Positions 1 to 64,000 of a DNA stretch of 64,000 nucleotides are shown here, piece by piece. The notes beneath the pieces are model-generated. The model did not search any database and had not been told where the DNA came from. It saw only the letters and a list, made by a program, of their open reading frames with translations. Source of the DNA: Lacinutrix sp. C3R15 (lineage in GTDB: Bacteria > Bacteroidota > Bacteroidia > Flavobacteriales > Flavobacteriaceae). The position numbers and the translations under genes are program-made. The stretch covers positions 372,001-436,000 of the forward strand of contig NZ_JAHKPZ010000004.1 in the NCBI RefSeq assembly GCF_018860825.1. Reading direction: 5' to 3'. The stretch's first letter is position 1; each line of letters opens with the position of its first letter.

Positions 1-115
1 TTTCTCTTGTTTTAGAACTAATGTCACTTTTATTATTTAATGCTTTTGAAACTGTAGAAACAGAAAAACCAGAAATATCAGAGATACATTTAAGTGTTAT
101 CGTAGGTTGAAACAT
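1..115 (-). CDS. LacI-family transcriptional regulator, N-terminus only (cut by window edge)
   Basis: Only the first 38 codons are present; the gene runs off the left edge. The readable residues form the helix-turn-helix of LacI/GalR proteins: ITLKCISDISGFSVSTVSKA followed by LNNKSDISSKTRE, with the typical SVSTVSKALN recognition helix. The start codon overlaps the stop of the upstream KDPG aldolase gene by one base (TAATG), which points to translational coupling as the last visible gene of the alginate operon. The effector domain is outside the window, so the ligand cannot be read. By family it would bind a sugar or sugar-acid derivative and act in the cytoplasm. Confidence 0.85.
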   Translation of the reverse strand, partial: MFQPTITLKCISDISGFSVSTVSKALNNKSDISSKTRE

Positions 116-789
116 TAGCTGTTATTTTTTAGCTTTTGTATAATTTCAATAGATGTTTTTGTAAGTGTTTTTATTTTATCAAGGTCATAATTACCAGCAG
201 CGTCTTTAGCAATAAGTTTAGAACCTATACCAACACAAGTAACGCCAGCGTTAAACCAAGAAGCTAAGCTTTCTTGTGTAGGAGCTACACCACCAGTTGG
301 CATAATGCTTGTCCATTGACAAGGACCCTTAATAGCTTTAACATAGCTTGGGTTGTAAGCGTTACCAGGAAATAATTTTACTATTTCACAGCCTAATTCT
401 TCTGCTTTTGCTATTTCTGTAAGTGTTGCACAACCAGGAGACCATAAAACTTTTCTTCTGTTGCAAACTATTGCAATATCTTCTCTTAAAACAGGAGTTA
501 CAATAAAGTTTGCACCTAATTGCATATACAATGAAGCAGCAGCTGCATCTGTAATAGAGCCAACTCCCATTATCATTCCAGGTAATTCTGCTAACACATA
601 TTTATTTAATGCTGCAAATACTTCAAATGCAAAATCGCCTCTACTGGTAAACTCTAATAGTCTTGCACCACCATCATAACAAGCTTTAATTACTTTTTTA
701 CTTACTTCTATATCATCGTTGTAAAACAAAGGCACTAAGCCTGTTTCTTTCATTACTGTTGCAACTTCTATTCTTGAATATTTAGCCAT
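115..789 (-). CDS. eda: KDPG aldolase (2-keto-3-deoxy-6-phosphogluconate aldolase)
   Basis: Cleaves 2-keto-3-deoxy-6-phosphogluconate to pyruvate and glyceraldehyde-3-phosphate, the last step of alginate monomer breakdown. The protein is 224 residues from the chosen ATG, normal for the family. The Schiff-base lysine lies in KLFPG (about residue 138) and the conserved glutamate in EFTSRG (about residue 46). An in-frame ATG 13 codons upstream (828) would overlap the kdgK 3' end; I chose 789 because MAKYSRIEV matches family N-termini and leaves a 10-base gap after kdgK. The start is preceded by an A-rich stretch rather than a Shine-Dalgarno box. The stop overlaps the start of the LacI gene. Confidence 0.95.
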   Translation of the reverse strand: MAKYSRIEVATVMKETGLVPLFYNDDIEVSKKVIKACYDGGARLLEFTSRGDFAFEVFAALNKYVLAELPGMIMGVGSITDAAAASLYMQLGANFIVTPVLREDIAIVCNRRKVLWSPGCATLTEIAKAEELGCEIVKLFPGNAYNPSYVKAIKGPCQWTSIMPTGGVAPTQESLASWFNAGVTCVGIGSKLIAKDAAGNYDLDKIKTLTKTSIEIIQKLKNNS

Positions 790-799
790 TTTATTTTTT

Positions 800-1822
800 T
801 TATCTTGAAACTTTTCCTGAATTATCACCGCTTAATAATTTTTCAATTTCAGCAAGCGAAATTAAATTATAATCACCAGAAATGGTGTGTTTTAAGCAGC
901 AAGCAGCCACTGCAATATTTAAAGCTCTTTGTTTGTTGTTAGCATCATTTACTAAACCGTAAATTAAACCACCCATAAAAGCATCACCACTACCAACTCT
1001 ATCAACAACAGGAGTTACTTCTTTAACATCTGCGTTGTAAATGGTTTTACCATCATATAAAATACCACCAATACGTTGGTGCGATGCACTAACCGAATAC
1101 CTAAGTGTAGTAGCAGCAGTTTGTAAATTAGGACAAGATTTAAAAATCTGGTCGTATAATACAGGTAATGTTGTTTCGTTTTGATAATTAGGATTTACTT
1201 TATCTTTACCTAACATAAATAAAGCGGTATCGATATCTCCTAAAATAATATTACTATATTTTAAAAGTTCTGGCATAATTTCTTGTGGTTCTTTACCATA
1301 TTGCCATAGTTTAGATCTGTAATTTAAATCTGAAGAAATAGTAACACCTAATTTATGTGCTACTTTTATTGCTTCTAAGCATTCATCTGCAGCAGATTGC
1401 GAAATTGCAGGAGTAATACCACTCCAATGAAACCAAGTGGCATCTTTTAATATTGTTTCCCAGTCAATACTTCCCTTAGTAATAGTTGCCATAGAACTGT
1501 TGGCTCTATCATATACTACATTACTACCACGAGTACCTGCTCCAGTTTCTAAGTAATAAATACCAAGTCTATCACCTCCATAAATTATGTTTTTATTCTC
1601 TACGTTAAATTTGCGCATCTCTTTAAGTGCACAAGCACCTATTTCATTTTCTGGTAATCTGGTAATAAATTCTACAGGAAGACCATAATTTGCTAGGGAT
1701 ACTGCTACGTTAAATTCTCCACCACCATAAGAGGCAGCAAATTTTTTAGCTTGTGAAAACCTTAAATGACGCTCTGTAGAGAGTCTTAACATAATTTCAC
1801 CAAATGTGACAATTTTACTCAT
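800..1822 (-). CDS. kdgK: 2-keto-3-deoxygluconate kinase (PfkB family)
   Basis: Phosphorylates 2-keto-3-deoxygluconate (KDG) with ATP to KDPG, feeding the aldolase encoded 10 bases downstream. The 340-residue protein has the ribokinase/PfkB N-terminal glycine pair (YGGGEFNVAVSLA) and the C-terminal signature with the catalytic aspartate (VDRVGSGDAFMGG). It sits in the alginate operon after the two SDR reductases that should make KDG. A 139-base gap with a 20-bp hairpin separates it from the upstream SDR gene, so its transcript level could be set separately from the rest of the operon. Confidence 0.95.
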   Translation of the reverse strand: MSKIVTFGEIMLRLSTERHLRFSQAKKFAASYGGGEFNVAVSLANYGLPVEFITRLPENEIGACALKEMRKFNVENKNIIYGGDRLGIYYLETGAGTRGSNVVYDRANSSMATITKGSIDWETILKDATWFHWSGITPAISQSAADECLEAIKVAHKLGVTISSDLNYRSKLWQYGKEPQEIMPELLKYSNIILGDIDTALFMLGKDKVNPNYQNETTLPVLYDQIFKSCPNLQTAATTLRYSVSASHQRIGGILYDGKTIYNADVKEVTPVVDRVGSGDAFMGGLIYGLVNDANNKQRALNIAVAACCLKHTISGDYNLISLAEIEKLLSGDNSGKVSR

Positions 1823-1858
1823 TTCTTGATTTTAATTACTATTGTTTGTTTTTATTAA

Positions 1859-1940
1859 AAGCCAAATAGTTTTATTTTTAAGGAACTCTTTTTTCTATAT
1901 AAATTATAGATAGTGTGTTTAAAATAAAACCACTTGGCTT
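1859..1940 (-). promoter_or_regulatory. Long intra-operon hairpin between SDR gene and kdgK
   Basis: The arms 1859-1878 and 1921-1940 pair over 20 bp in minus-strand RNA. The only two non-Watson-Crick positions become G-U wobbles on the minus strand (they are A-C mismatches on the plus strand), which suggests the structure acts in the operon mRNA. The 42-base loop contains a smaller hairpin (CTATA/TATAG). After the 3' arm there is only a short U run (UUUUAAUAAAA), so it is a weak terminator at best; mRNA processing, stability or partial termination are all possible. Confidence 0.6.
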
Positions 1941-1961
1941 ATTAAATTTAATAATGCAAAT

Positions 1962-2717
1962 TTAGCTAAACGCTAAACCTCCATTAATATCATAGTTTAC
2001 ACCAGTTATAAATGATGCTTCATCAGAAGCTAAATACGCTACTAAATCGGCAATTTCTGATGCTTTACCTTCTCTTCTTAAAGGTGTAGCTCCTGCAACT
2101 TTAACTCTAATTTCATCATTAGTAAAATCATCATGAAATTTTGTTGCTATTAAACCAGGGCAAAGGGCGTTAACTCGAATACCTTTAGGGCCTAGCTCTT
2201 TTGCCATTGCTCTGGTAAAAGTAGTTACAGCTCCTTTTGAGGATGCATATAATGAAGAACCACCACCACCACCATCTCTTGATGCTTGAGATGAAATGTT
2301 TATAATAGAAGCTCCTTCTGTCATTAATGTTTCAAAAGCCTGTGTGATAAAAACGGTAGACTTGAAGTTTACATCCATTACCAGGTTGTAAAAATCTTCA
2401 TCAAGTTCTTGCAACGTTTTTCTTGCAAAAAGTCCACCAGCATTATTCACTAAGATATCTACTTTATTTCCAAAAGCTTCAACTGCTTTGTCTTTTAAGT
2501 TTTTAATATCTGTTAGTTTAGAAACATCTGCTTTAATAGCAATAGCTTCTCCTCCAAAGGCTTTAATTTCATCAACAGTTTCATTAGCACCAGCTTCAGA
2601 GCTATTGTAATTTACAACTACTTTAGCACCTTCTTTAGCTAGTTTGATAGATATTGCTCTACCAATGTCTCTAGAGCCACCAGTTACTACTGCTACTTTT
2701 CCTTTAAATTTACTCAT
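1962..2717 (-). CDS. SDR-family oxidoreductase, probable DEH (uronate) reductase 1
   Basis: 251-residue classical short-chain dehydrogenase/reductase. Visible motifs: TGGSRDIG nucleotide-binding turn (residues 12-19), NNAGG, the catalytic Ser, and YASSK with Tyr and Lys. In alginate loci such enzymes reduce DEH (4-deoxy-L-erythro-5-hexoseulose uronate) to KDG. That role is inferred from the position between the MFS transporter and kdgK. The Arg in the glycine-rich turn and an uncharged NYNSS after the second beta strand favour NADPH over NADH. It lies 33 bases downstream of a second SDR gene of different subtype. Confidence 0.85.
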   Translation of the reverse strand: MSKFKGKVAVVTGGSRDIGRAISIKLAKEGAKVVVNYNSSEAGANETVDEIKAFGGEAIAIKADVSKLTDIKNLKDKAVEAFGNKVDILVNNAGGLFARKTLQELDEDFYNLVMDVNFKSTVFITQAFETLMTEGASIINISSQASRDGGGGGSSLYASSKGAVTTFTRAMAKELGPKGIRVNALCPGLIATKFHDDFTNDEIRVKVAGATPLRREGKASEIADLVAYLASDEASFITGVNYDINGGLAFS

Positions 2718-2750
2718 TTTTCTTGTTCTTATTTTTCTAAAATTATAGGA

Positions 2751-3515
2751 TTAAATTCCTAAAGCTTGACCACCACCAATTTGAATAGTTTCAGCTGTAA
2801 TAAAAGAAGCATCTTTACTTGCTAAGAAAGAAACAACACCAGCAACATCTTCTGGTTGCCCTAATCTACCTAGCATAATATTGTTTGCCCATGAAGCAAA
2901 AACTTCTGGTTTTGTTGCTTTAATTTGTGCGTGAAAAGGAGTGTCAATTGTACCTGGAGATACTGCATTTGCTCTAATGCCGTATTCTGCTAAATCTTTT
3001 GCTAATGCTCTTGTTATAGCGTGTACACCAGCTTTAGAAGTTCCGTAGATTCCAGCTCCTGGTCCTCCAGCAGTCCATCCTGCATTAGAAGTATAGTTAA
3101 TTATTGAAGGGTGTTCTCCTTTTTTAAGAAATGGTATTGCTGCTCTAGAGGCAAAGAATACAGAATCTAAGTTTAAAGCCATTACAGATCTGTAAAAGTC
3201 TGTAGTCATTTCTTCAAATCTAGATCTTCCACCTAAACCACCTGCATTGTTTACAAGTACATCAATTCTACCATATTTTTCACCAATTTTAGTGATGTTA
3301 GAAGTTACAGCTTCTTCGTTTGTAACGTCAAAACCATAATATTCTGCATCAATTCCTTCAGCTTTAAGTTCTTCTAATCTTTTAGCACCAGTTTCGTCAT
3401 CAATACCATTTAATACTACAGTATAACCGTCTTGACCTAATCTTTTAGCAACTGAAAAACCAATTCCACCTGTTGCGCCTGTTACTATTGCTACTTTTCC
3501 TTTGTTCTTGCTCAT
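2751..3515 (-). CDS. SDR-family oxidoreductase, probable DEH (uronate) reductase 2
   Basis: 254-residue classical SDR with TGATGGIG cofactor turn, NNAGG, and YGTSK active site. It is clearly related to, but not a recent copy of, the adjacent SDR. After the second beta strand it reads LNGIDDE, with acidic residues where NAD(H)-dependent SDRs usually have Asp. The pair may therefore split into NADPH- and NADH-linked DEH reductases, as described for A1-R and A1-R' of Sphingomonas. It lies 24 bases after the MFS transporter gene. Substrate assignment is from context. Confidence 0.85.
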   Translation of the reverse strand: MSKNKGKVAIVTGATGGIGFSVAKRLGQDGYTVVLNGIDDETGAKRLEELKAEGIDAEYYGFDVTNEEAVTSNITKIGEKYGRIDVLVNNAGGLGGRSRFEEMTTDFYRSVMALNLDSVFFASRAAIPFLKKGEHPSIINYTSNAGWTAGGPGAGIYGTSKAGVHAITRALAKDLAEYGIRANAVSPGTIDTPFHAQIKATKPEVFASWANNIMLGRLGQPEDVAGVVSFLASKDASFITAETIQIGGGQALGI

Positions 3516-3539
3516 TTTAAAAATGTTTTATTTTTTATA

Positions 3540-4841
3540 TTAATTTTTACTATTTAAGGGTTCAATTTTTGGGCATAAAAACCATACACTTGCCATTGTA
3601 ATTATTGCTAATGCAGCACCAATTATAAAAGCTGGTGTATAATTACCACCAGATGTAAGTATTGGAACCAAAGCTGTCAATCCAAATGCACCTAATTTAG
3701 CAGCCATACCAGCAAAACCAGAAAGTGTTCCTACTGTTTTTCCTCCAAATAAATCACTAGGTAATGTTTGTACATTTCCTATAGCTGTTTGAAAACCAAA
3801 TAAAATAACTGCCATTAATAATACAGCGGTTACAGGTCCTCCAGGATTAGCCATTGCTAGTAAAGTTGGTAACATAATAAAACAACCAAGTGTAATTATA
3901 AACTTACGTGTTTTATTTACAGACCAACCAGCTTTTATGCGGTTTTGAGCTAAAAGCCCTCCAAACCATGCTCCTAACATTGCACCAACATAAGGAACCC
4001 AAGCATAAAAACCAATGGATTTCACATCCATTCCGTATACTTCGTTTAAGTAAATAGGAATCCAGAATACAAATAACCACCAAATAGGGTCAAGAGCAGC
4101 AGATGCTATTATAACTCCCCAGCTTTCTTTATGTGAAAGCATTTTTTTAGTATCAGGGTTGTACCCTTCATCAAATTCGCCATCACCATCCTTATCTTGA
4201 TTTTGTTGTCCTGTTAAAATGTATGTACGTTCTTCTTCTGTTATCCAAGGGTGTTTGTTAGGTGGTCTTTTTACAATAATCCACCATGGAATAAGCCATA
4301 ATAAACCGGTTATACCTACTAGTATAAAAATCCATTGCCAGTTGAAATAAACAGATAATAATCCTATGGTTGGAAAAGCTATAATTCCACCAATAGCAGC
4401 ACCAGAGTTAAATAAACCTTGAGCAAAAGCTCTTTCTTTAGTAGGAAACCATTCTGCGTTTCCTTTGGCAGCTCCTGGCCAGTTCCCGGCTTCTGAAACT
4501 CCTAGAAGTGCACGGAATATACTTAAACTAACAACTCCTTTTGCAAATGCGTGTAATGCAGTAGCAATAGACCAAAAACCTATGGATAAAGTAAAGCCAA
4601 TTCTTGTACCTAGTTTATCGAAAATTTTACCAAATATGGCTTGACCAAAGGCATAAGAAAATATAAATATAGTAGAGATAATTGCATAAATACCTTTTCT
4701 TTCGTCAGGTGTTTTGTCTGGATATAAATCTTCTGCAATATCTGGCCACAAAACAGGTAGCGCTTGTCTATCAATATAATTGATTACTGTGGCTAAGGCA
4801 ATTAAGCCTATAACCCACCATCTTAATCCTTTAATTTTCAT
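3540..4841 (-). CDS. MFS transporter, uronate/hexuronate (anion:cation symporter) type
   Basis: 433 residues with about 12 hydrophobic segments, starting with a short cytoplasmic N-terminus and the family-typical INYIDRQAL motif at the end of TM1, as in ExuT-like hexuronate transporters. It probably carries unsaturated monouronate, DEH or short oligomers across the inner membrane. The central loop between TM6 and TM7 (residues about 205-235) carries QDKDGDGEFDE, a DxDxDG calcium-loop-like motif unusual for an MFS protein. The start overlaps the end of the GntR gene by 11 bases, so the two are co-translated. Confidence 0.88.
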   Translation of the reverse strand: MKIKGLRWWVIGLIALATVINYIDRQALPVLWPDIAEDLYPDKTPDERKGIYAIISTIFIFSYAFGQAIFGKIFDKLGTRIGFTLSIGFWSIATALHAFAKGVVSLSIFRALLGVSEAGNWPGAAKGNAEWFPTKERAFAQGLFNSGAAIGGIIAFPTIGLLSVYFNWQWIFILVGITGLLWLIPWWIIVKRPPNKHPWITEEERTYILTGQQNQDKDGDGEFDEGYNPDTKKMLSHKESWGVIIASAALDPIWWLFVFWIPIYLNEVYGMDVKSIGFYAWVPYVGAMLGAWFGGLLAQNRIKAGWSVNKTRKFIITLGCFIMLPTLLAMANPGGPVTAVLLMAVILFGFQTAIGNVQTLPSDLFGGKTVGTLSGFAGMAAKLGAFGLTALVPILTSGGNYTPAFIIGAALAIITMASVWFLCPKIEPLNSKN

Positions 4842-5568
4842 CTGTTACGTTTAGTGTTTTGTTAGTTTTTACATTATAGCAATATTGGTATAACTCGCTA
4901 AAGTGCTCTTTCATTTTTTGTTTTGCTAATTGCGGATTTTGATCTTTAATAGCATTGTAAATATCTAAGTGTTCTTGTATTGTTTGTTTTCCTTCATAGG
5001 TATCACAGAAATGATATTTCTTAAAATTGGTTATAATTTCTGGAGTAATAATTAACATAAAGGTATTTAGTGTGCTATTACCACTAGCTTTAGCTATTGC
5101 TAAATGAAATAATAAATCTTCTTGAACAGCATCTTCTTTATTTAAAACTTTTTTGCTGTACGCATCTAAAGTTTCTTTCATTTTGTTTAAATCTTCTTCT
5201 GTTCTTCGAATAGCAGCTAGTCTAACGGTTTTTAATTCTAATAAAATTCTAGTTTCTACTAGAGATTTAAAGTTAGGGTCTTCTAATCCTAAAATATCAT
5301 CAATCATTCCATTCATAGCAATAACTCCTATATTTGCTACAAAAGTTCCGCTTTGTGGAATAGATTTTAATAAGCCATATAGTTCTAATTTTTGAATGGC
5401 TTCTCTAACATTACTTCTAGATACTTCAAATTTTTCAGACAAAACCCTTTCTGCTGGTAATTTATCTCCAGGTTCTAGGTTTTTTAGATTTATAAGATCT
5501 TTAATACTAGCGATTATATGTTTTTGGATATTAAAATTTTCAGGTTTTGTATGTATATTTAATTTCAT
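4831..5568 (-). CDS. GntR-family regulator, FadR/FCD subfamily (likely alginate regulon regulator)
   Basis: 245 residues: winged helix-turn-helix at about 15-80 (GDKLPAERVLSEKFEVSRSN, then VREAIQKLE and a SGTFVA wing) and an all-alpha FCD effector domain with metal-binding-type histidines (LFHLAIAKASGN, QEHLDIYNAI). FCD regulators such as UxuR/ExuR sense uronates and bind TTGGTNNACCAA dyads. Exactly this dyad occurs in tandem at the three promoters of this locus (10790, 16093, 23039), so I infer this protein binds there and is released by an alginate catabolite. It is encoded within the operon it should control, between susD and the MFS gene. Confidence 0.9.
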   Translation of the reverse strand: MKLNIHTKPENFNIQKHIIASIKDLINLKNLEPGDKLPAERVLSEKFEVSRSNVREAIQKLELYGLLKSIPQSGTFVANIGVIAMNGMIDDILGLEDPNFKSLVETRILLELKTVRLAAIRRTEEDLNKMKETLDAYSKKVLNKEDAVQEDLLFHLAIAKASGNSTLNTFMLIITPEIITNFKKYHFCDTYEGKQTIQEHLDIYNAIKDQNPQLAKQKMKEHFSELYQYCYNVKTNKTLNVTDEN

Positions 5569-6050
5569 GAATTAATGTTTGATTGCAATTAGGTTTATAG
5601 GATAAAAATACTAAAATCTTTATGACTTATCATGTTAGTAAAAAGCTAAACTTTAAGGTCTGTTAAGGACCTTAAGCTTAACTAATTCACAAAAAGACTA
5701 ATCAAAATATTTTTATATATAACTTCTAAATTATAATATCTAATTTTTATAAAAGTGCTTTTATAACCTGTTTAAAAAAACAGTGTAATGATTCTTTGTT
5801 TTTATGTTCACAAATTATAGTCACTTTATTTATTGTTAAAACCTTTATCTATATCCTAAGTATTAATATCTAGTATTTTATCTTAGGGAATGTTTAAAAT
5901 ATTAAACACTTTAGTTACAACTCTATGCTTTACTTCATTTTTAATTCTACGTTTAAGAAGAATAGAGTTGTTGTTGTAATCTATTTAATTTCTTTCTTTA
6001 AGAGTAGTAGTACAAACTCAACAACTCTCAAAGAAAGAAAAGATTAAATG
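5569..6050. promoter_or_regulatory. 482-base intergenic region between susD and the GntR gene, with inverted repeats
   Basis: No gene is visible. It holds an 8-bp perfect dyad (TTAAGGTC at 5653-5660, GACCTTAA at 5668-5675, spacer 7) and, just downstream of susD, an ATAGAGTTGT segment (5962-5971) that can pair either with 6019-6028 or with 5917-5926. A pyrimidine tract at 5983-5999 also pairs with 6030-6049. No clean TTG...TAnnTTTG promoter was seen on the minus strand, so the genes downstream may depend on read-through from susCD. Confidence 0.5.
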
Positions 6051-7391
6051 TTAATACCCTGTATTTTGAGTAATTACTCCATCTGTAGCAAGTATCTCTG
6101 AAACTGGAACAGGGAATAAGTGGTAATTAGGATTGATTGTTTCTTCCATTTCTGCATCTACAGTTCCTGTTCTTACTAAATCAAACCATCTGTGTCCTTC
6201 AAAAGCAAGTTCTAATCTTCTTTCGTCAAGAATAGCTTGTTTTACTAAAGGTTTAGTGTTAATGGTTGTAGGATCTAAAATATCTAGTCCTGCTCTTATT
6301 CTTATATCATCTAATAAAGGTAATACTGTACTTGCAGGAGCATTATTTTCATTTAATGTTTCTGCATATAACAGAATTATATCTGCTAATCTTATTTCTA
6401 TCCAATCGTGCTCAGCACCTTGACCACCATCTTTTGGAAATTTAATACAAGTTAAGCCATCATCACTAAGTGTTACCGCTCTTCTTAAATCTGTACCTCC
6501 ACCAGAAGCATCACTAGCATCAAAAGCAGCAACTAAATCTGGATCTACAGGATAATCTGCTTTTGGATCATCACCAACAAACCAGTTCCAAAAATCGGAA
6601 GCAGGAGAGTACTCATCTACTATAGAGCTTACTATTTGCGTTGAAAATATTATTTCAGAATTTTCTACCTCATTAGCAGCTCCAAAAATTTCATCAAAAT
6701 TGGTTTTTAAACTAATTCCAGCGGCCGAAGCTCCGTTTACAACAGCAGCTAAATGTGGTTCTGCACTTGCATAATTACCCATTGCTGCGTATGCTTTACC
6801 TAATAAAGCTTGCGCTGCATAGTAAGAAGCTCTTCCGTCTGTAATAGATGTTTCTAAAACATCCATAGCATCATTTAAATCTGGAATGATTACATTGTTA
6901 TAAACATCTGCAGCTGGTTGTCTTACTAAAATAGATGTATCATTTAGGTCAGGTGTTGCAGATAAGTTAACAGTAACATCACCAAAAACTTGTACTAATT
7001 TATAATAAGATAAAGCTCTTAAAAATTTTGCTTCTGCTATATGAGTTTCATCTGTAGAATTTTCAATTACGTTATTTGTACTTAATATAGACTTGTATAA
7101 AGCGGTGTAGAATGGTCCGAAAAATTGATCTTCCATGGCGGTTAGTCCGTTGTCATATTCATCAAACTCAGTAAATGGAGATTCGTCCATTACAGCATTG
7201 TCTGATCTAAATTCACCCATTACAGCCATTGGAGTAACTGTACCAAGTTGATAATAATATGCTGCATTTAATACACCTTCAAAATCTGTTAAAGAATCAG
7301 AGTTTGCAATATTTGATGGAGATTGGTCTAAATCTGTAGAACATGCAGTCATGAAAAACAACGACCCCAATATTATATATATTTTTTTCAT
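6051..7391 (-). CDS. SusD/RagB-like outer-membrane glycan-binding lipoprotein (alginate)
   Basis: 446 residues. A type II signal peptide ends in FFMTAC, lipidating Cys17, so the protein sits on the outer membrane facing outward and caps its SusC partner encoded 11 bases upstream. The N-terminal helix-rich half and the C-terminal segment beginning near DERRLELAFEGHRWFDLVRT are typical of SusD/RagB proteins. The neighbouring lyases indicate that it binds alginate oligosaccharides. It is on the short side for the family (often 480-550 residues), in line with other alginate SusD proteins. Confidence 0.93.
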   Translation of the reverse strand: MKKIYIILGSLFFMTACSTDLDQSPSNIANSDSLTDFEGVLNAAYYYQLGTVTPMAVMGEFRSDNAVMDESPFTEFDEYDNGLTAMEDQFFGPFYTALYKSILSTNNVIENSTDETHIAEAKFLRALSYYKLVQVFGDVTVNLSATPDLNDTSILVRQPAADVYNNVIIPDLNDAMDVLETSITDGRASYYAAQALLGKAYAAMGNYASAEPHLAAVVNGASAAGISLKTNFDEIFGAANEVENSEIIFSTQIVSSIVDEYSPASDFWNWFVGDDPKADYPVDPDLVAAFDASDASGGGTDLRRAVTLSDDGLTCIKFPKDGGQGAEHDWIEIRLADIILLYAETLNENNAPASTVLPLLDDIRIRAGLDILDPTTINTKPLVKQAILDERRLELAFEGHRWFDLVRTGTVDAEMEETINPNYHLFPVPVSEILATDGVITQNTGY

Positions 7392-7402
7392 TTTGTTTTT
7401 TT

Positions 7403-10400
7403 TTAAAAATTAATATTTAAACCTAAAGTAAAACTTCTAACAACAGGGCTTACACCAAATTGAGATCCATACGTTGTAGGTCCTAAATAATCACTACCAG
7501 ATGTGGTTACACCTTCAGGGTTGTATGAAGTATAGTCATCTGCCCATACGTATAATAGGTTAGTTGCAGCAACATATGCTCTAACAGAACTTAATCCTAC
7601 TTTATTAATTAAATCCTCATTAAGAGTATAACCAATAGTTATGTTTTTTAAAGCGATAAAAGAAGCGTCTTGTATCATTGCGTCTGTTTGATTTCTGTTA
7701 TCTGTATAATGTTGTCCATTATGGTCAGCAATACCATCGTCATCTGTATCAAAACTACTAGTTAATCTTCCTCCCCATTGCGAACCATAGTAAAGCGGGT
7801 CTATATTATAAACTTCTGCACCATGAGATCCTTGAAATTGTAAAGACATATCTAAAGATTTATAGCTAAAGTTATGCGACATTCCCCAATAAAAATCTGG
7901 TGTGTTTTGTCCTATTTTCACTAAATCTCCACCATCTTCAACGGTTCTTGTATTATCAATTACACCGTATCCTTCTTCACCAGGAGATTGTTGATCTACA
8001 ACATAACTTGCTCCAGATTGGTTGTTAACATATTGTGAAGCGTCTGCTAGATATTCCATTTCTACTTCACCAGTAGTTTCTAATCCCCACATTTCACCAA
8101 TACCACCACCAACATAATTTCTAAATACTGGTCCTCTACCACTTGTTCCGTAGATTGCTTGTGGTAATTCACTTAAACCACCTAAGTCTGTAATTTCTGT
8201 ATTTACTGTAGATAAGTTAGCTCCAAAACTCCAAGAGAAATTATCAGTATTCAGAACTCTTGCGTTTAATTCAAATTCCCAACCAGAACTTCTTACATCT
8301 CCAGAGTTTAAAACTATAGATGGCGTACCTAATACTTCAGATACACTTTGGTTAATTAAGATATCTTCAATATCAGAAGTGTAGTAATCTACACCTAAGG
8401 TAAATCTGTTATTTAATACACCGAAATCTATACCATAGTTAGTTTCTGTGTTTGTTTGCCATGTTAAGTCTGGATTTGCTATGTTTTCAGGAATTAAGTA
8501 TCCAGTACCATAGTAAGTTGCTTGAGGCTCTAAAAGACTTAAAGCATCATATGAATCTAAAAAAGAAGCAGTACCTAATGAACCGTAGCTAAATCTTAAT
8601 TTTAATTTGCTAAGTATATCGCTATCTTCAAGGAAAGATTCGTTATTCACATTCCATCCTAAAGAAAATGCTGGGAAAGTTGCATATTTTTTATTTGCAC
8701 CAAAACGAGAATCACCATCTCTTCTTACAGATACAGATACTAAAAAACGGTCGTCATATGCGTAGTTAACTCTACCAAAAACACTCTGTCTTACTCTAGT
8801 TTCATCTCTTTCTGTAACAGTAATGTCAGCAGGATCAAATAAACCGTAATTAAGTATAGGCTCATCTGGTACATTTACACCATCTAAAGCAACACCTACT
8901 AACTTGGTGTTTTGAAATTCCATACCTGCAACTGCAGATATATCGTGCTTACCAATTTCTTTTGCAAAATTTAAAGTAGTTTCACTTAATACAGAAGATA
9001 CTTTTAAATCTGTTTGATCCATATAGGTTTGTGAAGTTCTTGCTCTAGAATCAAAACCTATTAATCTATGCTCGTAAAAACGTGTGTCTTTAAGATCTCC
9101 ACCTAAAACAGTTTTTACATTTAAACCGTCTAAAATTTCATATTGTAAATAAGAACTTACATTACCAAAATAGGTTTTTTCCCAACGGTCTGTATTGTCA
9201 AGTTTAGCTGCAGGACCAGCATCACCAGATCCTCCAATACCATTATTACTTCTACCATAATGCCAGTCTTGTGCTGCCATACCTGGTTCTAAATCATAAA
9301 TGCTACTTGCTTCATAACCTGAACCTCTATAACCATTATCAAAAGGGTCTAATCCTAAAGATTGTGCTTGTGCATCTAATTGTTGTACAAAAGCAATAGA
9401 TTCTGCAGTATGGTAAATAGGGCTAATTGGATATGCTCTTAAAAGATCTCGCATATCATGTCCTAAAATATCTCTGTCAGATGTAAAACCGTTAAAACTT
9501 ATTCCTGTTTTGAACTTTTCTCCTAGTTTAGCATCAACATTTAAACGAGCGTTTAATCTTTCAAAACCTTCTGTAATGATAACACCTTTAGAGTTTTGAT
9601 AACCAATAGAAGCAAAGTAATTAACATCGTCAGTTCCTCCGCTCATACTAAAGTCATGACTTGTAGTGTTTCCGTTACGAAATAACCATTCTTCTGGGCT
9701 AATAGCACCAGGAGAGTTTTCATAAGCACTTAATCTATACTCTAAAAAATCTGGATCCACATTGTCTACTGTACCTTGCCAGTTACCTGCAGCAATTTCA
9801 GATCTTGCTTCAGAAGCAAATTCAGAAGCATTTTTTATAATGTTTTTACGATATTTACTAGAAAAGCTAGTGTAGGTATTGTAGCTAAATCTAGCTTTAC
9901 CCGTTTTCCCTTTTTTAGTAGTAACTAAAATAACACCATTAGCACCTCTAGAACCATAAATAGCTGCAGAAGCAGCATCTTTTAAAATTTCTAAACTTTC
10001 AATATCATTTGGGTTAACCGTTTCTAAACCTCCAGAAATAGGAAATCCATCCACAACAATTAATGGACTAGACTCACCAGATATGGAAGAAGCTGCTCTA
10101 ATTTGAATTTTTGGAGCTGCACCAGGAGAACCATCTTGATTTTGAATTAATACACCAGGTAATTTACCTGCTAAAGCTTCGTCTACACGTGTTGCTTGTA
10201 CTGCAGCAACGTCTTCACCACCAACACTAGATACAGATCCTGTAAGGTGTGATTTTTTACGAGTACCATAACCAACAACAACAACCTCATCTAGGTTATT
10301 AGCATCTTCTGCTAATGATATATCAATTGTACTCTGGTTGTCAATAACCACTGTTTGCGCAAGGTAACCTATATAAGAAAATTGAATAACATCTCCTTTG

Positions 10401-10600
10401 TTTACTTCTATTTGATAGTTACCATCAAAATCTGTACTTGTACCTGTACTAGTACCAACAATAATTACGTTAACACTTGGCAACGGCATGTTGTCATTAG
10501 CGTCTACTACTAGCCCTTTAATTATTAATTTGTCTTGGGCAAAGGCAGAAAAGCACAGAAAGAGAACTGCAAATAATGCCAATTTAGATTTTAAATTCAT
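7403..10600 (-). CDS. SusC/RagA-like TonB-dependent transporter (alginate oligosaccharides)
   Basis: 1065 residues. Signal peptide 1-21 (cut after AFA), a carboxypeptidase-regulatory-like domain at about 26-110, then the TonB-dependent plug (VVVGYGTRKKSHLTGS, GSRGANGVILVTTKKGKTGK) and a 22-strand barrel ending in FTLGLNINF with the C-terminal Phe. It imports alginate oligosaccharides into the periplasm using TonB energy, paired with the SusD lipoprotein. First gene of unit A; it has a ~205-base leader carrying a terminator-like hairpin, downstream of a promoter overlapped by tandem GntR-type dyads. Confidence 0.95.
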   Translation of the reverse strand: MNLKSKLALFAVLFLCFSAFAQDKLIIKGLVVDANDNMPLPSVNVIIVGTSTGTSTDFDGNYQIEVNKGDVIQFSYIGYLAQTVVIDNQSTIDISLAEDANNLDEVVVVGYGTRKKSHLTGSVSSVGGEDVAAVQATRVDEALAGKLPGVLIQNQDGSPGAAPKIQIRAASSISGESSPLIVVDGFPISGGLETVNPNDIESLEILKDAASAAIYGSRGANGVILVTTKKGKTGKARFSYNTYTSFSSKYRKNIIKNASEFASEARSEIAAGNWQGTVDNVDPDFLEYRLSAYENSPGAISPEEWLFRNGNTTSHDFSMSGGTDDVNYFASIGYQNSKGVIITEGFERLNARLNVDAKLGEKFKTGISFNGFTSDRDILGHDMRDLLRAYPISPIYHTAESIAFVQQLDAQAQSLGLDPFDNGYRGSGYEASSIYDLEPGMAAQDWHYGRSNNGIGGSGDAGPAAKLDNTDRWEKTYFGNVSSYLQYEILDGLNVKTVLGGDLKDTRFYEHRLIGFDSRARTSQTYMDQTDLKVSSVLSETTLNFAKEIGKHDISAVAGMEFQNTKLVGVALDGVNVPDEPILNYGLFDPADITVTERDETRVRQSVFGRVNYAYDDRFLVSVSVRRDGDSRFGANKKYATFPAFSLGWNVNNESFLEDSDILSKLKLRFSYGSLGTASFLDSYDALSLLEPQATYYGTGYLIPENIANPDLTWQTNTETNYGIDFGVLNNRFTLGVDYYTSDIEDILINQSVSEVLGTPSIVLNSGDVRSSGWEFELNARVLNTDNFSWSFGANLSTVNTEITDLGGLSELPQAIYGTSGRGPVFRNYVGGGIGEMWGLETTGEVEMEYLADASQYVNNQSGASYVVDQQSPGEEGYGVIDNTRTVEDGGDLVKIGQNTPDFYWGMSHNFSYKSLDMSLQFQGSHGAEVYNIDPLYYGSQWGGRLTSSFDTDDDGIADHNGQHYTDNRNQTDAMIQDASFIALKNITIGYTLNEDLINKVGLSSVRAYVAATNLLYVWADDYTSYNPEGVTTSGSDYLGPTTYGSQFGVSPVVRSFTLGLNINF

Positions 10601-10732
10601 AATTGTTTTTTGTTTAGTTAATTAATTTGTTTTACTAAAAACATAAACATTAGCCAAGTATCAATATCTTTTATACTTTTGTAATATTATGTTTAATTAC
10701 ATGATTACTTCCCGTCGAAGAAGTATTTTTCC

Positions 10733-10765
10733 AAAAAAAGGATAGTGTTTACCTATCCTTTTTTT
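10733..10765 (-). terminator. Intrinsic terminator-like hairpin in the susC leader (possible attenuator)
   Basis: A 13-bp stem (seven A-U plus GGATAG/CTATCC), loop of 7 bases (10746-10752), followed in minus-strand RNA by seven U. It lies about 40-70 bases downstream of the predicted susC transcription start and 133 bases before the start codon. It could end read-through from unit B, or act as an attenuator of unit A. The A- and T-tracts make it symmetrical, but no plus-strand gene needs it. Confidence 0.75.
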
Positions 10766-10789
10766 TATTGGTTATAATTATAAAAATAA

Positions 10790-10842
10790 TTGGTTAACCA
10801 GATTGGTTTACCAAATATATATAAAATTTTGTTAAATACAAC
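10790..10842 (-). promoter_or_regulatory. susC promoter with tandem GntR/FCD-type operators (unit A)
   Basis: Two 12-bp dyads, TTGGTTAACCAG (10790-10801) and TTGGTTTACCAA (10803-10814), are 13 bp apart. The right dyad overlaps a minus-strand -7 element TATATTTG (10819-10812), with GTTG (10842-10839) as -33 and a 19-bp spacer: a full match to the Bacteroidota consensus. Binding would cover the -7 and start point, so repression is expected. The same 25 bp recur at 23039-23063. Confidence 0.8.
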
Positions 10843-10959
10843 GTTTTCGTAAAATTATATATGTTAATTTCTCTAATTGGTAAAAAAAAGCACTATTAAT
10901 TACGATTTTATACCATGTATTAGACTAAAGAAAGCTATTTGTGTACTTTCTTAAATAGA

Positions 10960-11000
10960 AGTAGCTCTATTTCATACGGGAGGTATGCTATAGAGCTACT
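10960..11000 (-). terminator. Strong 41-base hairpin after kdgF (end of unit B)
   Basis: Outer stem AGTAGCTCTAT/ATAGAGCTACT (11 bp; 10960-10970 with 10990-11000), a 2x2 internal loop, inner stem CATAC/GTATG and a GGGAG loop. It sits 54 bases after the kdgF stop. No long U tract follows, so it may be a 3'-end stabilising or processing structure rather than a textbook terminator. Confidence 0.6.
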
Positions 11001-11054
11001 GGTTAAAAACATTTAAGTTGTTTTTGTTTTGGTATTACTTAGTACGTATTTTGT

Positions 11055-11429
11055 TTATTCTTTATCTCCAAAATAAGATACACCATCACCACTTAAAAAG
11101 TCTTCTCTTACAGGACTAAATGTATCAATTAGTTCTCCTTCTTCTAGACAAACTGCACTATGTAGTAGGTTAGGCTCAATATATACACCGTCTCCTGCTT
11201 CTACAATATGTTTTTCTCCATCAATTTCAAATTCAAATTTACCAGAAACACAATAAGTGGCTTGTGTATGAAAATGTTGGTGTGGCGCACCTAATGCTCC
11301 TTTGTTAAATTTTACTCTTACCATCATGATTTGGTTATCATAACCTAAGAACTTTCTAGATACTCCACCGCCAAGTTCTTCCCATTCCATGTCTTTTGTA
11401 ACAATGTACTTTTCGCTAAATCTTTTCAT
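11055..11429 (-). CDS. kdgF: KdgF-like cupin (unsaturated uronate to DEH conversion)
   Basis: 124-residue single-domain cupin. Candidate metal ligands are His50, His52, Gln56 in HQHFHTQ and His90 in LLHSAV. KdgF proteins catalyse linearisation of 4,5-unsaturated uronate monomers from alginate or pectin into the keto form (DEH), a step that otherwise happens slowly on its own. It lies 18 bases after the PL17 exolyase gene, whose product releases exactly that monomer. No signal peptide is visible, so it should act in the cytoplasm (or where a monomer carrier delivers substrate). Confidence 0.88.
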   Translation of the reverse strand: MKRFSEKYIVTKDMEWEELGGGVSRKFLGYDNQIMMVRVKFNKGALGAPHQHFHTQATYCVSGKFEFEIDGEKHIVEAGDGVYIEPNLLHSAVCLEEGELIDTFSPVREDFLSGDGVSYFGDKE

Positions 11430-11447
11430 AATTTTAATCGTTTTTAT

Positions 11448-13736
11448 TTATTTGAAATAATAAGAACCTGACCACTCATAATTCTTATCGTTAATTTTTA
11501 ATGTATGTTTTGCTTCTTTTGATGCGTTATTGTTTGCTAATATAAATACTTTAGAAACACCAGATTTTAATTGTAATTCTAAGGCTGTATATTTTACGTT
11601 GTCTATTAAGACTTTTATAGATTTAAAAGAGCTGTATGCGTTGTTTGCTTTTTCGGATATTGGATTGTAATTACCATGAGGTTCTATAATAGAAGCAAAC
11701 ACCGTTGCTTTTGTATTTTTCTTTCTTAGTATTATTGAAGGATCTCTTCTTAGGTTAAATTCTGGGTCGTTGGCTCCAATTCTTGCTAAAATAATAGCAT
11801 CCTCATTAGAAGTTGCACTTGTAAGACTGTAAAATTTTCTGTTGTTTAACCAGGTAAATTGAATATTATCTGCTTTTGCTTTACTTTCGGTTTCTTTCCA
11901 TAAGTGCTGATATCCGTTTTTTGTACCTAAAGGTGTTAGGCTTTTAGTGGCTTCTGTTTTAAAGCTTGTTGCTATTATTTGACCAAAATAATAATATGGT
12001 AAATCGTATTGGTTTGCCTTTTCTGCAGTTACTTTAAAAATGTCAATTACAAAAGGTTTGTCATGTGCTGCATCTTTAACTAGAAGCATGGTTCTATGAA
12101 AATTAGTGCCAGGATATGCATTTGTTTCTTTTGCACTCATGATTTGCACTTCGGGGTTTGAAGCATCAAATAGATATTTTTCAGAATGATTGTTACTTCC
12201 TATTTCAAAATCATTATTAAAATGAGAGGTTTCATTTTGTGTTATGGTATTGTGTGCAATGGTTTGTTTTGCAAACGTTTTGTTTTCTTTTAAATAACCA
12301 CCTCCATTTTTTTGCTCGACATTTACAAATCTTGATAGACCGTAATCTTGTAGCACTTCTTCGCCGTTTTCATATAGTGAAAATGACAATTTATCATAAT
12401 GACCATGACTTAAACCTTGTCCTGTATATTTCATTACTAAGGCCGTAGTGTTAGCATCATTGTTATACCTTAAAATACCAACGGCTCCTTCATCTCCCTT
12501 AGCTCCATCAGAAAGTTCCATAGATTTTTTTAAGAATGGTTTTTCCTTTTTGTCGCGTAAACCAATAGCAACTTCAAGCCCTGAAGCGTCTAGTTGTACT
12601 TGGTTTTGTGCTTTTGCCACAGATAGTAATTCTGATTTTTTGTCTCCATAGTAATATGCAATGTCTACAACAGATACTAATGAGGCAGTGAAGTAAGACA
12701 TTCCTTTTTGCCCATCATTTAAAGGAAAGAATTCACCATCTGCATCTGTTAAATTTAAAAGCGCATCTACAGCTTTTAAAAGTACCGCATCTTTATACTC
12801 AAAAATCTTTAATTCTGGTTTTTTGTTTTGCAGAGCTTCAGCAAAAATCATAAATGGATACATGGCGTAACGTTGGTAATATGGTCCTTCGGTATAAAAA
12901 CCGTCAGGAGAAAAAGGACTATCTAAATTTGCTAAAAATCCAGCTTTACCATCTTTATCATAAATATAACCACCATCGTTATCTAAAGCGTCTGTATCTA
13001 TATCTACATTTTTAAGTCCGTATAATGCACGGTTTACTAATTCTTCATCCTCCATAACTAAACCAATCATACCAACAGAAACATTTCCCCAAGTACTATG
13101 GTTATGAATACGGTTGAAATATTTAGGTGTTTCTATAGATAAGAAATCTGCATATGGTTTAAATAAATTTTTATTTAAATAGTCACTTTGTTCTTTTGGT
13201 AGCCAATTGTAAATACAATCATACGCCTGACTTGTGTAGGTTAACCAATTAGAGTCGTTAAGACATTGCCAGAAAAATTTACCTCTAGCGTAAGAGCGTT
13301 CTTGCGGATGACGACCTAAAGTAGGGTACATTTTAGCATATTCTAACAGCATGTCTCTTACATAAATTGCGTATTTTTCATCTCCTAAAAGTTGAAATAA
13401 TACACCTGCTTTTTGCATGTTTTTATAGTTAGCGGTATGTTGTGAGTGCGTGTAACCACCAGCCATATCTTTAGGTATTGGCACATCTATACCTGCTTTA
13501 ATGGCAAGGTCTACTTCTTTTTGTGTAGCTGCTAGAGTTGCATCAAAAACGGGAATGTTTCCTAACTGCGATTTTATTTCTGCAACACTTTTTTGCGTTA
13601 AGACTAAATTAGGATGACTTCCTGTTGTATTAGTGTTAGTGGTAGCCACAGGATTGTTTTCTTTTTTGCAAGATACAATGGTAAGTACAATTGCTACTAT
13701 AGCTAATTTTAATATATTGTTATTTATTAGTTTCAT
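11448..13736 (-). CDS. PL17 oligoalginate lyase (exolytic), lipoprotein
   Basis: 762 residues. Lipoprotein signal ending IVSC (Cys23), then an alpha/alpha toroid alginate-lyase domain (about 60-370) and a heparinase II/III-like beta-sheet domain (about 390-740). Active-site features known from PL17 are visible: Asn212-His213 in HNHSTWGN, the tyrosines in GFYTEGPYYQRY (residues 279-290), and GLSHGHYDKLSF in the second domain. The family trims alginate oligosaccharides from the end to unsaturated monouronate. Probably periplasmic, membrane-anchored. The operon places it 6 bases after a PL6 gene and 18 before kdgF. Confidence 0.93.
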   Translation of the reverse strand: MKLINNNILKLAIVAIVLTIVSCKKENNPVATTNTNTTGSHPNLVLTQKSVAEIKSQLGNIPVFDATLAATQKEVDLAIKAGIDVPIPKDMAGGYTHSQHTANYKNMQKAGVLFQLLGDEKYAIYVRDMLLEYAKMYPTLGRHPQERSYARGKFFWQCLNDSNWLTYTSQAYDCIYNWLPKEQSDYLNKNLFKPYADFLSIETPKYFNRIHNHSTWGNVSVGMIGLVMEDEELVNRALYGLKNVDIDTDALDNDGGYIYDKDGKAGFLANLDSPFSPDGFYTEGPYYQRYAMYPFMIFAEALQNKKPELKIFEYKDAVLLKAVDALLNLTDADGEFFPLNDGQKGMSYFTASLVSVVDIAYYYGDKKSELLSVAKAQNQVQLDASGLEVAIGLRDKKEKPFLKKSMELSDGAKGDEGAVGILRYNNDANTTALVMKYTGQGLSHGHYDKLSFSLYENGEEVLQDYGLSRFVNVEQKNGGGYLKENKTFAKQTIAHNTITQNETSHFNNDFEIGSNNHSEKYLFDASNPEVQIMSAKETNAYPGTNFHRTMLLVKDAAHDKPFVIDIFKVTAEKANQYDLPYYYFGQIIATSFKTEATKSLTPLGTKNGYQHLWKETESKAKADNIQFTWLNNRKFYSLTSATSNEDAIILARIGANDPEFNLRRDPSIILRKKNTKATVFASIIEPHGNYNPISEKANNAYSSFKSIKVLIDNVKYTALELQLKSGVSKVFILANNNASKEAKHTLKINDKNYEWSGSYYFK

Positions 13737-13742
13737 AGCTAG

Positions 13743-16085
13743 TTAGTTTTGAGTAACAATTCCTATTTCTTTTTTGTCTGTTCCTTTTTCTTTTAATGCA
13801 GAATCGTTGGTTAATTCAAAAGAACCTTCTTTAAAAGTAGGTTCTATATTAAAAAGGTTTTCAATATTGTATTTTTCATCTCCAGTAACTTCTATTTTTC
13901 CTGATTTGTAATAGTTGTTATTAACTACATTTACAATTGGCTCACCAACTACTAAATGCATTTTTAAGCCATTTGTGTTATTGAAGTTGTTGTTTTGAAT
14001 ATCATTAACCTGCACGCCATATAATGACATTGCAGCTTGGTATTTGTTCTTTTTGCCAAAACCTACATTGTTAAATACGTTGTGGTCTATTTCTAAAAAC
14101 GGACCAAAGGTGCTTTCGTCTTTTCCTCCTCTATATAAACGTAATGCTGCACCTTGTACGTCTGTAACCGTATTGTTTTTCATAATAAAATACTCTACGT
14201 TGTATGCGCCAATATCATCGGTTTCTTTGTCTAAGGCTGCAATATGACCAGTAATATTTTTGAATTTAGAATTTTGAATACTTATGGTATCTGCAAAGGT
14301 ACCTTTAGAAACTCTAAGTACATCGAACGAGTGATTTACTACAAAGTCTGTAAACTCACAATGATCTATAAATAGTTTGTAGTTTTCTATCATTGATTTT
14401 TTACTAGTGCTAATCACTGCATTTCCTGCATAATCAGGAGCACTTGCTCCATCAAATTTTATATTATCAAGAGATAAGCTTCCTCCGTTTTGAATTTCTA
14501 AAGCCATCATACGTTCAAACAAAATAATTGGTTTTTCTTTTTTAGAAGCTTTTATGGTTAAAGGATGCGCTATTTTTGCCGCTTTAGTTAATAGGTAGGT
14601 TTCGCCAGAAGTTAGTACTAAAATATCTCCTGGATTTGAATTTTTAGTAGCTTCATATAAAGTATTAATTCCTGGTTTTACAGTTATTGTTTTTCCAGAA
14701 TTTAAAGCAACCATTTTATCTTCTTTAGAGTACCAAGTTGTTCCTGTATTTTCTTTAGTTGCTATTTTAGGACTAATAGTAATCTTGTTTTTTATTTTAT
14801 CTGAAGTAGGTATTAAAAAACCTTGTTTATTTTTTACTAGTGTAATGTCTGCGTTTTCAAAACCTTCTTTAATACTTGTGGTGTTGTTTTGCCCTAGAAT
14901 ATTATCTTTAAACGTAATACCACTAATGTCATCATATATTGTAAATATGTCTTTAGGGTTTTCATTGTAAAAAATGTTTTCTGAAATTTCTGAAGTACTA
15001 GGAGCTTGGCTTCTTTCGGCATCGCTTCCTGCGCATAGTTGAATATGCTCACAATTTACAAATGTATTGTTGTTTAATTTAGAATCTATTACAGGAACAT
15101 ATCTGTTTGGTGGTGAGTTTGGTACACCATTCATCATTACAAATGCACCTCTAAAACGATATCCTGTTAAGCCAATATGGTAGTTATTGATAACGGTTTG
15201 TTTTTCATTAATTATACGAACACCTCCTGTGCTTGGTTTGTTGTTTCCTATAAATACGTTACCATCAACTAATGTTTCGTTTCCGTGACGCATGGTTAGT
15301 GTTCCTGTACACTCAAAAAAGGTGTTGTATTTAAAGGTGTTTTGGCAAGATTTGTTAGAAATAATTTCATGCTCACCATTGGTTCTATCAAAATAATTAG
15401 ACGCTACTAAAGTGTTTGAGTTTTCTAATGCATGATGACTAGTACCTATTCTTAACGTTTCTCCTCCATTGTTTCCAAAGGTAGGACGGGGTCCAAAATA
15501 ATTATGATCGATTTGGTGGTTGTTAGCAACACTTGCTTTGGTGTCTAAACCAACAATCATAGTTACTCCTAAGTTTTTTTTACCTACTATGTGGTTGTGG
15601 TCTATTCGGTTATTTTTACCGTAAATAGTAATCCAATAATCTTGAACGTGACGTTCTGGGTTGTTGTAATTATCAATAACACATTCTGTTAGTCTTGTGT
15701 TATTTGCAATTTCTTTTTTGTTTTTTCGGAAAGAAATAACTGCATTTGTTGGTGTATAACCGTTTTTAAACACAAGCCCTTCAACTATTAAGTGTTCGCC
15801 AGCAAGTTGTAAATTAGATGCACCTTCTAAAGTTACCTTTCCTTTTTCTTGAACAGTAAGTGTAATTGGCTTATCTACTGTACCGTTTCCTTCAAAAACA
15901 AGTTCTGCATCTTTCCATATACCATTAGCCATGGTAATAACGTCACCAGGATTGGCGTTTTTTACAGCCTTATTAAATTCTGTGGTGTTTTTAACTAGTA
16001 AAGTGTTGGTGTTTTTGTCTTTACAAGATAATGTTAAGAGTAAAATTAAGACTGAAACACAAGAGAACTGTAGTTTATTTTTCAT
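13743..16085 (-). CDS. PL6 alginate lyase, two-domain lipoprotein (copy 1)
   Basis: 780 residues, lipidated at Cys21 (LTLSC). Two right-handed beta-helix domains: the N-terminal catalytic PL6 domain (about 28-440) and a second parallel helix (about 465-775) starting NTLYEATKNSNPGD. Catalytic residues by comparison with chondroitinase B and AlyGC: Lys245 (ISNKS) and Arg266 (MRHGN), with Glu238/Glu240 as calcium ligands. The two-domain form is like the guluronate-active AlyGC, but specificity cannot be read from sequence alone. First gene of unit B; the GntR-type operator ends only 8 bases from the start codon. Confidence 0.92.
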   Translation of the reverse strand: MKNKLQFSCVSVLILLLTLSCKDKNTNTLLVKNTTEFNKAVKNANPGDVITMANGIWKDAELVFEGNGTVDKPITLTVQEKGKVTLEGASNLQLAGEHLIVEGLVFKNGYTPTNAVISFRKNKKEIANNTRLTECVIDNYNNPERHVQDYWITIYGKNNRIDHNHIVGKKNLGVTMIVGLDTKASVANNHQIDHNYFGPRPTFGNNGGETLRIGTSHHALENSNTLVASNYFDRTNGEHEIISNKSCQNTFKYNTFFECTGTLTMRHGNETLVDGNVFIGNNKPSTGGVRIINEKQTVINNYHIGLTGYRFRGAFVMMNGVPNSPPNRYVPVIDSKLNNNTFVNCEHIQLCAGSDAERSQAPSTSEISENIFYNENPKDIFTIYDDISGITFKDNILGQNNTTSIKEGFENADITLVKNKQGFLIPTSDKIKNKITISPKIATKENTGTTWYSKEDKMVALNSGKTITVKPGINTLYEATKNSNPGDILVLTSGETYLLTKAAKIAHPLTIKASKKEKPIILFERMMALEIQNGGSLSLDNIKFDGASAPDYAGNAVISTSKKSMIENYKLFIDHCEFTDFVVNHSFDVLRVSKGTFADTISIQNSKFKNITGHIAALDKETDDIGAYNVEYFIMKNNTVTDVQGAALRLYRGGKDESTFGPFLEIDHNVFNNVGFGKKNKYQAAMSLYGVQVNDIQNNNFNNTNGLKMHLVVGEPIVNVVNNNYYKSGKIEVTGDEKYNIENLFNIEPTFKEGSFELTNDSALKEKGTDKKEIGIVTQN

Positions 16086-16092
16086 GAATAAA

Positions 16093-16144
16093 TTGGTTTA
16101 CCAAATTGGTTTACCAATATACATGAATTTTAAAGCTATGCAAA
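16093..16144 (-). promoter_or_regulatory. PL6/PL17/kdgF promoter with tandem GntR/FCD-type operators (unit B)
   Basis: Two perfect copies of TTGGTTTACCAA (16093-16104 and 16106-16117), again 13 bp apart. A minus-strand -33 TTTG (16144-16141) is 19 bp from a -7 variant TATATTG (16121-16115, one base shorter than consensus) that overlaps the outer operator. This implies a short leader of about 20-25 bases, largely covered by the operator. An alternative -7, TAGGTTTG (16173-16166), lacks a -33 partner. Confidence 0.72.
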
Positions 16145-16201
16145 ATAATCTATAGAGATTTAACTCAAACCTATGCTATTTTGATAATCACTTGTATTGT
16201 T

Positions 16202-17476
16202 TTAAAAATATTCTGTTAGTGCTAATATTCCATTGTACGATATAATACAGGCAAAAAGGAGTGAAGCGAAAAGGCCAACATTAACAAAAATACTTGTTTT
16301 GTATCCTTGCATTATTTTTTTGTTATTCACTATTAGTATAATACCTAGAATAACAATTGGTAAAACAAATACATTGAATACTTGTGATAGAATTTGAATT
16401 TCTATTGGGTTTGCACCAAAAGCAGGACCAATTAAAGCGACTAAGCAAGCAACAGCAGTAATAATTCTAAACTGTTTTGAGCTGGTATCTAATTCACCAG
16501 ATTGGTAATCTGCTATTAATAAAGGAGCTATTAACAAGCAAGGAAAAATAGAAGAAAGCCCAGCGCTTAAAGCACCAAAAAAGAATATAGAAACAGCCCA
16601 TTTACCTGCAACAGGCTCTAATGTGTTAGCCATATCTAATACTTGCGAAACCTCTTTGCCTTGGTAGTATAAAGCGCCAGCAGCTACAGCCATAATTACA
16701 CCACTAATAATAAATATTAAAATTGCAGCTGTAATAGAGTCTTTTTTCTGTTGATCTAAATTTTTAATAGTCCATCCTTTTCCTTTTACAAAAAGAGGTC
16801 TAGATAAAAATGTAGCAGATGCCATAGTAGTACCAACAAAAGCAGCCACCAACATTTTACCACCAGGAACATCTGGTATTGTTGGTATTAATCCTTTAAC
16901 CACATCTATAGAAAGTGGTTGTACAAAACATAAAGATAGTATAAAGGATAAACCCATTAAAGTTACAAATATGACTAGTATTTTTTCGAAAAAAGTATAC
17001 TTACCAACGAGCATTAACAGGTAAAAAGTAACTATAATAATAATGGCAGTAATTAAAACAACTTCATATTTATAAGCGATTAATCCTTTAAAATTGATGG
17101 CTAATATTTCAAAAATAATATTAGATGAAATCCCTAAAATACCCATTAAAGAATTCCATTGCCCAAAAGTAATACCTATAATGATTGCTATAGCTAATAT
17201 TTTTCCGAATTTAAAATGTTTTTTAAATCCGTAAAGAGCCGTTTCTCCTGTTATTAAAGCGTAATTTCCATAAGCAAACATTAAAACTCCAGAGAACAGA
17301 CAGCTTATTAAAAGTACCCATAATAATTGCATATTAAATTTGCTTCCTGCAACAATCATTGATGTTACACTACCTGTACCAATAGTGTAACCAATAGCAA
17401 AAATACCAGGTCCAAACCCTAATATTATAGCTATTATTTTTTTTAGAAATGATTTATTTGGTGTTGTGGCATCCAT
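16202..17476 (-). CDS. Nramp-fold (SLC11-like) membrane transporter lacking canonical metal motifs
   Basis: 424 residues, about 11 membrane segments. The TM1 region aligns base-for-base in length with MntH (GP...QLLW) but the metal-binding DPGN is GTGS (33-36), and the TM6 MPH is ASA (219-221). These are the residues that hold Mn/Fe in true Nramp proteins, so divalent transition-metal transport is doubtful; the substrate is unknown. It ends unit C, 35 bases after the gluconokinase/6PGDH fusion, which suggests a role in sugar-acid or alginate-bound cation handling. A conventional annotation would be Nramp family divalent metal transporter. Confidence 0.75.
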   Translation of the reverse strand: MDATTPNKSFLKKIIAIILGFGPGIFAIGYTIGTGSVTSMIVAGSKFNMQLLWVLLISCLFSGVLMFAYGNYALITGETALYGFKKHFKFGKILAIAIIIGITFGQWNSLMGILGISSNIIFEILAINFKGLIAYKYEVVLITAIIIIVTFYLLMLVGKYTFFEKILVIFVTLMGLSFILSLCFVQPLSIDVVKGLIPTIPDVPGGKMLVAAFVGTTMASATFLSRPLFVKGKGWTIKNLDQQKKDSITAAILIFIISGVIMAVAAGALYYQGKEVSQVLDMANTLEPVAGKWAVSIFFFGALSAGLSSIFPCLLIAPLLIADYQSGELDTSSKQFRIITAVACLVALIGPAFGANPIEIQILSQVFNVFVLPIVILGIILIVNNKKIMQGYKTSIFVNVGLFASLLFACIISYNGILALTEYF

Positions 17477-17511
17477 AATATGAGTTTATTTGTTGATTAT
17501 TGGGTTCTTTT

Positions 17512-19395
17512 TTAATTCCAGTTGGTATGATAGCTTTTTCCTGAGGTATCGTCAAGCCTTTGGTAGGTGTGTGCTCCAAAATAATCACGCTGTGCTTGAA
17601 TAATATTAGCTGAAGCGTATGCTGTTGTTATACCGTTAAAAAACTGAATAGCTTCTGCTAAAGCAGGACTTGTAATATCATTAAGTATACATTGTGAGAC
17701 TACTTTTTTTGCAGCAGGTTTGTATTGGTTTACAATCGCTATTAATTGCGTGTTGGTTAAAATATTGGTTGTGTCTTTAAAGATGTTTACTAATTCTTCC
17801 ATTAAGGTTGATCTAATAATGCAACCGTTAGTCCATATTCTGGCAATTTCGCTTAGGTTTAAATTCCATTCAAATTTATTGGAAGCTTCTGCTATTAACT
17901 TAAAACCTTGGTAATGATTTATGATTCTTGCAAATTGATAAGCTTCTAAAACCTCATTAGTAGTTATGTTTAACTGAGAAGTGTTTTCTTTTTTGAAACT
18001 CTCGTTTAATTGTATTCGTTCCTCTTTATAAAAAGAGATGTAGCGTGAAAATAGGGCAGAGGCAATTAATGTATTTGGTACACCAAGTTCTGCAGATGCA
18101 ATGGTTGTCCAGTTACCAGTTCCTTTATTACCTGCTTTGTCTAGTATTTTATTTACTAACCAATCGTCACCTTCTTTCTTTTTAAAAATAGCAGTTGTAA
18201 TTTCTAATAAATAACTGCTAGCATTGTCTTTCCAGGAATCTAAAGTGTTAGCGATTTCGTTAGGGTTTTGCCCTAAAGCTTTTAAGATTGTTGCAACCTC
18301 AGCTAGTAATTGCATTTCAACATATTCTACGCCATTGTGAACCATTTTTATAAATTGGCCACTGCCTTCAGGACCAACATATGTACAACAAGGTAAACCG
18401 TTTTTGTCTTTAGCAGCAATAGTTTCTAAAAAGGGAGCTACTTTGCTATAAGCGTCTTTATCTCCACTTGGCATTATAGATGGTCCCTTTAAAGCGCCTT
18501 CTTCACCACCAGAAACTCCGGTTCCTATAAAATGAATGCCTTTAGTTTTTAAATAATCAAAACGCTCTTTGGTTTTTTTGTAGTTAGAGTTTCCTCCATC
18601 AATTATAATATCGTTTTCAGATAAATGCGGAAGTAAATCTTCTATCACATAATCTATTGTTTTTCCTGCATTCACCATTAGCATGATGCGTCTTGGTTGT
18701 TGTAAAGAATTTACAAAACCTGCAATGTCATCAAAAGCTTCTGCTTGGGATAGCTCTGAATGTTGTGCTTTAAAATTTTTAGCAATATTTTCTTCAACAC
18801 CATCTACATGTCTGTTAAACATAGAAATTTTAAAACCGTTGTTAGCTAAATTTCTACATAGGCTTTTTCCCATAACTCCTAAACCAAATAATCCAAATTC
18901 TGAGGTATTCATTAATTCGTTTTTTATAGTTTTTATAATATTTTTTGGTGATAAACTAATATCTATTTGCATGGCATCTTTAGGTTCTTCTAAAGTGTCG
19001 AATTGTGATTTTAGTAATTTGGAAGGCATAAAATGGTCTGATCGACTATTCATTCTTTCGTAAATTTGCTCAAAAGTGCCTGATAAATATATCCATTTTG
19101 TTTGCTTGTGAATATCCTGACTTAAAATGTCGCGATATTTTTGCTTTAATGCAGAGCATACAATAACACAGCTGTTTTTAGTCAACTGTTTTTTAGCTAA
19201 ATGGTTTAACGTTTCTAGCCAACCTTGTCTGTCATCATCATTTAAGGCTTTTCCGTTAGACATTTTAGTAATGTTACTTTCTGGATGAAAATCGTCTCCA
19301 TCAAAAAAAGGAATGTCTAATTCTTTAGATAATAAATTTCCGATGGTACTTTTTCCACAACCAGAAACTCCCATTACAAATATTACTTTTTTCAA
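17512..19395 (-). CDS. Fused gluconokinase / 6-phosphogluconate dehydrogenase
   Basis: 627 residues. Residues 1-161 are a complete gluconokinase: P-loop GVSGCGKST (9-17), DGDDFHP, and CSALKQKYRD. Residues 162-627 are a complete 6-phosphogluconate dehydrogenase: Rossmann GLGVMG, IIDGGNSNY, and the catalytic signature GSGQFIKMVHNGVEY with Lys, His, Asn and Glu. Together they would turn gluconate into ribulose-5-phosphate, making NADPH. The join is direct (NELMNTSEFGLF), and Met162 could also serve as an internal start. It lies 11 bases after the PL7 gene. NADPH supply for the DEH reductase is a plausible reason for its presence here (inference). Confidence 0.9.
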   Translation of the reverse strand: MKKVIFVMGVSGCGKSTIGNLLSKELDIPFFDGDDFHPESNITKMSNGKALNDDDRQGWLETLNHLAKKQLTKNSCVIVCSALKQKYRDILSQDIHKQTKWIYLSGTFEQIYERMNSRSDHFMPSKLLKSQFDTLEEPKDAMQIDISLSPKNIIKTIKNELMNTSEFGLFGLGVMGKSLCRNLANNGFKISMFNRHVDGVEENIAKNFKAQHSELSQAEAFDDIAGFVNSLQQPRRIMLMVNAGKTIDYVIEDLLPHLSENDIIIDGGNSNYKKTKERFDYLKTKGIHFIGTGVSGGEEGALKGPSIMPSGDKDAYSKVAPFLETIAAKDKNGLPCCTYVGPEGSGQFIKMVHNGVEYVEMQLLAEVATILKALGQNPNEIANTLDSWKDNASSYLLEITTAIFKKKEGDDWLVNKILDKAGNKGTGNWTTIASAELGVPNTLIASALFSRYISFYKEERIQLNESFKKENTSQLNITTNEVLEAYQFARIINHYQGFKLIAEASNKFEWNLNLSEIARIWTNGCIIRSTLMEELVNIFKDTTNILTNTQLIAIVNQYKPAAKKVVSQCILNDITSPALAEAIQFFNGITTAYASANIIQAQRDYFGAHTYQRLDDTSGKSYHTNWN

Positions 19396-19406
19396 TGTGT
19401 TTTATT

Positions 19407-20459
19407 TTATTGGTTAGGTGCTGTTCCTTCTCCTACAGTTGCTTCTTTAAACCAAACTTCGGCATAACAACCGTTTGCATATTGTTTTGCAATATCTCCA
19501 TTATAAGTTTCAGAACCTGTGTGCCATACTATGTTTTCTTCTGGGTTTTTACCATTAGTTTGATTGTAAGCACCTTGTTTAAAGTAGTTAATTTCACCAG
19601 CATAAGCGCTATCACGTTCAACACCATCACGACCAATGGTTGCATATAGTTTCCAGATTTGCTCAGGTATATCTTTTTTAGAAGCAAAGTCTGATTGTAA
19701 CAAGTTCTTGGTGAATTTTACCGTTTCATGTCCTTCACTTGTAAAGGTAAGATACATGATGCCTTTGTATACGTTTATTTCATAACTAAACTCTTCGCCT
19801 AAAGCTATACCATCTTTTGGTTCTTCTGGGTATGTGTTAGGAGCGGTACCAATAACAGACATGTCATTTCCCCAAACTGCAGTTGAATAATCCCAACGTG
19901 TAGAATTGTCTTCACCATCTGTATTTATTTCATAATTCCAGAATACAGACCCTTTGGTGTGTCCAGGAAATTTTTTGTAGAAGATTTTTATAGGTTCGTT
20001 TTCGTGACCTTCATCACTATGAATTTGACCAACTACTACAGAATACGAAGCTGCCACTCTAGCATCACCAGAGGTTGAAACATGTTGTACCTTTAATGTA
20101 CCTGTTAATTTACCACCAACTTCTGGAATCCAATGTTTTTTTTGACCTAATTCTGTTCTGGTATTATTAGAAGTACGCGATGTGATTCCTGAATTTGGTG
20201 TTTTGTACACTACCCAGTCTGTATCATTTTCATGTGCTACATAAAAGAAATCATCTTTAGCATAATTGACTAATGAATCTTGATAAGTTCCGTCTCCTAA
20301 AAGAATTTTCCACTGCTCCATAAACGGAATTACATCACTTGGATACTTGTCTTTCTTTGCGGTTTCATTTTTTACTGAAGCCTCTGTATTTGTTTTTGTA
20401 TCGTTTTTACACGCAACGATTAGTAAAAAGGTAAAGATTGTAAATAGTATTTTTTTCAT
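19407..20459 (-). CDS. PL7 alginate lyase, lipoprotein
   Basis: 350 residues. Lipoprotein signal ending IVAC (Cys17), a short linker, then one alginate-lyase-2 jelly roll (about 45-340). The three PL7 motifs are visible: RTELG (first motif, Gly instead of the common Arg at the end), QIH, and YFKQGAYNQ. QIH, rather than QVH, is generally linked to activity on guluronate-containing stretches. It is an endolytic beta-elimination enzyme that cuts alginate, most likely at the cell surface. Encoded 36 bases after the PL6 gene and 11 bases before the GntK-Gnd fusion. Confidence 0.93.
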   Translation of the reverse strand: MKKILFTIFTFLLIVACKNDTKTNTEASVKNETAKKDKYPSDVIPFMEQWKILLGDGTYQDSLVNYAKDDFFYVAHENDTDWVVYKTPNSGITSRTSNNTRTELGQKKHWIPEVGGKLTGTLKVQHVSTSGDARVAASYSVVVGQIHSDEGHENEPIKIFYKKFPGHTKGSVFWNYEINTDGEDNSTRWDYSTAVWGNDMSVIGTAPNTYPEEPKDGIALGEEFSYEINVYKGIMYLTFTSEGHETVKFTKNLLQSDFASKKDIPEQIWKLYATIGRDGVERDSAYAGEINYFKQGAYNQTNGKNPEENIVWHTGSETYNGDIAKQYANGCYAEVWFKEATVGEGTAPNQ

Positions 20460-20495
20460 GGTAAGCGTTTATGTTTTGTTTAGGAAAAGTTTATG

Positions 20496-22823
20496 TTAGT
20501 ACATTAACTTCATCACTAAGTTTTCTTCGGTTTTTATTTGTCCAGAATTAGTTATTCTGTTGTTAGATTCTACATTGTTTTTTGCTCCCCAAAGAATAGA
20601 AACAAATTGTACCTTATTGTCTTTAAATGTATTGTTGTTAATATCTACATTAACAATTCCGTTGTGGTTTAGCAGTCTTTTGTTTTTTTCGTTTACACCA
20701 CAATTGGTAAAAGTGCTGTTGGTTATTAATAGGTTTCCGCCAATGGTAGACTCGTCATAACCACCTCTATAATAATCAACAACGTTTTGTTTTACGTTAT
20801 TAAAATTACAGTTTTTAATGGTTAAATATTCTGTATTGTAATCCCCTTTGTCATTTGTTTCTTCAGATAATTCGATACCATTTTCACAGTTAGAAATAGA
20901 GGTGTTATCAAAAGTGATACGTTCTGCAAAGGATTCTTTATACACTTTTAATACATAATTAAAATCGCTGATTTCTGTATTTGAAACGTTTAACCCAAAA
21001 TGATTTGCCATGTTTTCTTTTAAGCTGGCAAAGGCATAATTAGAAGAATTTCCTTTTAATATTATGTTGTTAATACTTAGCTTTCCTTTAGACTGTAGTG
21101 AAAATAAAGGGGTGTTTGCCTTACCAGAAAAAACGAGTTGCGCTTTTTCATTTTCTTTAGACTGAATAGTTATGGTTTTATGGATAACTAAAGATTTGTT
21201 TATTGTATACATACCTTTTGCTACAGTAATAATATCGCCATTGCTAACTTGATCTATTTTAGTTTGTAAATCTTCGGCTTTAGTTACAATATGTGTTGTT
21301 GGGGTTTTAGCTTCTACTACGTTAGAATACCAGGAAGTACCATATTTTGATTTGTCTAAAATATTCGGGTTAGTAACTTCTGTATTTACAACCGCTCCTA
21401 TACTGTTACTGTTTTTTCTTGAGTTACCAAATAAATCTTTTGTGATCGTGTTAAAATCAAATCCGTTATACGCTTTTATTTCTGAAGGCATTCCTGTTGG
21501 AATAAAAATATTATCGGATACTTTTTTTAACTCTAAAGACGAAGCAGTAATACCACCATTAAAATCTTTGAAAGTAACCCCTTGATTGTCTATAATATTA
21601 CTTTTAAAAGTAACACCATCTGCTTTATCATTTTCTACTACAATATTTTCTAATCCTTTTTTATTATAAATAACATTATTAGCAAGGGTTGTTCTAATAG
21701 CTCTTGCAGAGCGTATTTCAGATTTTGGTAAAACGTCTGCTTGTGCAATATTTGTACCTACACCAAATTGCCAAGGTGAACTACAGTTTACATACGTGTT
21801 GTAAGCTATTACCACATCTGTTACTTGGTTGTAACGGTTTAAAGGTGATTTAGGTATACCATTCATTACTGCTAAAGGGCTTCTAAAGCTTGTGCCAACT
21901 AAGTTGAAGAAATAGTTATTGGTAACCCAATGTCCTGTGTTTATAATTCTAATGCCGCCAATGTTTTTATTGATGCCATCTCCAATAAAATAGTTACCGT
22001 CAATAATGCTATAGTTACCATGACGTGTTACTAAAGAACCTTCACTTTTGTAAAAAACATTATTTCTAAATTCATTAAAATTAGTTTTACTAGAAATTAC
22101 TTCTACTTCACCATTACACTCTTCAAACAAGTTATTAGCAACCAAGGTGTGACTTGGTGACATAGAGGTGAAACTATTACCTAGTTGAATGGTTTCTCCG
22201 CTTGGTCCTCCTTTTACAGGTCGTGGCCCAAAATGGTTATTGATAATTTGATGGTAATTATTAATGCTTTCTATACCTTCAATACTTACTCTTACAGTAG
22301 GACCTCTATTTGTTTTTCCGGCAATGTAGCAGTTGCTTAGTTCGTTGTTTCTTCCCCAAAACTGTACCCATAAATCGCTGTTATCGCGTTTGGGTTTGTT
22401 AAAATCTTCAATAACAGAATTGGTAAGTTTGCAATTGTATGCAATTTCATCCAATGTATCTTTGTTGCTTATTTTAAAATCTACTACTGCATTTGAAGGT
22501 GAGAAACCGTTTTTAAAATGTAATCCTTCCGCTATTAGATATTCACCACCAAATTTTAAATAAGATTTTCCTTCAATGGTTACTTTACCAGGAGTTTCTG
22601 CTTGTAAAGTAATTGGCTTTTCTTTGGTGCCTTTTCCTCTAAAATTAATTTCAACATCTTTATAAATACCGTTTGCTAAAACAATATGGTCTCCTGGTTT
22701 GGCTTGATTAATTGCAGAATTTAATTCTTCTATATTAGTTACTTTAATAAAGCTGTTTTTTGTTTCTTCTTTACAAGCTATAAGTAGTATGGATAAAAAT
22801 AGAATACAAACTGTTTTTTTCAT
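20496..22823 (-). CDS. PL6 alginate lyase, two-domain lipoprotein (copy 2)
   Basis: 775 residues, lipidated at Cys17 (LLIAC). Same two-domain architecture as the PL6 gene at 13743-16085, with catalytic Lys246 (ISSKT) and Arg267 (TRHGN) and calcium ligands Glu239/Glu241. The two copies match in layout through both domains but have clearly diverged in sequence, which suggests an old duplication with possible division of labour (for example guluronate-rich versus mixed blocks). First gene of unit C; the promoter lies about 230 bases upstream. Confidence 0.92.
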   Translation of the reverse strand: MKKTVCILFLSILLIACKEETKNSFIKVTNIEELNSAINQAKPGDHIVLANGIYKDVEINFRGKGTKEKPITLQAETPGKVTIEGKSYLKFGGEYLIAEGLHFKNGFSPSNAVVDFKISNKDTLDEIAYNCKLTNSVIEDFNKPKRDNSDLWVQFWGRNNELSNCYIAGKTNRGPTVRVSIEGIESINNYHQIINNHFGPRPVKGGPSGETIQLGNSFTSMSPSHTLVANNLFEECNGEVEVISSKTNFNEFRNNVFYKSEGSLVTRHGNYSIIDGNYFIGDGINKNIGGIRIINTGHWVTNNYFFNLVGTSFRSPLAVMNGIPKSPLNRYNQVTDVVIAYNTYVNCSSPWQFGVGTNIAQADVLPKSEIRSARAIRTTLANNVIYNKKGLENIVVENDKADGVTFKSNIIDNQGVTFKDFNGGITASSLELKKVSDNIFIPTGMPSEIKAYNGFDFNTITKDLFGNSRKNSNSIGAVVNTEVTNPNILDKSKYGTSWYSNVVEAKTPTTHIVTKAEDLQTKIDQVSNGDIITVAKGMYTINKSLVIHKTITIQSKENEKAQLVFSGKANTPLFSLQSKGKLSINNIILKGNSSNYAFASLKENMANHFGLNVSNTEISDFNYVLKVYKESFAERITFDNTSISNCENGIELSEETNDKGDYNTEYLTIKNCNFNNVKQNVVDYYRGGYDESTIGGNLLITNSTFTNCGVNEKNKRLLNHNGIVNVDINNNTFKDNKVQFVSILWGAKNNVESNNRITNSGQIKTEENLVMKLMY

Positions 22824-23038
22824 AACTAATGAATTAGGTTGTTGTTTTAAAAAGAAAAAAGGGCTTTTGTTTTTTAAAGACCTTTTTAAGTTTTAATATT
22901 TATTTTCTAACGCTTAAATTTCACTTTTTTAAATAAGTAAAACACTAGTGTTTGAGCGTGTTATATTGTTTTTTTATTTATACAATACTATTTACTTAAA
23001 GAAGGTGCGTCTTCGTAAAAATAGAATAGAACAATAAA
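22824..23038 (-). other. Leader/intergenic region upstream of PL6 copy 2
   Basis: This is the presumed 5' leader of unit C. It is AT-rich with no gene. A weak hairpin (AAAAAGG 22856-22862 with CCTTTTT 22881-22887) is followed by a U-rich stretch on the minus strand, close to the start codon; it is less convincing than the susC leader hairpin. A small GAAG/CTTC hairpin lies near 23001-23015. Confidence 0.4.
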
Positions 23039-23091
23039 TTGGTTAACCAGATTGGTTTACCAAAAATAGAGATATTTATTTAATTCGCAAA
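23039..23091 (-). promoter_or_regulatory. PL6/PL7/gntK-gnd promoter with tandem GntR/FCD-type operators (unit C)
   Basis: Dyads TTGGTTAACCAG (23039-23050) and TTGGTTTACCAA (23052-23063), identical to the susC site over all 25 bases. Minus-strand -7 TATTTTTG (23068-23061) and -33 TTTG (23091-23088) are 19 bp apart and in the same register with the operator as at susC. Confidence 0.8.
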
Positions 23092-23212
23092 TAATTATTA
23101 ATAAAATTTAAAATTAAGCAGTTTGTAACGCCTTTTTTTGTTAAATTTATTAAAGAAATTTCTTTCCCTAAGTTTTTAATAGCAGCTTAATAAACGTTTA
23201 AATTATATATAT

Positions 23213-23881
23213 ATGTTAGGTGATACTTTAAAAATTGCTTTTGGCGAATTAGGCCAAAAAGAAATTAGTGGTTCTGCACACAATGAGCGTATTTTAGAAT
23301 ACCAGGAAATGACAGGTTTAGATTTTGGTAATGATGAGGTAGCTTGGTGTAGTATTTTTGCAAATTGGGTTGCTTTACAGGCAAATTTAGAAATGTCTCA
23401 TAATGCAATGGCCAGGAGTTGGTTACAAGTTGGCAAGAAAACCGTTTGGCCACAGCCTGGAGATGTTGTAGTTTTTTGGCGAACTGATATTAATGGTCCT
23501 TTTGGTCATGTTGGTTTTTTTCTGGGTTACACAAAAAGTGGAAAGTCTATTTATTGTCTTGGCGGAAATCAAGATAACCAAGTGAATATTCAAACTTTTC
23601 CTTTAGACAGAATTATTGAGTTTAGAAGTTTAACAGATAATTTAAAAGAAGATTTAGAAATACCAACAGGGTATTTAAGAAAAGGAGACAGTAGTGATAA
23701 AGTAAAACTTTTACAAAAGATACTTATTAAGCTAAACTACTTAACAGGTAGTGCAGATGGTGTGTTTGGGCCAAAAACAGAGGCTGCCCTTTTAAAGTTT
23801 CAAGAGGAAAATGCAATAACTATAGATGGTATTTATGGTAGTGAATCTAGAGAAACTTTATACCATATTTTGAATACCTAA
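23213..23881 (+). CDS. CHAP/NlpC-P60-like cysteine hydrolase with C-terminal peptidoglycan-binding domain
   Basis: 222 residues. The N-terminal part (about 1-140) resembles the TIGR02594-type CHAP-like family, with catalytic Cys in VAWCSIFANW, His in FGHVGFF, and a polar GGNQDN. The C-terminal part (about 150-220) is a PG_binding_1 domain (KGDSSDKVKLLQKIL, DGVFGPKTEAAL). Predicted to cut peptide bonds in peptidoglycan. No signal peptide or membrane segment is visible, which is like phage endolysins. It is a lone plus-strand gene divergent from the alginate locus; the start ATG follows an AT-rich stretch. A perfect palindrome AAAGAAATTTCTTT lies at 23152-23165. Confidence 0.8.
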   Translation: MLGDTLKIAFGELGQKEISGSAHNERILEYQEMTGLDFGNDEVAWCSIFANWVALQANLEMSHNAMARSWLQVGKKTVWPQPGDVVVFWRTDINGPFGHVGFFLGYTKSGKSIYCLGGNQDNQVNIQTFPLDRIIEFRSLTDNLKEDLEIPTGYLRKGDSSDKVKLLQKILIKLNYLTGSADGVFGPKTEAALLKFQEENAITIDGIYGSESRETLYHILNT

Positions 23882-23973
23882 CATATAAAACTCTTGTTGG
23901 GCAAAAGTGTTCTTTTGTCTATTCTAGAAATGAAGAACTTAAATGGAATCTTTTACAGAAGCGTTAGTTAAAA

Positions 23974-24462
23974 CTATAACGCTTGCTTTTTAACAAAACT
24001 CATTTTAAGTGTATGAGGTTCGTTATCTACCCAAGTAGTATGGTTCCATTGCATGGTGTTTTTAGAAAGTTTTGTTATTTTAATTTTAAAGCTTTCTGTT
24101 TCACCATTGTCTTTTTTTGTTTTTAATACAACGTCATACTGCTCTTTTTTGTTAGCAGATTTAGCAATATCAAAAGATATCTTTCTTTTTCCGTATGCGC
24201 AATAAAGATCATTTATAGAATAAGTTCCTGTATTGTTTAACTCACTAAACCTCCAAAGACTTTGTTCAAAACAAAGGTTAGTTACATCATTAAAAAGTGT
24301 TATTCTGTCATAAAAATCGGGTTCCATATAAGACACTTTATCAAGTAACCAGTAATCTTTAAGAATTCTTTCTGAAGAAGCATCATTAGATGGTTTTAAT
24401 GCAAGTAATAGAAGGCACGATAAGGGAATGAAGACTAATTTTTTAATCATTTTGCTATTCAT
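23974..24462 (-). CDS. Lipocalin-like small exported protein (paralogue 1)
   Basis: 162 residues, function unknown. N-terminal signal-like hydrophobic stretch (about 7-22) without an obvious lipid cysteine; a second in-frame Met at codon 5 is also a possible start. The mature part follows a lipocalin-like pattern: WLLDKVSYMEPDFYDRI, then CFEQSLWRF, INDLYCAYGKR, and a terminal TMQWNHTTW strand. It is plainly homologous to the protein at 27717-28181, with two conserved cysteines. Confidence 0.7.
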   Translation of the reverse strand: MNSKMIKKLVFIPLSCLLLLALKPSNDASSERILKDYWLLDKVSYMEPDFYDRITLFNDVTNLCFEQSLWRFSELNNTGTYSINDLYCAYGKRKISFDIAKSANKKEQYDVVLKTKKDNGETESFKIKITKLSKNTMQWNHTTWVDNEPHTLKMSFVKKQAL

Positions 24463-24665
24463 ATTGCTAGCATAACAAAATTTAAATTATTGAAAACCAG
24501 ACCCCTTTTTTCTAGTGATTCAGTAGTTTAAAAAATGCTTTGTTAAATGTTTAAGAAAAAGTGTTTTTTGTTAAACATTTAAATGCTATTGTTAGGGAAA
24601 ACTGTGTTTTTTGACAGATATTTAATCGACAAAGTGCGAATATAACGCATTAACGGTAATTTTTG

Positions 24666-24689
24666 CTAAAAAAAACATGTTTTTTTTAG
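24666..24689. terminator. Perfect 24-bp palindrome downstream of tex
   Basis: CTAAAAAAAACA followed by its exact complement, 9 bases past the tex stop. It is A/U-rich with the U run inside the stem, so termination is likely but would be weak. A second 10-bp hairpin (24545-24554 with 24571-24580) follows further downstream. Confidence 0.45.
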
Positions 24690-24698
24690 TTTTAAAAA

Positions 24699-26816
24699 TT
24701 ATTGGTGTAGTTTTAATTGAATTCGTTTTCTAAGCACATCAACCTCAATAACTTTAACAATAATTTGTTGGTGTAAATGCACATGATCATTTACGTCTTT
24801 TACAAAAGAGTCGGAAAGATTAGAAACATGAATTAAACCACTTTCTTTAATACCAACATCTACAAAACAGCCAAAATTGGTAATGTTATTTACAATTCCT
24901 GGTAGTAATTGGCCTTCTTTTAAATCATTAATTGTTTTAATATTTTGATTAAAAGTAAAAACCTTGGCTTCTTCTCTAATGTCTAATCCTGGTTTTTCAA
25001 GCTCCTTAATTATATCTTCAAGTGTAAATAAACCTATAGTTGCAGAACTGTAATTTTTTAAATTTACTTGCTTAAGTAGGTCTGTATTTCCTATTAAATC
25101 TTCTACAGATGTATTTAAGTCTTTGGCCATTTTTTGCACAATTTTATAGCTTTCAGGGTGTACAGCAGAATTGTCTAAAGGGTTTTTAGCATCTTTAATT
25201 CTTAAAAAAGCAGCTCCTTGTTCAAACGCTTTATTACCTAATCTTGGTACTTTTTTTATTTCATTTCTAGAAGAAAAAGCGCCATTTTCATTTCTATAAA
25301 TAAAAATATTTTCTGCTAATTTTGGTCCAATACCAGAAACATAACTTAGTAGGCTTTTACTAGCAGTATTAATATTTACACCCACTGCGTTTACACAATT
25401 TTCAACAACAATGTCTAATTGTTTTTGAAGTTTGGTTTGGTCTACATCATGTTGGTATTGCCCAACACCAATAGATTTTGCATCAATTTTTACCAGCTCT
25501 GCTAAAGGGTCTTGTAAACGTCTACCAATAGAAACAGAGCCTCTTACTGTAACATCATAATCTGGAAATTCTTCACGAGCAATTTTAGAAGCCGAATAGA
25601 TGCTTGCACCAGCCTCACTAACTACAAATACCTGAATAGCATTTTTAAAATGTATTTTTCTAATTAAGGCTTCGGTTTCTCTTGAAGCGGTTCCGTTACC
25701 AATAGCAATAGCTTCAATTTTATAAGCATCTGCTAAAGAACTAATCTTTTTCATGGCTCCAATACTATCGTTTTTAGGAGGATGCGGATAAATAGTTTCG
25801 TTATATTTTAATTGTCCTTGTGCATCTAAACAGACTACTTTGCAACCGGTTCTAAACCCTGGATCTATGGCAAGAACACGTTTTTGACCTATTGGTGAGC
25901 CTAATAAAAGTTGTTTTAAATTTTTTGCAAATACTTGTATTGCGGCTTCATCTGCTTTGTCTTTTGCATGTTGTAAGGCCTCATTAGATAAAGAAGGTAA
26001 AAGCAAGCGTTTGTATGCATCTGCTATTGCTAGTTCTATTTGTTCTGCACAAGTGTTATTAGATTTTATAATTCTGCTCTCTATTTTTTGTAAAGCACGT
26101 TCTTTATCAATGTCAATTTTTACACGAATAAAACCTTCTGTTTCGGCTCTTAAAATAGCAAGTAATCTGTGTGATGGTATTCTACTTAAAGATTCTTCCC
26201 AATCAAAGTAGTCTCTAAATTTTTGTGCTTTTTCTTCTTCTTTTTTTGTTTTTATCACTTTCGTGGAAATCATTGCGTAACGCTCTAGCTGGCTTCTTAG
26301 ATTGTTTCTAATGTCTGTACGCTCGTTAATCCACTCTGCAATAATATGTCTAGCACCTTCTAAGGCATCCTCAATAGATGTGATTTCTCCTTTTACATAT
26401 TTAAAAGCTATAGATTCTATATTGGAAGCATTTTGGCTCATAATAATTTTAGCCAAAGGTTCTAATCCGTTTTTTCTAGCAGTTTCTGCTTTCGTTTTTC
26501 GTTTCTTTTTAAAGGGTAAGTAAAGATCTTCTAGTGTAGTAACGTTTTGCGCCTTTTCTATTTTAGATTGTAGTTCTGCAGTTAAAACATTTTGTTCTTC
26601 TAATGCTTTTAAAATGGCCGATTTTCGTTTTTCTAAAGCTTCAAACGCTTCTTTGTATTTTACAATATCTCCTATTTGTACTTCGTCTAGATTTCCGGTT
26701 CGTTCTTTTCTGTAACGTGAAATAAAAGGTATGGTACAGTCTTCATTTAAAAGCGCAATGGTGTTTTTTATTGAAGATTCTGGTAGTTGGGTTTTAGTGC
26801 GTATAAAAGAAATCAT
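24699..26816 (-). CDS. tex: Tex-type RNA-binding transcription accessory protein
   Basis: 705 residues, normal for Tex/YhgF. Order: helical N-terminal region (PFISRYRKERTGNLDE), YqgF/RuvX-like RNase H fold (VLAIDPGFRTGCKVV), helix-hairpin-helix repeats (SKSLLSYVSGIGPKLAENI) and a C-terminal S1 RNA-binding domain (PGIVNNITNFGCFVDVG). Cytoplasmic nucleic-acid-binding protein linked to transcription and RNA turnover. The neighbouring small lipoprotein genes have no evident functional link. Confidence 0.95.
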   Translation of the reverse strand: MISFIRTKTQLPESSIKNTIALLNEDCTIPFISRYRKERTGNLDEVQIGDIVKYKEAFEALEKRKSAILKALEEQNVLTAELQSKIEKAQNVTTLEDLYLPFKKKRKTKAETARKNGLEPLAKIIMSQNASNIESIAFKYVKGEITSIEDALEGARHIIAEWINERTDIRNNLRSQLERYAMISTKVIKTKKEEEKAQKFRDYFDWEESLSRIPSHRLLAILRAETEGFIRVKIDIDKERALQKIESRIIKSNNTCAEQIELAIADAYKRLLLPSLSNEALQHAKDKADEAAIQVFAKNLKQLLLGSPIGQKRVLAIDPGFRTGCKVVCLDAQGQLKYNETIYPHPPKNDSIGAMKKISSLADAYKIEAIAIGNGTASRETEALIRKIHFKNAIQVFVVSEAGASIYSASKIAREEFPDYDVTVRGSVSIGRRLQDPLAELVKIDAKSIGVGQYQHDVDQTKLQKQLDIVVENCVNAVGVNINTASKSLLSYVSGIGPKLAENIFIYRNENGAFSSRNEIKKVPRLGNKAFEQGAAFLRIKDAKNPLDNSAVHPESYKIVQKMAKDLNTSVEDLIGNTDLLKQVNLKNYSSATIGLFTLEDIIKELEKPGLDIREEAKVFTFNQNIKTINDLKEGQLLPGIVNNITNFGCFVDVGIKESGLIHVSNLSDSFVKDVNDHVHLHQQIIVKVIEVDVLRKRIQLKLHQ

Positions 26817-26848
26817 AATACAGTTTTAATGCTAGAAAAGTAATAAAA

Positions 26849-26877
26849 AAACCTTGCAGTACTAGACTACAAGGTTT
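26849..26877 (-). terminator. Intrinsic terminator of the NlpE/META gene
   Basis: Stem AAACCTTG/CAAGGTTT (26849-26856 with 26870-26877) with additional AGT/ACT pairing inside, followed in minus-strand RNA by a run of seven U. It lies 21 bases after the stop of the upstream gene (26898). Confidence 0.8.
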
Positions 26878-26897
26878 GTTGTAAAACAGGGATGTGT

Positions 26898-27683
26898 TTA
26901 TTTAACAGCTTCAAAAAGAGCTAAAGGAGCCATTTTTGCTCTGTTAAGTGTCATTTTATCTCCTTTAATAGTGTAGTTGTCTACTGTTTCAAGAATACTA
27001 AAAAAAGTCTTTTCTGTACTCATATCTGTACAAGCTTTTAAAGTTCCAGTTATGTTAGACATGTTAATTTTATAACCATTTAGTGTTTCATATCTTCCGT
27101 TAAAACTGTTACAGGTACCGTTTCCGTAAACCATATTTTCTTCTTCAGAAAAAGCGATATATGCATTTGGGTTTTCCACTTTTTTTCCAAGAAGTTCAAC
27201 AAGTTTCCATTTGGTTTTTGTAAATGGTGTGGTTACTATAGTAGTATTTTGTTTTTTTAAGATATACAATTTAGCCGTTTTTCCTGTGATTTTATTACCT
27301 GATTTGTCTAATTGTGTTAGAATATTTTCGCCTACAAAAAAGGAGGTTCTATTAGCATCAGATAGCACTATTGTTCGTCCGTCTTCAGACCATTTAAAAA
27401 TACCTTTACTAGTAAATTCTGCATCTTCTTTTCCTAAATAGTTTTCTGTAGCAGTAAACGTTTTGTTTTTATTAATGGTAATGGTTTTTTGTATTCCTTC
27501 GCAATCTGCACAAGGGATTGTTCCTGTATAAGTACCTGGCCAATCTAATGTTATTTCACTATTATGCACATCTGTTACTGTTTTATTATCTGTACTAGTG
27601 TTGGTGTTTTCCTTTTTGTTAGAGTTGCAACTAGTAACTAAAATTAGTAGTACTGCTATTAATTTAATGCTTTTTAATTTCAT
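26898..27683 (-). CDS. NlpE-like plus META (HslJ-like) domain lipoprotein
   Basis: 261 residues. Lipoprotein signal with Cys19 (VTSC), a low-complexity N/T/K linker, an NlpE N-terminal-like barrel (about 48-145) with the PCADCEG CxxC motif, and a META/HslJ domain (about 155-258) containing GNGTCNSFNGRYE and a second Cys in LKACTDMSTE. NlpE senses envelope stress in enterobacteria; HslJ is a heat-inducible envelope protein. The fusion suggests an envelope stress role, which is inference. Confidence 0.82.
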   Translation of the reverse strand: MKLKSIKLIAVLLILVTSCNSNKKENTNTSTDNKTVTDVHNSEITLDWPGTYTGTIPCADCEGIQKTITINKNKTFTATENYLGKEDAEFTSKGIFKWSEDGRTIVLSDANRTSFFVGENILTQLDKSGNKITGKTAKLYILKKQNTTIVTTPFTKTKWKLVELLGKKVENPNAYIAFSEEENMVYGNGTCNSFNGRYETLNGYKINMSNITGTLKACTDMSTEKTFFSILETVDNYTIKGDKMTLNRAKMAPLALFEAVK

Positions 27684-27716
27684 TTTAAATGCGTTTGTAT
27701 TACGTGTTATTTTTTT

Positions 27717-28181
27717 TTAAGCTTTTTCAAATTGCATGTTAATGGTATATCTTTTGTTTTTTACATAAACCACATAGTGCCATTGCATAGATGTATTTGT
27801 AAGCTCTGTTATTTTTATTCTGTAATTATTGCTAAGTCCTTTTTTATTTTTTGTGTTTAAAACAATGTGAGCATAGCCTGTTTTTTCTTCGGTTTTTAAA
27901 AACCTAAAAGAAAGGTTGCGTTTACCATAGGTGCAATAAAGATCGTTTATAGCATACGTACCATCTTTACTTGTAGGGTTAAAATGCCAGCGACTATCTT
28001 TAAAACATTGGTTTGTTGCATCATTAAACAGTATAATCTTGTCATAGCTGTCTGGCTCAATAAAAGAAACTTTTGTAAGTAACCAGTCATCAGATAAATT
28101 AAAGGTTGGTGCACTTTTAGTTTTTACAGTTTTACAAGATACAACTAGCAATATAATAAGTAGCGTTGCTATTTTTTTCAT
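27717..28181 (-). CDS. Lipocalin-like small lipoprotein (paralogue 2)
   Basis: 154 residues, function unknown. Type II signal with VVSC (Cys16), then the same pattern as the 162-residue protein at 23974-24462: DWLLTKVSFIEPDSYDKI, CFKDSRWHF, INDLYCTYGKR and TSMQWHYVVY. Here the lipid cysteine is present, unlike in the paralogue. The gap to metG upstream is one base, so it may be co-transcribed with metG. Confidence 0.75.
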   Translation of the reverse strand: MKKIATLLIILLVVSCKTVKTKSAPTFNLSDDWLLTKVSFIEPDSYDKIILFNDATNQCFKDSRWHFNPTSKDGTYAINDLYCTYGKRNLSFRFLKTEEKTGYAHIVLNTKNKKGLSNNYRIKITELTNTSMQWHYVVYVKNKRYTINMQFEKA

Positions 28182-28182
28182 C

Positions 28183-30249
28183 TTAGCTTATTGGTAAACC
28201 ATTGTTAACAGCTTTGTCATCAGGATTTACAAAAACCAATTTACCTTCTGGAGTTTCTGTCATTAAAATCATACCTTCACTTTCTACACCACGTAATGCT
28301 CTAGGAGCAAGGTTAACTAAAACGGTTACTTTTTTACCTACAACTTCTTCTGCTGTAAAACTTTCTGCAATACCAGAAACAATGGTTCTTACATCTATTC
28401 CTGTGTCTACTTTAAGTACTAAAAGCTTTTTGGCTTTTGGCATTTTTTCAGCTTCAAGAATGGTACCAACACGAATATCTAGTTTGGTAAAATCTTCAAA
28501 AGCTATGGTTTCTTTTTGAGGCTCTACAACTGCATTAGCTATTTCGTTTGCTTTTTTACTAGCTTCTAATTTATCTAATTGTTTTTGAATGGTTGCATCT
28601 TCAATTTTAGAGAAAAGTAATTCTGCTTTTCCTATTTGGTGTCCAGCAGGAAGTAGTACCTCTTTGGTGGTAACTTCATGCCAAGTGGTTTTGGTTTCGT
28701 TAGATGCAATATTAAGAATTGATTTTAGTTTGGTAGAAGTAAACGGTAAAAACGGTTCGCTTAATGTTGCTAAAGCCGAAGCAATTTGCAATGCTACATA
28801 CATGATGGTTTTGGTACGTGCTTCGTCTTGTTTAATAACTTTCCAAGGCTCTTCGTCTGCTAAATACTTGTTTCCTAAACGTGCAAGATTCATTAATTCT
28901 TGTCCAGCCTCTCTAAAACGATATCTTTCAATAGAGCTAGAAATTACGTTTGGATATGCTTTTATTGCTGCTAAAGTTTCTTCGTCAACCTCTGTGAAAT
29001 CACTTGGAGTTGGAACAATTCCGTTGTAATATTTATTGGTTAAAACAACCACACGATTGATAAAGTTTCCAAAAATGGCAACTAGTTCATTGTTGTTTCT
29101 TGCTTGAAAATCTTTCCAAGTAAAATCATTATCCTTGGTTTCTGGAGCGTTTGCTGTTAGTGCATAACGCAGTACATCTTGTTGGCCAGGAAAATCTTCT
29201 AGGTATTCTGGTAACCAAACGGCCCAGTTTTTAGAAGTAGAAAGTTTTTTACCTTCTAGATTTAAAAACTCATTGGCAGGTACGTTATCTGGTAAAATAT
29301 AAGAGCCTTCTGCTTGTAACATGGCTGGAAAAATAATACAGTGAAATACAATATTGTCTTTACCAATAAAATGTACTAGTTTGGTGTCTTTGTCTTTCCA
29401 ATACGGTTCCCAATTTTTTCCTTCGCGTGCTGCCCATTCTTTGGTAGAAGAGATGTAACCTATTGGTGCATCAAACCAAACATATAAAACTTTTCCTTCT
29501 GCGCCTTCAAGAGGTACAGGGATTCCCCAATCTAAATCTCTGGTTACAGCACGCGGACGTAAACCATCATCAATCCATGATTTTACTTGTCCGTACACAT
29601 TAGGTTTCCAGTCTTTTTTGTGGCCTTTTAAAATCCATTCTCTTAAAAACTCTTCGTGTTTATTTAATGGTAAAAACCAGTGTTTGGTTTGTTTTAAGGT
29701 TGGCGTGTTTCCTGTAATTGCAGATTTAGGGTTAATTAAATCTGTAGCATTATGGCTAGTACCACAGTTTTCACATTGGTCTCCATAACTTTCTTCATTG
29801 CCACATTTTGGGCAAGTACCAATAACAAATCTATCTGCTAAAAACTGGTTTGCTTCTTCGTCATATAGTTGTTCTGTAACTTCTTCTACAAATTCGTTTT
29901 TATTGTAAAGTGTTGTAAAAAACTCTGAAGCAGTATCGTGGTGAATTTTAGCAGAAGTACGGGAATAGTTATCAAAAGTAATTCCGAATTCTTCAAAAGA
30001 TTGTTTAATAATTGCATGATATTTATCTACAATGTCTTGTGGTGTAACGCCTTCTTTTTTTGCTTTAATAGTAATAGGAACTCCATGTTCATCGCTACCA
30101 CAAATAAAAGCAACGTCGTTTCCTGTTAAACGCATAAAACGTGCATAAATATCTGCTGGCACATAAACACCTGCTAAGTGACCAATATGAATTGGACCGT
30201 TGGTGTAAGGTAAAGCTGCAGTAATAGTATATCTTTTAGGTGTACTCAT
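28183..30249 (-). CDS. metG: Methionine--tRNA ligase
   Basis: 688 residues. Class I aminoacyl-tRNA synthetase with the HIGH signature (HIGHLAG, about 21-27), a zinc knuckle ([17 protein letters not shown]) in the connective domain, a KMSKS-type loop (KLSTSKNW), an anticodon-binding helical region, and a C-terminal EMAP/Trbp tRNA-binding domain (about 575-685). It charges tRNA-Met for initiation and elongation. The upstream region carries an inverted repeat shared with the divergent LD-carboxypeptidase gene. Confidence 0.97.
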
Positions 30250-30262
30250 TTTTATAATTTCT

Positions 30263-30320
30263 GTCAGGTCGAGCGCAGTCGAGACCTACTTTAAAACCTC
30301 TCGACTGCGCTCGAGGAGAC
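30263..30320. repeat. REP-like inverted repeat between metG and the LD-carboxypeptidase gene
   Basis: Perfect 15-bp arms CGAGCGCAGTCGAGA (30270-30284) and TCTCGACTGCGCTCG (30299-30313) with a 14-base loop. Far more GC-rich than its surroundings. Elements with the CTCGACTGCGCTCGA core are, to my knowledge, dispersed in many marine flavobacterial genomes. It lies 14-70 bases upstream of metG, inside its leader or promoter. Confidence 0.75.
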
Positions 30321-30399
30321 AAATGGATGCCAATTAAATTTGAAGCTACAAAAGTACACATTTTAAGAGCGATTTAGAAAAAAAATGTACATTTACATT

Positions 30400-31416
30400 A
30401 TGACTAAAAAAGGAATCTTATTACATATAATTTGTGTGTTTTTTTTCTTCGGAAACCTAAGTCTTTCCGCACAAAATTATAGCTTAAAAAAAACAATTAC
30501 TTTGATACAACCAGATTATTTAAAAGCAGGAGATACTGTGGCTATAGTTGCTCCTTCGGGAATATTAAAAAACAGAAATTCTGAAGTAGAACAAGCTATA
30601 AACCTACTTAAAAGTTGGAATTTAAAAGTGGTAGTAGGAGAACATGTTTTTAGTAAAGACAACCATTTTGCAGGAACAGATGCAGAACGATGTGAAGATT
30701 TTCAGAAAGCATTAGACGATCCTACAATTCGTGCTATTTGGAGTGCAAGAGGAGGTTACGGAACCGTTAGGATTTTAGATAAATTAGATTATACCAAATT
30801 TAAACAAAACCCAAAATGGATTATTGGTTATAGTGATATTACGGCATTGCATAATCAAGTACATAATCAAGGGGTGGAATCTTTACATGCTATTATGTGT
30901 GTAAGTTTACCTAAAGATGTAAGTGAAATAAAAGAAAGTATAGCAAGTTTTAAAGATGCGCTTTTTGGTAAGCCAATAGCGTATACCTTAAAAGGATCTG
31001 CTTATAACCGAACAGGAAAAGTAACCGCTCCTGTGGTTGGAGGTAATTTAACCATTTTACATACCATGTTAGGATCTGATACTAGTATGGATACTTCTGG
31101 AAAAATTTTGTTTATTGAAGAAATAGGAGAGTACAAATACCATATTGATAGAATGCTACAAAGTTTAAAACGTGCTGGTTATTTTGAAAACTGCAAAGGT
31201 GTTATAGTTGGTGACATGAGTAAACTGCGAAAAAATACCACGCTTTGGGGAACTTCTGTAGAACAACTTATTTTAGATGCATTGGCAGAATATGATTTTC
31301 CGATTGTATTTAATATGCCTGCAGGACATGAAGAAGATAATCGTGCTTTAATTCTTGGTAGAAATGCAACAATTACAGTTGGTAAAGAGGCGAGTACTAT
31401 TGTTTTTGAAAACTAG
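30400..31416 (+). CDS. LD-carboxypeptidase (peptidase S66 family)
   Basis: 338 residues from the chosen ATG; an upstream ATG at 30385 would add MYIYI before the signal peptide. Signal sequence (KGILLHIICVFFFFGNLSLSAQ) then the S66 fold: GDTVAIVAPSG, the nucleophile elbow IIGYSDITAL with Ser, and the Glu/His partners late in the protein (PAGHEEDNRALI). Such enzymes trim the D-Ala from the tetrapeptide of recycled or periplasmic peptidoglycan. Having a signal peptide suggests a periplasmic role rather than the cytoplasmic LdcA role. Confidence 0.9.
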   Translation: MTKKGILLHIICVFFFFGNLSLSAQNYSLKKTITLIQPDYLKAGDTVAIVAPSGILKNRNSEVEQAINLLKSWNLKVVVGEHVFSKDNHFAGTDAERCEDFQKALDDPTIRAIWSARGGYGTVRILDKLDYTKFKQNPKWIIGYSDITALHNQVHNQGVESLHAIMCVSLPKDVSEIKESIASFKDALFGKPIAYTLKGSAYNRTGKVTAPVVGGNLTILHTMLGSDTSMDTSGKILFIEEIGEYKYHIDRMLQSLKRAGYFENCKGVIVGDMSKLRKNTTLWGTSVEQLILDALAEYDFPIVFNMPAGHEEDNRALILGRNATITVGKEASTIVFEN

Positions 31417-31424
31417 AAATATTT

Positions 31425-31835
31425 ATGAATGAAGCATTAAAAATTCTTGAATCTAATGAGCTTATAAGACATATAGTTTTGTTTAAATTATACATTGAAA
31501 GTCAAGGGGAAGCTATGAAACAGATCTATGGTTTAAAAAAATCTATTAAAGAACTTTATGGTAATGATTTTAATGATCATATATATAATCAAAATGTAAG
31601 ATACTTATCTGTAAATAAAGGTTATATTGGGAATAATGCAAGTCATTTAACTTACAAAGGTTTAGAATATTTAGAAGGTTGGCTTAAATCATTTGAGAAA
31701 TTAACAGAAGATGAAACTGAAAAATTAAACAAAGAATTGCCTCAACAGATTTTTGATTTTTTCAAGTTTACCAAAGAAACTACAACAGTTTTAAGTTTTG
31801 TAAATCAAATGCTTAAGCTTGCTGAAAGATTTTAA
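31425..31835 (+). CDS. Hypothetical protein, possible winged-helix (YjcQ-like) domain
   Basis: 136 residues, not recognised with certainty. The middle (YLSVNKGYIG, SHLTYKGLEYLEGW) resembles the wing and following helix of YjcQ/DUF2513-type winged-helix proteins; the rest is helical and charged. No signal peptide. It begins 8 bases after the LD-carboxypeptidase gene and could be co-transcribed with it. Confidence 0.6.
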   Translation: MNEALKILESNELIRHIVLFKLYIESQGEAMKQIYGLKKSIKELYGNDFNDHIYNQNVRYLSVNKGYIGNNASHLTYKGLEYLEGWLKSFEKLTEDETEKLNKELPQQIFDFFKFTKETTTVLSFVNQMLKLAERF

Positions 31836-31879
31836 AAAAGTATTTGTGTATTCGTGGTAAAGAAAAAGAGTAATTAATA

Positions 31880-31967
31880 AAATTCCCATTTTTTTGTCTG
31901 TCTGAGGGCTGGCGTGTGAATAACAATTTAGTAGGCATGAAGAAATTTCTGCCTGCGTAGGAACAAG
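31880..31967. repeat. GC-richer intergenic segment with inverted repeats upstream of yraN
   Basis: Between the hypothetical gene and yraN the composition shifts. GTAGGCA...TGCCTGC flank a GAAATTTC core (about 31931-31956), followed by GTAGGAA. It resembles a degraded palindromic dispersed element; I cannot confirm copies elsewhere. Confidence 0.35.
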
Positions 31968-32327
31968 ATGGCGCAACATAATGAACTTGGTAAAAAAGGA
32001 GAGGAGTTAGCAGTAGATTATTTATTGCAAAATGGTTATGAAATTATGGAACGTAATTACAGATACCAAAAAGCAGAAGTAGATATTATTGCTAAACAAA
32101 AAGAAACCCTTGCTATTATTGAAGTGAAAACACGATCGACTATTAATTTTGGGAATCCACAAGATTTTTTAAAACCAAAACAAATACAGCGAATAGTAAA
32201 TGCAGTAGATCAATATGTAACAACAAACAAACTAGACGTTGAGGTGCGTTTTGATATTATTGCCATAGTTAAAACAGGTAAAAAATTTGAAATAGAGCAT
32301 TTAGAAAATGCTTTTTATCATTTTTAA
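31968..32327 (+). CDS. YraN family (UPF0102) putative endonuclease
   Basis: 119 residues, typical length. Restriction-endonuclease-like fold: GKKGEELAVDYLLQNGYEIM, then the catalytic pattern with Asp (KAEVDIIAKQ) and Glu-x-Lys (LAIIEVKTRS). These proteins are widespread, usually near rnhB or rsmI genes; the exact role is not established. It ends 24 bases from the convergent HAD gene. Confidence 0.88.
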   Translation: MAQHNELGKKGEELAVDYLLQNGYEIMERNYRYQKAEVDIIAKQKETLAIIEVKTRSTINFGNPQDFLKPKQIQRIVNAVDQYVTTNKLDVEVRFDIIAIVKTGKKFEIEHLENAFYHF

Positions 32328-32351
32328 TGTATGTAAATGCTGCTTTTTTTA

Positions 32352-33038
32352 CTAGTTATAAGTAATGAGAATATCTGCTACTTTTTTTAAGTTTGTTTCA
32401 TTAATTTCGCATTGTGGTGCTAACGGAAATACTTGTTGTCCTGGTCTGCTAACAAATGCAGCTCTATAACCAGCCCAAAGTGCTCCAGCAACATCCCAAC
32501 CATGTGCTGCAATAAGCATACATTCTTCTGGTTTTACTTGCATGGTACTTGCCGCCCAATGATAAGTATCTGTAAAGGGTTTGAATTTTTTTACCGCTTC
32601 AATACTTAACAAAGCATCAAAATAATTGGTTAAGCCAACATTTTCAAACTTGTTTTTTAAACTTTCTTTAGATGAGTTTGTAAGCGCAACTAATTTGTAA
32701 TCTTCGTTTTTTAGTACTGATAAAGCCTCTTTTACCTCTGGATGTACAGGTAAATTTTGCATAGATTTTACAACAATTTCGCGTGCTTTTTCTTGTGTAA
32801 GTGTAATGCCGTTATTGGCAGCTACCATTTGTAAAGCTGCCGCACCAATATAACCAAAAGGTTTGTATTGCTTGCTGGCAGACATGACCAAAGAATACTG
32901 TAACATGGTAGTAAACCACAATGATAATAAATCTTCTTTACCTCCTAAAGCACCTTTTACCTGCTTTTTCATAATGGCGAGGTCTAAAAGTGTTTCGTTT
33001 ACATCAAAGAATAATACTTTTGGTTTGGCTTGTATCAT
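32352..33038 (-). CDS. HAD-superfamily hydrolase, haloacid dehalogenase type II-like
   Basis: 228 residues. HAD motif I FFDVNETLLD with nucleophile Asp12, motif II LTNSS (Thr/Asn-Ser), motif III Lys in VKKFKP, and motif IV in LIAAHGWDVAGALWAG, which is the pattern of L-2-haloacid dehalogenases (AAHxWDxxGA). Hydrolytic dehalogenation is therefore the likeliest activity, though only homology supports it. It is the last gene of a minus-strand cluster with a peroxiredoxin-like gene 6 bases upstream. Confidence 0.8.
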   Translation of the reverse strand: MIQAKPKVLFFDVNETLLDLAIMKKQVKGALGGKEDLLSLWFTTMLQYSLVMSASKQYKPFGYIGAAALQMVAANNGITLTQEKAREIVVKSMQNLPVHPEVKEALSVLKNEDYKLVALTNSSKESLKNKFENVGLTNYFDALLSIEAVKKFKPFTDTYHWAASTMQVKPEECMLIAAHGWDVAGALWAGYRAAFVSRPGQQVFPLAPQCEINETNLKKVADILITYN

Positions 33039-33044
33039 AATTTT

Positions 33045-33710
33045 TTATTTCAGCTTTTTCAAAGCTAATACTATTTCAGAAGGTTCTGCACGTTTTCTGT
33101 AATCTGCATCTAAAAAAGCATATTGAATGGTTGCGTTAGTATCAATAACATAAGTAGCAGCTAGAGGTAATTTGTTTGTGTTATTACCATTTACTTGGTT
33201 TAAACCAAAGGCTTCTTGGTATATAGAAGCTACTTCATTGGTTAAGGTAAAAACTACACCATACTCTTTTGCAACGGTATTACTAACATCACTTAAAACA
33301 GTGAATTCTAAATTGTTTTTTTCTGCAGTACTTAAGGAGTTGTCTGGTAATTCTGGAGTTAATGCTAAAAGTGTTGCTCCAGTTTTTTTAATTTCGGGTA
33401 ATTTTTCTTGTAAATAACGTAATGTAATATTACAATAAGGACACCAACCACCTCTGTACCATGTTAATACTACGGGTCCGTTTTGTAATTCGCTATATAA
33501 AGAAATAGGTTGGTTTAGAGCGTTTTTTAATGCGAAATTTGGAGCTGTATCACCAACATGTAACGCATTATCCAGTACTCCAGAATTTGCTACACTAGCA
33601 ATACCATCTGCGTAAATTTGATTTTTTTCTTTTGTAAATTTTGCAGCACCTTCTTTTCGTTTTATAGCTAATAAGGTATCTAATTCTTCGTTACTTTTTT
33701 TTGTGTCCAT
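33045..33710 (-). CDS. Peroxiredoxin-like (AhpC/TSA) protein
   Basis: 221 residues. Thioredoxin-fold core with the motif YRGGWCPYCN (CxxC) instead of the typical Prx PxxxTxxC, matching the peroxiredoxin-like family 2 proteins. N-terminal helical extension of about 60 residues, no signal peptide. Likely thiol-based peroxide or disulfide reduction in the cytoplasm. It sits between the HAD hydrolase and a DsbA/FrnE-like gene, 40 bases after the latter. Confidence 0.85.
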   Translation of the reverse strand: MDTKKSNEELDTLLAIKRKEGAAKFTKEKNQIYADGIASVANSGVLDNALHVGDTAPNFALKNALNQPISLYSELQNGPVVLTWYRGGWCPYCNITLRYLQEKLPEIKKTGATLLALTPELPDNSLSTAEKNNLEFTVLSDVSNTVAKEYGVVFTLTNEVASIYQEAFGLNQVNGNNTNKLPLAATYVIDTNATIQYAFLDADYRKRAEPSEIVLALKKLK

Positions 33711-33750
33711 ATTGGTAATGTGTTGTTATTGTAAATTTAGGGTAAATGGT

Positions 33751-34398
33751 TTATTGTTGGGTAAGTAGCTCTGTTAATACCTGTTTAAAGGTGTTTACTG
33801 GTTGTGCTCCTGTAACAGCACTTTTTCTGTTAAAAACAATAGTTGGTACAGAGTTTACACCTAAGTTTTTCCAGTAGTTTTGTTTGTTTCTTACTTGTAA
33901 ACGAGCTTCCTCATTTTTTAATGTTGCAAGTGCTTCTGTTGCATTTAAACCAACGTCTAGTAGCGTTTCTTTTAAAATATTCTCTTTAGAAACATCTTTT
34001 CTATCACTAAAAAAAGCTTTAGTAAGTGCCATTTTTAATTCGGTTTGCTTGTTGAATTTTTTGGCATATTCTAATAAAACATGTGCATTAAAAGTGTTTA
34101 CCATGCGCATACCATCAAAATAATCAAAAGTAAAACCAAGTTCTGCGCCAGCATCTTTCATGTGCTGTTGTGATTCTTTTTGTTGCTCTAAGGTAGCACC
34201 ATACTTTTCTGCTATATGTTCTGTTACGTTTTGGCCTTCTTTTGGCATATTTGGGTTTAATTCAAACGGTTGCCATTCTATCTCAATTTGGTCTTCTATT
34301 TCTAATTCTGAAATCGCTTTTTCTAAACGTTTATATCCAATGGTACACCAAGGACAAACAACATCAGAAACGATATCTATTTTTAGTTTTTCTTTCAT
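33751..34398 (-). CDS. DsbA family oxidoreductase (FrnE-like)
   Basis: 215 residues from the chosen start. Thioredoxin fold with the active site VVCPWCTIG (CPWC) and inserted helical domain, C-terminal cis-Pro region VNSVPTIVFN, which is the FrnE/2-hydroxychromene isomerase-like pattern. A further in-frame ATG at 34452 would read through a terminator hairpin (34412-34437), so MKEKLKIDIVSD at 34398 is preferred. No signal peptide: cytoplasmic thiol chemistry. Confidence 0.88.
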   Translation of the reverse strand: MKEKLKIDIVSDVVCPWCTIGYKRLEKAISELEIEDQIEIEWQPFELNPNMPKEGQNVTEHIAEKYGATLEQQKESQQHMKDAGAELGFTFDYFDGMRMVNTFNAHVLLEYAKKFNKQTELKMALTKAFFSDRKDVSKENILKETLLDVGLNATEALATLKNEEARLQVRNKQNYWKNLGVNSVPTIVFNRKSAVTGAQPVNTFKQVLTELLTQQ

Positions 34399-34411
34399 AG
34401 TTTTTTTATAA

Positions 34412-34437
34412 AAACCTTCCGAATTAACGGAAGGTTT
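34412..34437 (-). terminator. Intrinsic terminator between the CMD and DsbA-like genes
   Basis: Perfect 10-bp stem AAACCTTCCG/CGGAAGGTTT, loop AATTAA, followed by UUUAUAAAAAAA on the minus strand. It lies 33 bases after the CMD stop and 14 bases before the DsbA-like start. It should reduce transcription of the three downstream genes relative to the first. Confidence 0.8.
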
Positions 34438-34469
34438 ATGGCTATCAATCAACCTGTGGTCTTATGGGA

Positions 34470-35033
34470 TTAAGAAACCACATTTTCTTTAGACCATGCA
34501 AATTTTTGAAATGGTGCATCTACTGGTGTATTTGCTATATGGTTTGTATAGTTACTAATTACTTTTTGTGACAATCCTAAAATAATTTCTAATACTTGTT
34601 GTTCACCATAACCAGCAGCATAAAAAGTATCTAAGTCTTCTTGGGTTACATGACCACGGTTTTTAGTAATGGTTAGGGTCATGGTACGTAAAGCTTCTAA
34701 TTTAGCGTTTTCTAAAGGAGTTTCATTACGTAAAGCTTCTGTAATAGAATCGTCTACTTGCATCATTTTTGCAATACCAGTATGTGCAGGAACGCAATAA
34801 TGACAAGCATGCTCTACGTTAATAGTTTGCCAAACAACCGTTAATTCTTCTGCGTTAAAAGAAGTTTGTGTAAATAGCTCATGTAGGGTTTGGTATGCTT
34901 CAAATATTTGTGGAGATGCAGATAAAACACCATGTAAGCCTGGAATCATTCCGAATCCTTTTTGTGATTTTTCTAACAAAGGTTTACTCTCTTCTGGTGC
35001 TGTTTCTAAAGTTTGAATTTTTAATGATGTCAT
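34470..35033 (-). CDS. Carboxymuconolactone decarboxylase/AhpD-like protein
   Basis: 187 residues. All-helical CMD fold with the AhpD-type redox motif EHACHYCVPAH (CxxCxxxH). Proteins of this pattern act as alkyl-hydroperoxidase partners or thiol oxidoreductases. It is the first gene after the TetR regulator, whose probable operator (35066-35081) lies 33 bases upstream of its start. The cytoplasmic location is inferred from the lack of a signal. Confidence 0.88.
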   Translation of the reverse strand: MTSLKIQTLETAPEESKPLLEKSQKGFGMIPGLHGVLSASPQIFEAYQTLHELFTQTSFNAEELTVVWQTINVEHACHYCVPAHTGIAKMMQVDDSITEALRNETPLENAKLEALRTMTLTITKNRGHVTQEDLDTFYAAGYGEQQVLEIILGLSQKVISNYTNHIANTPVDAPFQKFAWSKENVVS

Positions 35034-35065
35034 AATTTTTCTTTTTTTATTTATGTTAATTATTT

Positions 35066-35081
35066 CTAAACAATCGTTTAG
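35066..35081. promoter_or_regulatory. Probable TetR operator 1 (upstream of the CMD gene)
   Basis: Perfect dyad CTAAAC-AATC-GTTTAG. It is nearly identical to the dyad upstream of the tetR gene (35708-35723), so both are likely binding sites of the adjacent TetR-family protein. Confidence 0.65.
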
Positions 35082-35102
35082 TTATTGGGTAAAAAAAAGG
35101 GT

Positions 35103-35666
35103 TTATATATTTTTGAAAATCATTTCTATATAATCTTCAATCTCTTTTTTTGTGTTTACTCTTGCTGCTGCTGCTAAGCCATGTTTTGCTAATAATAAAT
35201 AATTGGCTTGTTGTGCTATAGTTTCTTCATCTTTAGATGTATCTGTTTGTAACTTTTCAATGATAATGGATTTTAAATTATCCATAAATACATTCATTTG
35301 TTGTTTAATTAATACATCTTCTTTTTCTGAAAACTCATTATAGGTGTTTGTTAATAAACATCCTTTTAAGTTGTCGTCTTTAAAATTAGAACTTACAGAA
35401 TCATAAAAAAATTGTTTAATATCTTCTACACCATTAGAAGCATTTTTAAACTTATTTAATATAATGTTTACCTTTTCTTTATAACACTCTAGGCTTTCTA
35501 AAAACAAGCCATACTTATTACCAAAGCTAGAATATATAGAAAACTTGTTTATGCCCATTTCTTTTTCAAGCATTTGCATAGAGGTAGTTTCATAGCCGTT
35601 TTTCCAAAAAAGGAGCATTGCTTTTTCTACTACTTCATCTTCGTTATATTCTTTTTTTCTTGCCAT
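35103..35666 (-). CDS. TetR/AcrR-family transcriptional regulator
   Basis: 187 residues. N-terminal helix-turn-helix (VVEKAMLLFWKNGYETTSMQ, MGINKFSIYSSFGNKYGLF) followed by a helical ligand domain with Cys in LKGCLLTN, which is close to the AcrR/YxaF-like group that senses electrophiles or organic compounds. It is followed by the redox/dehalogenase genes and flanked by two copies of a 16-bp dyad, so autoregulation and control of the downstream cluster are likely. Confidence 0.9.
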   Translation of the reverse strand: MARKKEYNEDEVVEKAMLLFWKNGYETTSMQMLEKEMGINKFSIYSSFGNKYGLFLESLECYKEKVNIILNKFKNASNGVEDIKQFFYDSVSSNFKDDNLKGCLLTNTYNEFSEKEDVLIKQQMNVFMDNLKSIIIEKLQTDTSKDEETIAQQANYLLLAKHGLAAAARVNTKKEIEDYIEMIFKNI

Positions 35667-35707
35667 GATTATTTTTTGTGTAAAAAAAATCTAATTCAAG
35701 AACAAAA

Positions 35708-35723
35708 CTAAACAATTGGTTAG
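35708..35723. promoter_or_regulatory. Probable TetR operator 2 (upstream of tetR)
   Basis: Dyad CTAAAC-AATT-GGTTAG, one mismatch from perfect symmetry, 42 bases upstream of the tetR start and 105 bases before the divergent methyltransferase gene. It shares CTAAACAAT and TTAG with operator 1. Confidence 0.6.
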
Positions 35724-35827
35724 AAACGAATAAAGGTTTTAACTTTTATTTATAGTTTGCTTGTGTATATTTGATTTAATAGTATTTTTAAATAGCGTAA
35801 TTAGTTTGTGTAAGCAATTAGGTTTGT

Positions 35828-36493
35828 ATGAAAAAGAAAGAGAAAAAAATAAAGAAGCCTTGGCCAACCAAAGACGCTATGGAGCAAGTGTATGCCATGA
35901 AACTTTGGGGTGATAATGCTTCTAGTTTTTATTCTGGAGAAGGATCTCATAATCCAGAACTAGTAGATCCTTATGTTACTGCTGTTACTAGCTTTTTAAA
36001 AAGTTTTAATAACCAACTTACTGTTTGCGATTTAGGTTGTGGTGATTTTAATATTGGTAGGCAATTGCTTCTATACACCAAAAAATATATTGCTGTAGAT
36101 ATTGTTGAAGACCTTATTACTTATAATAAAGCACATTTTAAAGCTGAAAATTTAGCGTTTCAATGTTTAGATATTGCTAAAGATAATTTACCTAATGCAG
36201 ATTGTGTGATTTTAAGACAAGTATTACAACACCTCTCTAATGCAGAGGTGCAAAGTATAATAAGTAAATTAAATAATTACCAATATGTTATTCTTACAGA
36301 ACATGTTCCTGAAGGAGATTTTACACCAAACTTAGATATTGTTTCTGGGCAAGGAATTCGCCTAAAAAAGCAAAGTGGTTTAGATGTGTTAGCAGCTCCA
36401 TTTAATTTTAAAGTAACCGAAGTGAAATCCTTACTTTCTGTAGTATTAAAAAAGAATAAAGGTATGGTTTTAACTACGTGTTATAAGGTGTAA
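35828..36493 (+). CDS. Class I SAM-dependent methyltransferase
   Basis: 221 residues. SAM-binding motif I VCDLGCGDFNIG (about 75-86), acidic motif II (YIAVDIVEDLI), and a motif IV-like NADCVILRQVLQHL. The target is unknown. The N-terminus is strongly basic (MKKKEKKIKKPW). Its 3' end overlaps the convergent gene by 24 bases. Confidence 0.82.
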   Translation: MKKKEKKIKKPWPTKDAMEQVYAMKLWGDNASSFYSGEGSHNPELVDPYVTAVTSFLKSFNNQLTVCDLGCGDFNIGRQLLLYTKKYIAVDIVEDLITYNKAHFKAENLAFQCLDIAKDNLPNADCVILRQVLQHLSNAEVQSIISKLNNYQYVILTEHVPEGDFTPNLDIVSGQGIRLKKQSGLDVLAAPFNFKVTEVKSLLSVVLKKNKGMVLTTCYKV

Positions 36494-37072
36494 AAGTTGG
36501 ATTAAAAAGGAGTTCTTTTTAGGTATTTCTATTTCGTTGTACTCAAAGTTAGAAGTCCATTCTATTTTGTTAGTGGTAAAGCCATTATAACATTCTGTTG
36601 CTATTAAATGATAAGCTTTTAGTGTAATAAAAAAGCGTTCTAAGCCACCAAAAGGATAGTTTGCAGTAGTAAATTTAAGAATTCCTGATTTTCTAAATTT
36701 AGTAAGTTGTACCAGTTCTACCTCAAAACCAGCTTCTAAATAATTAAAAATAGAAATAGTATCTAGTGTACCTAGTTGCCCTAATTTATTATTATCATAT
36801 TCCAGATAGTTATTATAAAAGGTATTTACATAAGATGGGATATGTTCTTGATACCTATGAAATGCTGAGCTTTGGTCTAAATAATCACTTAATTCTTTAA
36901 CTGCTGCATCAATTTCTTCTTGTGTTTTCTTTTTATCCCAATCTATTTCTGGGTCACTATTATCTTGATTAAAGTTAAAACCAGGTTCTCTTGTACATTG
37001 CATGTGTTGGTATAATTTTCTAAAATCTTCAAATTTAGAAAGGTCCTGAATATTAAATTTAATGTAAAGCAT
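36470..37072 (-). CDS. Hypothetical protein
   Basis: 200 residues, not recognised. Mixed alpha/beta composition with no signal peptide or membrane segment; an acidic middle (NQDNSDPEIDWDKKKTQEE) and aromatic-rich C-terminal half. It follows the PLP-enzyme-like gene by three bases, so the two are probably co-translated and functionally linked. The 3' end overlaps the convergent methyltransferase gene by 24 bases. Confidence 0.7.
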   Translation of the reverse strand: MLYIKFNIQDLSKFEDFRKLYQHMQCTREPGFNFNQDNSDPEIDWDKKKTQEEIDAAVKELSDYLDQSSAFHRYQEHIPSYVNTFYNNYLEYDNNKLGQLGTLDTISIFNYLEAGFEVELVQLTKFRKSGILKFTTANYPFGGLERFFITLKAYHLIATECYNGFTTNKIEWTSNFEYNEIEIPKKNSFLIQLLHLITRS

Positions 37073-37075
37073 AGG

Positions 37076-38926
37076 CTATATACTTTCTACAAAATCTAAA
37101 AACACTTTTTTATGTAGTTCTAGATCTAAGTTAGGAGAAAGAGATGCACGTACAATATAGTCTTTGTCTCCTTCTTTTGTGGTTCCTTGGGTTGAGGTAG
37201 CAGGAATGGTCCAATAGCATCCTTTTAATTGTCCGTAACTAACACAAAATTTACTTTCGTCTGGAATTTTGGTAATCATTAAGTGTATTAGTTTTAAATT
37301 TAAGGCTCTTTTGTAGGTTTCTCTTTCTTGGTCTGTATTTCCTTTTGTAGGAAGATCTAATGAAAAAACGGAAGGTGTAAACCCTTGTTCTGCCAGTTCT
37401 TCGGAAACAAAATTAATTTTAGCTTCAGGTAAGGTTTTGTGAATAAAGTTTACAAATGCTCTGGTGTTTTTATAAGCATCTATAATTCTTTGATTCATAG
37501 AAGGCAATTGTTCTGCTAAAATTTCATATTGAAAAGCTGTAGCTTCATTATCACAAAGCGTTAAATGTTTTTCTATTTTTTCTATTAATGCAATGGTTTT
37601 ATTGTTTCCTACGCAGTAGCCAGCAGTACATTTTCCGCCACTAGGAAACTTAGAGCCACTAGCAAAAGAAATGGTTCTTACCGAAGAAAGGATATCTTCT
37701 TCGCCTAAAAAGTGCACATTAGGACAAAAAGTTTGGTCTAAAATAAAAACAGGATCTATTGCAATTTCACCAGTAGGTGTTTTACGTTGTTTGGTTAATG
37801 CTTCTTTTAGTTCTATAAGATTAGGAACTTCAACCCTTGGGTTTGTAGGTATTTCTGCTATGATTAAAGGCACAGCATCTTGGCTTGCAATTTGGTTTAA
37901 AACGCTATGAATACTTTGTACCATATCATTATCACCATCTACTAGTAAATCTACTATATCTACATGGTCTAGACAAGCAGCAACACGTCTTGCCTGATCA
38001 TTAGTGCCACCATAACAGTTTGGAGGAACAATAATTTTAATGGTTTTGCCTTTATGGTTTTCTAATGCATCATGAATTAACCCCATTAAAATAGCGTACT
38101 GTATAGATAAACCACTAGAAGCTACCAGTGCTTTGGTGTTTGTATTGGTAACCTTATTTATTGCTTGTACTACCAGTTTTTTATTTGGTTCTACATTTGT
38201 TTTATTTACATTAAAAGTAGTTTGTGCAGTTAAAGCTTTTAAGGCTATAAGTGCATTTGCAGGAGTCATAGCAATGGTTTCTCTTCTTCGAACATGTTGA
38301 ATATCTGAAATATAATTTTCATTATGCTCACCATTAACCACTAAAATGCTTCCGAGATGTGCGTGAAGCTGAATGTGAAAATCAATATTTGCATGTAGAT
38401 TAAAATTACCAATTTTATTTTCTTCAGAAATATAAATGGTACTTCCGTCAAAGGCAGAGATGTCTGAAACCTTTTCTATTTGTTTTAGTTCAAATAGATA
38501 ACCATATACTTGTTGTATTGTTTTGGCATCAAAGCAGGATGGTAAGTTTCCTGAGTATAGAATTTGAGTTTTTTTATTGGCAAACAAATTCTTTCTAAGA
38601 ATGGCTAAAACAGGAATGGTTTTAGAATCAAAACTAATTACATTTTGGGCATTTACATGCTGCGTTTTAGCAATTGCCCACTCTAGAACACAGGATAAAG
38701 GATGCCCTAAACGAATATAATCATAAGCAGTTGGTAATGCATCTAGTGCAGAAGCCTCATAATTATTGGTGTTAAATAAGGATTCAAATTCTTGTAGAAA
38801 TTGAACTTTAGCTAATTTTTCGTCATAAATATCTAACCTATGCGTGGTTGTGCTTAACCAACCTGTTGGCATATTTTTTAAAACTTCATTCATGTAAACT
38901 AGCATTTTATTTTCTTTCATAATCAT
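37076..38926 (-). CDS. PLP-dependent Cys/Met-metabolism-type enzyme with duplicated N-terminal half
   Basis: 616 residues, about 1.5 times a normal cystathionine-synthase-type enzyme. The C-terminal part (about 245-616) has the fold-type I landmarks: AEIPTNPRVEVPNL, the Asp in ILDQTFCPN, and the Schiff-base lysine region SFASGSKFPSGGKCTAGYC. The N-terminal part carries YDYIRLGHPLSCVLE, like the YSRxxNPT motif of the same family, but no Schiff-base lysine. The substrate is unknown. The start could also be the internal Met at codon 12 (MNEVLKNMPTGW). Encoded three bases before the hypothetical gene at 36470. Confidence 0.75.
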   Translation of the reverse strand: MIMKENKMLVYMNEVLKNMPTGWLSTTTHRLDIYDEKLAKVQFLQEFESLFNTNNYEASALDALPTAYDYIRLGHPLSCVLEWAIAKTQHVNAQNVISFDSKTIPVLAILRKNLFANKKTQILYSGNLPSCFDAKTIQQVYGYLFELKQIEKVSDISAFDGSTIYISEENKIGNFNLHANIDFHIQLHAHLGSILVVNGEHNENYISDIQHVRRRETIAMTPANALIALKALTAQTTFNVNKTNVEPNKKLVVQAINKVTNTNTKALVASSGLSIQYAILMGLIHDALENHKGKTIKIIVPPNCYGGTNDQARRVAACLDHVDIVDLLVDGDNDMVQSIHSVLNQIASQDAVPLIIAEIPTNPRVEVPNLIELKEALTKQRKTPTGEIAIDPVFILDQTFCPNVHFLGEEDILSSVRTISFASGSKFPSGGKCTAGYCVGNNKTIALIEKIEKHLTLCDNEATAFQYEILAEQLPSMNQRIIDAYKNTRAFVNFIHKTLPEAKINFVSEELAEQGFTPSVFSLDLPTKGNTDQERETYKRALNLKLIHLMITKIPDESKFCVSYGQLKGCYWTIPATSTQGTTKEGDKDYIVRASLSPNLDLELHKKVFLDFVESI

Positions 38927-38988
38927 AGACTTTAAATAAGCGGTAAAGATAGGCTAATTAGTTTTTTTGATAAAATGTTTGCATACCG

Positions 38989-39023
38989 AAAACCCTATTA
39001 CCTTTTTAAAGCAATAGGGTTTT
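38989..39023 (-). terminator. Intrinsic terminator of the YHYH gene
   Basis: 11-bp stem AAAACCCTATT/AATAGGGTTTT (38989-38999 with 39013-39023). In minus-strand RNA the 3' arm ends in UUUU. It lies 26 bases after the YHYH stop. Confidence 0.75.
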
Positions 39024-39049
39024 AATTTTGGTTAGATATACTTGTTTTG

Positions 39050-40009
39050 TTACTCTTGAATTCGTGTGTAACCAGAAAGACCATGTAGGCATTTAATAAT
39101 CTGGTTATCTCCAGGAGCTCCTGCGTGGTAATGATACCCTCTTGTAGCATCTACATGACCACCACAATCATCTAAATCTGTAGGTTTATTTCCCTCTTTA
39201 TCTAATAAGGCAAAAATAGCAAAACCATCAAGAGCATAACCAATCATTGGTGCATGCGTATCTGTTTGTTCTACCTCTTTTGTAGACCCAGTAACTGCGT
39301 GATAGTGGTAGCCACCATGTGGATTTACGTGACCACCATGATCATCTAAAGGAGCAATGGTGTGTGCTGCTAATATGGCGTGTGTTGGTGCTGGAGGGTC
39401 AAATTTAACTCCGTTAAAAGCTAACCCAATTCCGCCTCTACCAAAACGTTGGGTTTTTTCTAAATATACCGGAGTAACAGGTAGGTAGTAGGTTGTTGTT
39501 TGGTGTTTAAAATATTCTGGTAAGCACTCTACACAATGGTTTTGGTAGGCTTCTTCTACATCTGGTTTTGCAGCTGCTAAGCAACCTTCTTCGGTATCTG
39601 TAACTCTTATAGAGCCATCTTCATTATATAGTTTCCATTTGTTATCGCTATAAAACTCATCAAGAGAAGCAATAAAATGTCCTGACACGTCATATACTTT
39701 TCCATCTTTAAACCAAATACCAGCTTTTTCTTTTCCGTCTTCAATATGTCTAGGACACCAAGGACCCATTTGGTGCTCACTAGCACGAGAGTTGGTTTTT
39801 ATTTTGTAACAAAGGGTTTCTGTTCCGTTAAGGTCTACCGTTTCTTGGGTAATTTCTTCTAATAGGTTTTCTTGAATGAAATATGCTTTATTTACAGGAA
39901 CTACTTTTGTGCTATTTTCTGTAGCTTCTTTTTTATCTGTTTTACAAGAGCTTAGTGCTATAAAACTTAATAAAGTTAAAAAGTAAAATGTTGGATTTAT
40001 TTTTTTCAT
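39050..40009 (-). CDS. YHYH domain lipoprotein
   Basis: 319 residues. Lipoprotein signal ending LSSC (Cys22) with KTDKKE after it. Two copies of the family's histidine motif are visible, GGYHYHAV and RGYHYHAG, along with His/Asp-rich DDHGGHVNPHGG and DDCGGHVDATRG that could bind metal. YHYH proteins are common in marine bacteria but have no established activity. It is monocistronic, with its own terminator. Confidence 0.88.
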   Translation of the reverse strand: MKKINPTFYFLTLLSFIALSSCKTDKKEATENSTKVVPVNKAYFIQENLLEEITQETVDLNGTETLCYKIKTNSRASEHQMGPWCPRHIEDGKEKAGIWFKDGKVYDVSGHFIASLDEFYSDNKWKLYNEDGSIRVTDTEEGCLAAAKPDVEEAYQNHCVECLPEYFKHQTTTYYLPVTPVYLEKTQRFGRGGIGLAFNGVKFDPPAPTHAILAAHTIAPLDDHGGHVNPHGGYHYHAVTGSTKEVEQTDTHAPMIGYALDGFAIFALLDKEGNKPTDLDDCGGHVDATRGYHYHAGAPGDNQIIKCLHGLSGYTRIQE

Positions 40010-40163
40010 ATTAGTTTGATTTTATAGACAGCAGTTAGTATTAATTACTACAACTAATTTAGTAAATTATATCTAAAATAGCTGTAGTGGTATTACTACA
40101 GTGTTTTTAATTTATTGATTTCTTTTAAATGCTTAGAGTAAGTGTTGCGTCTTGTTTTTATAA

Positions 40164-41528
40164 TTAATCATCAAGTTGCACATGTTCTTTTTTTACTACA
40201 ATAGGGTGTTCTTTATAGTAGTTTTCTAAAGCAGGAAAATCATACGGTTTTGCAAGTATTTTTTTGTTAGTGTCTAGAATAAAATAGGTTGGTGTAGCAG
40301 TTACACCATAGGCATCACCTATAGGGTTTTGCCATTTTCCTTCACCGTAAACATGAATAAATTCAGGAAAGTCATAGGTTTTTTCTTTCCATCTGTAAAA
40401 GTCATCTTCTAGAGCTATGGCTATTACTTTTAGTTTTCCTGCTTCTAAACTTTGTACATATTTATGAAACTTAGGCAGTTCTGCTAAACAGTGTGAGCAG
40501 GTACTGCTCCAAAATACTACTACATATTGTGCAGCTTCATTAAAGTCATGTAAGTTTATTTGTTCTGTTTTCTTGTTATTAGAAACTTCAAAATTAAAGT
40601 CTGGAGCAAGTGCAGCAATAGATGTGTTTTTATATACCGTTAGTTTTTCTATTAAATCGTTATCTTTTTTTGCTTTTGCAATTGGCAATAAATATTTGTC
40701 TGAAATATAGTTAGCAACTTCTTCATTATTTGTTTCTGCAAATTGATTAAACAGCACCTCTATAATGGTTTCTTTAACTTCTGGGTTTTTTCCAATAACA
40801 AAATTAGTGATGTCTATGCGGTCTTTATAGCCTTGGTTTTTATCTGTTGGGTTTGAAAAATTAAAGACATAATTTAAAACCGTTTCTATTAAAAAACTAG
40901 AGCTTTGTAAAATAGTATCGCTAAAATCTATATTGCTGAAATAATTAGATTTTATGTTTTCTGAAAAGGTTTTAGCATCTTCCATTTTTGTTGGAATATA
41001 AGGTCTGCTTGCTTTTATAAAGTGTGAAGCGATCATGCCTTCTGAAGCTTTTTCAAATTCGTTTTGGGTTTGGGCTAAAACATTAAATACTTTATTGAAT
41101 TCGGTACTGTTCTGGTTGTTACTAGCGTAGTAAGCATTAATACTTTTGCTTGCTTCTTGTAAACTTTTGGTGTATGCATTTAGCATTTTGTTTTCTTGTG
41201 ACTTTGTGTATTTAGCACCTTCATTTACATTAAAAGTAAGCGCTATATCTTCTTTAGCATTGTAAATAAAGTCAAAATTATATTCGTCTTGAGGTAATGC
41301 ATATACAATTCTGTACATGCCTTTATTTACTGTAGTATCTAGTTTAAACTCAAAATTACCAATACTATCTATTTCTGCATTATTTACATAAATAGAGGTT
41401 GTTGGTGTTACTTTATAAAGAATTGCAAACTTATAATCTTCAGCAGGAGAAAATGTACCTTTAATGGTATGTTGAGCTAATAATAGATTTGGTAATAAAG
41501 CGAGTAAAAAAAGTAATTTTCTAGTCAT
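40164..41528 (-). CDS. TlpA-like thioredoxin-fold protein, exported
   Basis: 454 residues from the chosen start; the ATG at 41555 would put nine polar residues before the signal peptide MTRKLLFLLALLPNLLLAQ. N-terminal beta domain similar to DUF4369 (about 20-120), helical middle, and a C-terminal thioredoxin domain with WSSTCSHCLAEL (CSHC) and cis-Pro ATPTYFI. Periplasmic thiol-disulfide exchange is likely. The mfd stop is on the other side of the intergenic space, 30 bases upstream, so it may be transcribed with mfd. Confidence 0.87.
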   Translation of the reverse strand: MTRKLLFLLALLPNLLLAQHTIKGTFSPAEDYKFAILYKVTPTTSIYVNNAEIDSIGNFEFKLDTTVNKGMYRIVYALPQDEYNFDFIYNAKEDIALTFNVNEGAKYTKSQENKMLNAYTKSLQEASKSINAYYASNNQNSTEFNKVFNVLAQTQNEFEKASEGMIASHFIKASRPYIPTKMEDAKTFSENIKSNYFSNIDFSDTILQSSSFLIETVLNYVFNFSNPTDKNQGYKDRIDITNFVIGKNPEVKETIIEVLFNQFAETNNEEVANYISDKYLLPIAKAKKDNDLIEKLTVYKNTSIAALAPDFNFEVSNNKKTEQINLHDFNEAAQYVVVFWSSTCSHCLAELPKFHKYVQSLEAGKLKVIAIALEDDFYRWKEKTYDFPEFIHVYGEGKWQNPIGDAYGVTATPTYFILDTNKKILAKPYDFPALENYYKEHPIVVKKEHVQLDD

Positions 41529-41558
41529 TATAATTTTTTCTTTAAAGTGTTTCAAACG

Positions 41559-44500
41559 TTATGCCAAAATAGGTTTTAAAGCGTTTAAAGCTTTTTCAAT
41601 AGTATTTATTTTTTCAAAAGTAAGTAATAACCTTAATCCTGCTCTGGTTTGTTTTTCTTTCATCTTACAAGCTTGCGGGTTTTGCTGTATGTATTGTAAC
41701 ACTTTAGTAAACCCTTTGCTTTGGTAAAAAGCACTCTGTTGGTCGTTGATAAAATAACCTACAAGTTTTCCTTTTTTCATAACTATTTTTTCAAGTCCTA
41801 TTTTAGTAGCAATCCATTTTATTCTCACTGTGTTTAATAGGTCTATAACTTGTGTTGGTAATTCGCCAAACCTATCTATAAGCTGTGTTTCAAAAGCAGT
41901 GAGTTCTTCTTCGGTTTTTATACTATTTAGTTGTGTGTATAGGTTTAATCTTTCGGTAATATTGTTTACATAATCATCAGGAAAGAGTATAGAAAAGTCA
42001 CTATCTATAGTAATATCTTTAACGTATTCTTTTTCTTTTTCGTCATCTTGATATAAATCTTTAAACTCATTTTCTTTAAGTTCTTCAATAGCTTCGTTTA
42101 GTATTTTTTGGTAGGTATCAAAGCCAATATCACTAATAAACCCGCTTTGTTCACCACCAAGTAAATCTCCAGCACCACGAATTTCAAGATCTTTCATGGC
42201 AATATTAAATCCGCTACCAAGTTCTGTAAATTGCTCTAAAGCAGTCATTCGTTTTCTAGCGTCTGTGGTCATTGCAGAATATTCTGGAGTTATAAAATAG
42301 CAGAAAGCTTTTTTATTGCTTCTACCAACACGACCACGCATTTGGTGTAAGTCACTAAGTCCAAAATTATTAGCATTATTAATAAAAATGGTGTTAGCAT
42401 TTGGTACGTCAAGTCCGCTTTCTATAATGGTTGTACTTACTAGAACATCAAAATCACCATTCATAAAACCAAGCATTAACTGCTCTAATTTTTTGCCATC
42501 TAGTTGCCCATGACCAATACCAATTTTAGCATCTGGAACCAAGCGTTGTATCATACCAGCAACTTCTTTGATGTTTTCTATTCGGTTATGAATAAAGAAC
42601 ACTTGTCCGCCACGTTGAATTTCATAACTCACAGCGTCTCGAATTCTTTCTTCGCTAAAGCGAATAACATTACTTTCTATAGGATAACGGTTTGGTGGCG
42701 CTGTGGTAATTACCGATAAATCTCTAGCAGCCATTAAGCTAAACTGAAGCGTTCTAGGTATAGGAGTTGCTGTTAAGGTTAAAACATCTACATTGTCTTT
42801 TAGTGTTTTTAGCTTTTCTTTTACAGCGACGCCAAACTTTTGTTCTTCGTCAACAATTAGTAATCCTAAGTCTTTAAATTTTACATTTTTATTTACCAGC
42901 TGGTGAGTACCAATAATAATATCTACATGGCCTTTTTCTAGTTTTTCAAGTGTTTCGCGTTTTTCTTTTGCGGTTCTAAAACGGTTTAGGTAATCTACCG
43001 TTACAGGAAATTCTTTTAAACGCTCTTTAAAGGTTCTGTAGTGTTGGTATGCTAAAATAGTTGTTGGCACCAAAACAGCAACTTGTTTACCATTATCTAC
43101 AGCTTTAAAAGCGGCACGAATAGCAACTTCTGTTTTACCAAAACCAACATCACCACAAACCAATCTATCCATTGGTCTTTCACTTTCCATATCTGCTTTA
43201 ATATCTGCAGTTGCAGAGCTTTGATCTGGAGTGTCTTCATAAATAAAGGAAGCTTCTAACTCTAATTGTAAATAAGAATCTGGATTGTATTGGTAGCCTT
43301 TTTCTAGTTTTCGCTTTGCGTATACTTTAATAAGATTAAAAGCAATTTCTTTAACTCTAGATTTTGTTTTTTGTTTTAAAACTTTCCAGGCTTTACTACC
43401 TAGTTTATATACTTTTGGTGGTTTGCCATCTTTACCATTAAACTTCGTGATTTTATGTAAAGAGTGAATGCTTAAATACAGTATATCACGTTCGCCATAC
43501 ACTAATTTAATGGCTTCTTGTTTTTTGCCTTCTACGTCTATTTTTTGTAATCCTCCAAATTTACCAATTCCATGATCTATGTGTGTTACATAATCACCAA
43601 TATCTAGATTTGTAAGTTCTTTTAAGGTTATAGATTGTTTTTTAGCGTAACCATTTTTAAGATGAAATTTGTGGTAACGCTCAAATATTTGATGGTCTGT
43701 ATAACAAATTATTTTATTATCATGATCTACAAAACCTTGAAATAACGAAAGTACAATAGTTTTGTATTGTACATCTTGATCTACGTCTTCAAAAATATCA
43801 TGAAAACGTTTTGCCTGTTGCTCGCTAGAACAGGCAATATAATTAGTAAAGCCTTTGTTGTGATTACTGTTAAGGTTATCTATAAGTAAATTAAAATTTT
43901 TATTAAAAGCAGGCTGTGGTGTTGTTTTAAATTCTATAGTTAAAGGTGTTTCATCTGTAGTATTAGATAATACAGTAGAGGAGCCAAAAGCTATAATGTT
44001 AAATTCTAAAAGCTGTTTTTTTAATAGTGTACTATTACAAAATAACTCTTTAGGTTCTGCGTGTTTTATTTCTGATGAAAGGTTGCCAAATGCTTCAACG
44101 GCTTTTTCAAAAAGTGTATCTATTCTAGAGAATGCTAAGTCTGTATTTTTGGAAAAAACAACTGTTTTTTGTGCAATGTATTTTAAGAAACTCTGTCTGT
44201 TTTCTTCTAAAAACTTATTAGCAACATTTGGTATGATGTTAATTTTTTTTATTTGCTCTGTAGAGAGTTGTGTTTCTACATCAAAGGTACGAATACTGTC
44301 TACTTCGTCACCAAAAAACTCAATTCTGTAAGGTTCGTCATTACTAAAAGAAAAGACATCTACAATACCACCTCTTACAGAAAACTCACCAGGTTCTGTA
44401 ACAAAATCTACACGCTTAAATTTGTAAGTAAATAGTATTTCATTTACAAAATCTATAGATAAATTATCATTTACAGTAATTTTTAAGGTGTTTTTTTCTA

Positions 44501-44912
44501 ATTCGCGACGTGTTACTACTTTTTCAAAAAGAGCGTCAGGATAAGTAACAATTATGGCTGGTTTTTTACGTGAGTTTATTCGGTTTAAAACTTCTGCACG
44601 TAATAATACATTGGCATTGTCTGTTTCTTCAATTTGGTATGGTCTTCTGTAGCTTTCAGGGTAAAAGAGTACATCTTTATCATTTAGTAATAATTCTAAA
44701 TCATTGAGGTAAAAGGCCGCTTCTTCTTTATCGTTAAAAATAAGTAAGAATGGTTTTTCTGCTTGTTTAAAGTTTTGAGCAATAACAAGGGAAAGCGAAG
44801 AACCAACAAGTCCTTTTATATGTGTTTTTGCTTGAGTTTTGGCAATAGCATTTTGCAGTTCTTGCGTTTGCAAAGACTGTGCGTAGGTTTGCGAGAGAAG
44901 TGTTTTACTCAC
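41559..44912 (-). CDS. mfd: Transcription-repair coupling factor
   Basis: 1117 residues. UvrB-homology N-terminal part, RNA polymerase interaction domain (LDIGDYVTHIDHGIGKFGGL), RecG-like translocase with Walker A GDVGFGKTEVA and DEEQ box (LLIVDEEQKFG), motif VI QMRGRVGRS, and the C-terminal TRCF domain. It removes stalled RNA polymerase at lesions and recruits UvrA. Length and order are normal. Confidence 0.97.
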   Translation of the reverse strand: MSKTLLSQTYAQSLQTQELQNAIAKTQAKTHIKGLVGSSLSLVIAQNFKQAEKPFLLIFNDKEEAAFYLNDLELLLNDKDVLFYPESYRRPYQIEETDNANVLLRAEVLNRINSRKKPAIIVTYPDALFEKVVTRRELEKNTLKITVNDNLSIDFVNEILFTYKFKRVDFVTEPGEFSVRGGIVDVFSFSNDEPYRIEFFGDEVDSIRTFDVETQLSTEQIKKINIIPNVANKFLEENRQSFLKYIAQKTVVFSKNTDLAFSRIDTLFEKAVEAFGNLSSEIKHAEPKELFCNSTLLKKQLLEFNIIAFGSSTVLSNTTDETPLTIEFKTTPQPAFNKNFNLLIDNLNSNHNKGFTNYIACSSEQQAKRFHDIFEDVDQDVQYKTIVLSLFQGFVDHDNKIICYTDHQIFERYHKFHLKNGYAKKQSITLKELTNLDIGDYVTHIDHGIGKFGGLQKIDVEGKKQEAIKLVYGERDILYLSIHSLHKITKFNGKDGKPPKVYKLGSKAWKVLKQKTKSRVKEIAFNLIKVYAKRKLEKGYQYNPDSYLQLELEASFIYEDTPDQSSATADIKADMESERPMDRLVCGDVGFGKTEVAIRAAFKAVDNGKQVAVLVPTTILAYQHYRTFKERLKEFPVTVDYLNRFRTAKEKRETLEKLEKGHVDIIIGTHQLVNKNVKFKDLGLLIVDEEQKFGVAVKEKLKTLKDNVDVLTLTATPIPRTLQFSLMAARDLSVITTAPPNRYPIESNVIRFSEERIRDAVSYEIQRGGQVFFIHNRIENIKEVAGMIQRLVPDAKIGIGHGQLDGKKLEQLMLGFMNGDFDVLVSTTIIESGLDVPNANTIFINNANNFGLSDLHQMRGRVGRSNKKAFCYFITPEYSAMTTDARKRMTALEQFTELGSGFNIAMKDLEIRGAGDLLGGEQSGFISDIGFDTYQKILNEAIEELKENEFKDLYQDDEKEKEYVKDITIDSDFSILFPDDYVNNITERLNLYTQLNSIKTEEELTAFETQLIDRFGELPTQVIDLLNTVRIKWIATKIGLEKIVMKKGKLVGYFINDQQSAFYQSKGFTKVLQYIQQNPQACKMKEKQTRAGLRLLLTFEKINTIEKALNALKPILA

Positions 44913-45121
44913 CTAAATATAGTTTTGGGTAAAGATAAGTTTTAGATTTTTTTTTGCCATAAATACATCCTTTTTTTTTGTATTAAGTAATGTGCTTTTT
45001 TTTAACTTTACTTTAAAAATTTAAAAACGCATAAAAATAGTGCTGTTTTCTTACTTTGATACTGTGTTTTTTAGCTTATAAAAAAGCTAATAATAATGTT
45101 TTAAAAAGTGTTTTGTTTAAT

Positions 45122-45129
45122 TATCTTTG
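45122..45129 (+). promoter_or_regulatory. -7 promoter element of the TerB-like gene
   Basis: TATCTTTG is an exact TAnnTTTG match 22 bases before the chosen ATG (45152). No clear -33 TTG was found at 17-23 bases upstream. It supports the internal start codon over the upstream ATG at 45056. Confidence 0.5.
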
Positions 45130-45151
45130 CAGCACTAAAAAAAAAGAATAT

Positions 45152-45583
45152 ATGTCAATTTCAGATTTATTTGATAGTGGGTTTAAAAAGCGTAATGAAG
45201 ATCATTTTGCTTCAATTGTAAGGGTTGCAATGGAAGATGGTGTTATTTCTGACGAAGAAAAAGCGTTTTTAGATCGTTTAGCTAGAAATTTAGATATAAG
45301 TGAAGGGGATTATGCTATAATTTTAAAAGATTATGCTTCTCATAATATTAATCCGCCAACAACTTATGATAGACGTTTAGAGCGTTTATATGATTTAGCA
45401 AGAATGGTTTATGTAGACCATATTAAGGGAGCACATGAAGAACTTGTTTTGCGTAAAATTGCTGTTGGTTTAGGTTTTTCTACAGATAACGTAAAGTATG
45501 TTGTAGATAAAGCACTTACTTTGGTTAGTAATAAAGTAGATTTAGATACTTTTATAGAAGAAATTAAAACAATGAATAAGTAA
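45152..45583 (+). CDS. TerB-like (tellurite resistance B fold) protein
   Basis: 143 residues from the chosen start. TerB/DjlA-like helical pattern with paired acidic motif VRVAMEDGVISDEEKAFLDR and a second ARMVYVDHIKGAHEELVL, which in TerB bind calcium or other metals. The ATG at 45056 would add 32 residues overlapping a promoter-like TATCTTTG. Cytoplasmic, function unknown; no other ter genes are nearby. Confidence 0.8.
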   Translation: MSISDLFDSGFKKRNEDHFASIVRVAMEDGVISDEEKAFLDRLARNLDISEGDYAIILKDYASHNINPPTTYDRRLERLYDLARMVYVDHIKGAHEELVLRKIAVGLGFSTDNVKYVVDKALTLVSNKVDLDTFIEEIKTMNK

Positions 45584-45605
45584 TTATTTGTTATTTATAG
45601 AATAC

Positions 45606-45637
45606 AAAAAGGCGAACTATTTATGGTTCGCCTTTTT
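45606..45637. terminator. Bidirectional terminator between the TerB-like and histidine kinase genes
   Basis: Stem AAAAAGGCGAAC/GTTCGCCTTTTT (45606-45617 with 45626-45637), loop TATTTATG, with a T-run on one side and an A-run on the other. It serves the two convergent genes. Confidence 0.88.
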
Positions 45638-47152
45638 TTATTTTAAATATTTATGAATGGTTTTTAGTAAACTTTTTTCGTCAAATGGTTTTCTAATAAC
45701 ATCATTTATTTTAGCTTTTTTATAGCGTTTTAAATCTTCAGGAAATAGTTTTCCTGTTAAAGCAAGTATGGGTATTTTTTTAAGTTCTTTTTCTGGTAGT
45801 TGTCTTATTTCTTGTGCTAGCGTGTCTCCCGTTTTATTAGGTAGGTTAATATCCATTAAAATAATGTCTATTTTTTGATTTTTTAGTGTTGGTATAACGT
45901 CTTCAGGATTAGAAACAATATCTAAAAAAAATCTTTTTTGAGCTGCTAGTATTTTAAGTACTGAAAGCTGTGTGATTTCTGAGTGTTCTACTAAAAGAAC
46001 ATTGTATTTTTCTTTTTCCTTTTTTTCAACACTTATGGTTTTTACTTTTTCCTTTTTTGAAGATCCATCTAATTTAAAACTTAAATTAAATGAAATAGAG
46101 GTGCCTTTATTAAAATCACTTTGAATAGCAATATTACCATGCATTAACTCTACTAGGCTTTTAACAATAGCTAATCCTAATCCAGTTCCTTTGTTTTGTT
46201 GGTTTTGGTTTATTTGCGAAAAGCTTGTAAAAATGTTTTCAAAATTTTCTTCTTCAATACCAATACCTGTGTCTTTAATTTCAAAATGAATATTTGCTTT
46301 ATTTGCTCTTATTTGATTTAAAGAAACATCTAAAGTGATACTTCCTTTTTTTGTGTATTTAATGGCATTATCTAATAAATTACTAAGAATTTGTTTTAGC
46401 CTGTAAGGGTCTCCTAATAAAAAATTGGGTAATTTTTCTTCAATATTATTATTAAAGTCTAACCCTTTTTCTTTTGCTTTTACTTTATAAGTGAAAATAA
46501 TTTCTTCTAAAAAGGCAGTAGTATTAAAAGATTCTTCTAGTAGATTTAGTTTACCAACTTCTATTTTAGAAATATCTAAAATATCTTCAATCATGTGTTT
46601 TAAATGGTTTGAAGATGTTTTAATAATATTTAGGTAATCTGCTTGTTCTGTGTTTAGGTTGGTTTTTTTTAAAATATCTACAAAGGTGCTAATGCCAGAA
46701 AGAGGTTCTCTAATTTCATGACTAAAATTAGCAATAAACGTATTTTTAAATTCTTCTTTTTCTATTAAGTACTTGTTTTTTAATTCAAGAATTTGTGAAT
46801 TTATAACAGACTCGTTTCTTTTTTGTGCTGTTAACTGGTAATTGTTATAGTGTGTTGTTAAGTCTTGGATTATTAACAGAGGGTTTTCTTTAGCAAAAGT
46901 TTTAAGCGTGATGTCTGCTATTATATTTTTGTTATCTGTATCTAGGTGTATACATGAAAATAAAAATTCTTCCTCTTTTTTTGTGTCTAATAAATTTGTA
47001 ATGCTATAAAAAAAAGGATGTAAGGCAATAATGTTTTGCGATTGAATGTTAGCAAAAAAAGTATCATCAGACTCTAAGACAAGTCCTTTGTTGTCTGTTG
47101 TAAGATATTGATAAATAGCTTTTTGGTGAACTATTTTGTGTTCTGCAAGCAT
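45638..47152 (-). CDS. Hybrid sensor histidine kinase/response regulator
   Basis: 504 residues, no membrane segment. A roughly 100-residue PAS-like N-terminal part, HisKA with His145 (NFSHEIREPLSGI), HATPase_c with N box (LSNLLDNAIKYT), G1 (DTGIGIEEEN) and G2 (GTGLGLAIV), and a receiver domain (about 383-504) with phospho-acceptor Asp434, Thr466 and Lys488. The acidic pocket of the receiver reads LLVEHSEIT, where Glu-His replaces the usual Asp-Asp/Glu-Asp, which may alter Mg binding. Last gene of the small-GTPase cluster, 10 bases downstream of the GTPase gene. Confidence 0.9.
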   Translation of the reverse strand: MLAEHKIVHQKAIYQYLTTDNKGLVLESDDTFFANIQSQNIIALHPFFYSITNLLDTKKEEEFLFSCIHLDTDNKNIIADITLKTFAKENPLLIIQDLTTHYNNYQLTAQKRNESVINSQILELKNKYLIEKEEFKNTFIANFSHEIREPLSGISTFVDILKKTNLNTEQADYLNIIKTSSNHLKHMIEDILDISKIEVGKLNLLEESFNTTAFLEEIIFTYKVKAKEKGLDFNNNIEEKLPNFLLGDPYRLKQILSNLLDNAIKYTKKGSITLDVSLNQIRANKANIHFEIKDTGIGIEEENFENIFTSFSQINQNQQNKGTGLGLAIVKSLVELMHGNIAIQSDFNKGTSISFNLSFKLDGSSKKEKVKTISVEKKEKEKYNVLLVEHSEITQLSVLKILAAQKRFFLDIVSNPEDVIPTLKNQKIDIILMDINLPNKTGDTLAQEIRQLPEKELKKIPILALTGKLFPEDLKRYKKAKINDVIRKPFDEKSLLKTIHKYLK

Positions 47153-47162
47153 TATTTTTCTT

Positions 47163-47660
47163 TTATAATATTAGTTCTTTAGCTAATGTAGAGAATAGAT
47201 CATTAACTTTAGTATTTGCTTTTGCACTTGTAAAAAAATCGACAAACGGTTTAAAAACATCGTTGTTTTCTTTTAAAAAGTCTTTAGTAACCAAGTCTTT
47301 TTTATTTCCTACAACTTTAACAGGTGTATTAGGGTAGTTTGTTTTAATGTAATTTATATCGTTTTCAAGTTGTTTGTAAGTGGCTGGTCTTGAAAGATCA
47401 AATACATAAATTATACCACTAGTACCTAGCATATAAGAAGGTCTAGTGTTAGTGATATCATCATTACCTTCTAAATCCCATATAATTAAAGATACTGTTT
47501 CCTCTTTAGATATGTTTACTTCTTTTTTTAATATATGAACACCAATGGTTACTTTGTAATTGTCTGTAAAGGTGTCTTCTACAAATCGTCTTATTAATGA
47601 CGACTTACCAACTCCGAAATGACCTAATAAAATTATTTTTTTAGAAATACTCATTAGCAA
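47163..47660 (-). CDS. Ras/Rab-like small GTPase
   Basis: 165 residues. All five G motifs are visible: G1 GHFGVGKSS (13-21), G2 Thr in YKVTIG, G3 WDLEGND (61-67), G4 NKKD (119-122), G5 SAK (145-147). Two positions differ from Ras: Phe where Ras has Gly12, and Asn where Ras has the catalytic Gln61, so hydrolysis may be slow or need a partner. The start overlaps the roadblock-like gene by 20 bases (14 if Met3 is used). A nearby roadblock protein is the common partner of bacterial small GTPases such as MglA. Confidence 0.9.
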   Translation of the reverse strand: MLMSISKKIILLGHFGVGKSSLIRRFVEDTFTDNYKVTIGVHILKKEVNISKEETVSLIIWDLEGNDDITNTRPSYMLGTSGIIYVFDLSRPATYKQLENDINYIKTNYPNTPVKVVGNKKDLVTKDFLKENNDVFKPFVDFFTSAKANTKVNDLFSTLAKELIL

Positions 47661-48459
47661 AATATGCTTTTAATTTTTTAGTTAAAGATTCTGTGTTTTT
47701 TAGATCTGTTTTATTTATTTCGTTTTGGGCAAAATTTAATAATTTATCTTCTAATATACTTTTATGACTAGCATTAAATATGCCAGAAATTGCAACTGCA
47801 ATATAATAAGAAGAAAAATTTTGAATATGTATACTGTAGGTTTCATATTCTATAAGTTCTAGGTTTTGGTTGTTTTTTTTAAAAGCATCTTCTACAAAGC
47901 TTTTAATAGCAGTAAGCATTCCTGCAACCATGTCTTCATCTATATCATCTGTTCTTGAATATTTAGAAATTAACAAACCAGAACCTTTTTCAATAACCAT
48001 AAATTGGTTTAATCTAGGAGCGTATTGCTCTTGCATAATTAAATCTACTTCACTGATACCAGTGGCTTTTGCTTTAATTTTACGTTTTAAATTTTTAAAA
48101 GAAAAAGCATTGTTTACTTGCTTGTTAATTTTTTCAGATAACATAGCAAATTCATTTTGAATGTACTTTTTTATCATTCTACCTAAAATAGGGTATAATG
48201 CTTCAACTACTGCATCTTGTGAGTTTTTTATCTCTGTTTTTAAAGCTTCTGTAATTGTAGGGCCTAATGTTTTAGGTATTTCTTGAACAAATTCATTTAA
48301 TTTATCTTGAATAATAGGGTCTACTTTTTCAGATAAATTTGGTTTTTGATTTATGGTATCTTCAAGATTTTTTATTTTTTCATGAATCGATAAAGCATAC
48401 TCTCGCTCATCGGTAAGCAATATGTCTTTAAGTATTTTAAGTTTATCTTCTTGATTCAT
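47641..48459 (-). CDS. Roadblock/longin-like protein with helical N-terminal region
   Basis: 272 residues. The N-terminal half is helical with a conserved-looking run DPIIQDKLNEFVQEIP...LGPTITEAL and the motif DAVVEALYPILGRMI, known to me from the ALYPIIG region next to OmpA-like domains in other bacteria. The C-terminal part (about 150-250) has the beta/alpha order of roadblock/LC7 or longin domains (QFMVIEKGSGLLIS, then SYYIAVAISG). Roadblock proteins regulate small GTPases. This gene overlaps the GTPase gene by 20 bases, which suggests a stoichiometric complex. Confidence 0.75.
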   Translation of the reverse strand: MNQEDKLKILKDILLTDEREYALSIHEKIKNLEDTINQKPNLSEKVDPIIQDKLNEFVQEIPKTLGPTITEALKTEIKNSQDAVVEALYPILGRMIKKYIQNEFAMLSEKINKQVNNAFSFKNLKRKIKAKATGISEVDLIMQEQYAPRLNQFMVIEKGSGLLISKYSRTDDIDEDMVAGMLTAIKSFVEDAFKKNNQNLELIEYETYSIHIQNFSSYYIAVAISGIFNASHKSILEDKLLNFAQNEINKTDLKNTESLTKKLKAYFANEYF

Positions 48460-48477
48460 AAGTTGTAGTAATTTTTA

Positions 48478-48840
48478 TTACTTACTTATTTTTTCGCCAA
48501 GATTCATTAACAATTCACCAAATAATTTTCTGTCTAATTTTTTGTCGTCAAGAGTTTCTGCTTTGTCATTAAAAGAATTTTCAAGTTCTGTAATTCTTAT
48601 GTTAATGTCTGTGCTTAGATTGTCGATGTTTTGAAGTAATTCATTTCTTACATCATCCATCAAGTTTTCTAATTCTTGTTTTTTGGAAAGAATATCATTT
48701 TTTACAGCTTCAAACTCACTTTCATAAGCTTGCATGTTTTCACCAAAAATAAGCTGTTTTATAGCGTCAATTTTTGAAGAAGCTTCAATATCAGTATTAT
48801 TATTTAAAGTAGTATTGTTTATATGTTTTTCTTTAGCCAT
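48478..48840 (-). CDS. Small coiled-coil protein of the GTPase cluster
   Basis: 120 residues from the preferred start MAKEKHINNT (an ATG at 48876 would add 12 residues). The pattern is IDAIKQLIFGENMQAYESEF followed by a long heptad-rich coiled coil (LENLMDDVRNELLQNIDNLS) and a C-terminal DRKLFGELLMNLGEKI. No known domain is recognised. It lies 18 bases upstream of the roadblock-like gene and likely forms part of the same complex. Confidence 0.75.
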   Translation of the reverse strand: MAKEKHINNTTLNNNTDIEASSKIDAIKQLIFGENMQAYESEFEAVKNDILSKKQELENLMDDVRNELLQNIDNLSTDINIRITELENSFNDKAETLDDKKLDRKLFGELLMNLGEKISK

Positions 48841-48912
48841 TATAGTATAACTGTTTATTAAAAGAGTAATGTACAAAAATAATGAAAAAAGAATTGCTTA
48901 AGCTGTTAAAAT

Positions 48913-49917
48913 TTAAGCTTTTCGCATAAATTCTTCTGCTTTTTCTACCATGTTTTTGCTTCCGCATAAAAAAGGAACACGTTGGTGTAATTCTGTAGGT
49001 TGAATTTCCATAATTCTATTAAAGCCATCACTAGCTTTTCCGTTAGCTTGTTCTGCTAAAAATGCCATAGGATTACATTCATATAATAAACGTAATTTAC
49101 CTTCTTCATTTTTAGAGCTTTTAGGGTACATATAGATACCTCCTTTAATCATATTTCTATGAAAATCGGAAACCAATGAGCCTATATATCTGCTGGTATA
49201 TGGTCTGTCACCTTCTTCCATTTGGCAGTATTTAATATAGTTTTTTACTCCTTGTGGAAAATGTACATAATTACCTTCATTTACAGAATAAATTTTACCA
49301 TCTAAAGGAAATTGCATATCAGGATGCGATAAGTAAAAAGTACCTATTGCTGGGTTAAGAGTAAACCCATTTACACCATCTCCAGTGGTATAAACAATCA
49401 TGGTAGATGTACCATAAACAATATAACCAGCAGCAACTTGTTGTTCTCCTTTTTGTAAAAAATCTTCTAAAGTAACAGGAGTTCCTACAGGTGTTACTCT
49501 TCTATAAATAGAAAAAATAGTACCAACAGATACGTTTACATCAATATTAGAGGAGCCATCTAAAGGGTCTATTAATACAACGTATTTATTTTGATTGTTT
49601 TCATCTTGACTATTAATGGCAATAAAATCATCTTCTTCTTCACTGGCAATACCACATACAATATTACGCTTAGTAAGTGTTTGTATAAACTTGTCATTGG
49701 CATAAACATCAAGTTTTTGTTGGTCTTCTCCTTGAATATTAACATCGCCAGCAGCTCCAATAATGTCTACTAATCCTGCTTTGTTTACTTCGTGATTAAC
49801 TACTTTTGCAGCCAATCTAATGGAGTTAATTAGTCTAGATAACTCTCCAGAAGTATATTTAAAAGAGGTTTGGTTTTCTATAATAAATTCTCCTAATGTT
49901 TGTTTTGTTCTAGACAT
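48913..49917 (-). CDS. fbp: Fructose-1,6-bisphosphatase, class I
   Basis: 334 residues. Metal-binding motifs [29 protein letters not shown], and the substrate-binding tyrosines late in the protein; complete and of normal length. Gluconeogenic hydrolysis of fructose-1,6-bisphosphate, cytoplasmic. This is needed when growing on substrates, such as alginate, that enter as pyruvate and triose phosphate. Confidence 0.96.
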
Positions 49918-50036
49918 AATAGCTTTTTATGGTTTTTTACAAATATCGTATTTTTTAATAAACTACAACGTTATCGTTTGCTTTTAATGCATAAAATTTA
50001 ATGGCTTTAAACTATATTTGACATAAAAATTAGCAT

Positions 50037-50516
50037 ATGGACTTTATTATAAGAGAAGCAACAATACAAGATGCAAAACAAATTTTAGATTTAATTGTAG
50101 AACTTGCCGTTTTTGAAAAAGAACCAAACGCCGTAGAGGTTACTGTTGAAGATTTAGAAAAAGACGGTTTTGGTACAAATCCTGTTTTTAAGTGTTTTGT
50201 AGCAGAATACCATGATGAAATTGCTGGAATTGCATTAGTTTATAATAGATATTCTACATGGAAAGGTAAAATAATACATCTAGAAGATTTAATAGTAAGT
50301 AATAAATACAGAGGTAAAGGTCTTGGTACCTTGCTTTTAAATCAAGTTGTTATATATGCAAATACACTTGGTGCAAGAAGAATAAATTGGGAAGTAATTG
50401 ATTGGAACGAACCTGCTATTAAGTTTTATGAAAAAAAAGGAGCAAAAGTGCTTAGAGATTGGGATGTAGTGCAGCTAGATGCTGAAGGCATACAAAACTA
50501 TTTGCAAAATATATGA
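50037..50516 (+). CDS. GNAT-family N-acetyltransferase
   Basis: 159 residues. Acetyl-CoA binding motif A LEDLIVSNKYRGKGLGTLLL and motif B in INWEVIDWNEPAIKFYEKKG, the diamine acetyltransferase-like pattern. The substrate is unknown. Its stop overlaps the lysC start by four bases (ATGA), so the two are translationally coupled. A TATATTTG -7 element lies at 50013-50020, directly upstream. Confidence 0.87.
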   Translation: MDFIIREATIQDAKQILDLIVELAVFEKEPNAVEVTVEDLEKDGFGTNPVFKCFVAEYHDEIAGIALVYNRYSTWKGKIIHLEDLIVSNKYRGKGLGTLLLNQVVIYANTLGARRINWEVIDWNEPAIKFYEKKGAKVLRDWDVVQLDAEGIQNYLQNI

Positions 50517-51763
50517 GGATTTTTAAATTTGGAGGAGCATCTGTTAAAAATGCAGAAGGTGTAAAAAACTTAGTAAAAACAATACAAAAGGTAGGCTATA
50601 AAGATACTTTAATTGTAATTTCTGCAATGGGTAAAACTACCAATTCTATAGAGTTGGTTATAGATAATTATTTTAATAATAAAACAGCATTACAGAGTTC
50701 TATTCAAGAGGTTAGAAAGTTTCATAATGAAATTTTATTAGATTTATTTACTAGTGAAAACCATCCTGTTTTTAATACCATTAACACTTTGTTAGATGAG
50801 TTATACGCATTTTTTAAAACCAATAAATCACCAGATTACAATTATGTGTATGATCAAACTATAGGTTATGGTGAGTTGGTTTCCACTACCATTATTAGTA
50901 CCTATTTTAATGAAGTAGGAATAAAAAACACATGGTTAGATGTAAGAGAATTTATTAAAACAGATAATTATTATAGAAGAGCAAACGTAGATTGGGAAAC
51001 TACCAAAAACCATATTCATGCTAACTTTAATGCCAATACATTATGTGTTACACAAGGTTTTATAGGTAGTGATGCCAATAATTTTACTACCACCTTAGGA
51101 AGAGAAGGAAGTGACTACACAGCAGCAATTTTTGCTTATTGTTTAAATGCAGAAAGTGTAACAATCTGGAAAGATGTTCCTGGAGTTTTAAATGCAGATC
51201 CTCGCTATTTTGAAAATGCACAATTACTAAATAAAATATCTTATAGAGAAGCAATAGAATTAGCTTTTTATGGAGCCTCTGTAATACACCCAAAAACACT
51301 GCAACCCTTACAAAAAAAGGAAATACCCTTATATGTAAAATCTTTTTTACATCCAGAACAAGCAGGTACTGTTGTTAGTAAAGGTGTAGATTTAGAGCCA
51401 AATATACCTTGCTTTATTGTAAAGAAAAACCAGGTTTTAATTTCACTATCTTCCTTAGACTTCTCTTATATTGTAGAAGAAAATATCAGTGAAATATTTA
51501 GCCTACTTCATCTATATAAAATGAAGGTTAGTGTTATACAAAACTCCGCAATTAGTTTTTCTGTTTGTATAGAGAACAATTATGATAATTTAAATACATT
51601 GTTGCAGCATTTAAAGGCAAAATTTAGAGTAGTATATAATGAAAATGTTTCTTTGTATACTGTGAGGCATGGTAATGAGCAAGTTGTTAAGCAGTTAGAG
51701 AAGGATAAATTTGTACTTTTAAAACAAGTAACACAAGCAACAACACAGATTGTTACTAAGTAA
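50513..51763 (+). CDS. lysC: Aspartate kinase
   Basis: 416 residues. Amino-acid-kinase fold beginning MRIFKFGGASVKNAEG, phosphate-binding TTLGREGSDYTAA, and a C-terminal regulatory ACT region (about 290-405). First step of the lysine, threonine, methionine and diaminopimelate pathway. The ACT part is short compared with two-ACT enzymes, as usual in flavobacteria. Coupled to the GNAT gene upstream. Confidence 0.93.
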   Translation: MRIFKFGGASVKNAEGVKNLVKTIQKVGYKDTLIVISAMGKTTNSIELVIDNYFNNKTALQSSIQEVRKFHNEILLDLFTSENHPVFNTINTLLDELYAFFKTNKSPDYNYVYDQTIGYGELVSTTIISTYFNEVGIKNTWLDVREFIKTDNYYRRANVDWETTKNHIHANFNANTLCVTQGFIGSDANNFTTTLGREGSDYTAAIFAYCLNAESVTIWKDVPGVLNADPRYFENAQLLNKISYREAIELAFYGASVIHPKTLQPLQKKEIPLYVKSFLHPEQAGTVVSKGVDLEPNIPCFIVKKNQVLISLSSLDFSYIVEENISEIFSLLHLYKMKVSVIQNSAISFSVCIENNYDNLNTLLQHLKAKFRVVYNENVSLYTVRHGNEQVVKQLEKDKFVLLKQVTQATTQIVTK

Positions 51764-51868
51764 ACATTTATTACATTTGCGATTAGGTACTGAACTTGTT
51801 TCAGTATCTTTATAAATGGATGTAATTTTAAAAAGTTGCTGGAACAATTTCAGCAAAAACAAACAACT

Positions 51869-53698
51869 ATGGGTCTAGTAACAGCAAAAGAAGTAGCAAA
51901 GGCTATACATGTAGATAAGTATGGTTTTATAGGTACATTTTGTGGCTGGCTACTTATGAAAGTTCTAAAAATTTCTACTTTAAATAAGATCTATAATCGA
52001 AATAAAAACCTAAAAGACTTACCTTTTTTAGAAGCTATTTTAGACGAGTTTCAAATAAAATTTGAAATTCCAGAAGAAGATTTAAAACGTTTACCAAAAG
52101 ATGGTGCATATATAACAGTTTCTAATCATCCACTTGGTGGCATTGATGGTATTTTGCTTTTAAAGCTTATGTTAGAGCAAAGAAAAGACTTTAAAATTAT
52201 AGCAAATTTCTTGCTTCATCGTATTGAACCAATGAAGCCTTATATCATGCCTGTAAATCCTTTTGAAGATAGAAAGGATGTAAAGTCTAGTGTAGCAGGA
52301 TTTAAAAACGCCATTATGCACTTACGTGAAGGGCATCCTTTAGGGTTGTTTCCTGCAGGAGAAGTTTCTACCTATAAAGATGGTAAATTAATGGTAGATA
52401 AACCTTGGGAAGAAACAGCTATTAAGCTTATTAAAAAAGCCGAAGTACCTGTAGTTCCTATTTATTTTCACGCCAAAAATTCTAAGTTGTTTTATAAACT
52501 TTCTAAAATTAGCGATACTTTTAGAACAGCAAAACTACCCTCTGAGCTATTAACACAAAAACGTAGAACTATTAAAGTTAGAATAGGAAAACCTATTAGT
52601 GTTAATGATCAAAAAGAGCATGTAACTATTGAGAGCTTTTCAGAGTTTTTAAGAAAAAAAACATATATGTTATCTCATGCTTTTGAAGATAAACCTAAAA
52701 TATTAGACAACCTATCCAATACATTAAAAACTCAAACAAAAGCCCCTAAGCGTATTGTAACTCCTGTAAAAATGGAGTCTATGATAGATGAGGTTGAAAC
52801 CTTAAGAAAAGAAGATTTAAGGTTATTACAAAGTAAAAATTACGAAGTCTTTTTAACACCAGCAAGCAAAATACCTAATATACTGCATGAAATAGGTCGT
52901 TTACGTGAAATAACTTTTAGAGAGGTAGGTGAAGGTACCAATGAAGCTATTGATTTAGATGATTTTGATAATTATTATCACCACATGTTTCTGTGGGACA
53001 ATATAACCAACAAACTAGTAGGTGCCTATAGAATGGGTTTAGGCTCTAAAATATTTGCAGAATACGGTATTGATGGTTTTTACCTGCAAGACTTATTTAG
53101 GTTTGAACCAGAGCTGCATAAAATGATGAGCCAGTCTATAGAAATGGGTAGAGCATTCATTATTAAAAGTTACCAGCAAAAACCAATGCCTTTATTTTTA
53201 CTTTGGAAAGGTATTGTACATACTACTTTGCGTTTTCCAGAGCATAAGTACTTAATAGGAGGAGTAAGTATTAGTAATCAGTTTTCAAACTTCTCAAAAT
53301 CTTTAATGATAGAGTTTATGAAATCAAATTACTATGATCCATATATAGCGCAATATGTGCATCCTAAAAAAGAGTTTAAAGTAAAACTAAAAGATGCAGA
53401 TAAAGATTTTGTTTTTGATGAAGCAGAAGCAGATTTAAACAAGTTTGATAAAATTATTGATGAGGTTGAACCTGGTGCATTACGTCTTCCTGTATTACTT
53501 AAAAAATACATTAAACAAAACGCTAGGTTAGTAGCTTTTAACGTAGATCCATTATTTAATAATGCGGTTGATGGTTTAATGTATATTAAAATTGCAGATC
53601 TGCCAGAAAGTACTGTACGTCCTGTTATGGAAGAGTTTCAAGCAGAGCTAGAAAGTAAATTTGCAAATGGTGAAAATGCCGAAAGTGAAACGGAGTAA
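51869..53698 (+). CDS. Bifunctional acyltransferase (PlsC-like plus GNAT-type N-acyltransferase), aminolipid synthesis
   Basis: 609 residues from the ATG at 51869; a TTG start at 51836 would add 11. N-terminal PlsC/lysophospholipid acyltransferase domain (about 70-260) with NHPLGGIDGI (H...D) and LFPAGEVS; C-terminal N-acyltransferase domain (about 310-600) of the ornithine-lipid synthase/hemolysin-like GNAT group (REITFREVGEGTNE, DLDDFDNYYHHMFLWD). This is the layout of OlsF/GlsF-type enzymes that make ornithine or glycine lipids in one polypeptide. The amino-acid specificity is not readable. Confidence 0.88.
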   Translation: MGLVTAKEVAKAIHVDKYGFIGTFCGWLLMKVLKISTLNKIYNRNKNLKDLPFLEAILDEFQIKFEIPEEDLKRLPKDGAYITVSNHPLGGIDGILLLKLMLEQRKDFKIIANFLLHRIEPMKPYIMPVNPFEDRKDVKSSVAGFKNAIMHLREGHPLGLFPAGEVSTYKDGKLMVDKPWEETAIKLIKKAEVPVVPIYFHAKNSKLFYKLSKISDTFRTAKLPSELLTQKRRTIKVRIGKPISVNDQKEHVTIESFSEFLRKKTYMLSHAFEDKPKILDNLSNTLKTQTKAPKRIVTPVKMESMIDEVETLRKEDLRLLQSKNYEVFLTPASKIPNILHEIGRLREITFREVGEGTNEAIDLDDFDNYYHHMFLWDNITNKLVGAYRMGLGSKIFAEYGIDGFYLQDLFRFEPELHKMMSQSIEMGRAFIIKSYQQKPMPLFLLWKGIVHTTLRFPEHKYLIGGVSISNQFSNFSKSLMIEFMKSNYYDPYIAQYVHPKKEFKVKLKDADKDFVFDEAEADLNKFDKIIDEVEPGALRLPVLLKKYIKQNARLVAFNVDPLFNNAVDGLMYIKIADLPESTVRPVMEEFQAELESKFANGENAESETE

Positions 53699-53804
53699 GT
53701 AAATTATAAAAACTCTTTTAAGTATTTTGTACTAGCCTTTATTTGTAAAGATAGTTTCAAGTTTAGCTAATGAACTTACAATAGAAGGGAGTCCTGAAGA
53801 TTTT

Positions 53805-54245
53805 TTATTTCATAGGTATTAGTTGGTTTAGCCATTTTTTTTCTTCAATAAGATCTTCTTTTTTAAATAGTTCACGCATTAAATTTGTTTGCTTAAAACA
53901 ACCAAGACAATTATATACAATTATGTTTGAAGCCTTAATTTTTGAAATAAATGTTTTTTCTTTTTCATTAAGTTTATAAAGTTTTTTTTCAACCAATCGT
54001 TCAAGAATTATTATTGCCAAATACATTTCTCCACTATTTTTAGTGTATAAAAGTTTTTTGATTTCAGAATATGCTTTTGCTTTTATTAAATCAGCTACAT
54101 GGTCAACAAGAGGTGTTGTTTGTGCAGCTATTCCGCAAGCAAAACCAATGGTTAAATCCTCTAATTTTTGTTCTTGCCCAATAGCATACAATGAAATTGG
54201 TAATAAAAAAAGTAGTAATAAAAGGTTGTTTTTATTCATTTTCAA
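53805..54245 (-). CDS. Hypothetical exported protein
   Basis: 146 residues, not recognised. Signal peptide (NNLLLLLFLLPISLYAIG) followed by a helical, lysine-rich mature part with three cysteines (FACGIAAQ, VYNCLGCF), the CxxC being a possible disulfide or metal site. It lies alone between the acyltransferase gene and an ArsR gene. Confidence 0.65.
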   Translation of the reverse strand: MKMNKNNLLLLLFLLPISLYAIGQEQKLEDLTIGFACGIAAQTTPLVDHVADLIKAKAYSEIKKLLYTKNSGEMYLAIIILERLVEKKLYKLNEKEKTFISKIKASNIIVYNCLGCFKQTNLMRELFKKEDLIEEKKWLNQLIPMK

Positions 54246-54494
54246 ACTTGGTTTTTACCATTTGCTAAAACGTATTTGCCGCTGCTTAAGTTTACTTTAC
54301 AGAAAAAACATACAAGATTGCAAGTAGGGTAGAACTAGTAATGAATTATACACGTTGTTCTATTGGTAGCCTACAAATGTTAAAAAAGTTATTGTTGTCA
54401 TGGCCAAATGTTGGTTGTTTTTAGTTTTAATCTAATACCTTCTCTTCTAGCTACACTAAAAAAGAAAGTGTTTTTTTAAAGCTCAACAAGAGTA
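54246..54494. other. Intergenic region without recognisable features
   Basis: 249 bases between the hypothetical exported gene and the ArsR gene. I found no ORF of substance, promoter or hairpin in it. Confidence 0.4.
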
Positions 54495-54824
54495 TTATCT
54501 TGATGCACTAACTTGAGTTTTTACAAAAAAGTCATTTATAAGTCTTCTACAGGCATTTAGTTTTTCCGTATTAATAGAGTAACTTAAGCTTTTACCATGT
54601 GCAGATTGGTTTAATAATCCTATTTTTTTTATTTCGCTTAAATGTTGTGAAATGGTAGGTTGTGCTAGGCCAATTTCTTCTACAAGATCATTACAAATAC
54701 AACCAGAATTACAGGCGCTAATATATTTTATTATAGCAACTCTGGCAGGATGGCTAAATACTTTAGCAACTTTAGCTAAGTAATTATTATCTGTATCATG
54801 AATGTTTAGTTTGGTGGTTCCCAT
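54495..54824 (-). CDS. ArsR-family metalloregulator
   Basis: 109 residues. Winged helix (AQPTISQHLSEIKKIGLL) preceded by SACNSGCICNDLVEE, which places Cys38, Cys42 and Cys44 near the alpha3 metal site used by arsenic/antimony sensors (CxC). Sensing of arsenite or a similar thiophilic ion is likely. No ars transport gene is adjacent, so its target is not visible. Confidence 0.87.
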   Translation of the reverse strand: MGTTKLNIHDTDNNYLAKVAKVFSHPARVAIIKYISACNSGCICNDLVEEIGLAQPTISQHLSEIKKIGLLNQSAHGKSLSYSINTEKLNACRRLINDFFVKTQVSASR

Positions 54825-54890
54825 AATAGTGTTTTTATAATAAGTATAAATATAAGAGTAATATTGTAATATTGCGATGTTAAAAATAAT

Positions 54891-54922
54891 AAAAAAGCCA
54901 AAATGTATATTTTGGCTTTTTT
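54891..54922. terminator. Intrinsic terminator downstream of the 152-residue membrane protein gene
   Basis: Perfect 14-bp stem (AAAAAAGCCAAAAT and complement), loop GTAT, two bases past the stop codon. Works on the minus strand for the gene at 54925. Confidence 0.85.
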
Positions 54923-54924
54923 AT

Positions 54925-55383
54925 TTATAGAGATTTAAACCAATCTTGAAATAATGGACCTATAATAGGTAAGGGTTTCTTTTCATTACTTAAAGATCCT
55001 ATTAAACTTAAAACCCATCCAACAATAAATAATAATGAAATGATCCATCCTATAACAGGAATAAACCCTAAAATTATAGCGCTTATGGTTAAACCAACCA
55101 TTTGTCTGATATAAAAGGAAGCATATTCGGTTTTTTTATCTGCAGTATTCATTACTAAAGCTATAATTAGCCCAATAATGGTAATATGTGCTATAATGGC
55201 AACATTTTTACCATCACCAAGCACTTTTTTAGCATCTTCGGCAAATTCACTTGCGGCTTCTTTAGCTTCATGCGCAAACTCTTCTGCTTTTTCTGTGGCT
55301 TTTTTAGCACCTTTTTTTGCGCCTTCTTTAGCGCTGCCTATCATATCTTCTAGGTCGTCACTTAAATTTTTATTATCATCCAT
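54925..55383 (-). CDS. Membrane protein with LEA-like charged N-terminus
   Basis: 152 residues. Residues 1-55 are hydrophilic, alanine/lysine/glutamate-rich (SAKEGAKKGAKKATEKAEEF), like late-embryogenesis or coiled amphipathic helices; the rest has about three membrane segments similar to the DUF4870/Tic20-like group (IIAHITIIGLIIALV, ISAIILGFIPVIGWIISLL). Function unknown; stress-related roles have been proposed for similar proteins but nothing here proves it. Confidence 0.75.
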   Translation of the reverse strand: MDDNKNLSDDLEDMIGSAKEGAKKGAKKATEKAEEFAHEAKEAASEFAEDAKKVLGDGKNVAIIAHITIIGLIIALVMNTADKKTEYASFYIRQMVGLTISAIILGFIPVIGWIISLLFIVGWVLSLIGSLSNEKKPLPIIGPLFQDWFKSL

Positions 55384-55425
55384 GTTTGTTTTGTTTTTAT
55401 TATTTCCTTCTAAAATAATAAAAAA

Positions 55426-55447
55426 AAGCTAGATTTTTATCTAGCTT
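55426..55447 (-). terminator. Intrinsic terminator downstream of the 128-residue VOC gene
   Basis: Stem AAGCTAGAT/ATCTAGCTT, loop TTTT, with seven U following on the minus strand. It lies 116 bases after the VOC stop. Confidence 0.75.
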
Positions 55448-55562
55448 GTGTTTTTTAATGTGTTGGTTATTATTTGTTTAGTGTGTAAAATCTTTAGAAA
55501 AAGGCTTTATGTATATTGATGCTTTTTAACACCTTTTTTGGCAAAATAATAAAGTTATATAC

Positions 55563-55949
55563 TTATAAAAAAGGCTGGTCTATAGGTTCCCAAAGTTCTA
55601 TTTTATTACCATCATTGTCTAAGATCCAACCAAATTTACCGTATTCATATTCTTCCATTTCTCCTACTATAGTAACACCTTCTTCTTTAAGTGTAGCTAA
55701 TAATTCTTTTAAATTTTCTACACGATAGTTAAACATAAAGTCTTTTTTTGAAGGCGCATAGTATTTAGTGTCTTCTGGAAAAGGGCTCCATTGTGTGGTG
55801 CAATCCTTACCTTCGGTATCTTTCCATTTAAACGTACAGCCATAATCATCTGTATTAAAACCTAAATGTTTTTTATACCAGTTTTTTGCTGCTTTTGGGT
55901 CTTTACTTTTAAAGAATAATCCGCCAATACCTGTAACTCTTTTTTTCAT
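55563..55949 (-). CDS. VOC-family (glyoxalase/bleomycin-resistance fold) protein
   Basis: 128 residues with two beta-alpha-beta-beta-beta units: GIGGLFFKSKDPKAAKNWYK and the C-terminal GWILDNDGNKIELWEP, whose Glu is a usual metal ligand. Substrate unknown. Confidence 0.85.
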   Translation of the reverse strand: MKKRVTGIGGLFFKSKDPKAAKNWYKKHLGFNTDDYGCTFKWKDTEGKDCTTQWSPFPEDTKYYAPSKKDFMFNYRVENLKELLATLKEEGVTIVGEMEEYEYGKFGWILDNDGNKIELWEPIDQPFL

Positions 55950-56043
55950 TTTACTCTAAATTTATATTTGTAGCTCTTAAATAAAAGCTCTTAATGTTGT
56001 TTTTTATTTTTACTAAAAGCAGTATCTTTTTTTGATTTACAGT

Positions 56044-56415
56044 TTATACATGTTGATCTAAAAGAATGGTGTTTCCGTCAGGGTCTGTTACTATACAGCT
56101 TGCAGGACCATTTGTGTTTTCATCTGCTTCACTAACTAAGGCAATATTGTTTTCTTTTAAGGATTTTTGAATTTCTCTAATATCTTTAAAAGATTCTAGT
56201 TTCTGGGCATTTTCATCCCAACCAGGATTAAACGTTAGCAAATTATTTTCAAACATACCTTGAAATAAACCAATTAACGCATTTCCGTTTTTCATGATGA
56301 GATAGTTTTTTTCTAAATCTCCTGCAAATTGGCTAAACCCAAGTGATTCATAAAATTGCTTAGAGGTGTTTAGGTCTTTAACACTTAGACTAATTGAAAA
56401 GGCTCCTAGTTTCAT
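56044..56415 (-). CDS. VOC-family protein (glyoxalase superfamily)
   Basis: 123 residues. SVKDLNTSKQFYESLGFSQF at the start and CIVTDPDGNTILLDQHV at the end are typical. It is two bases downstream of the DUF1801 gene and is probably translated with it. Substrate unknown. Confidence 0.87.
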   Translation of the reverse strand: MKLGAFSISLSVKDLNTSKQFYESLGFSQFAGDLEKNYLIMKNGNALIGLFQGMFENNLLTFNPGWDENAQKLESFKDIREIQKSLKENNIALVSEADENTNGPASCIVTDPDGNTILLDQHV

Positions 56416-56417
56416 AT

Positions 56418-56876
56418 TTATTTCTTTTTTAAATTCGTTTCATATATAGAAATCCACTCCTCTACTGTTAATTTAGTGCACAGTTCTGCAATTAATTGTA
56501 ATGGAATTTCTTCTATTTTTTTAAATCGTATACAACTTTTACCCATATCTAGTTTGCGTTTGCAGTATTTTGGGTATGCAGCAACAAACCAATTGTGTAT
56601 TTCTGGTTTTGCATAAATGCCACTATGGTAAAGATTGATAGAGTTTTTTTGAGAAGCAAAACTCATAAAAGGTAATGGTGTTTTTGGGTTGCAATGGTAT
56701 CCATCTGGATAAATGGTATGTGGTACTACATAGCCAATCATACCATAAGCAATTACTTCTTGAAAGCCTTCTGGTAAATTATCTTTAATGGTTTTGCGTA
56801 GTTTTTTTAAAACGGCTTGCCTTTCTTCAGGAACCTGATTTATGTATTCTTCTGGAGTGGTAGCTTTGTATTGCAT
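56418..56876 (-). CDS. DUF1801 (YdhG-like) protein
   Basis: 152 residues. Family pattern: EEYINQVPEERQAVLKKLR, then EVIAYGMIGY and KSCIRFKKIEEIP. Iron-chaperone frataxin-like fold is known for the family, function unclear. It sits between a small membrane protein gene (6 bases upstream) and a VOC gene (2 bases downstream), forming a three-gene operon. Confidence 0.87.
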   Translation of the reverse strand: MQYKATTPEEYINQVPEERQAVLKKLRKTIKDNLPEGFQEVIAYGMIGYVVPHTIYPDGYHCNPKTPLPFMSFASQKNSINLYHSGIYAKPEIHNWFVAAYPKYCKRKLDMGKSCIRFKKIEEIPLQLIAELCTKLTVEEWISIYETNLKKK

Positions 56877-56882
56877 CTTGCG

Positions 56883-57305
56883 TTAGTTTTTTGTTTTAGA
56901 TTTACGGATTGCAATTTTACCACCAATCCAAGCCATAGGTATATAGGCAAGTACAATATCTGCTATAGCAAACCAGGTAGGTCCTGGTAACATGTAGTTT
57001 ACCATAATTCCGCCTAATAGAAACAAGCCACCAACAGTTAAGGCAAATTTTATTTTATGATTAAAAGCAATTAAACCAGCAACAATAGCTCCAGTTAAAG
57101 TACCTAAAGCGTGTGCTAGAAAAGGAAATATAAAATATTGTGCATTTAATGTTGGTATTACTTCTGCTAAAGCAGTCATGTCATTAGGGTCTATACCAGG
57201 AATAGGAAATAATTTGTTTCCTAGTTGAATGAGTGACATATTGATAACACTTCCTGTAAACCAACCAAAGATTACCGCTAAAATATTTCTAATAATTGGG
57301 TGCAT
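56883..57305 (-). CDS. Small integral membrane protein
   Basis: 140 residues with about four membrane segments (for example NILAVIFGWFTGSVINMSL and LTVGGLFLLGGIMVNYMLPG) and a basic C-terminus (RKSKTKN). Not recognised. First gene of the operon with the DUF1801 and VOC genes. Confidence 0.75.
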   Translation of the reverse strand: MHPIIRNILAVIFGWFTGSVINMSLIQLGNKLFPIPGIDPNDMTALAEVIPTLNAQYFIFPFLAHALGTLTGAIVAGLIAFNHKIKFALTVGGLFLLGGIMVNYMLPGPTWFAIADIVLAYIPMAWIGGKIAIRKSKTKN

Positions 57306-57363
57306 ATTTATTGTTTAATACGTTTAAAATAGTGAATTTAATTGTAAATTTTATTGTTGCGCA

Positions 57364-58323
57364 TTAAAGTTTGAACTTATGTTTAATTTTATCTACTATA
57401 GTTTGCGCTAGTTTTGTATTGCTTTCTATAGTCCAACCAGCAACATGTGGAGAAAGAAGTACATTTTCTGCTTGTATTAAATATTGAAAGGCTTCTGGCA
57501 TTTCGATGTTATTTGAAGCGTTTTCTTTTTTAAATAGATTTTCAAACGAGGCTTTTTCATATTCAAGAACATCTAAACCAGCACCAAGAATTTTACCTGT
57601 TTTTAAAGCAGCAACTAAATCTTTGGTGACTACACTTTTTCCTCTTGCTGTGTTTATAAACCAAAAAGGTTTTGCAAATTGATTAATAAATTCTTCATTA
57701 ATCATGTTGGTTGTAGTTACTGTTTCTGGTGTGTGTAAGCTAAGCACATCTGCCTCGCTAAAAAGTATTTCTAAAGGTACTTGTTCTGCATTAGCATCAC
57801 CAATATTAGGTTTTAAATCATAGCACAATACATCTACTTCAAAACCACGAAGTTTTTTAGCAAAAGCTTTTCCCATGTTACCATAGCCAATTAGAGCAAT
57901 GGTTTTTCCGTCAAGTTCTATTCCTCGGTTTTCTTCGCGTAACCATTTACCTTCTCTTACTTCACGATCTGCTTTGTTTAGTTTGTTAAAAAGGGAGAGT
58001 AGCATGGCTAAGGTATGCTCACCAACAGCATTTCTGTTTCCTTCTGGAGCAGATATTAAATGTATGCCTTTGCTTTCTGCATAAGCACAGTCAATGTTTT
58101 CTAATCCTGCGCCAACACGACCTATAAATTTTAGGTTGGTTGCTGCGTCTAGAAAGGTTTTGTCTATACTAAAACGACTGCGTATAATAAAGCCATCATA
58201 TTCTGCTATTTTGTTTTGAATGTCTTGTTTTGAAGCGGTGTAATCTTCATGGTTAGTGCATCCTAAAGCATTTAACTGGTTTATTAGTAGTGGATGGTTA
58301 GCATCTAAGTGAAGGATTTTCAT
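57364..58323 (-). CDS. D-isomer specific 2-hydroxyacid dehydrogenase
   Basis: 319 residues from the chosen ATG (an earlier one at 58344 is possible). Catalytic and cofactor motifs: FIIRSRFSIDKTFL, Rossmann GYGNMGKAFAKKL, NTARGKSV (Arg), EYEKASFENL, and SPHVAGWTIES with the catalytic His. It is close to SerA-type phosphoglycerate dehydrogenases but without an ACT domain. NAD(H)-dependent; the substrate is not certain. Confidence 0.88.
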   Translation of the reverse strand: MKILHLDANHPLLINQLNALGCTNHEDYTASKQDIQNKIAEYDGFIIRSRFSIDKTFLDAATNLKFIGRVGAGLENIDCAYAESKGIHLISAPEGNRNAVGEHTLAMLLSLFNKLNKADREVREGKWLREENRGIELDGKTIALIGYGNMGKAFAKKLRGFEVDVLCYDLKPNIGDANAEQVPLEILFSEADVLSLHTPETVTTTNMINEEFINQFAKPFWFINTARGKSVVTKDLVAALKTGKILGAGLDVLEYEKASFENLFKKENASNNIEMPEAFQYLIQAENVLLSPHVAGWTIESNTKLAQTIVDKIKHKFKL

Positions 58324-58406
58324 GAGTATGTGTTTTATACTCAAATGTAATTATAATGCCATGCTGAAACAAATACAAACAGAATAAATGTGTTGTTATT
58401 TGTTTT

Positions 58407-58486
58407 GCGTTAGGGATTGTAGTGAAAATCCTTTTGCTTTTTTGCAAAAGATTGTAGCGAAAAGCGCGACCCTTGTGGTAACGCCC
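58407..58486. repeat. Dispersed-type intergenic repeat element upstream of the dehydrogenase gene
   Basis: Edges GCGTTAGGG and CCC-x6-TAACGCCC, an inner hairpin CTTTTGC/GCAAAAG (58431-58437 with 58444-58450), and two direct repeats GATTGTAGYGAAAA (58415-58428 and 58450-58463, one mismatch). From memory, closely similar elements recur in many flavobacterial genomes. More GC-rich than flanks. Confidence 0.6.
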
Positions 58487-58492
58487 AAAATA

Positions 58493-59866
58493 TTAAAAAC
58501 CTAAGATTAATTTAGCAATTACAAAGTAAAGTAAAATACCAAAAACATCATTGCTTGTTGTTATAAATGGTCCTGTTGCTACTGCTGGATCAATACCTCT
58601 TTTGTCTAAAAAAATAGGGATAAATGTGCCAATTAGCGCAGCCATTACTATTACAGCAATTAAAGCAATTGCTATGGTTATAGAAACGTAATAAGTGGTT
58701 CCAAAAATAAAATGAGTGATTAATAAACCTATAACAGCAATGGCTAAGCCATTGACCAAGCCTAATAAAAATTCTTTAAATAGGCGTTTTAAAATGTTGC
58801 CATCTATACTGTCATTTGCTAAACCTTGCACTACAATTGCAGAGGATTGTACGCCAACGTTTCCTGCTGTTGCTTGTATTAGTGGTACAAAACTTAAGAG
58901 CACGATAAAGTCTCCCATGCTTTGGTTAAAATGCTCGATTATACTTGCGGCACCTAAGCCACCAAACATACCTATTAATAGCCAAGGTAGTCTTGCTATG
59001 GTAAGTTTTAAAATACTATCATCTGCTTCTACATCACGAGAGATACCTGCAGCTAGTTGGTAGTCTTTTTCTGCTACTTCTTTCATAACATCTACAATGT
59101 CATCAATGGTAACTCTACCTAAAAGTATATGGTGTTGGTTAATTACAGGAATTGCTTCTAAATCGTACTTTTGCATTACTTTTGCAACGTCTTCTACGTG
59201 TTCTTCTACAAAAACAAAGTCTACATTAGGATTGGCAATTTCTGCTATTTTTTGTTCGCTTTTTGCGGTAATTAAATCTTTTAAAGAGAGGCGACCAATA
59301 AGTTTGTCTCTTTTATCAACTACGTAAATGGAGTGTACGCGACTTACGTCTTTTGCTTGTCCGCGAATTCTACGCATGCATCCTGCAACGGTCCATGTTT
59401 CATACACTTTAACAAGTTCTTTTGCCATGAGGCCTCCAGCAGTATCTTCATCATAAGCTAAAAGCTCTGTAATTTCTGCTTTGTGATCTTGGTCTACTAT
59501 TTTATTAATTACCTCTTGTTGGCGTTCTTCTGGAAGCTCTGCAATAATATCTGCAGCATCATCGGTATCTAGTTCTTCAATTTCTTCTGCAATTTCTTTA
59601 GCAGAAAGGGTTTCTAGTACTTTTTCTCTGTTGTCTTCATCCAGCTCCATTAATATATTTGAAGTGGTTTCAGAATCTAGAAGTTTGATAACATAGGTGG
59701 CTTGTTCTAGATTTACTTCATCTAGAATTTCTGCTACATCGGCGTAATGAAAATCATGTAACAGTTTACGGAGTTCCTTATCTTTTTGGTTTTCGATAAG
59801 TTGTTCAACTTGTTCAATGAGTTCCTTGGTTAGCTCAAATTGTATGTTTTCTTTTTCTTCTGCCAA
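58493..59866 (-). CDS. mgtE: Magnesium transporter MgtE
   Basis: 457 residues. Cytoplasmic N domain (LLHDFHYADVAEILDEVN) of about 130 residues, two CBS domains (about 135-265), and a C-terminal membrane domain with five segments (for example ATAGNVGVQSSAIVVQGLA). Complete. Imports Mg2+ with gating by the N and CBS domains. Confidence 0.96.
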   Translation of the reverse strand: MAEEKENIQFELTKELIEQVEQLIENQKDKELRKLLHDFHYADVAEILDEVNLEQATYVIKLLDSETTSNILMELDEDNREKVLETLSAKEIAEEIEELDTDDAADIIAELPEERQQEVINKIVDQDHKAEITELLAYDEDTAGGLMAKELVKVYETWTVAGCMRRIRGQAKDVSRVHSIYVVDKRDKLIGRLSLKDLITAKSEQKIAEIANPNVDFVFVEEHVEDVAKVMQKYDLEAIPVINQHHILLGRVTIDDIVDVMKEVAEKDYQLAAGISRDVEADDSILKLTIARLPWLLIGMFGGLGAASIIEHFNQSMGDFIVLLSFVPLIQATAGNVGVQSSAIVVQGLANDSIDGNILKRLFKEFLLGLVNGLAIAVIGLLITHFIFGTTYYVSITIAIALIAVIVMAALIGTFIPIFLDKRGIDPAVATGPFITTSNDVFGILLYFVIAKLILGF

Positions 59867-59877
59867 GCTAAAGAGGT

Positions 59878-60672
59878 TTAAGAGTTTTTAATATCTTCTT
59901 CTATTTTAAGGGTAAGCGCAATAAATGCTTCAACGCTTAATTGTTCTGGACGTTTGGCAAAGATAACATCTTCTCTAAGATTATCTGACAGATTGAATGT
60001 TTTTAAACTGTTACGAAGTGTTTTTCTGCGCTGTTGAAAAGCTGTTTTAACAACCTTAAATAGTAGTTTGTCACTACATGCTAAGGTTTGGTTTTCTTTT
60101 CGTGTAAGTCGAAGTACTCCAGACTCTACTTTTGGTGGTGGATTAAAAACATCTGGAGGTACTGTAAATAAATATTCGGCATTGTAAAATGCTTGGGTTA
60201 GTACCGAAAGAATACCGTAAACTTTAGAGCCTTCTTTAGAGCAAATACGTTGTGCTACTTCTTTTTGAAACATGCCCGAAAATTCTGGAATTTGGTCGCG
60301 CATTTCAATAGTTTTAAAAACAATTTGTGTAGATATGTTGTACGGGAAATTACCAATGATGGCAAAGGGTTCTCCTTTAAAAACTTGGTTTAAATCGTGT
60401 TTTAAAAAATCTTTTTCTATTATTCTAGAGGCTAGATTTAGGTAATTATTTTTTAAGTATTCTACAGACTCTGTGTCAATTTCTATGACGTGTGTGGTAA
60501 TTGGTTTATCTAGTAAATACTTGGTAAGCACACCCATTCCTGGACCAATCTCTAAAACGGTTTTGTAGTTTTTAAGCGTTAGTGTGTCTGCAATTTTTTG
60601 TGCAATAGTTTCATCATTTAAAAAATGCTGACCTAGATGTTTTTTTGCTTTTACTTGATGGTTATTTGCCAC
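59878..60672 (-). CDS. rsmA: 16S rRNA dimethyladenosine methyltransferase
   Basis: 264 residues. [20 protein letters not shown]-binding [11 protein letters not shown], catalytic NFPYNIST, and a C-terminal helical domain ([14 protein letters not shown]). Dimethylates two adenines near the 3' end of 16S rRNA. It lies 11 bases upstream of mgtE, an arrangement common in flavobacteria. Confidence 0.96.
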
Positions 60673-60734
60673 GTAATTACTTTTTTAGTTGTTAATATAG
60701 GCTTTTTAACTGCGCTTACAGTGACAAAGCTAGC

Positions 60735-61058
60735 TTATTTAAAGTTTACTGTATATTCATCTACAATTTGAAGTTCTGTTCTAAATGAAAGCATTTTATC
60801 TGCAAACTTTTTTAGGCCTTCTGCTTTTAGTTTTTCGGCATCTTCTTTATAGTATGCATCCAGCGCTTCTCTAGAATACGATCTGTATTGTACCGAGTAG
60901 GTGTGGCCTCCTAATTCTTCTTCTACTAAAACTTTAGTAAGTGTTGCTTTTTCAAATTTACCAGTGCCTAACACTTGCGGAATATGTTCTTTTATCCAAA
61001 CCAGCCATTCTTGGTGAATGCTATCGTCTATGTTTACTGTTACGTTGTATATTACCAT
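60735..61058 (-). CDS. DUF4286 family protein
   Basis: 107 residues, start MVIYNVTVNIDDSIHQEWL, a short ferredoxin-like domain seen next to rsmA or serS in flavobacteria. Function unknown. Confidence 0.85.
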   Translation of the reverse strand: MVIYNVTVNIDDSIHQEWLVWIKEHIPQVLGTGKFEKATLTKVLVEEELGGHTYSVQYRSYSREALDAYYKEDAEKLKAEGLKKFADKMLSFRTELQIVDEYTVNFK

Positions 61059-61101
61059 AATTTTATAAGTGAAATGTGCTAAAACTAAATTTTAAAATTA
61101 A

Positions 61102-61611
61102 TTATAAAGTTTTTGCAAATAACAGAAGTTCTTCATCATCATCAAAAGGTTTCACTCTTTTTTGATAAGATAAGCCTAATTTTTCTAATAATTTAATAGA
61201 ATTGGTGTTGGTTGGTAAAGTAATGGCTACAACTTTTTTTAACTCAAAAGTTTCTTTTGCTAGTTTTAATACGGTTAATGAGGCTTCAGATCCATAACCT
61301 TTTCCTTCGTGTTCTGGTAGCATAGCAAAACCAATATCTACATGTTCTAGGGTGTCTCTTTTTAAGAGTCCGCAAGTACCAATAGGAGTATTGTTTTCTT
61401 TTAGCTTTAGTATGTAAAAACCAAACTTGTTTGTTTTGTAGCTTTTAAGGTGTGTGTTGGTTATATAGTTTTTGGCAGCTTCTATGGTTTTAATATTTCT
61501 ATCTCCAATGTATTTTAGCCAATGTGGCGTGTTTACTAACTGCAATAAAAAAGGAGCATCTGCTAATGTAAATTTAGATAGTGTTAGTCTTTTGGTTTCT
61601 GCTACAATCAT
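61102..61611 (-). CDS. GNAT-family N-acetyltransferase (RimJ/RimL type)
   Basis: 169 residues. The start at 61611 (MIVAETKRLTLSKF) matches RimJ-type enzymes; the longer reading frame from 61668 adds 19 unlikely residues. Acetyl-CoA motif GFAMLPEHEGKGYGSEASLT. Ribosomal-protein or other N-terminal acetylation is possible; the substrate is unknown. Confidence 0.87.
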   Translation of the reverse strand: MIVAETKRLTLSKFTLADAPFLLQLVNTPHWLKYIGDRNIKTIEAAKNYITNTHLKSYKTNKFGFYILKLKENNTPIGTCGLLKRDTLEHVDIGFAMLPEHEGKGYGSEASLTVLKLAKETFELKKVVAITLPTNTNSIKLLEKLGLSYQKRVKPFDDDEELLLFAKTL

Positions 61612-61691
61612 TTTTTTATTTTGGTGTAATAAGATTTCTCTACAGGCTGGAGATTGCATAGGTTTCAATCGTTGGTCATCTGTTTTGCGTG

Positions 61692-63467
61692 TTAGTTAAT
61701 AGCGTCTCCACGCAGCATTCTGTAGTTTTTTCTTGCTTCTACAAAATAGATGCTATCTTGGTGGTTAAATATAATCTGTTCATACAATTCTTTAGCTTTT
61801 TCTGGAAGCATTAAATGGTCATTATATAATTTTGCTAAATAAAAAAGCGCATCGTCTGCAAGAATTTCTTCTTTATAATTGGTGATGATTAGTTTGTAGT
61901 TATCTGCAGCTTTTTGGTATTGTTTTTTGCTTTCAAAAAGTTGTGCTTGTTTGTATAAGGCTTGGTCAATAATAGTTTCGGTTTTATGTGCTTCTAAAAT
62001 TGTATCGAGTAAGCTTATTGCCTGGTCTGTTTTGTTTTGAAAAGCAAACAAATCTGCTTTAGCATATAGTTTTAAAGCGGTTTGTGTAGAGTCTTCATAT
62101 TTGTTGTCTGAAATGAGTAGCTTTAAATCTAAAGCATCATTAGCAATAAGTTGTGAAGTAGAAGATTTTAATATTTTTAATTGAGATTCTGCCCATTTAA
62201 AATCACCTTTATAATAGCTGGTTTTTGCTACTTTAAAGCGTGCTTCTTGTGATATGGTACTGTTTTTTAGACTTCGTTGAATTTGTGTGTAATAAATTAA
62301 TGCTTCGTTAAATTTTTCTTGAAACACTAATATGTCTGCTAGTTCTAATTTTACTTTAGCTGCATGGTAAGAAGATAGGCGTTGCTTTAAGCTTTCTTTT
62401 AAAAGTAGGGTTGCTTGTTGTGTATTGTTTAAATTAAAAGCTAAAAAATGCGCATAAGCTACTTGCAAATCTAATGTGCCTTGATGTTTGCCATAGGTTT
62501 CTAATAAATCTAAATATTTTTTGTTTAAATCTGCATAGTCTTTAGGTGCTGCATTTTTTGTTTTAATTTGAAGTATATGGTTTTCTGCTTGTAAGGTGAT
62601 TTCTGGGTCTTGCGCAATTTTTATAATATATTCAAAAATTTCTATTGCAATAGCATCTTGGTTTTCATTGGCAGCAATTAAAGCAATGCTTTCTATTCTG
62701 TCTAGGCTTACTGGATCTCTTTTAAAAATTGCTTTTTCTTGGGTAAATGCTTTGTAGTATTCTTTTTGTTGAATAAATAACCAGCTTAATAAATTATTAA
62801 ACAACAAGTCTGGTGTTTCTTGAATTTTTTTTAACAGTATTTTTTTTAAGATAATATTGTTTGGGTTGTTTTTATCTTCACTTATAAATTCGCTAAAAGC
62901 ACGTTTTATGGTGTTTGTATAGTTTACTTGATATTGAATAATTTCAATATAGCTAGAAAACATTTTTTCTATTTTCCCTTGTTCGCCATAAATTTTAGAT
63001 AGATTTAATTGTATGTTGAAATTGTATTCGGGTTTAATTTGTATAGCCTTTTCATAGGCAGCGATTGCTTGTTCAAGAAGCGAATGATCTTCAAACGCAC
63101 GAGCAATATAAAAAATAGCATTTGGCTCTATATCTATAGCTTCAATGGCTTTATTGTAGTTTAAGTTAGCGTTTTCTAAATCGTTTTTTAGTTGGTAATT
63201 ATAGCCAAGTTCAACAAATAAAGCGGGGTTTTTTAGTGTTGAATTTTGTAGTAATTCTTGAGATTGATCTAATTGCTCTAACTGTTGATGTGTTTTTACT
63301 AATTGTATTAGATAAACGTAATGGGTTGGGTTTTTTTGGTGTAGTGTTTTGTAAAGCAATTGTGCTTTTTCAAACTCTCCGTTTTTAAAGTATTCTTTCG
63401 CCAAAAAATCTTCTTGCGCAATAGCGTGAAAACTAAATAGAAAAAAAAATAGATATATAAACTTCAT
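61692..63467 (-). CDS. TPR-repeat exported protein
   Basis: 591 residues. Signal peptide (FIYLFFFLFSFHAIAQ) and at least ten tetratricopeptide repeats spread over the full length (for example EDHSLLEQAIAAYEKAIQIK, KKQYQKAADNYKLI). Probably a periplasmic or outer-membrane assembly or binding protein. The lack of a lipid cysteine suggests a soluble protein. Confidence 0.85.
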   Translation of the reverse strand: MKFIYLFFFLFSFHAIAQEDFLAKEYFKNGEFEKAQLLYKTLHQKNPTHYVYLIQLVKTHQQLEQLDQSQELLQNSTLKNPALFVELGYNYQLKNDLENANLNYNKAIEAIDIEPNAIFYIARAFEDHSLLEQAIAAYEKAIQIKPEYNFNIQLNLSKIYGEQGKIEKMFSSYIEIIQYQVNYTNTIKRAFSEFISEDKNNPNNIILKKILLKKIQETPDLLFNNLLSWLFIQQKEYYKAFTQEKAIFKRDPVSLDRIESIALIAANENQDAIAIEIFEYIIKIAQDPEITLQAENHILQIKTKNAAPKDYADLNKKYLDLLETYGKHQGTLDLQVAYAHFLAFNLNNTQQATLLLKESLKQRLSSYHAAKVKLELADILVFQEKFNEALIYYTQIQRSLKNSTISQEARFKVAKTSYYKGDFKWAESQLKILKSSTSQLIANDALDLKLLISDNKYEDSTQTALKLYAKADLFAFQNKTDQAISLLDTILEAHKTETIIDQALYKQAQLFESKKQYQKAADNYKLIITNYKEEILADDALFYLAKLYNDHLMLPEKAKELYEQIIFNHQDSIYFVEARKNYRMLRGDAIN

Positions 63468-63915
63468 AAACGTGTAGCAATAGCTTTGCGTAAATATAAC
63501 AAATGTAACTAGTAGAAGTTGTAAAATTTATGCTAAAAAAATGCCTGAAATTGTATTTCAGGCATTTGCCAATCTAATAAATGTGCTATTAATCGATGTC
63601 AATTTAACATGATTCAAATATTCGATTGGGACAAATATTTTATATTTCTCATTTTAAATCTTAATCTATTGGTGTTTATACTGTTTATGTAAAAAAATGA
63701 AAACAACATTAAGCAACAGCAAACAACAGTAAATAACAAGTAGGATGTACTTGATTTTTTATACAGGCTTTATCGTTGGTTTTATAAAAATCTGATTTTT
63801 TTTTTAATTATCCTTAAAAATTGGCATAAAATCGTTGAACGACGTTGATTTTTGTTTCTTTGTCGATAAAAAAGAACGATTTGCTATAATTTTGAAAGAA
63901 AAAACTTATTAACTA
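63468..63915. other. 448-base intergenic region between serS and the TPR gene
   Basis: AT-rich with only very short ORFs on either strand. It contains the terminator at 63539-63567. The stretch 63600-63900 shows no clear RNA gene or promoter that I can identify. Confidence 0.4.
63539..63567 (-). terminator. Intrinsic terminator in the serS-TPR intergenic region
   Basis: 13-bp stem AAATGCCTGAAAT/ATTTCAGGCATTT, loop TGT, followed by seven U on the minus strand. It lies about 350 bases after the serS stop and 70 bases before the TPR gene start. Confidence 0.85.
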
Positions 63916-64000
63916 TTAGTTGATAATTTTAAAACCAGTGTAAGGTACTAATGCTTCGGGAATTACAATTCCGTCTTCGGTTTGGTAGTTTTCTAAAATA
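63916..64000 (-). CDS. serS: Seryl-tRNA synthetase, C-terminal end (cut by window edge)
   Basis: Only the last 27 codons are visible, ending LENYQTEDGIVIPEALVPY then TGFKIIN. The NYQ...G.V.IPE.L.PY pattern is the C-terminus of bacterial SerRS. The rest of the gene is beyond the right edge. Confidence 0.85.
   Translation of the reverse strand, partial: ILENYQTEDGIVIPEALVPYTGFKIIN

Follow-up and report, generated by a model that had tools for sequence, protein, structure and literature searches.

The alginate locus of Lacinutrix sp. C3R15 raises the question of how several transcription units for the use of one polysaccharide could be controlled together. Alginate is a main polymer of brown algae, and its consumers include marine flavobacteria. 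In Zobellia galactanivorans, the GntR-type protein AusR is described as a repressor of alginate genes that acts at single, double or triple operators (PMC7874173, PMC8286568, PMC8073546). The window analyzed here, which is the whole stretch of 64,000 nucleotides, carries three alginate units on its minus strand, described here by their Pfam matches. Unit 1 (6051-10600) consists of susC (7403-10600) and susD (6051-7391). Unit 2 (11055-16085) comprises PL6 (13743-16085), PL17 (11448-13736) and a kdgF-like cupin gene (11055-11429); the PL and kdgF names are labels, and the matching models are Chondroitinas_B, Alginate_lyase with Hepar_II_III_C, and Cupin_2. Unit 3 (16202-22823) contains a further PL6 (20496-22823), PL7 (19407-20459), a fusion of a kinase with 6-phosphogluconate dehydrogenase (17512-19395) and an Nramp transporter (16202-17476). 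The best Pfam model for the kinase domain is SKI, GntK being the label of an earlier, sequence-only reading, and the close same-strand spacing of these genes suggests that unit 3 is co-transcribed. From 10600 down to 115, the minus strand holds susC, susD, a GntR/FCD regulator, an MFS transporter, two short-chain dehydrogenases, a PfkB kinase and a KDPG/KHG aldolase.

The sequence-only reading had proposed that a pair of 12-bp dyads precedes each of the three units. We scanned the window for the tandem pattern TTGGTNNACCANNTTGGTNNACCA with up to two mismatches and found it at three places, namely operator 1 (10790-10814, before susC), operator 2 (16093-16117, with the PL6 start codon 7 bp downstream) and operator 3 (23039-23063), none of which is assigned to a strand. 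In 100 dinucleotide shuffles of the window, the same scan returned no tandem match. The proposed positions were thus borne out, as was the identity of sites 1 and 3 over 25 bases. The two dyads of operator 1 lie 13 bp apart, start to start. The dyad pair in the form originally given is found at site 2, which reads TTGGTTTACCAA-A-TTGGTTTACCAA and is the sole site with two exact dyads, but not at sites 1 and 3, which read TTGGTTAACCAG-A-TTGGTTTACCAA and in which the promoter-distal dyad, TTGGTTAACCAG, is one base off. Four of the six dyads are therefore exact and the other two differ by one base.

A scan of the whole genome (3.61 Mb, 42 contigs), which the same reading had called for, placed the tandem motif at three places at up to one mismatch, all of them at the alginate locus, and gave no match to a reversed control. 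With up to three mismatches, six additional tandem matches appeared, two of which are the two strands of one place, and the reversed control matched twice per strand. The single dyad occurs exactly at 28 places in the genome, as counted from the listing, and at up to one mismatch at 380 places versus 300 for the reversed control. Because single dyads are this common, it is the tandem form that carries the signal, and single dyads were dropped as a mark of the regulon. The window holds a fifth exact single dyad at 18075-18086, within an open frame.

The spacing of 13 bp was likewise confirmed in related loci. The sample consisted of the best 80 of at least 493 confirmed relatives (titled loci, none of these 80 titled Zobellia) together with the first 26 kb of the window. 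Allowing one mismatch at most, this sample contained 396 dyads, and among dyad pairs within 60 bp of each other, 126 were spaced at 13 bp, 37 at 26 bp, one at 33 bp and one at 39 bp; three scrambled palindromes, used as a control, gave 240 dyads and one pair. When two mismatches were allowed, spacings of 13 bp (161 pairs) and 26 bp (47 pairs) again led, and other spacings were few. Dyads following one another in 13-bp steps were then treated as a cluster, with singles left out. In the best 80 of the at least 493 loci plus the window, 79 of the 81 loci contained such clusters, 116 in total, of which 72 were double, 43 triple and one quadruple. The gene that follows is susC in 74 cases, PL17 in 13, ausR in 9, and PL7, PL6b, PL6a or MFS in two each; the remaining 12 clusters in this sample precede none of the window's genes. 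An operator of its own for the regulator gene of the Lacinutrix genome was considered and dropped, since the gap before it (5569-6050) has no tandem match at up to three mismatches; nor is there, at the same threshold, a tandem operator for the genes downstream of it (4841 down to 115).

All three sites had been noted to lie where a promoter is needed, and this position was both upheld and sharpened. The susC promoter on the minus strand has a -7 box, TATATTTG (10812-10819), that overlaps operator 1 and whose pattern is kept in relatives, and a -33 TTG at 10839-10841. On the same strand, operator 2 is overlapped by the -7-like box TATATTGG (16114-16121), one base off TAnnTTTG, and operator 3 by the -7 box TATTTTTG (23061-23068), with a -33 TTTG at 16141-16144 and 23088-23091, respectively. 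Counted on the sequence, the spacer is 19 nt in each of the three promoters. In the relatives, 114 of the 116 clusters were oriented by the larger downstream open frame, blind to promoters, the other two being set aside because a gene or upstream sequence was missing. On their gene-facing side, 107 of these 114 clusters (best 80 of at least 493 loci plus window) carry a -7-type box fused to the first dyad, in the form TAnnT-TTG in 96 and TAnn-TTGG in 11, whereas the far side has such a box in 28, of which 23 are of the weaker form. Seven clusters have no gene-facing box: two have none on the far side either, and five have the strong form there, which suggests that the gene may be misassigned in those cases. 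Among the 96 strong-form clusters of the same best-80 sample plus window, 47 have TTG exactly 19 nt upstream of the box.

A box of the form TAnnTTTG is reported to span -12 to -5 in Flavobacterium psychrophilum (PMC9723704), from which transcription starts would be predicted near 10807, 16109 and 23056 on the minus strand. These predicted starts fall within the operators, and the dyad pair would cover about -7 to +18 (-8 to +17 at site 2). The fusion of the first dyad to the -7 box implies that a repressor bound there should directly block RNA polymerase, and such blocking would be the simplest mechanism.

The protein that may occupy these operators is encoded by an AusR-like GntR/FCD regulator gene on the minus strand (4831-5568), which sits between susD and the transporter, kinase and aldolase genes. 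Its product has an N-terminal GntR helix-turn-helix and a C-terminal FCD domain according to Pfam, as expected of the FadR/FCD subfamily of GntR proteins, and a search of the genome for the FCD domain returned this protein as the only match, in accord with the proposal that a GntR/FCD gene belongs to the locus. PDB sequence matches of the protein include PdhR and NanR. We examined 299 Flavobacteriaceae genomes for the joint presence of regulator and motif, defining a close relative as a protein of at least 47% identity, a cut chosen after inspection of the list, in which the next best first match per genome was at 31%. All 74 genomes that encode such a relative carried the tandem motif (up to one mismatch), as did 3 of the 225 that do not, and a reversed control pattern matched in 6 of the 299, as counted from the listing. 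This pairing is an association across genomes, not binding. Together with the genome-wide scan, it supports the proposal of a candidate regulon and of the DNA motif of its regulator.

Two other readings of the operators have to be weighed against repression by this protein. The three genomes that have a tandem match and no close AusR relative would fit a regulator other than the FCD protein as the one that binds the dyads. We consider this very unlikely, since the motif accompanies the regulator in every one of the 74 genomes that have it, the protein is the only FCD match of the Lacinutrix genome, and the dyad arms fit TKGT/ACMA, which a survey gives as the consensus of the FadR subfamily (PMC4494728). 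The direction of control is a separate matter that sequence cannot tell, and the regulator could in principle be an activator at the dyad sites. An activator is nevertheless highly improbable, given that the operator overlaps the -7 box and the predicted start, which is the position of a repressor, and that Zobellia AusR is reported to be one (PMC7874173, PMC8286568).

The three units thus very probably form an AusR-type alginate regulon run by the 4831-5568 protein as a repressor that would block all three promoters. In this mechanism, repressor dimers of the GntR/FCD type would bind each 12-bp dyad, two dimers being placed 13 bp apart, and the bound protein would exclude RNA polymerase from the promoters of susC-susD, of PL6-PL17-kdgF and of PL6-PL7-kinase/Gnd-Nramp. 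By analogy with Zobellia AusR, an intermediate of alginate breakdown should release the repressor. What the analysis shows directly is the sequence, the gene content, the co-occurrence, the spacing and the promoter overlap; binding, repression and effector are inferred.

The susC leader contains a second element. The region 10601-10810, which includes the operator edge, folds unusually stably when read as the susC leader, at a z-score of -4.9. Alignment of the leaders of relatives revealed a conserved block, CAAAANTA, that is a -7 box in reverse, and on the plus strand the window has the corresponding box TACTTTTG at 10674-10681. With the ends inferred from this box and from a T-run, the predicted product is an antisense sRNA of about 81 nt (10686-10766, plus strand) opposite the susC leader, consisting of two hairpins followed by an intrinsic terminator that stops about 23 bp short of operator 1. 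The window folds at a z-score of -4.9 over 10686-10767. The leaders compared were the 73 that precede frames of at least 1000 aa, 46 of which have both hairpins by pattern and were picked blind to the -7 box; the other 27, many of them short, do not have both hairpins by this pattern. Among the 46 aligned leaders, which include the window, the antisense -7 box is exact in 37 and within one mismatch in 45. The exact box together with a terminator was found in 35 of the 73 leaders on the antisense strand and in none on the sense strand, while each of 20 dinucleotide shuffles gave 0 or 1 of 73. Covariation is modest, with two-sided changes in 5 of 16 pairs and a second hairpin that is nearly invariant. 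Rfam gave no match at gathering score at this site, where matches were below threshold only, and elsewhere in the window it gave Flavo-1 only. As a separate observation, the leader of site 3 (22824-23058) folds at a z-score of -2.45 and has no match to the covariance model described below.

The conserved element could instead be a cis-acting attenuator in the sense mRNA. Its hairpins fold on the sense strand too, both strands have a T-run after the terminator hairpin, and a strict scan for sense terminators was positive in 8 of 73 leaders, compared with a mean of 0.46 and a maximum of 3 in 50 mononucleotide shuffles. Furthermore, TTG lies 17-21 nt before the antisense -7 box in just 3 of 46 leaders, leaving 43 antisense promoters without it at the usual distance. 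Against these points, wobble pairs favor the antisense strand: in the paired columns, 48 G-U pairs would form on the antisense RNA versus 4 A-C (17 versus 4 when the most biased column pair is removed), and by individual sequence 38 lean towards antisense and 1 towards sense, with 7 tied. The exact antisense -7 box in 37 leaders that had been selected blind to it points the same way, as does the T-run, whose antisense copy is the longer one in 38 of 46 leaders, the shorter in 7 and equal in 1 (mean 6.2 versus 4.3), although several A-runs were misparsed by the script. Because CAAAANTA is the reversed -7 box and the wobbles point to the antisense strand, we regard the attenuator as unlikely, and we rather favor a conserved antisense RNA that would act as a functional second lock.

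In this genome, a covariance model of the element, R1, matches strongly at a single place (10674-10762, E 5e-10). The second-best match (10736-10819, E 0.006) lies on the opposite strand and overlaps the first, and a further three have E values of 0.1 or higher. The genome has four SusC proteins above the curated cut-off, and at the other three susC genes R1 gave no strong match; in the 450 nt upstream of these genes, the exact antisense -7 box is absent at two and lies 20 nt from the start codon at one. Across the 299 genomes, R1 matched 67 at E up to 0.001. Of the 74 genomes that encode the regulator, 64 were matched and 10 were not; of the 225 without it, 3 were matched, all three more weakly than 3e-4. 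At E 1e-5, the model matched 56 genomes with the regulator and none without. R1 was trained on AusR loci, partly from the same genomes, so that its presence there is partly by construction and its absence elsewhere is what is informative. Among the 30 loci with the best matches, a tandem operator lies within 150 bp of the R1 match in 29; for the exception, L185, the distance was measured wrongly, as its contig starts within the flank, and L118, apparently the same contig to judge by length and coordinates, has its element at 375-483 and its operator at 286-310.

The antisense RNA, which is a prediction, is the freshest lead of this locus, and as an sRNA at the susC leader it is a candidate for a new family within a known kind of RNA. 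At susC only, it would be transcribed towards the operator and damp leaky susC expression, like DonS in Bacteroides. On balance, we lean towards a double lock in alginate-eating Flavobacteriaceae, in which a repressor at the core promoter is combined with a dedicated family of cis-antisense sRNAs at AusR-controlled susC genes. If so, the RNA would set the switch-on threshold for alginate uptake and would be a flavobacterial counterpart of DonS. Should the antisense RNA prove real, the control of polysaccharide loci by RNA would extend from gut Bacteroides to marine Flavobacteriaceae. The dyads repeated every 13 bp and fused to a -7 box provide a precise, testable DNA rule for recognizing AusR regulons from sequence alone.

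The site of UxuR, a FadR-subfamily regulator, is a single palindrome, whereas the site in Lacinutrix is tandem. The half-sites are alike in having 2 nt between GT and AC (PMC4494728), so that by this gap the arms, earlier matched to UxuR/ExuR, fit UxuR and not ExuR, for which the survey gives 3 nt. As in E. coli NanR, a GntR-type repressor would bind as side-by-side dimers: NanR places three dimers on a repeated operator, (GGTATA)3, and its effector, sialic acid, is described as weakening binding (PMC8012715), whereas the operators here are 12-bp dyads every 13 bp. The closest parallel is Zobellia AusR, which is described as being released by intermediates of alginate breakdown (PMC7874173, PMC8286568) and to which the 4831-5568 protein is presumably orthologous; since that system has been published, the idea of the regulon is not new. 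Both have a GntR regulator of the alginate locus and operator copies at its promoters, single, double or triple in Zobellia. The Lacinutrix locus appears to differ in that the operators of its three units have two dyads each and that one unit holds the kinase/Gnd fusion and Nramp; for this locus and its relatives, the period of 13 bp and the joining of the first dyad to the -7 box are documented here. Among open-licence papers, we found no prior report of antisense RNAs at polysaccharide utilization loci (PULs) of marine flavobacteria; the authors of a flavobacterial transcriptome study present the antisense RNAs that they list as a base for such work (PMC9723704). In Bacteroides, the PUL antisense RNAs of the DonS family are short cis-antisense RNAs (78-128 nt) at susC homologues (PMC7366714, PMC10994844, PMC11697453). 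The predicted RNA of about 81 nt, antisense to the susC leader, is DonS-like in place and size and differs in that it is predicted in Flavobacteriaceae, tied to the alginate locus and located opposite a GntR-controlled promoter.

The AusR-like GntR/FCD regulator gene, ausR, is preceded in six Aquimarina loci (L094, L112, L113, L117, L124 and L141) by a tandem operator, consisting of two or more 12-bp dyads spaced 13 bp start to start, which lies 24–25 bp upstream of the gene, near 9952. This arrangement of the sequence suggests that ausR is under self-control in those six loci. A tandem operator before ausR was also sought in the window, and none was found at up to three mismatches. The conserved candidate antisense sRNA gene at 10674–10766, opposite the susC leader, is a candidate for a second layer of control. 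The sole Rfam match at gathering score in the 64,000-nt window was the Flavo-1 RNA (RF01705) at 58402–58475.

A single dyad with one mismatch was observed at 28191–28202, immediately upstream of a minus-strand open frame starting at 28181, and is probably a chance match. The tandem motif (at most one mismatch) occurs in three Flavobacteriaceae genomes, G061, G154 and G209, that have no close relative of AusR; this may be due to chance or to a different regulator.

Gene content was compared across 81 loci of 5 to 26 kb each (the first 26 kb of the window and the best 80 of at least 493 relatives), with a match defined as over 100 bits. The Nramp metal transporter gene (16202–17476), the last of alginate unit 3, was matched in 8 of these loci, and the kinase/6-phosphogluconate dehydrogenase fusion gene within the same unit (17512–19395) in the window only. 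The fusion perhaps supplies NADPH for uronate reduction.
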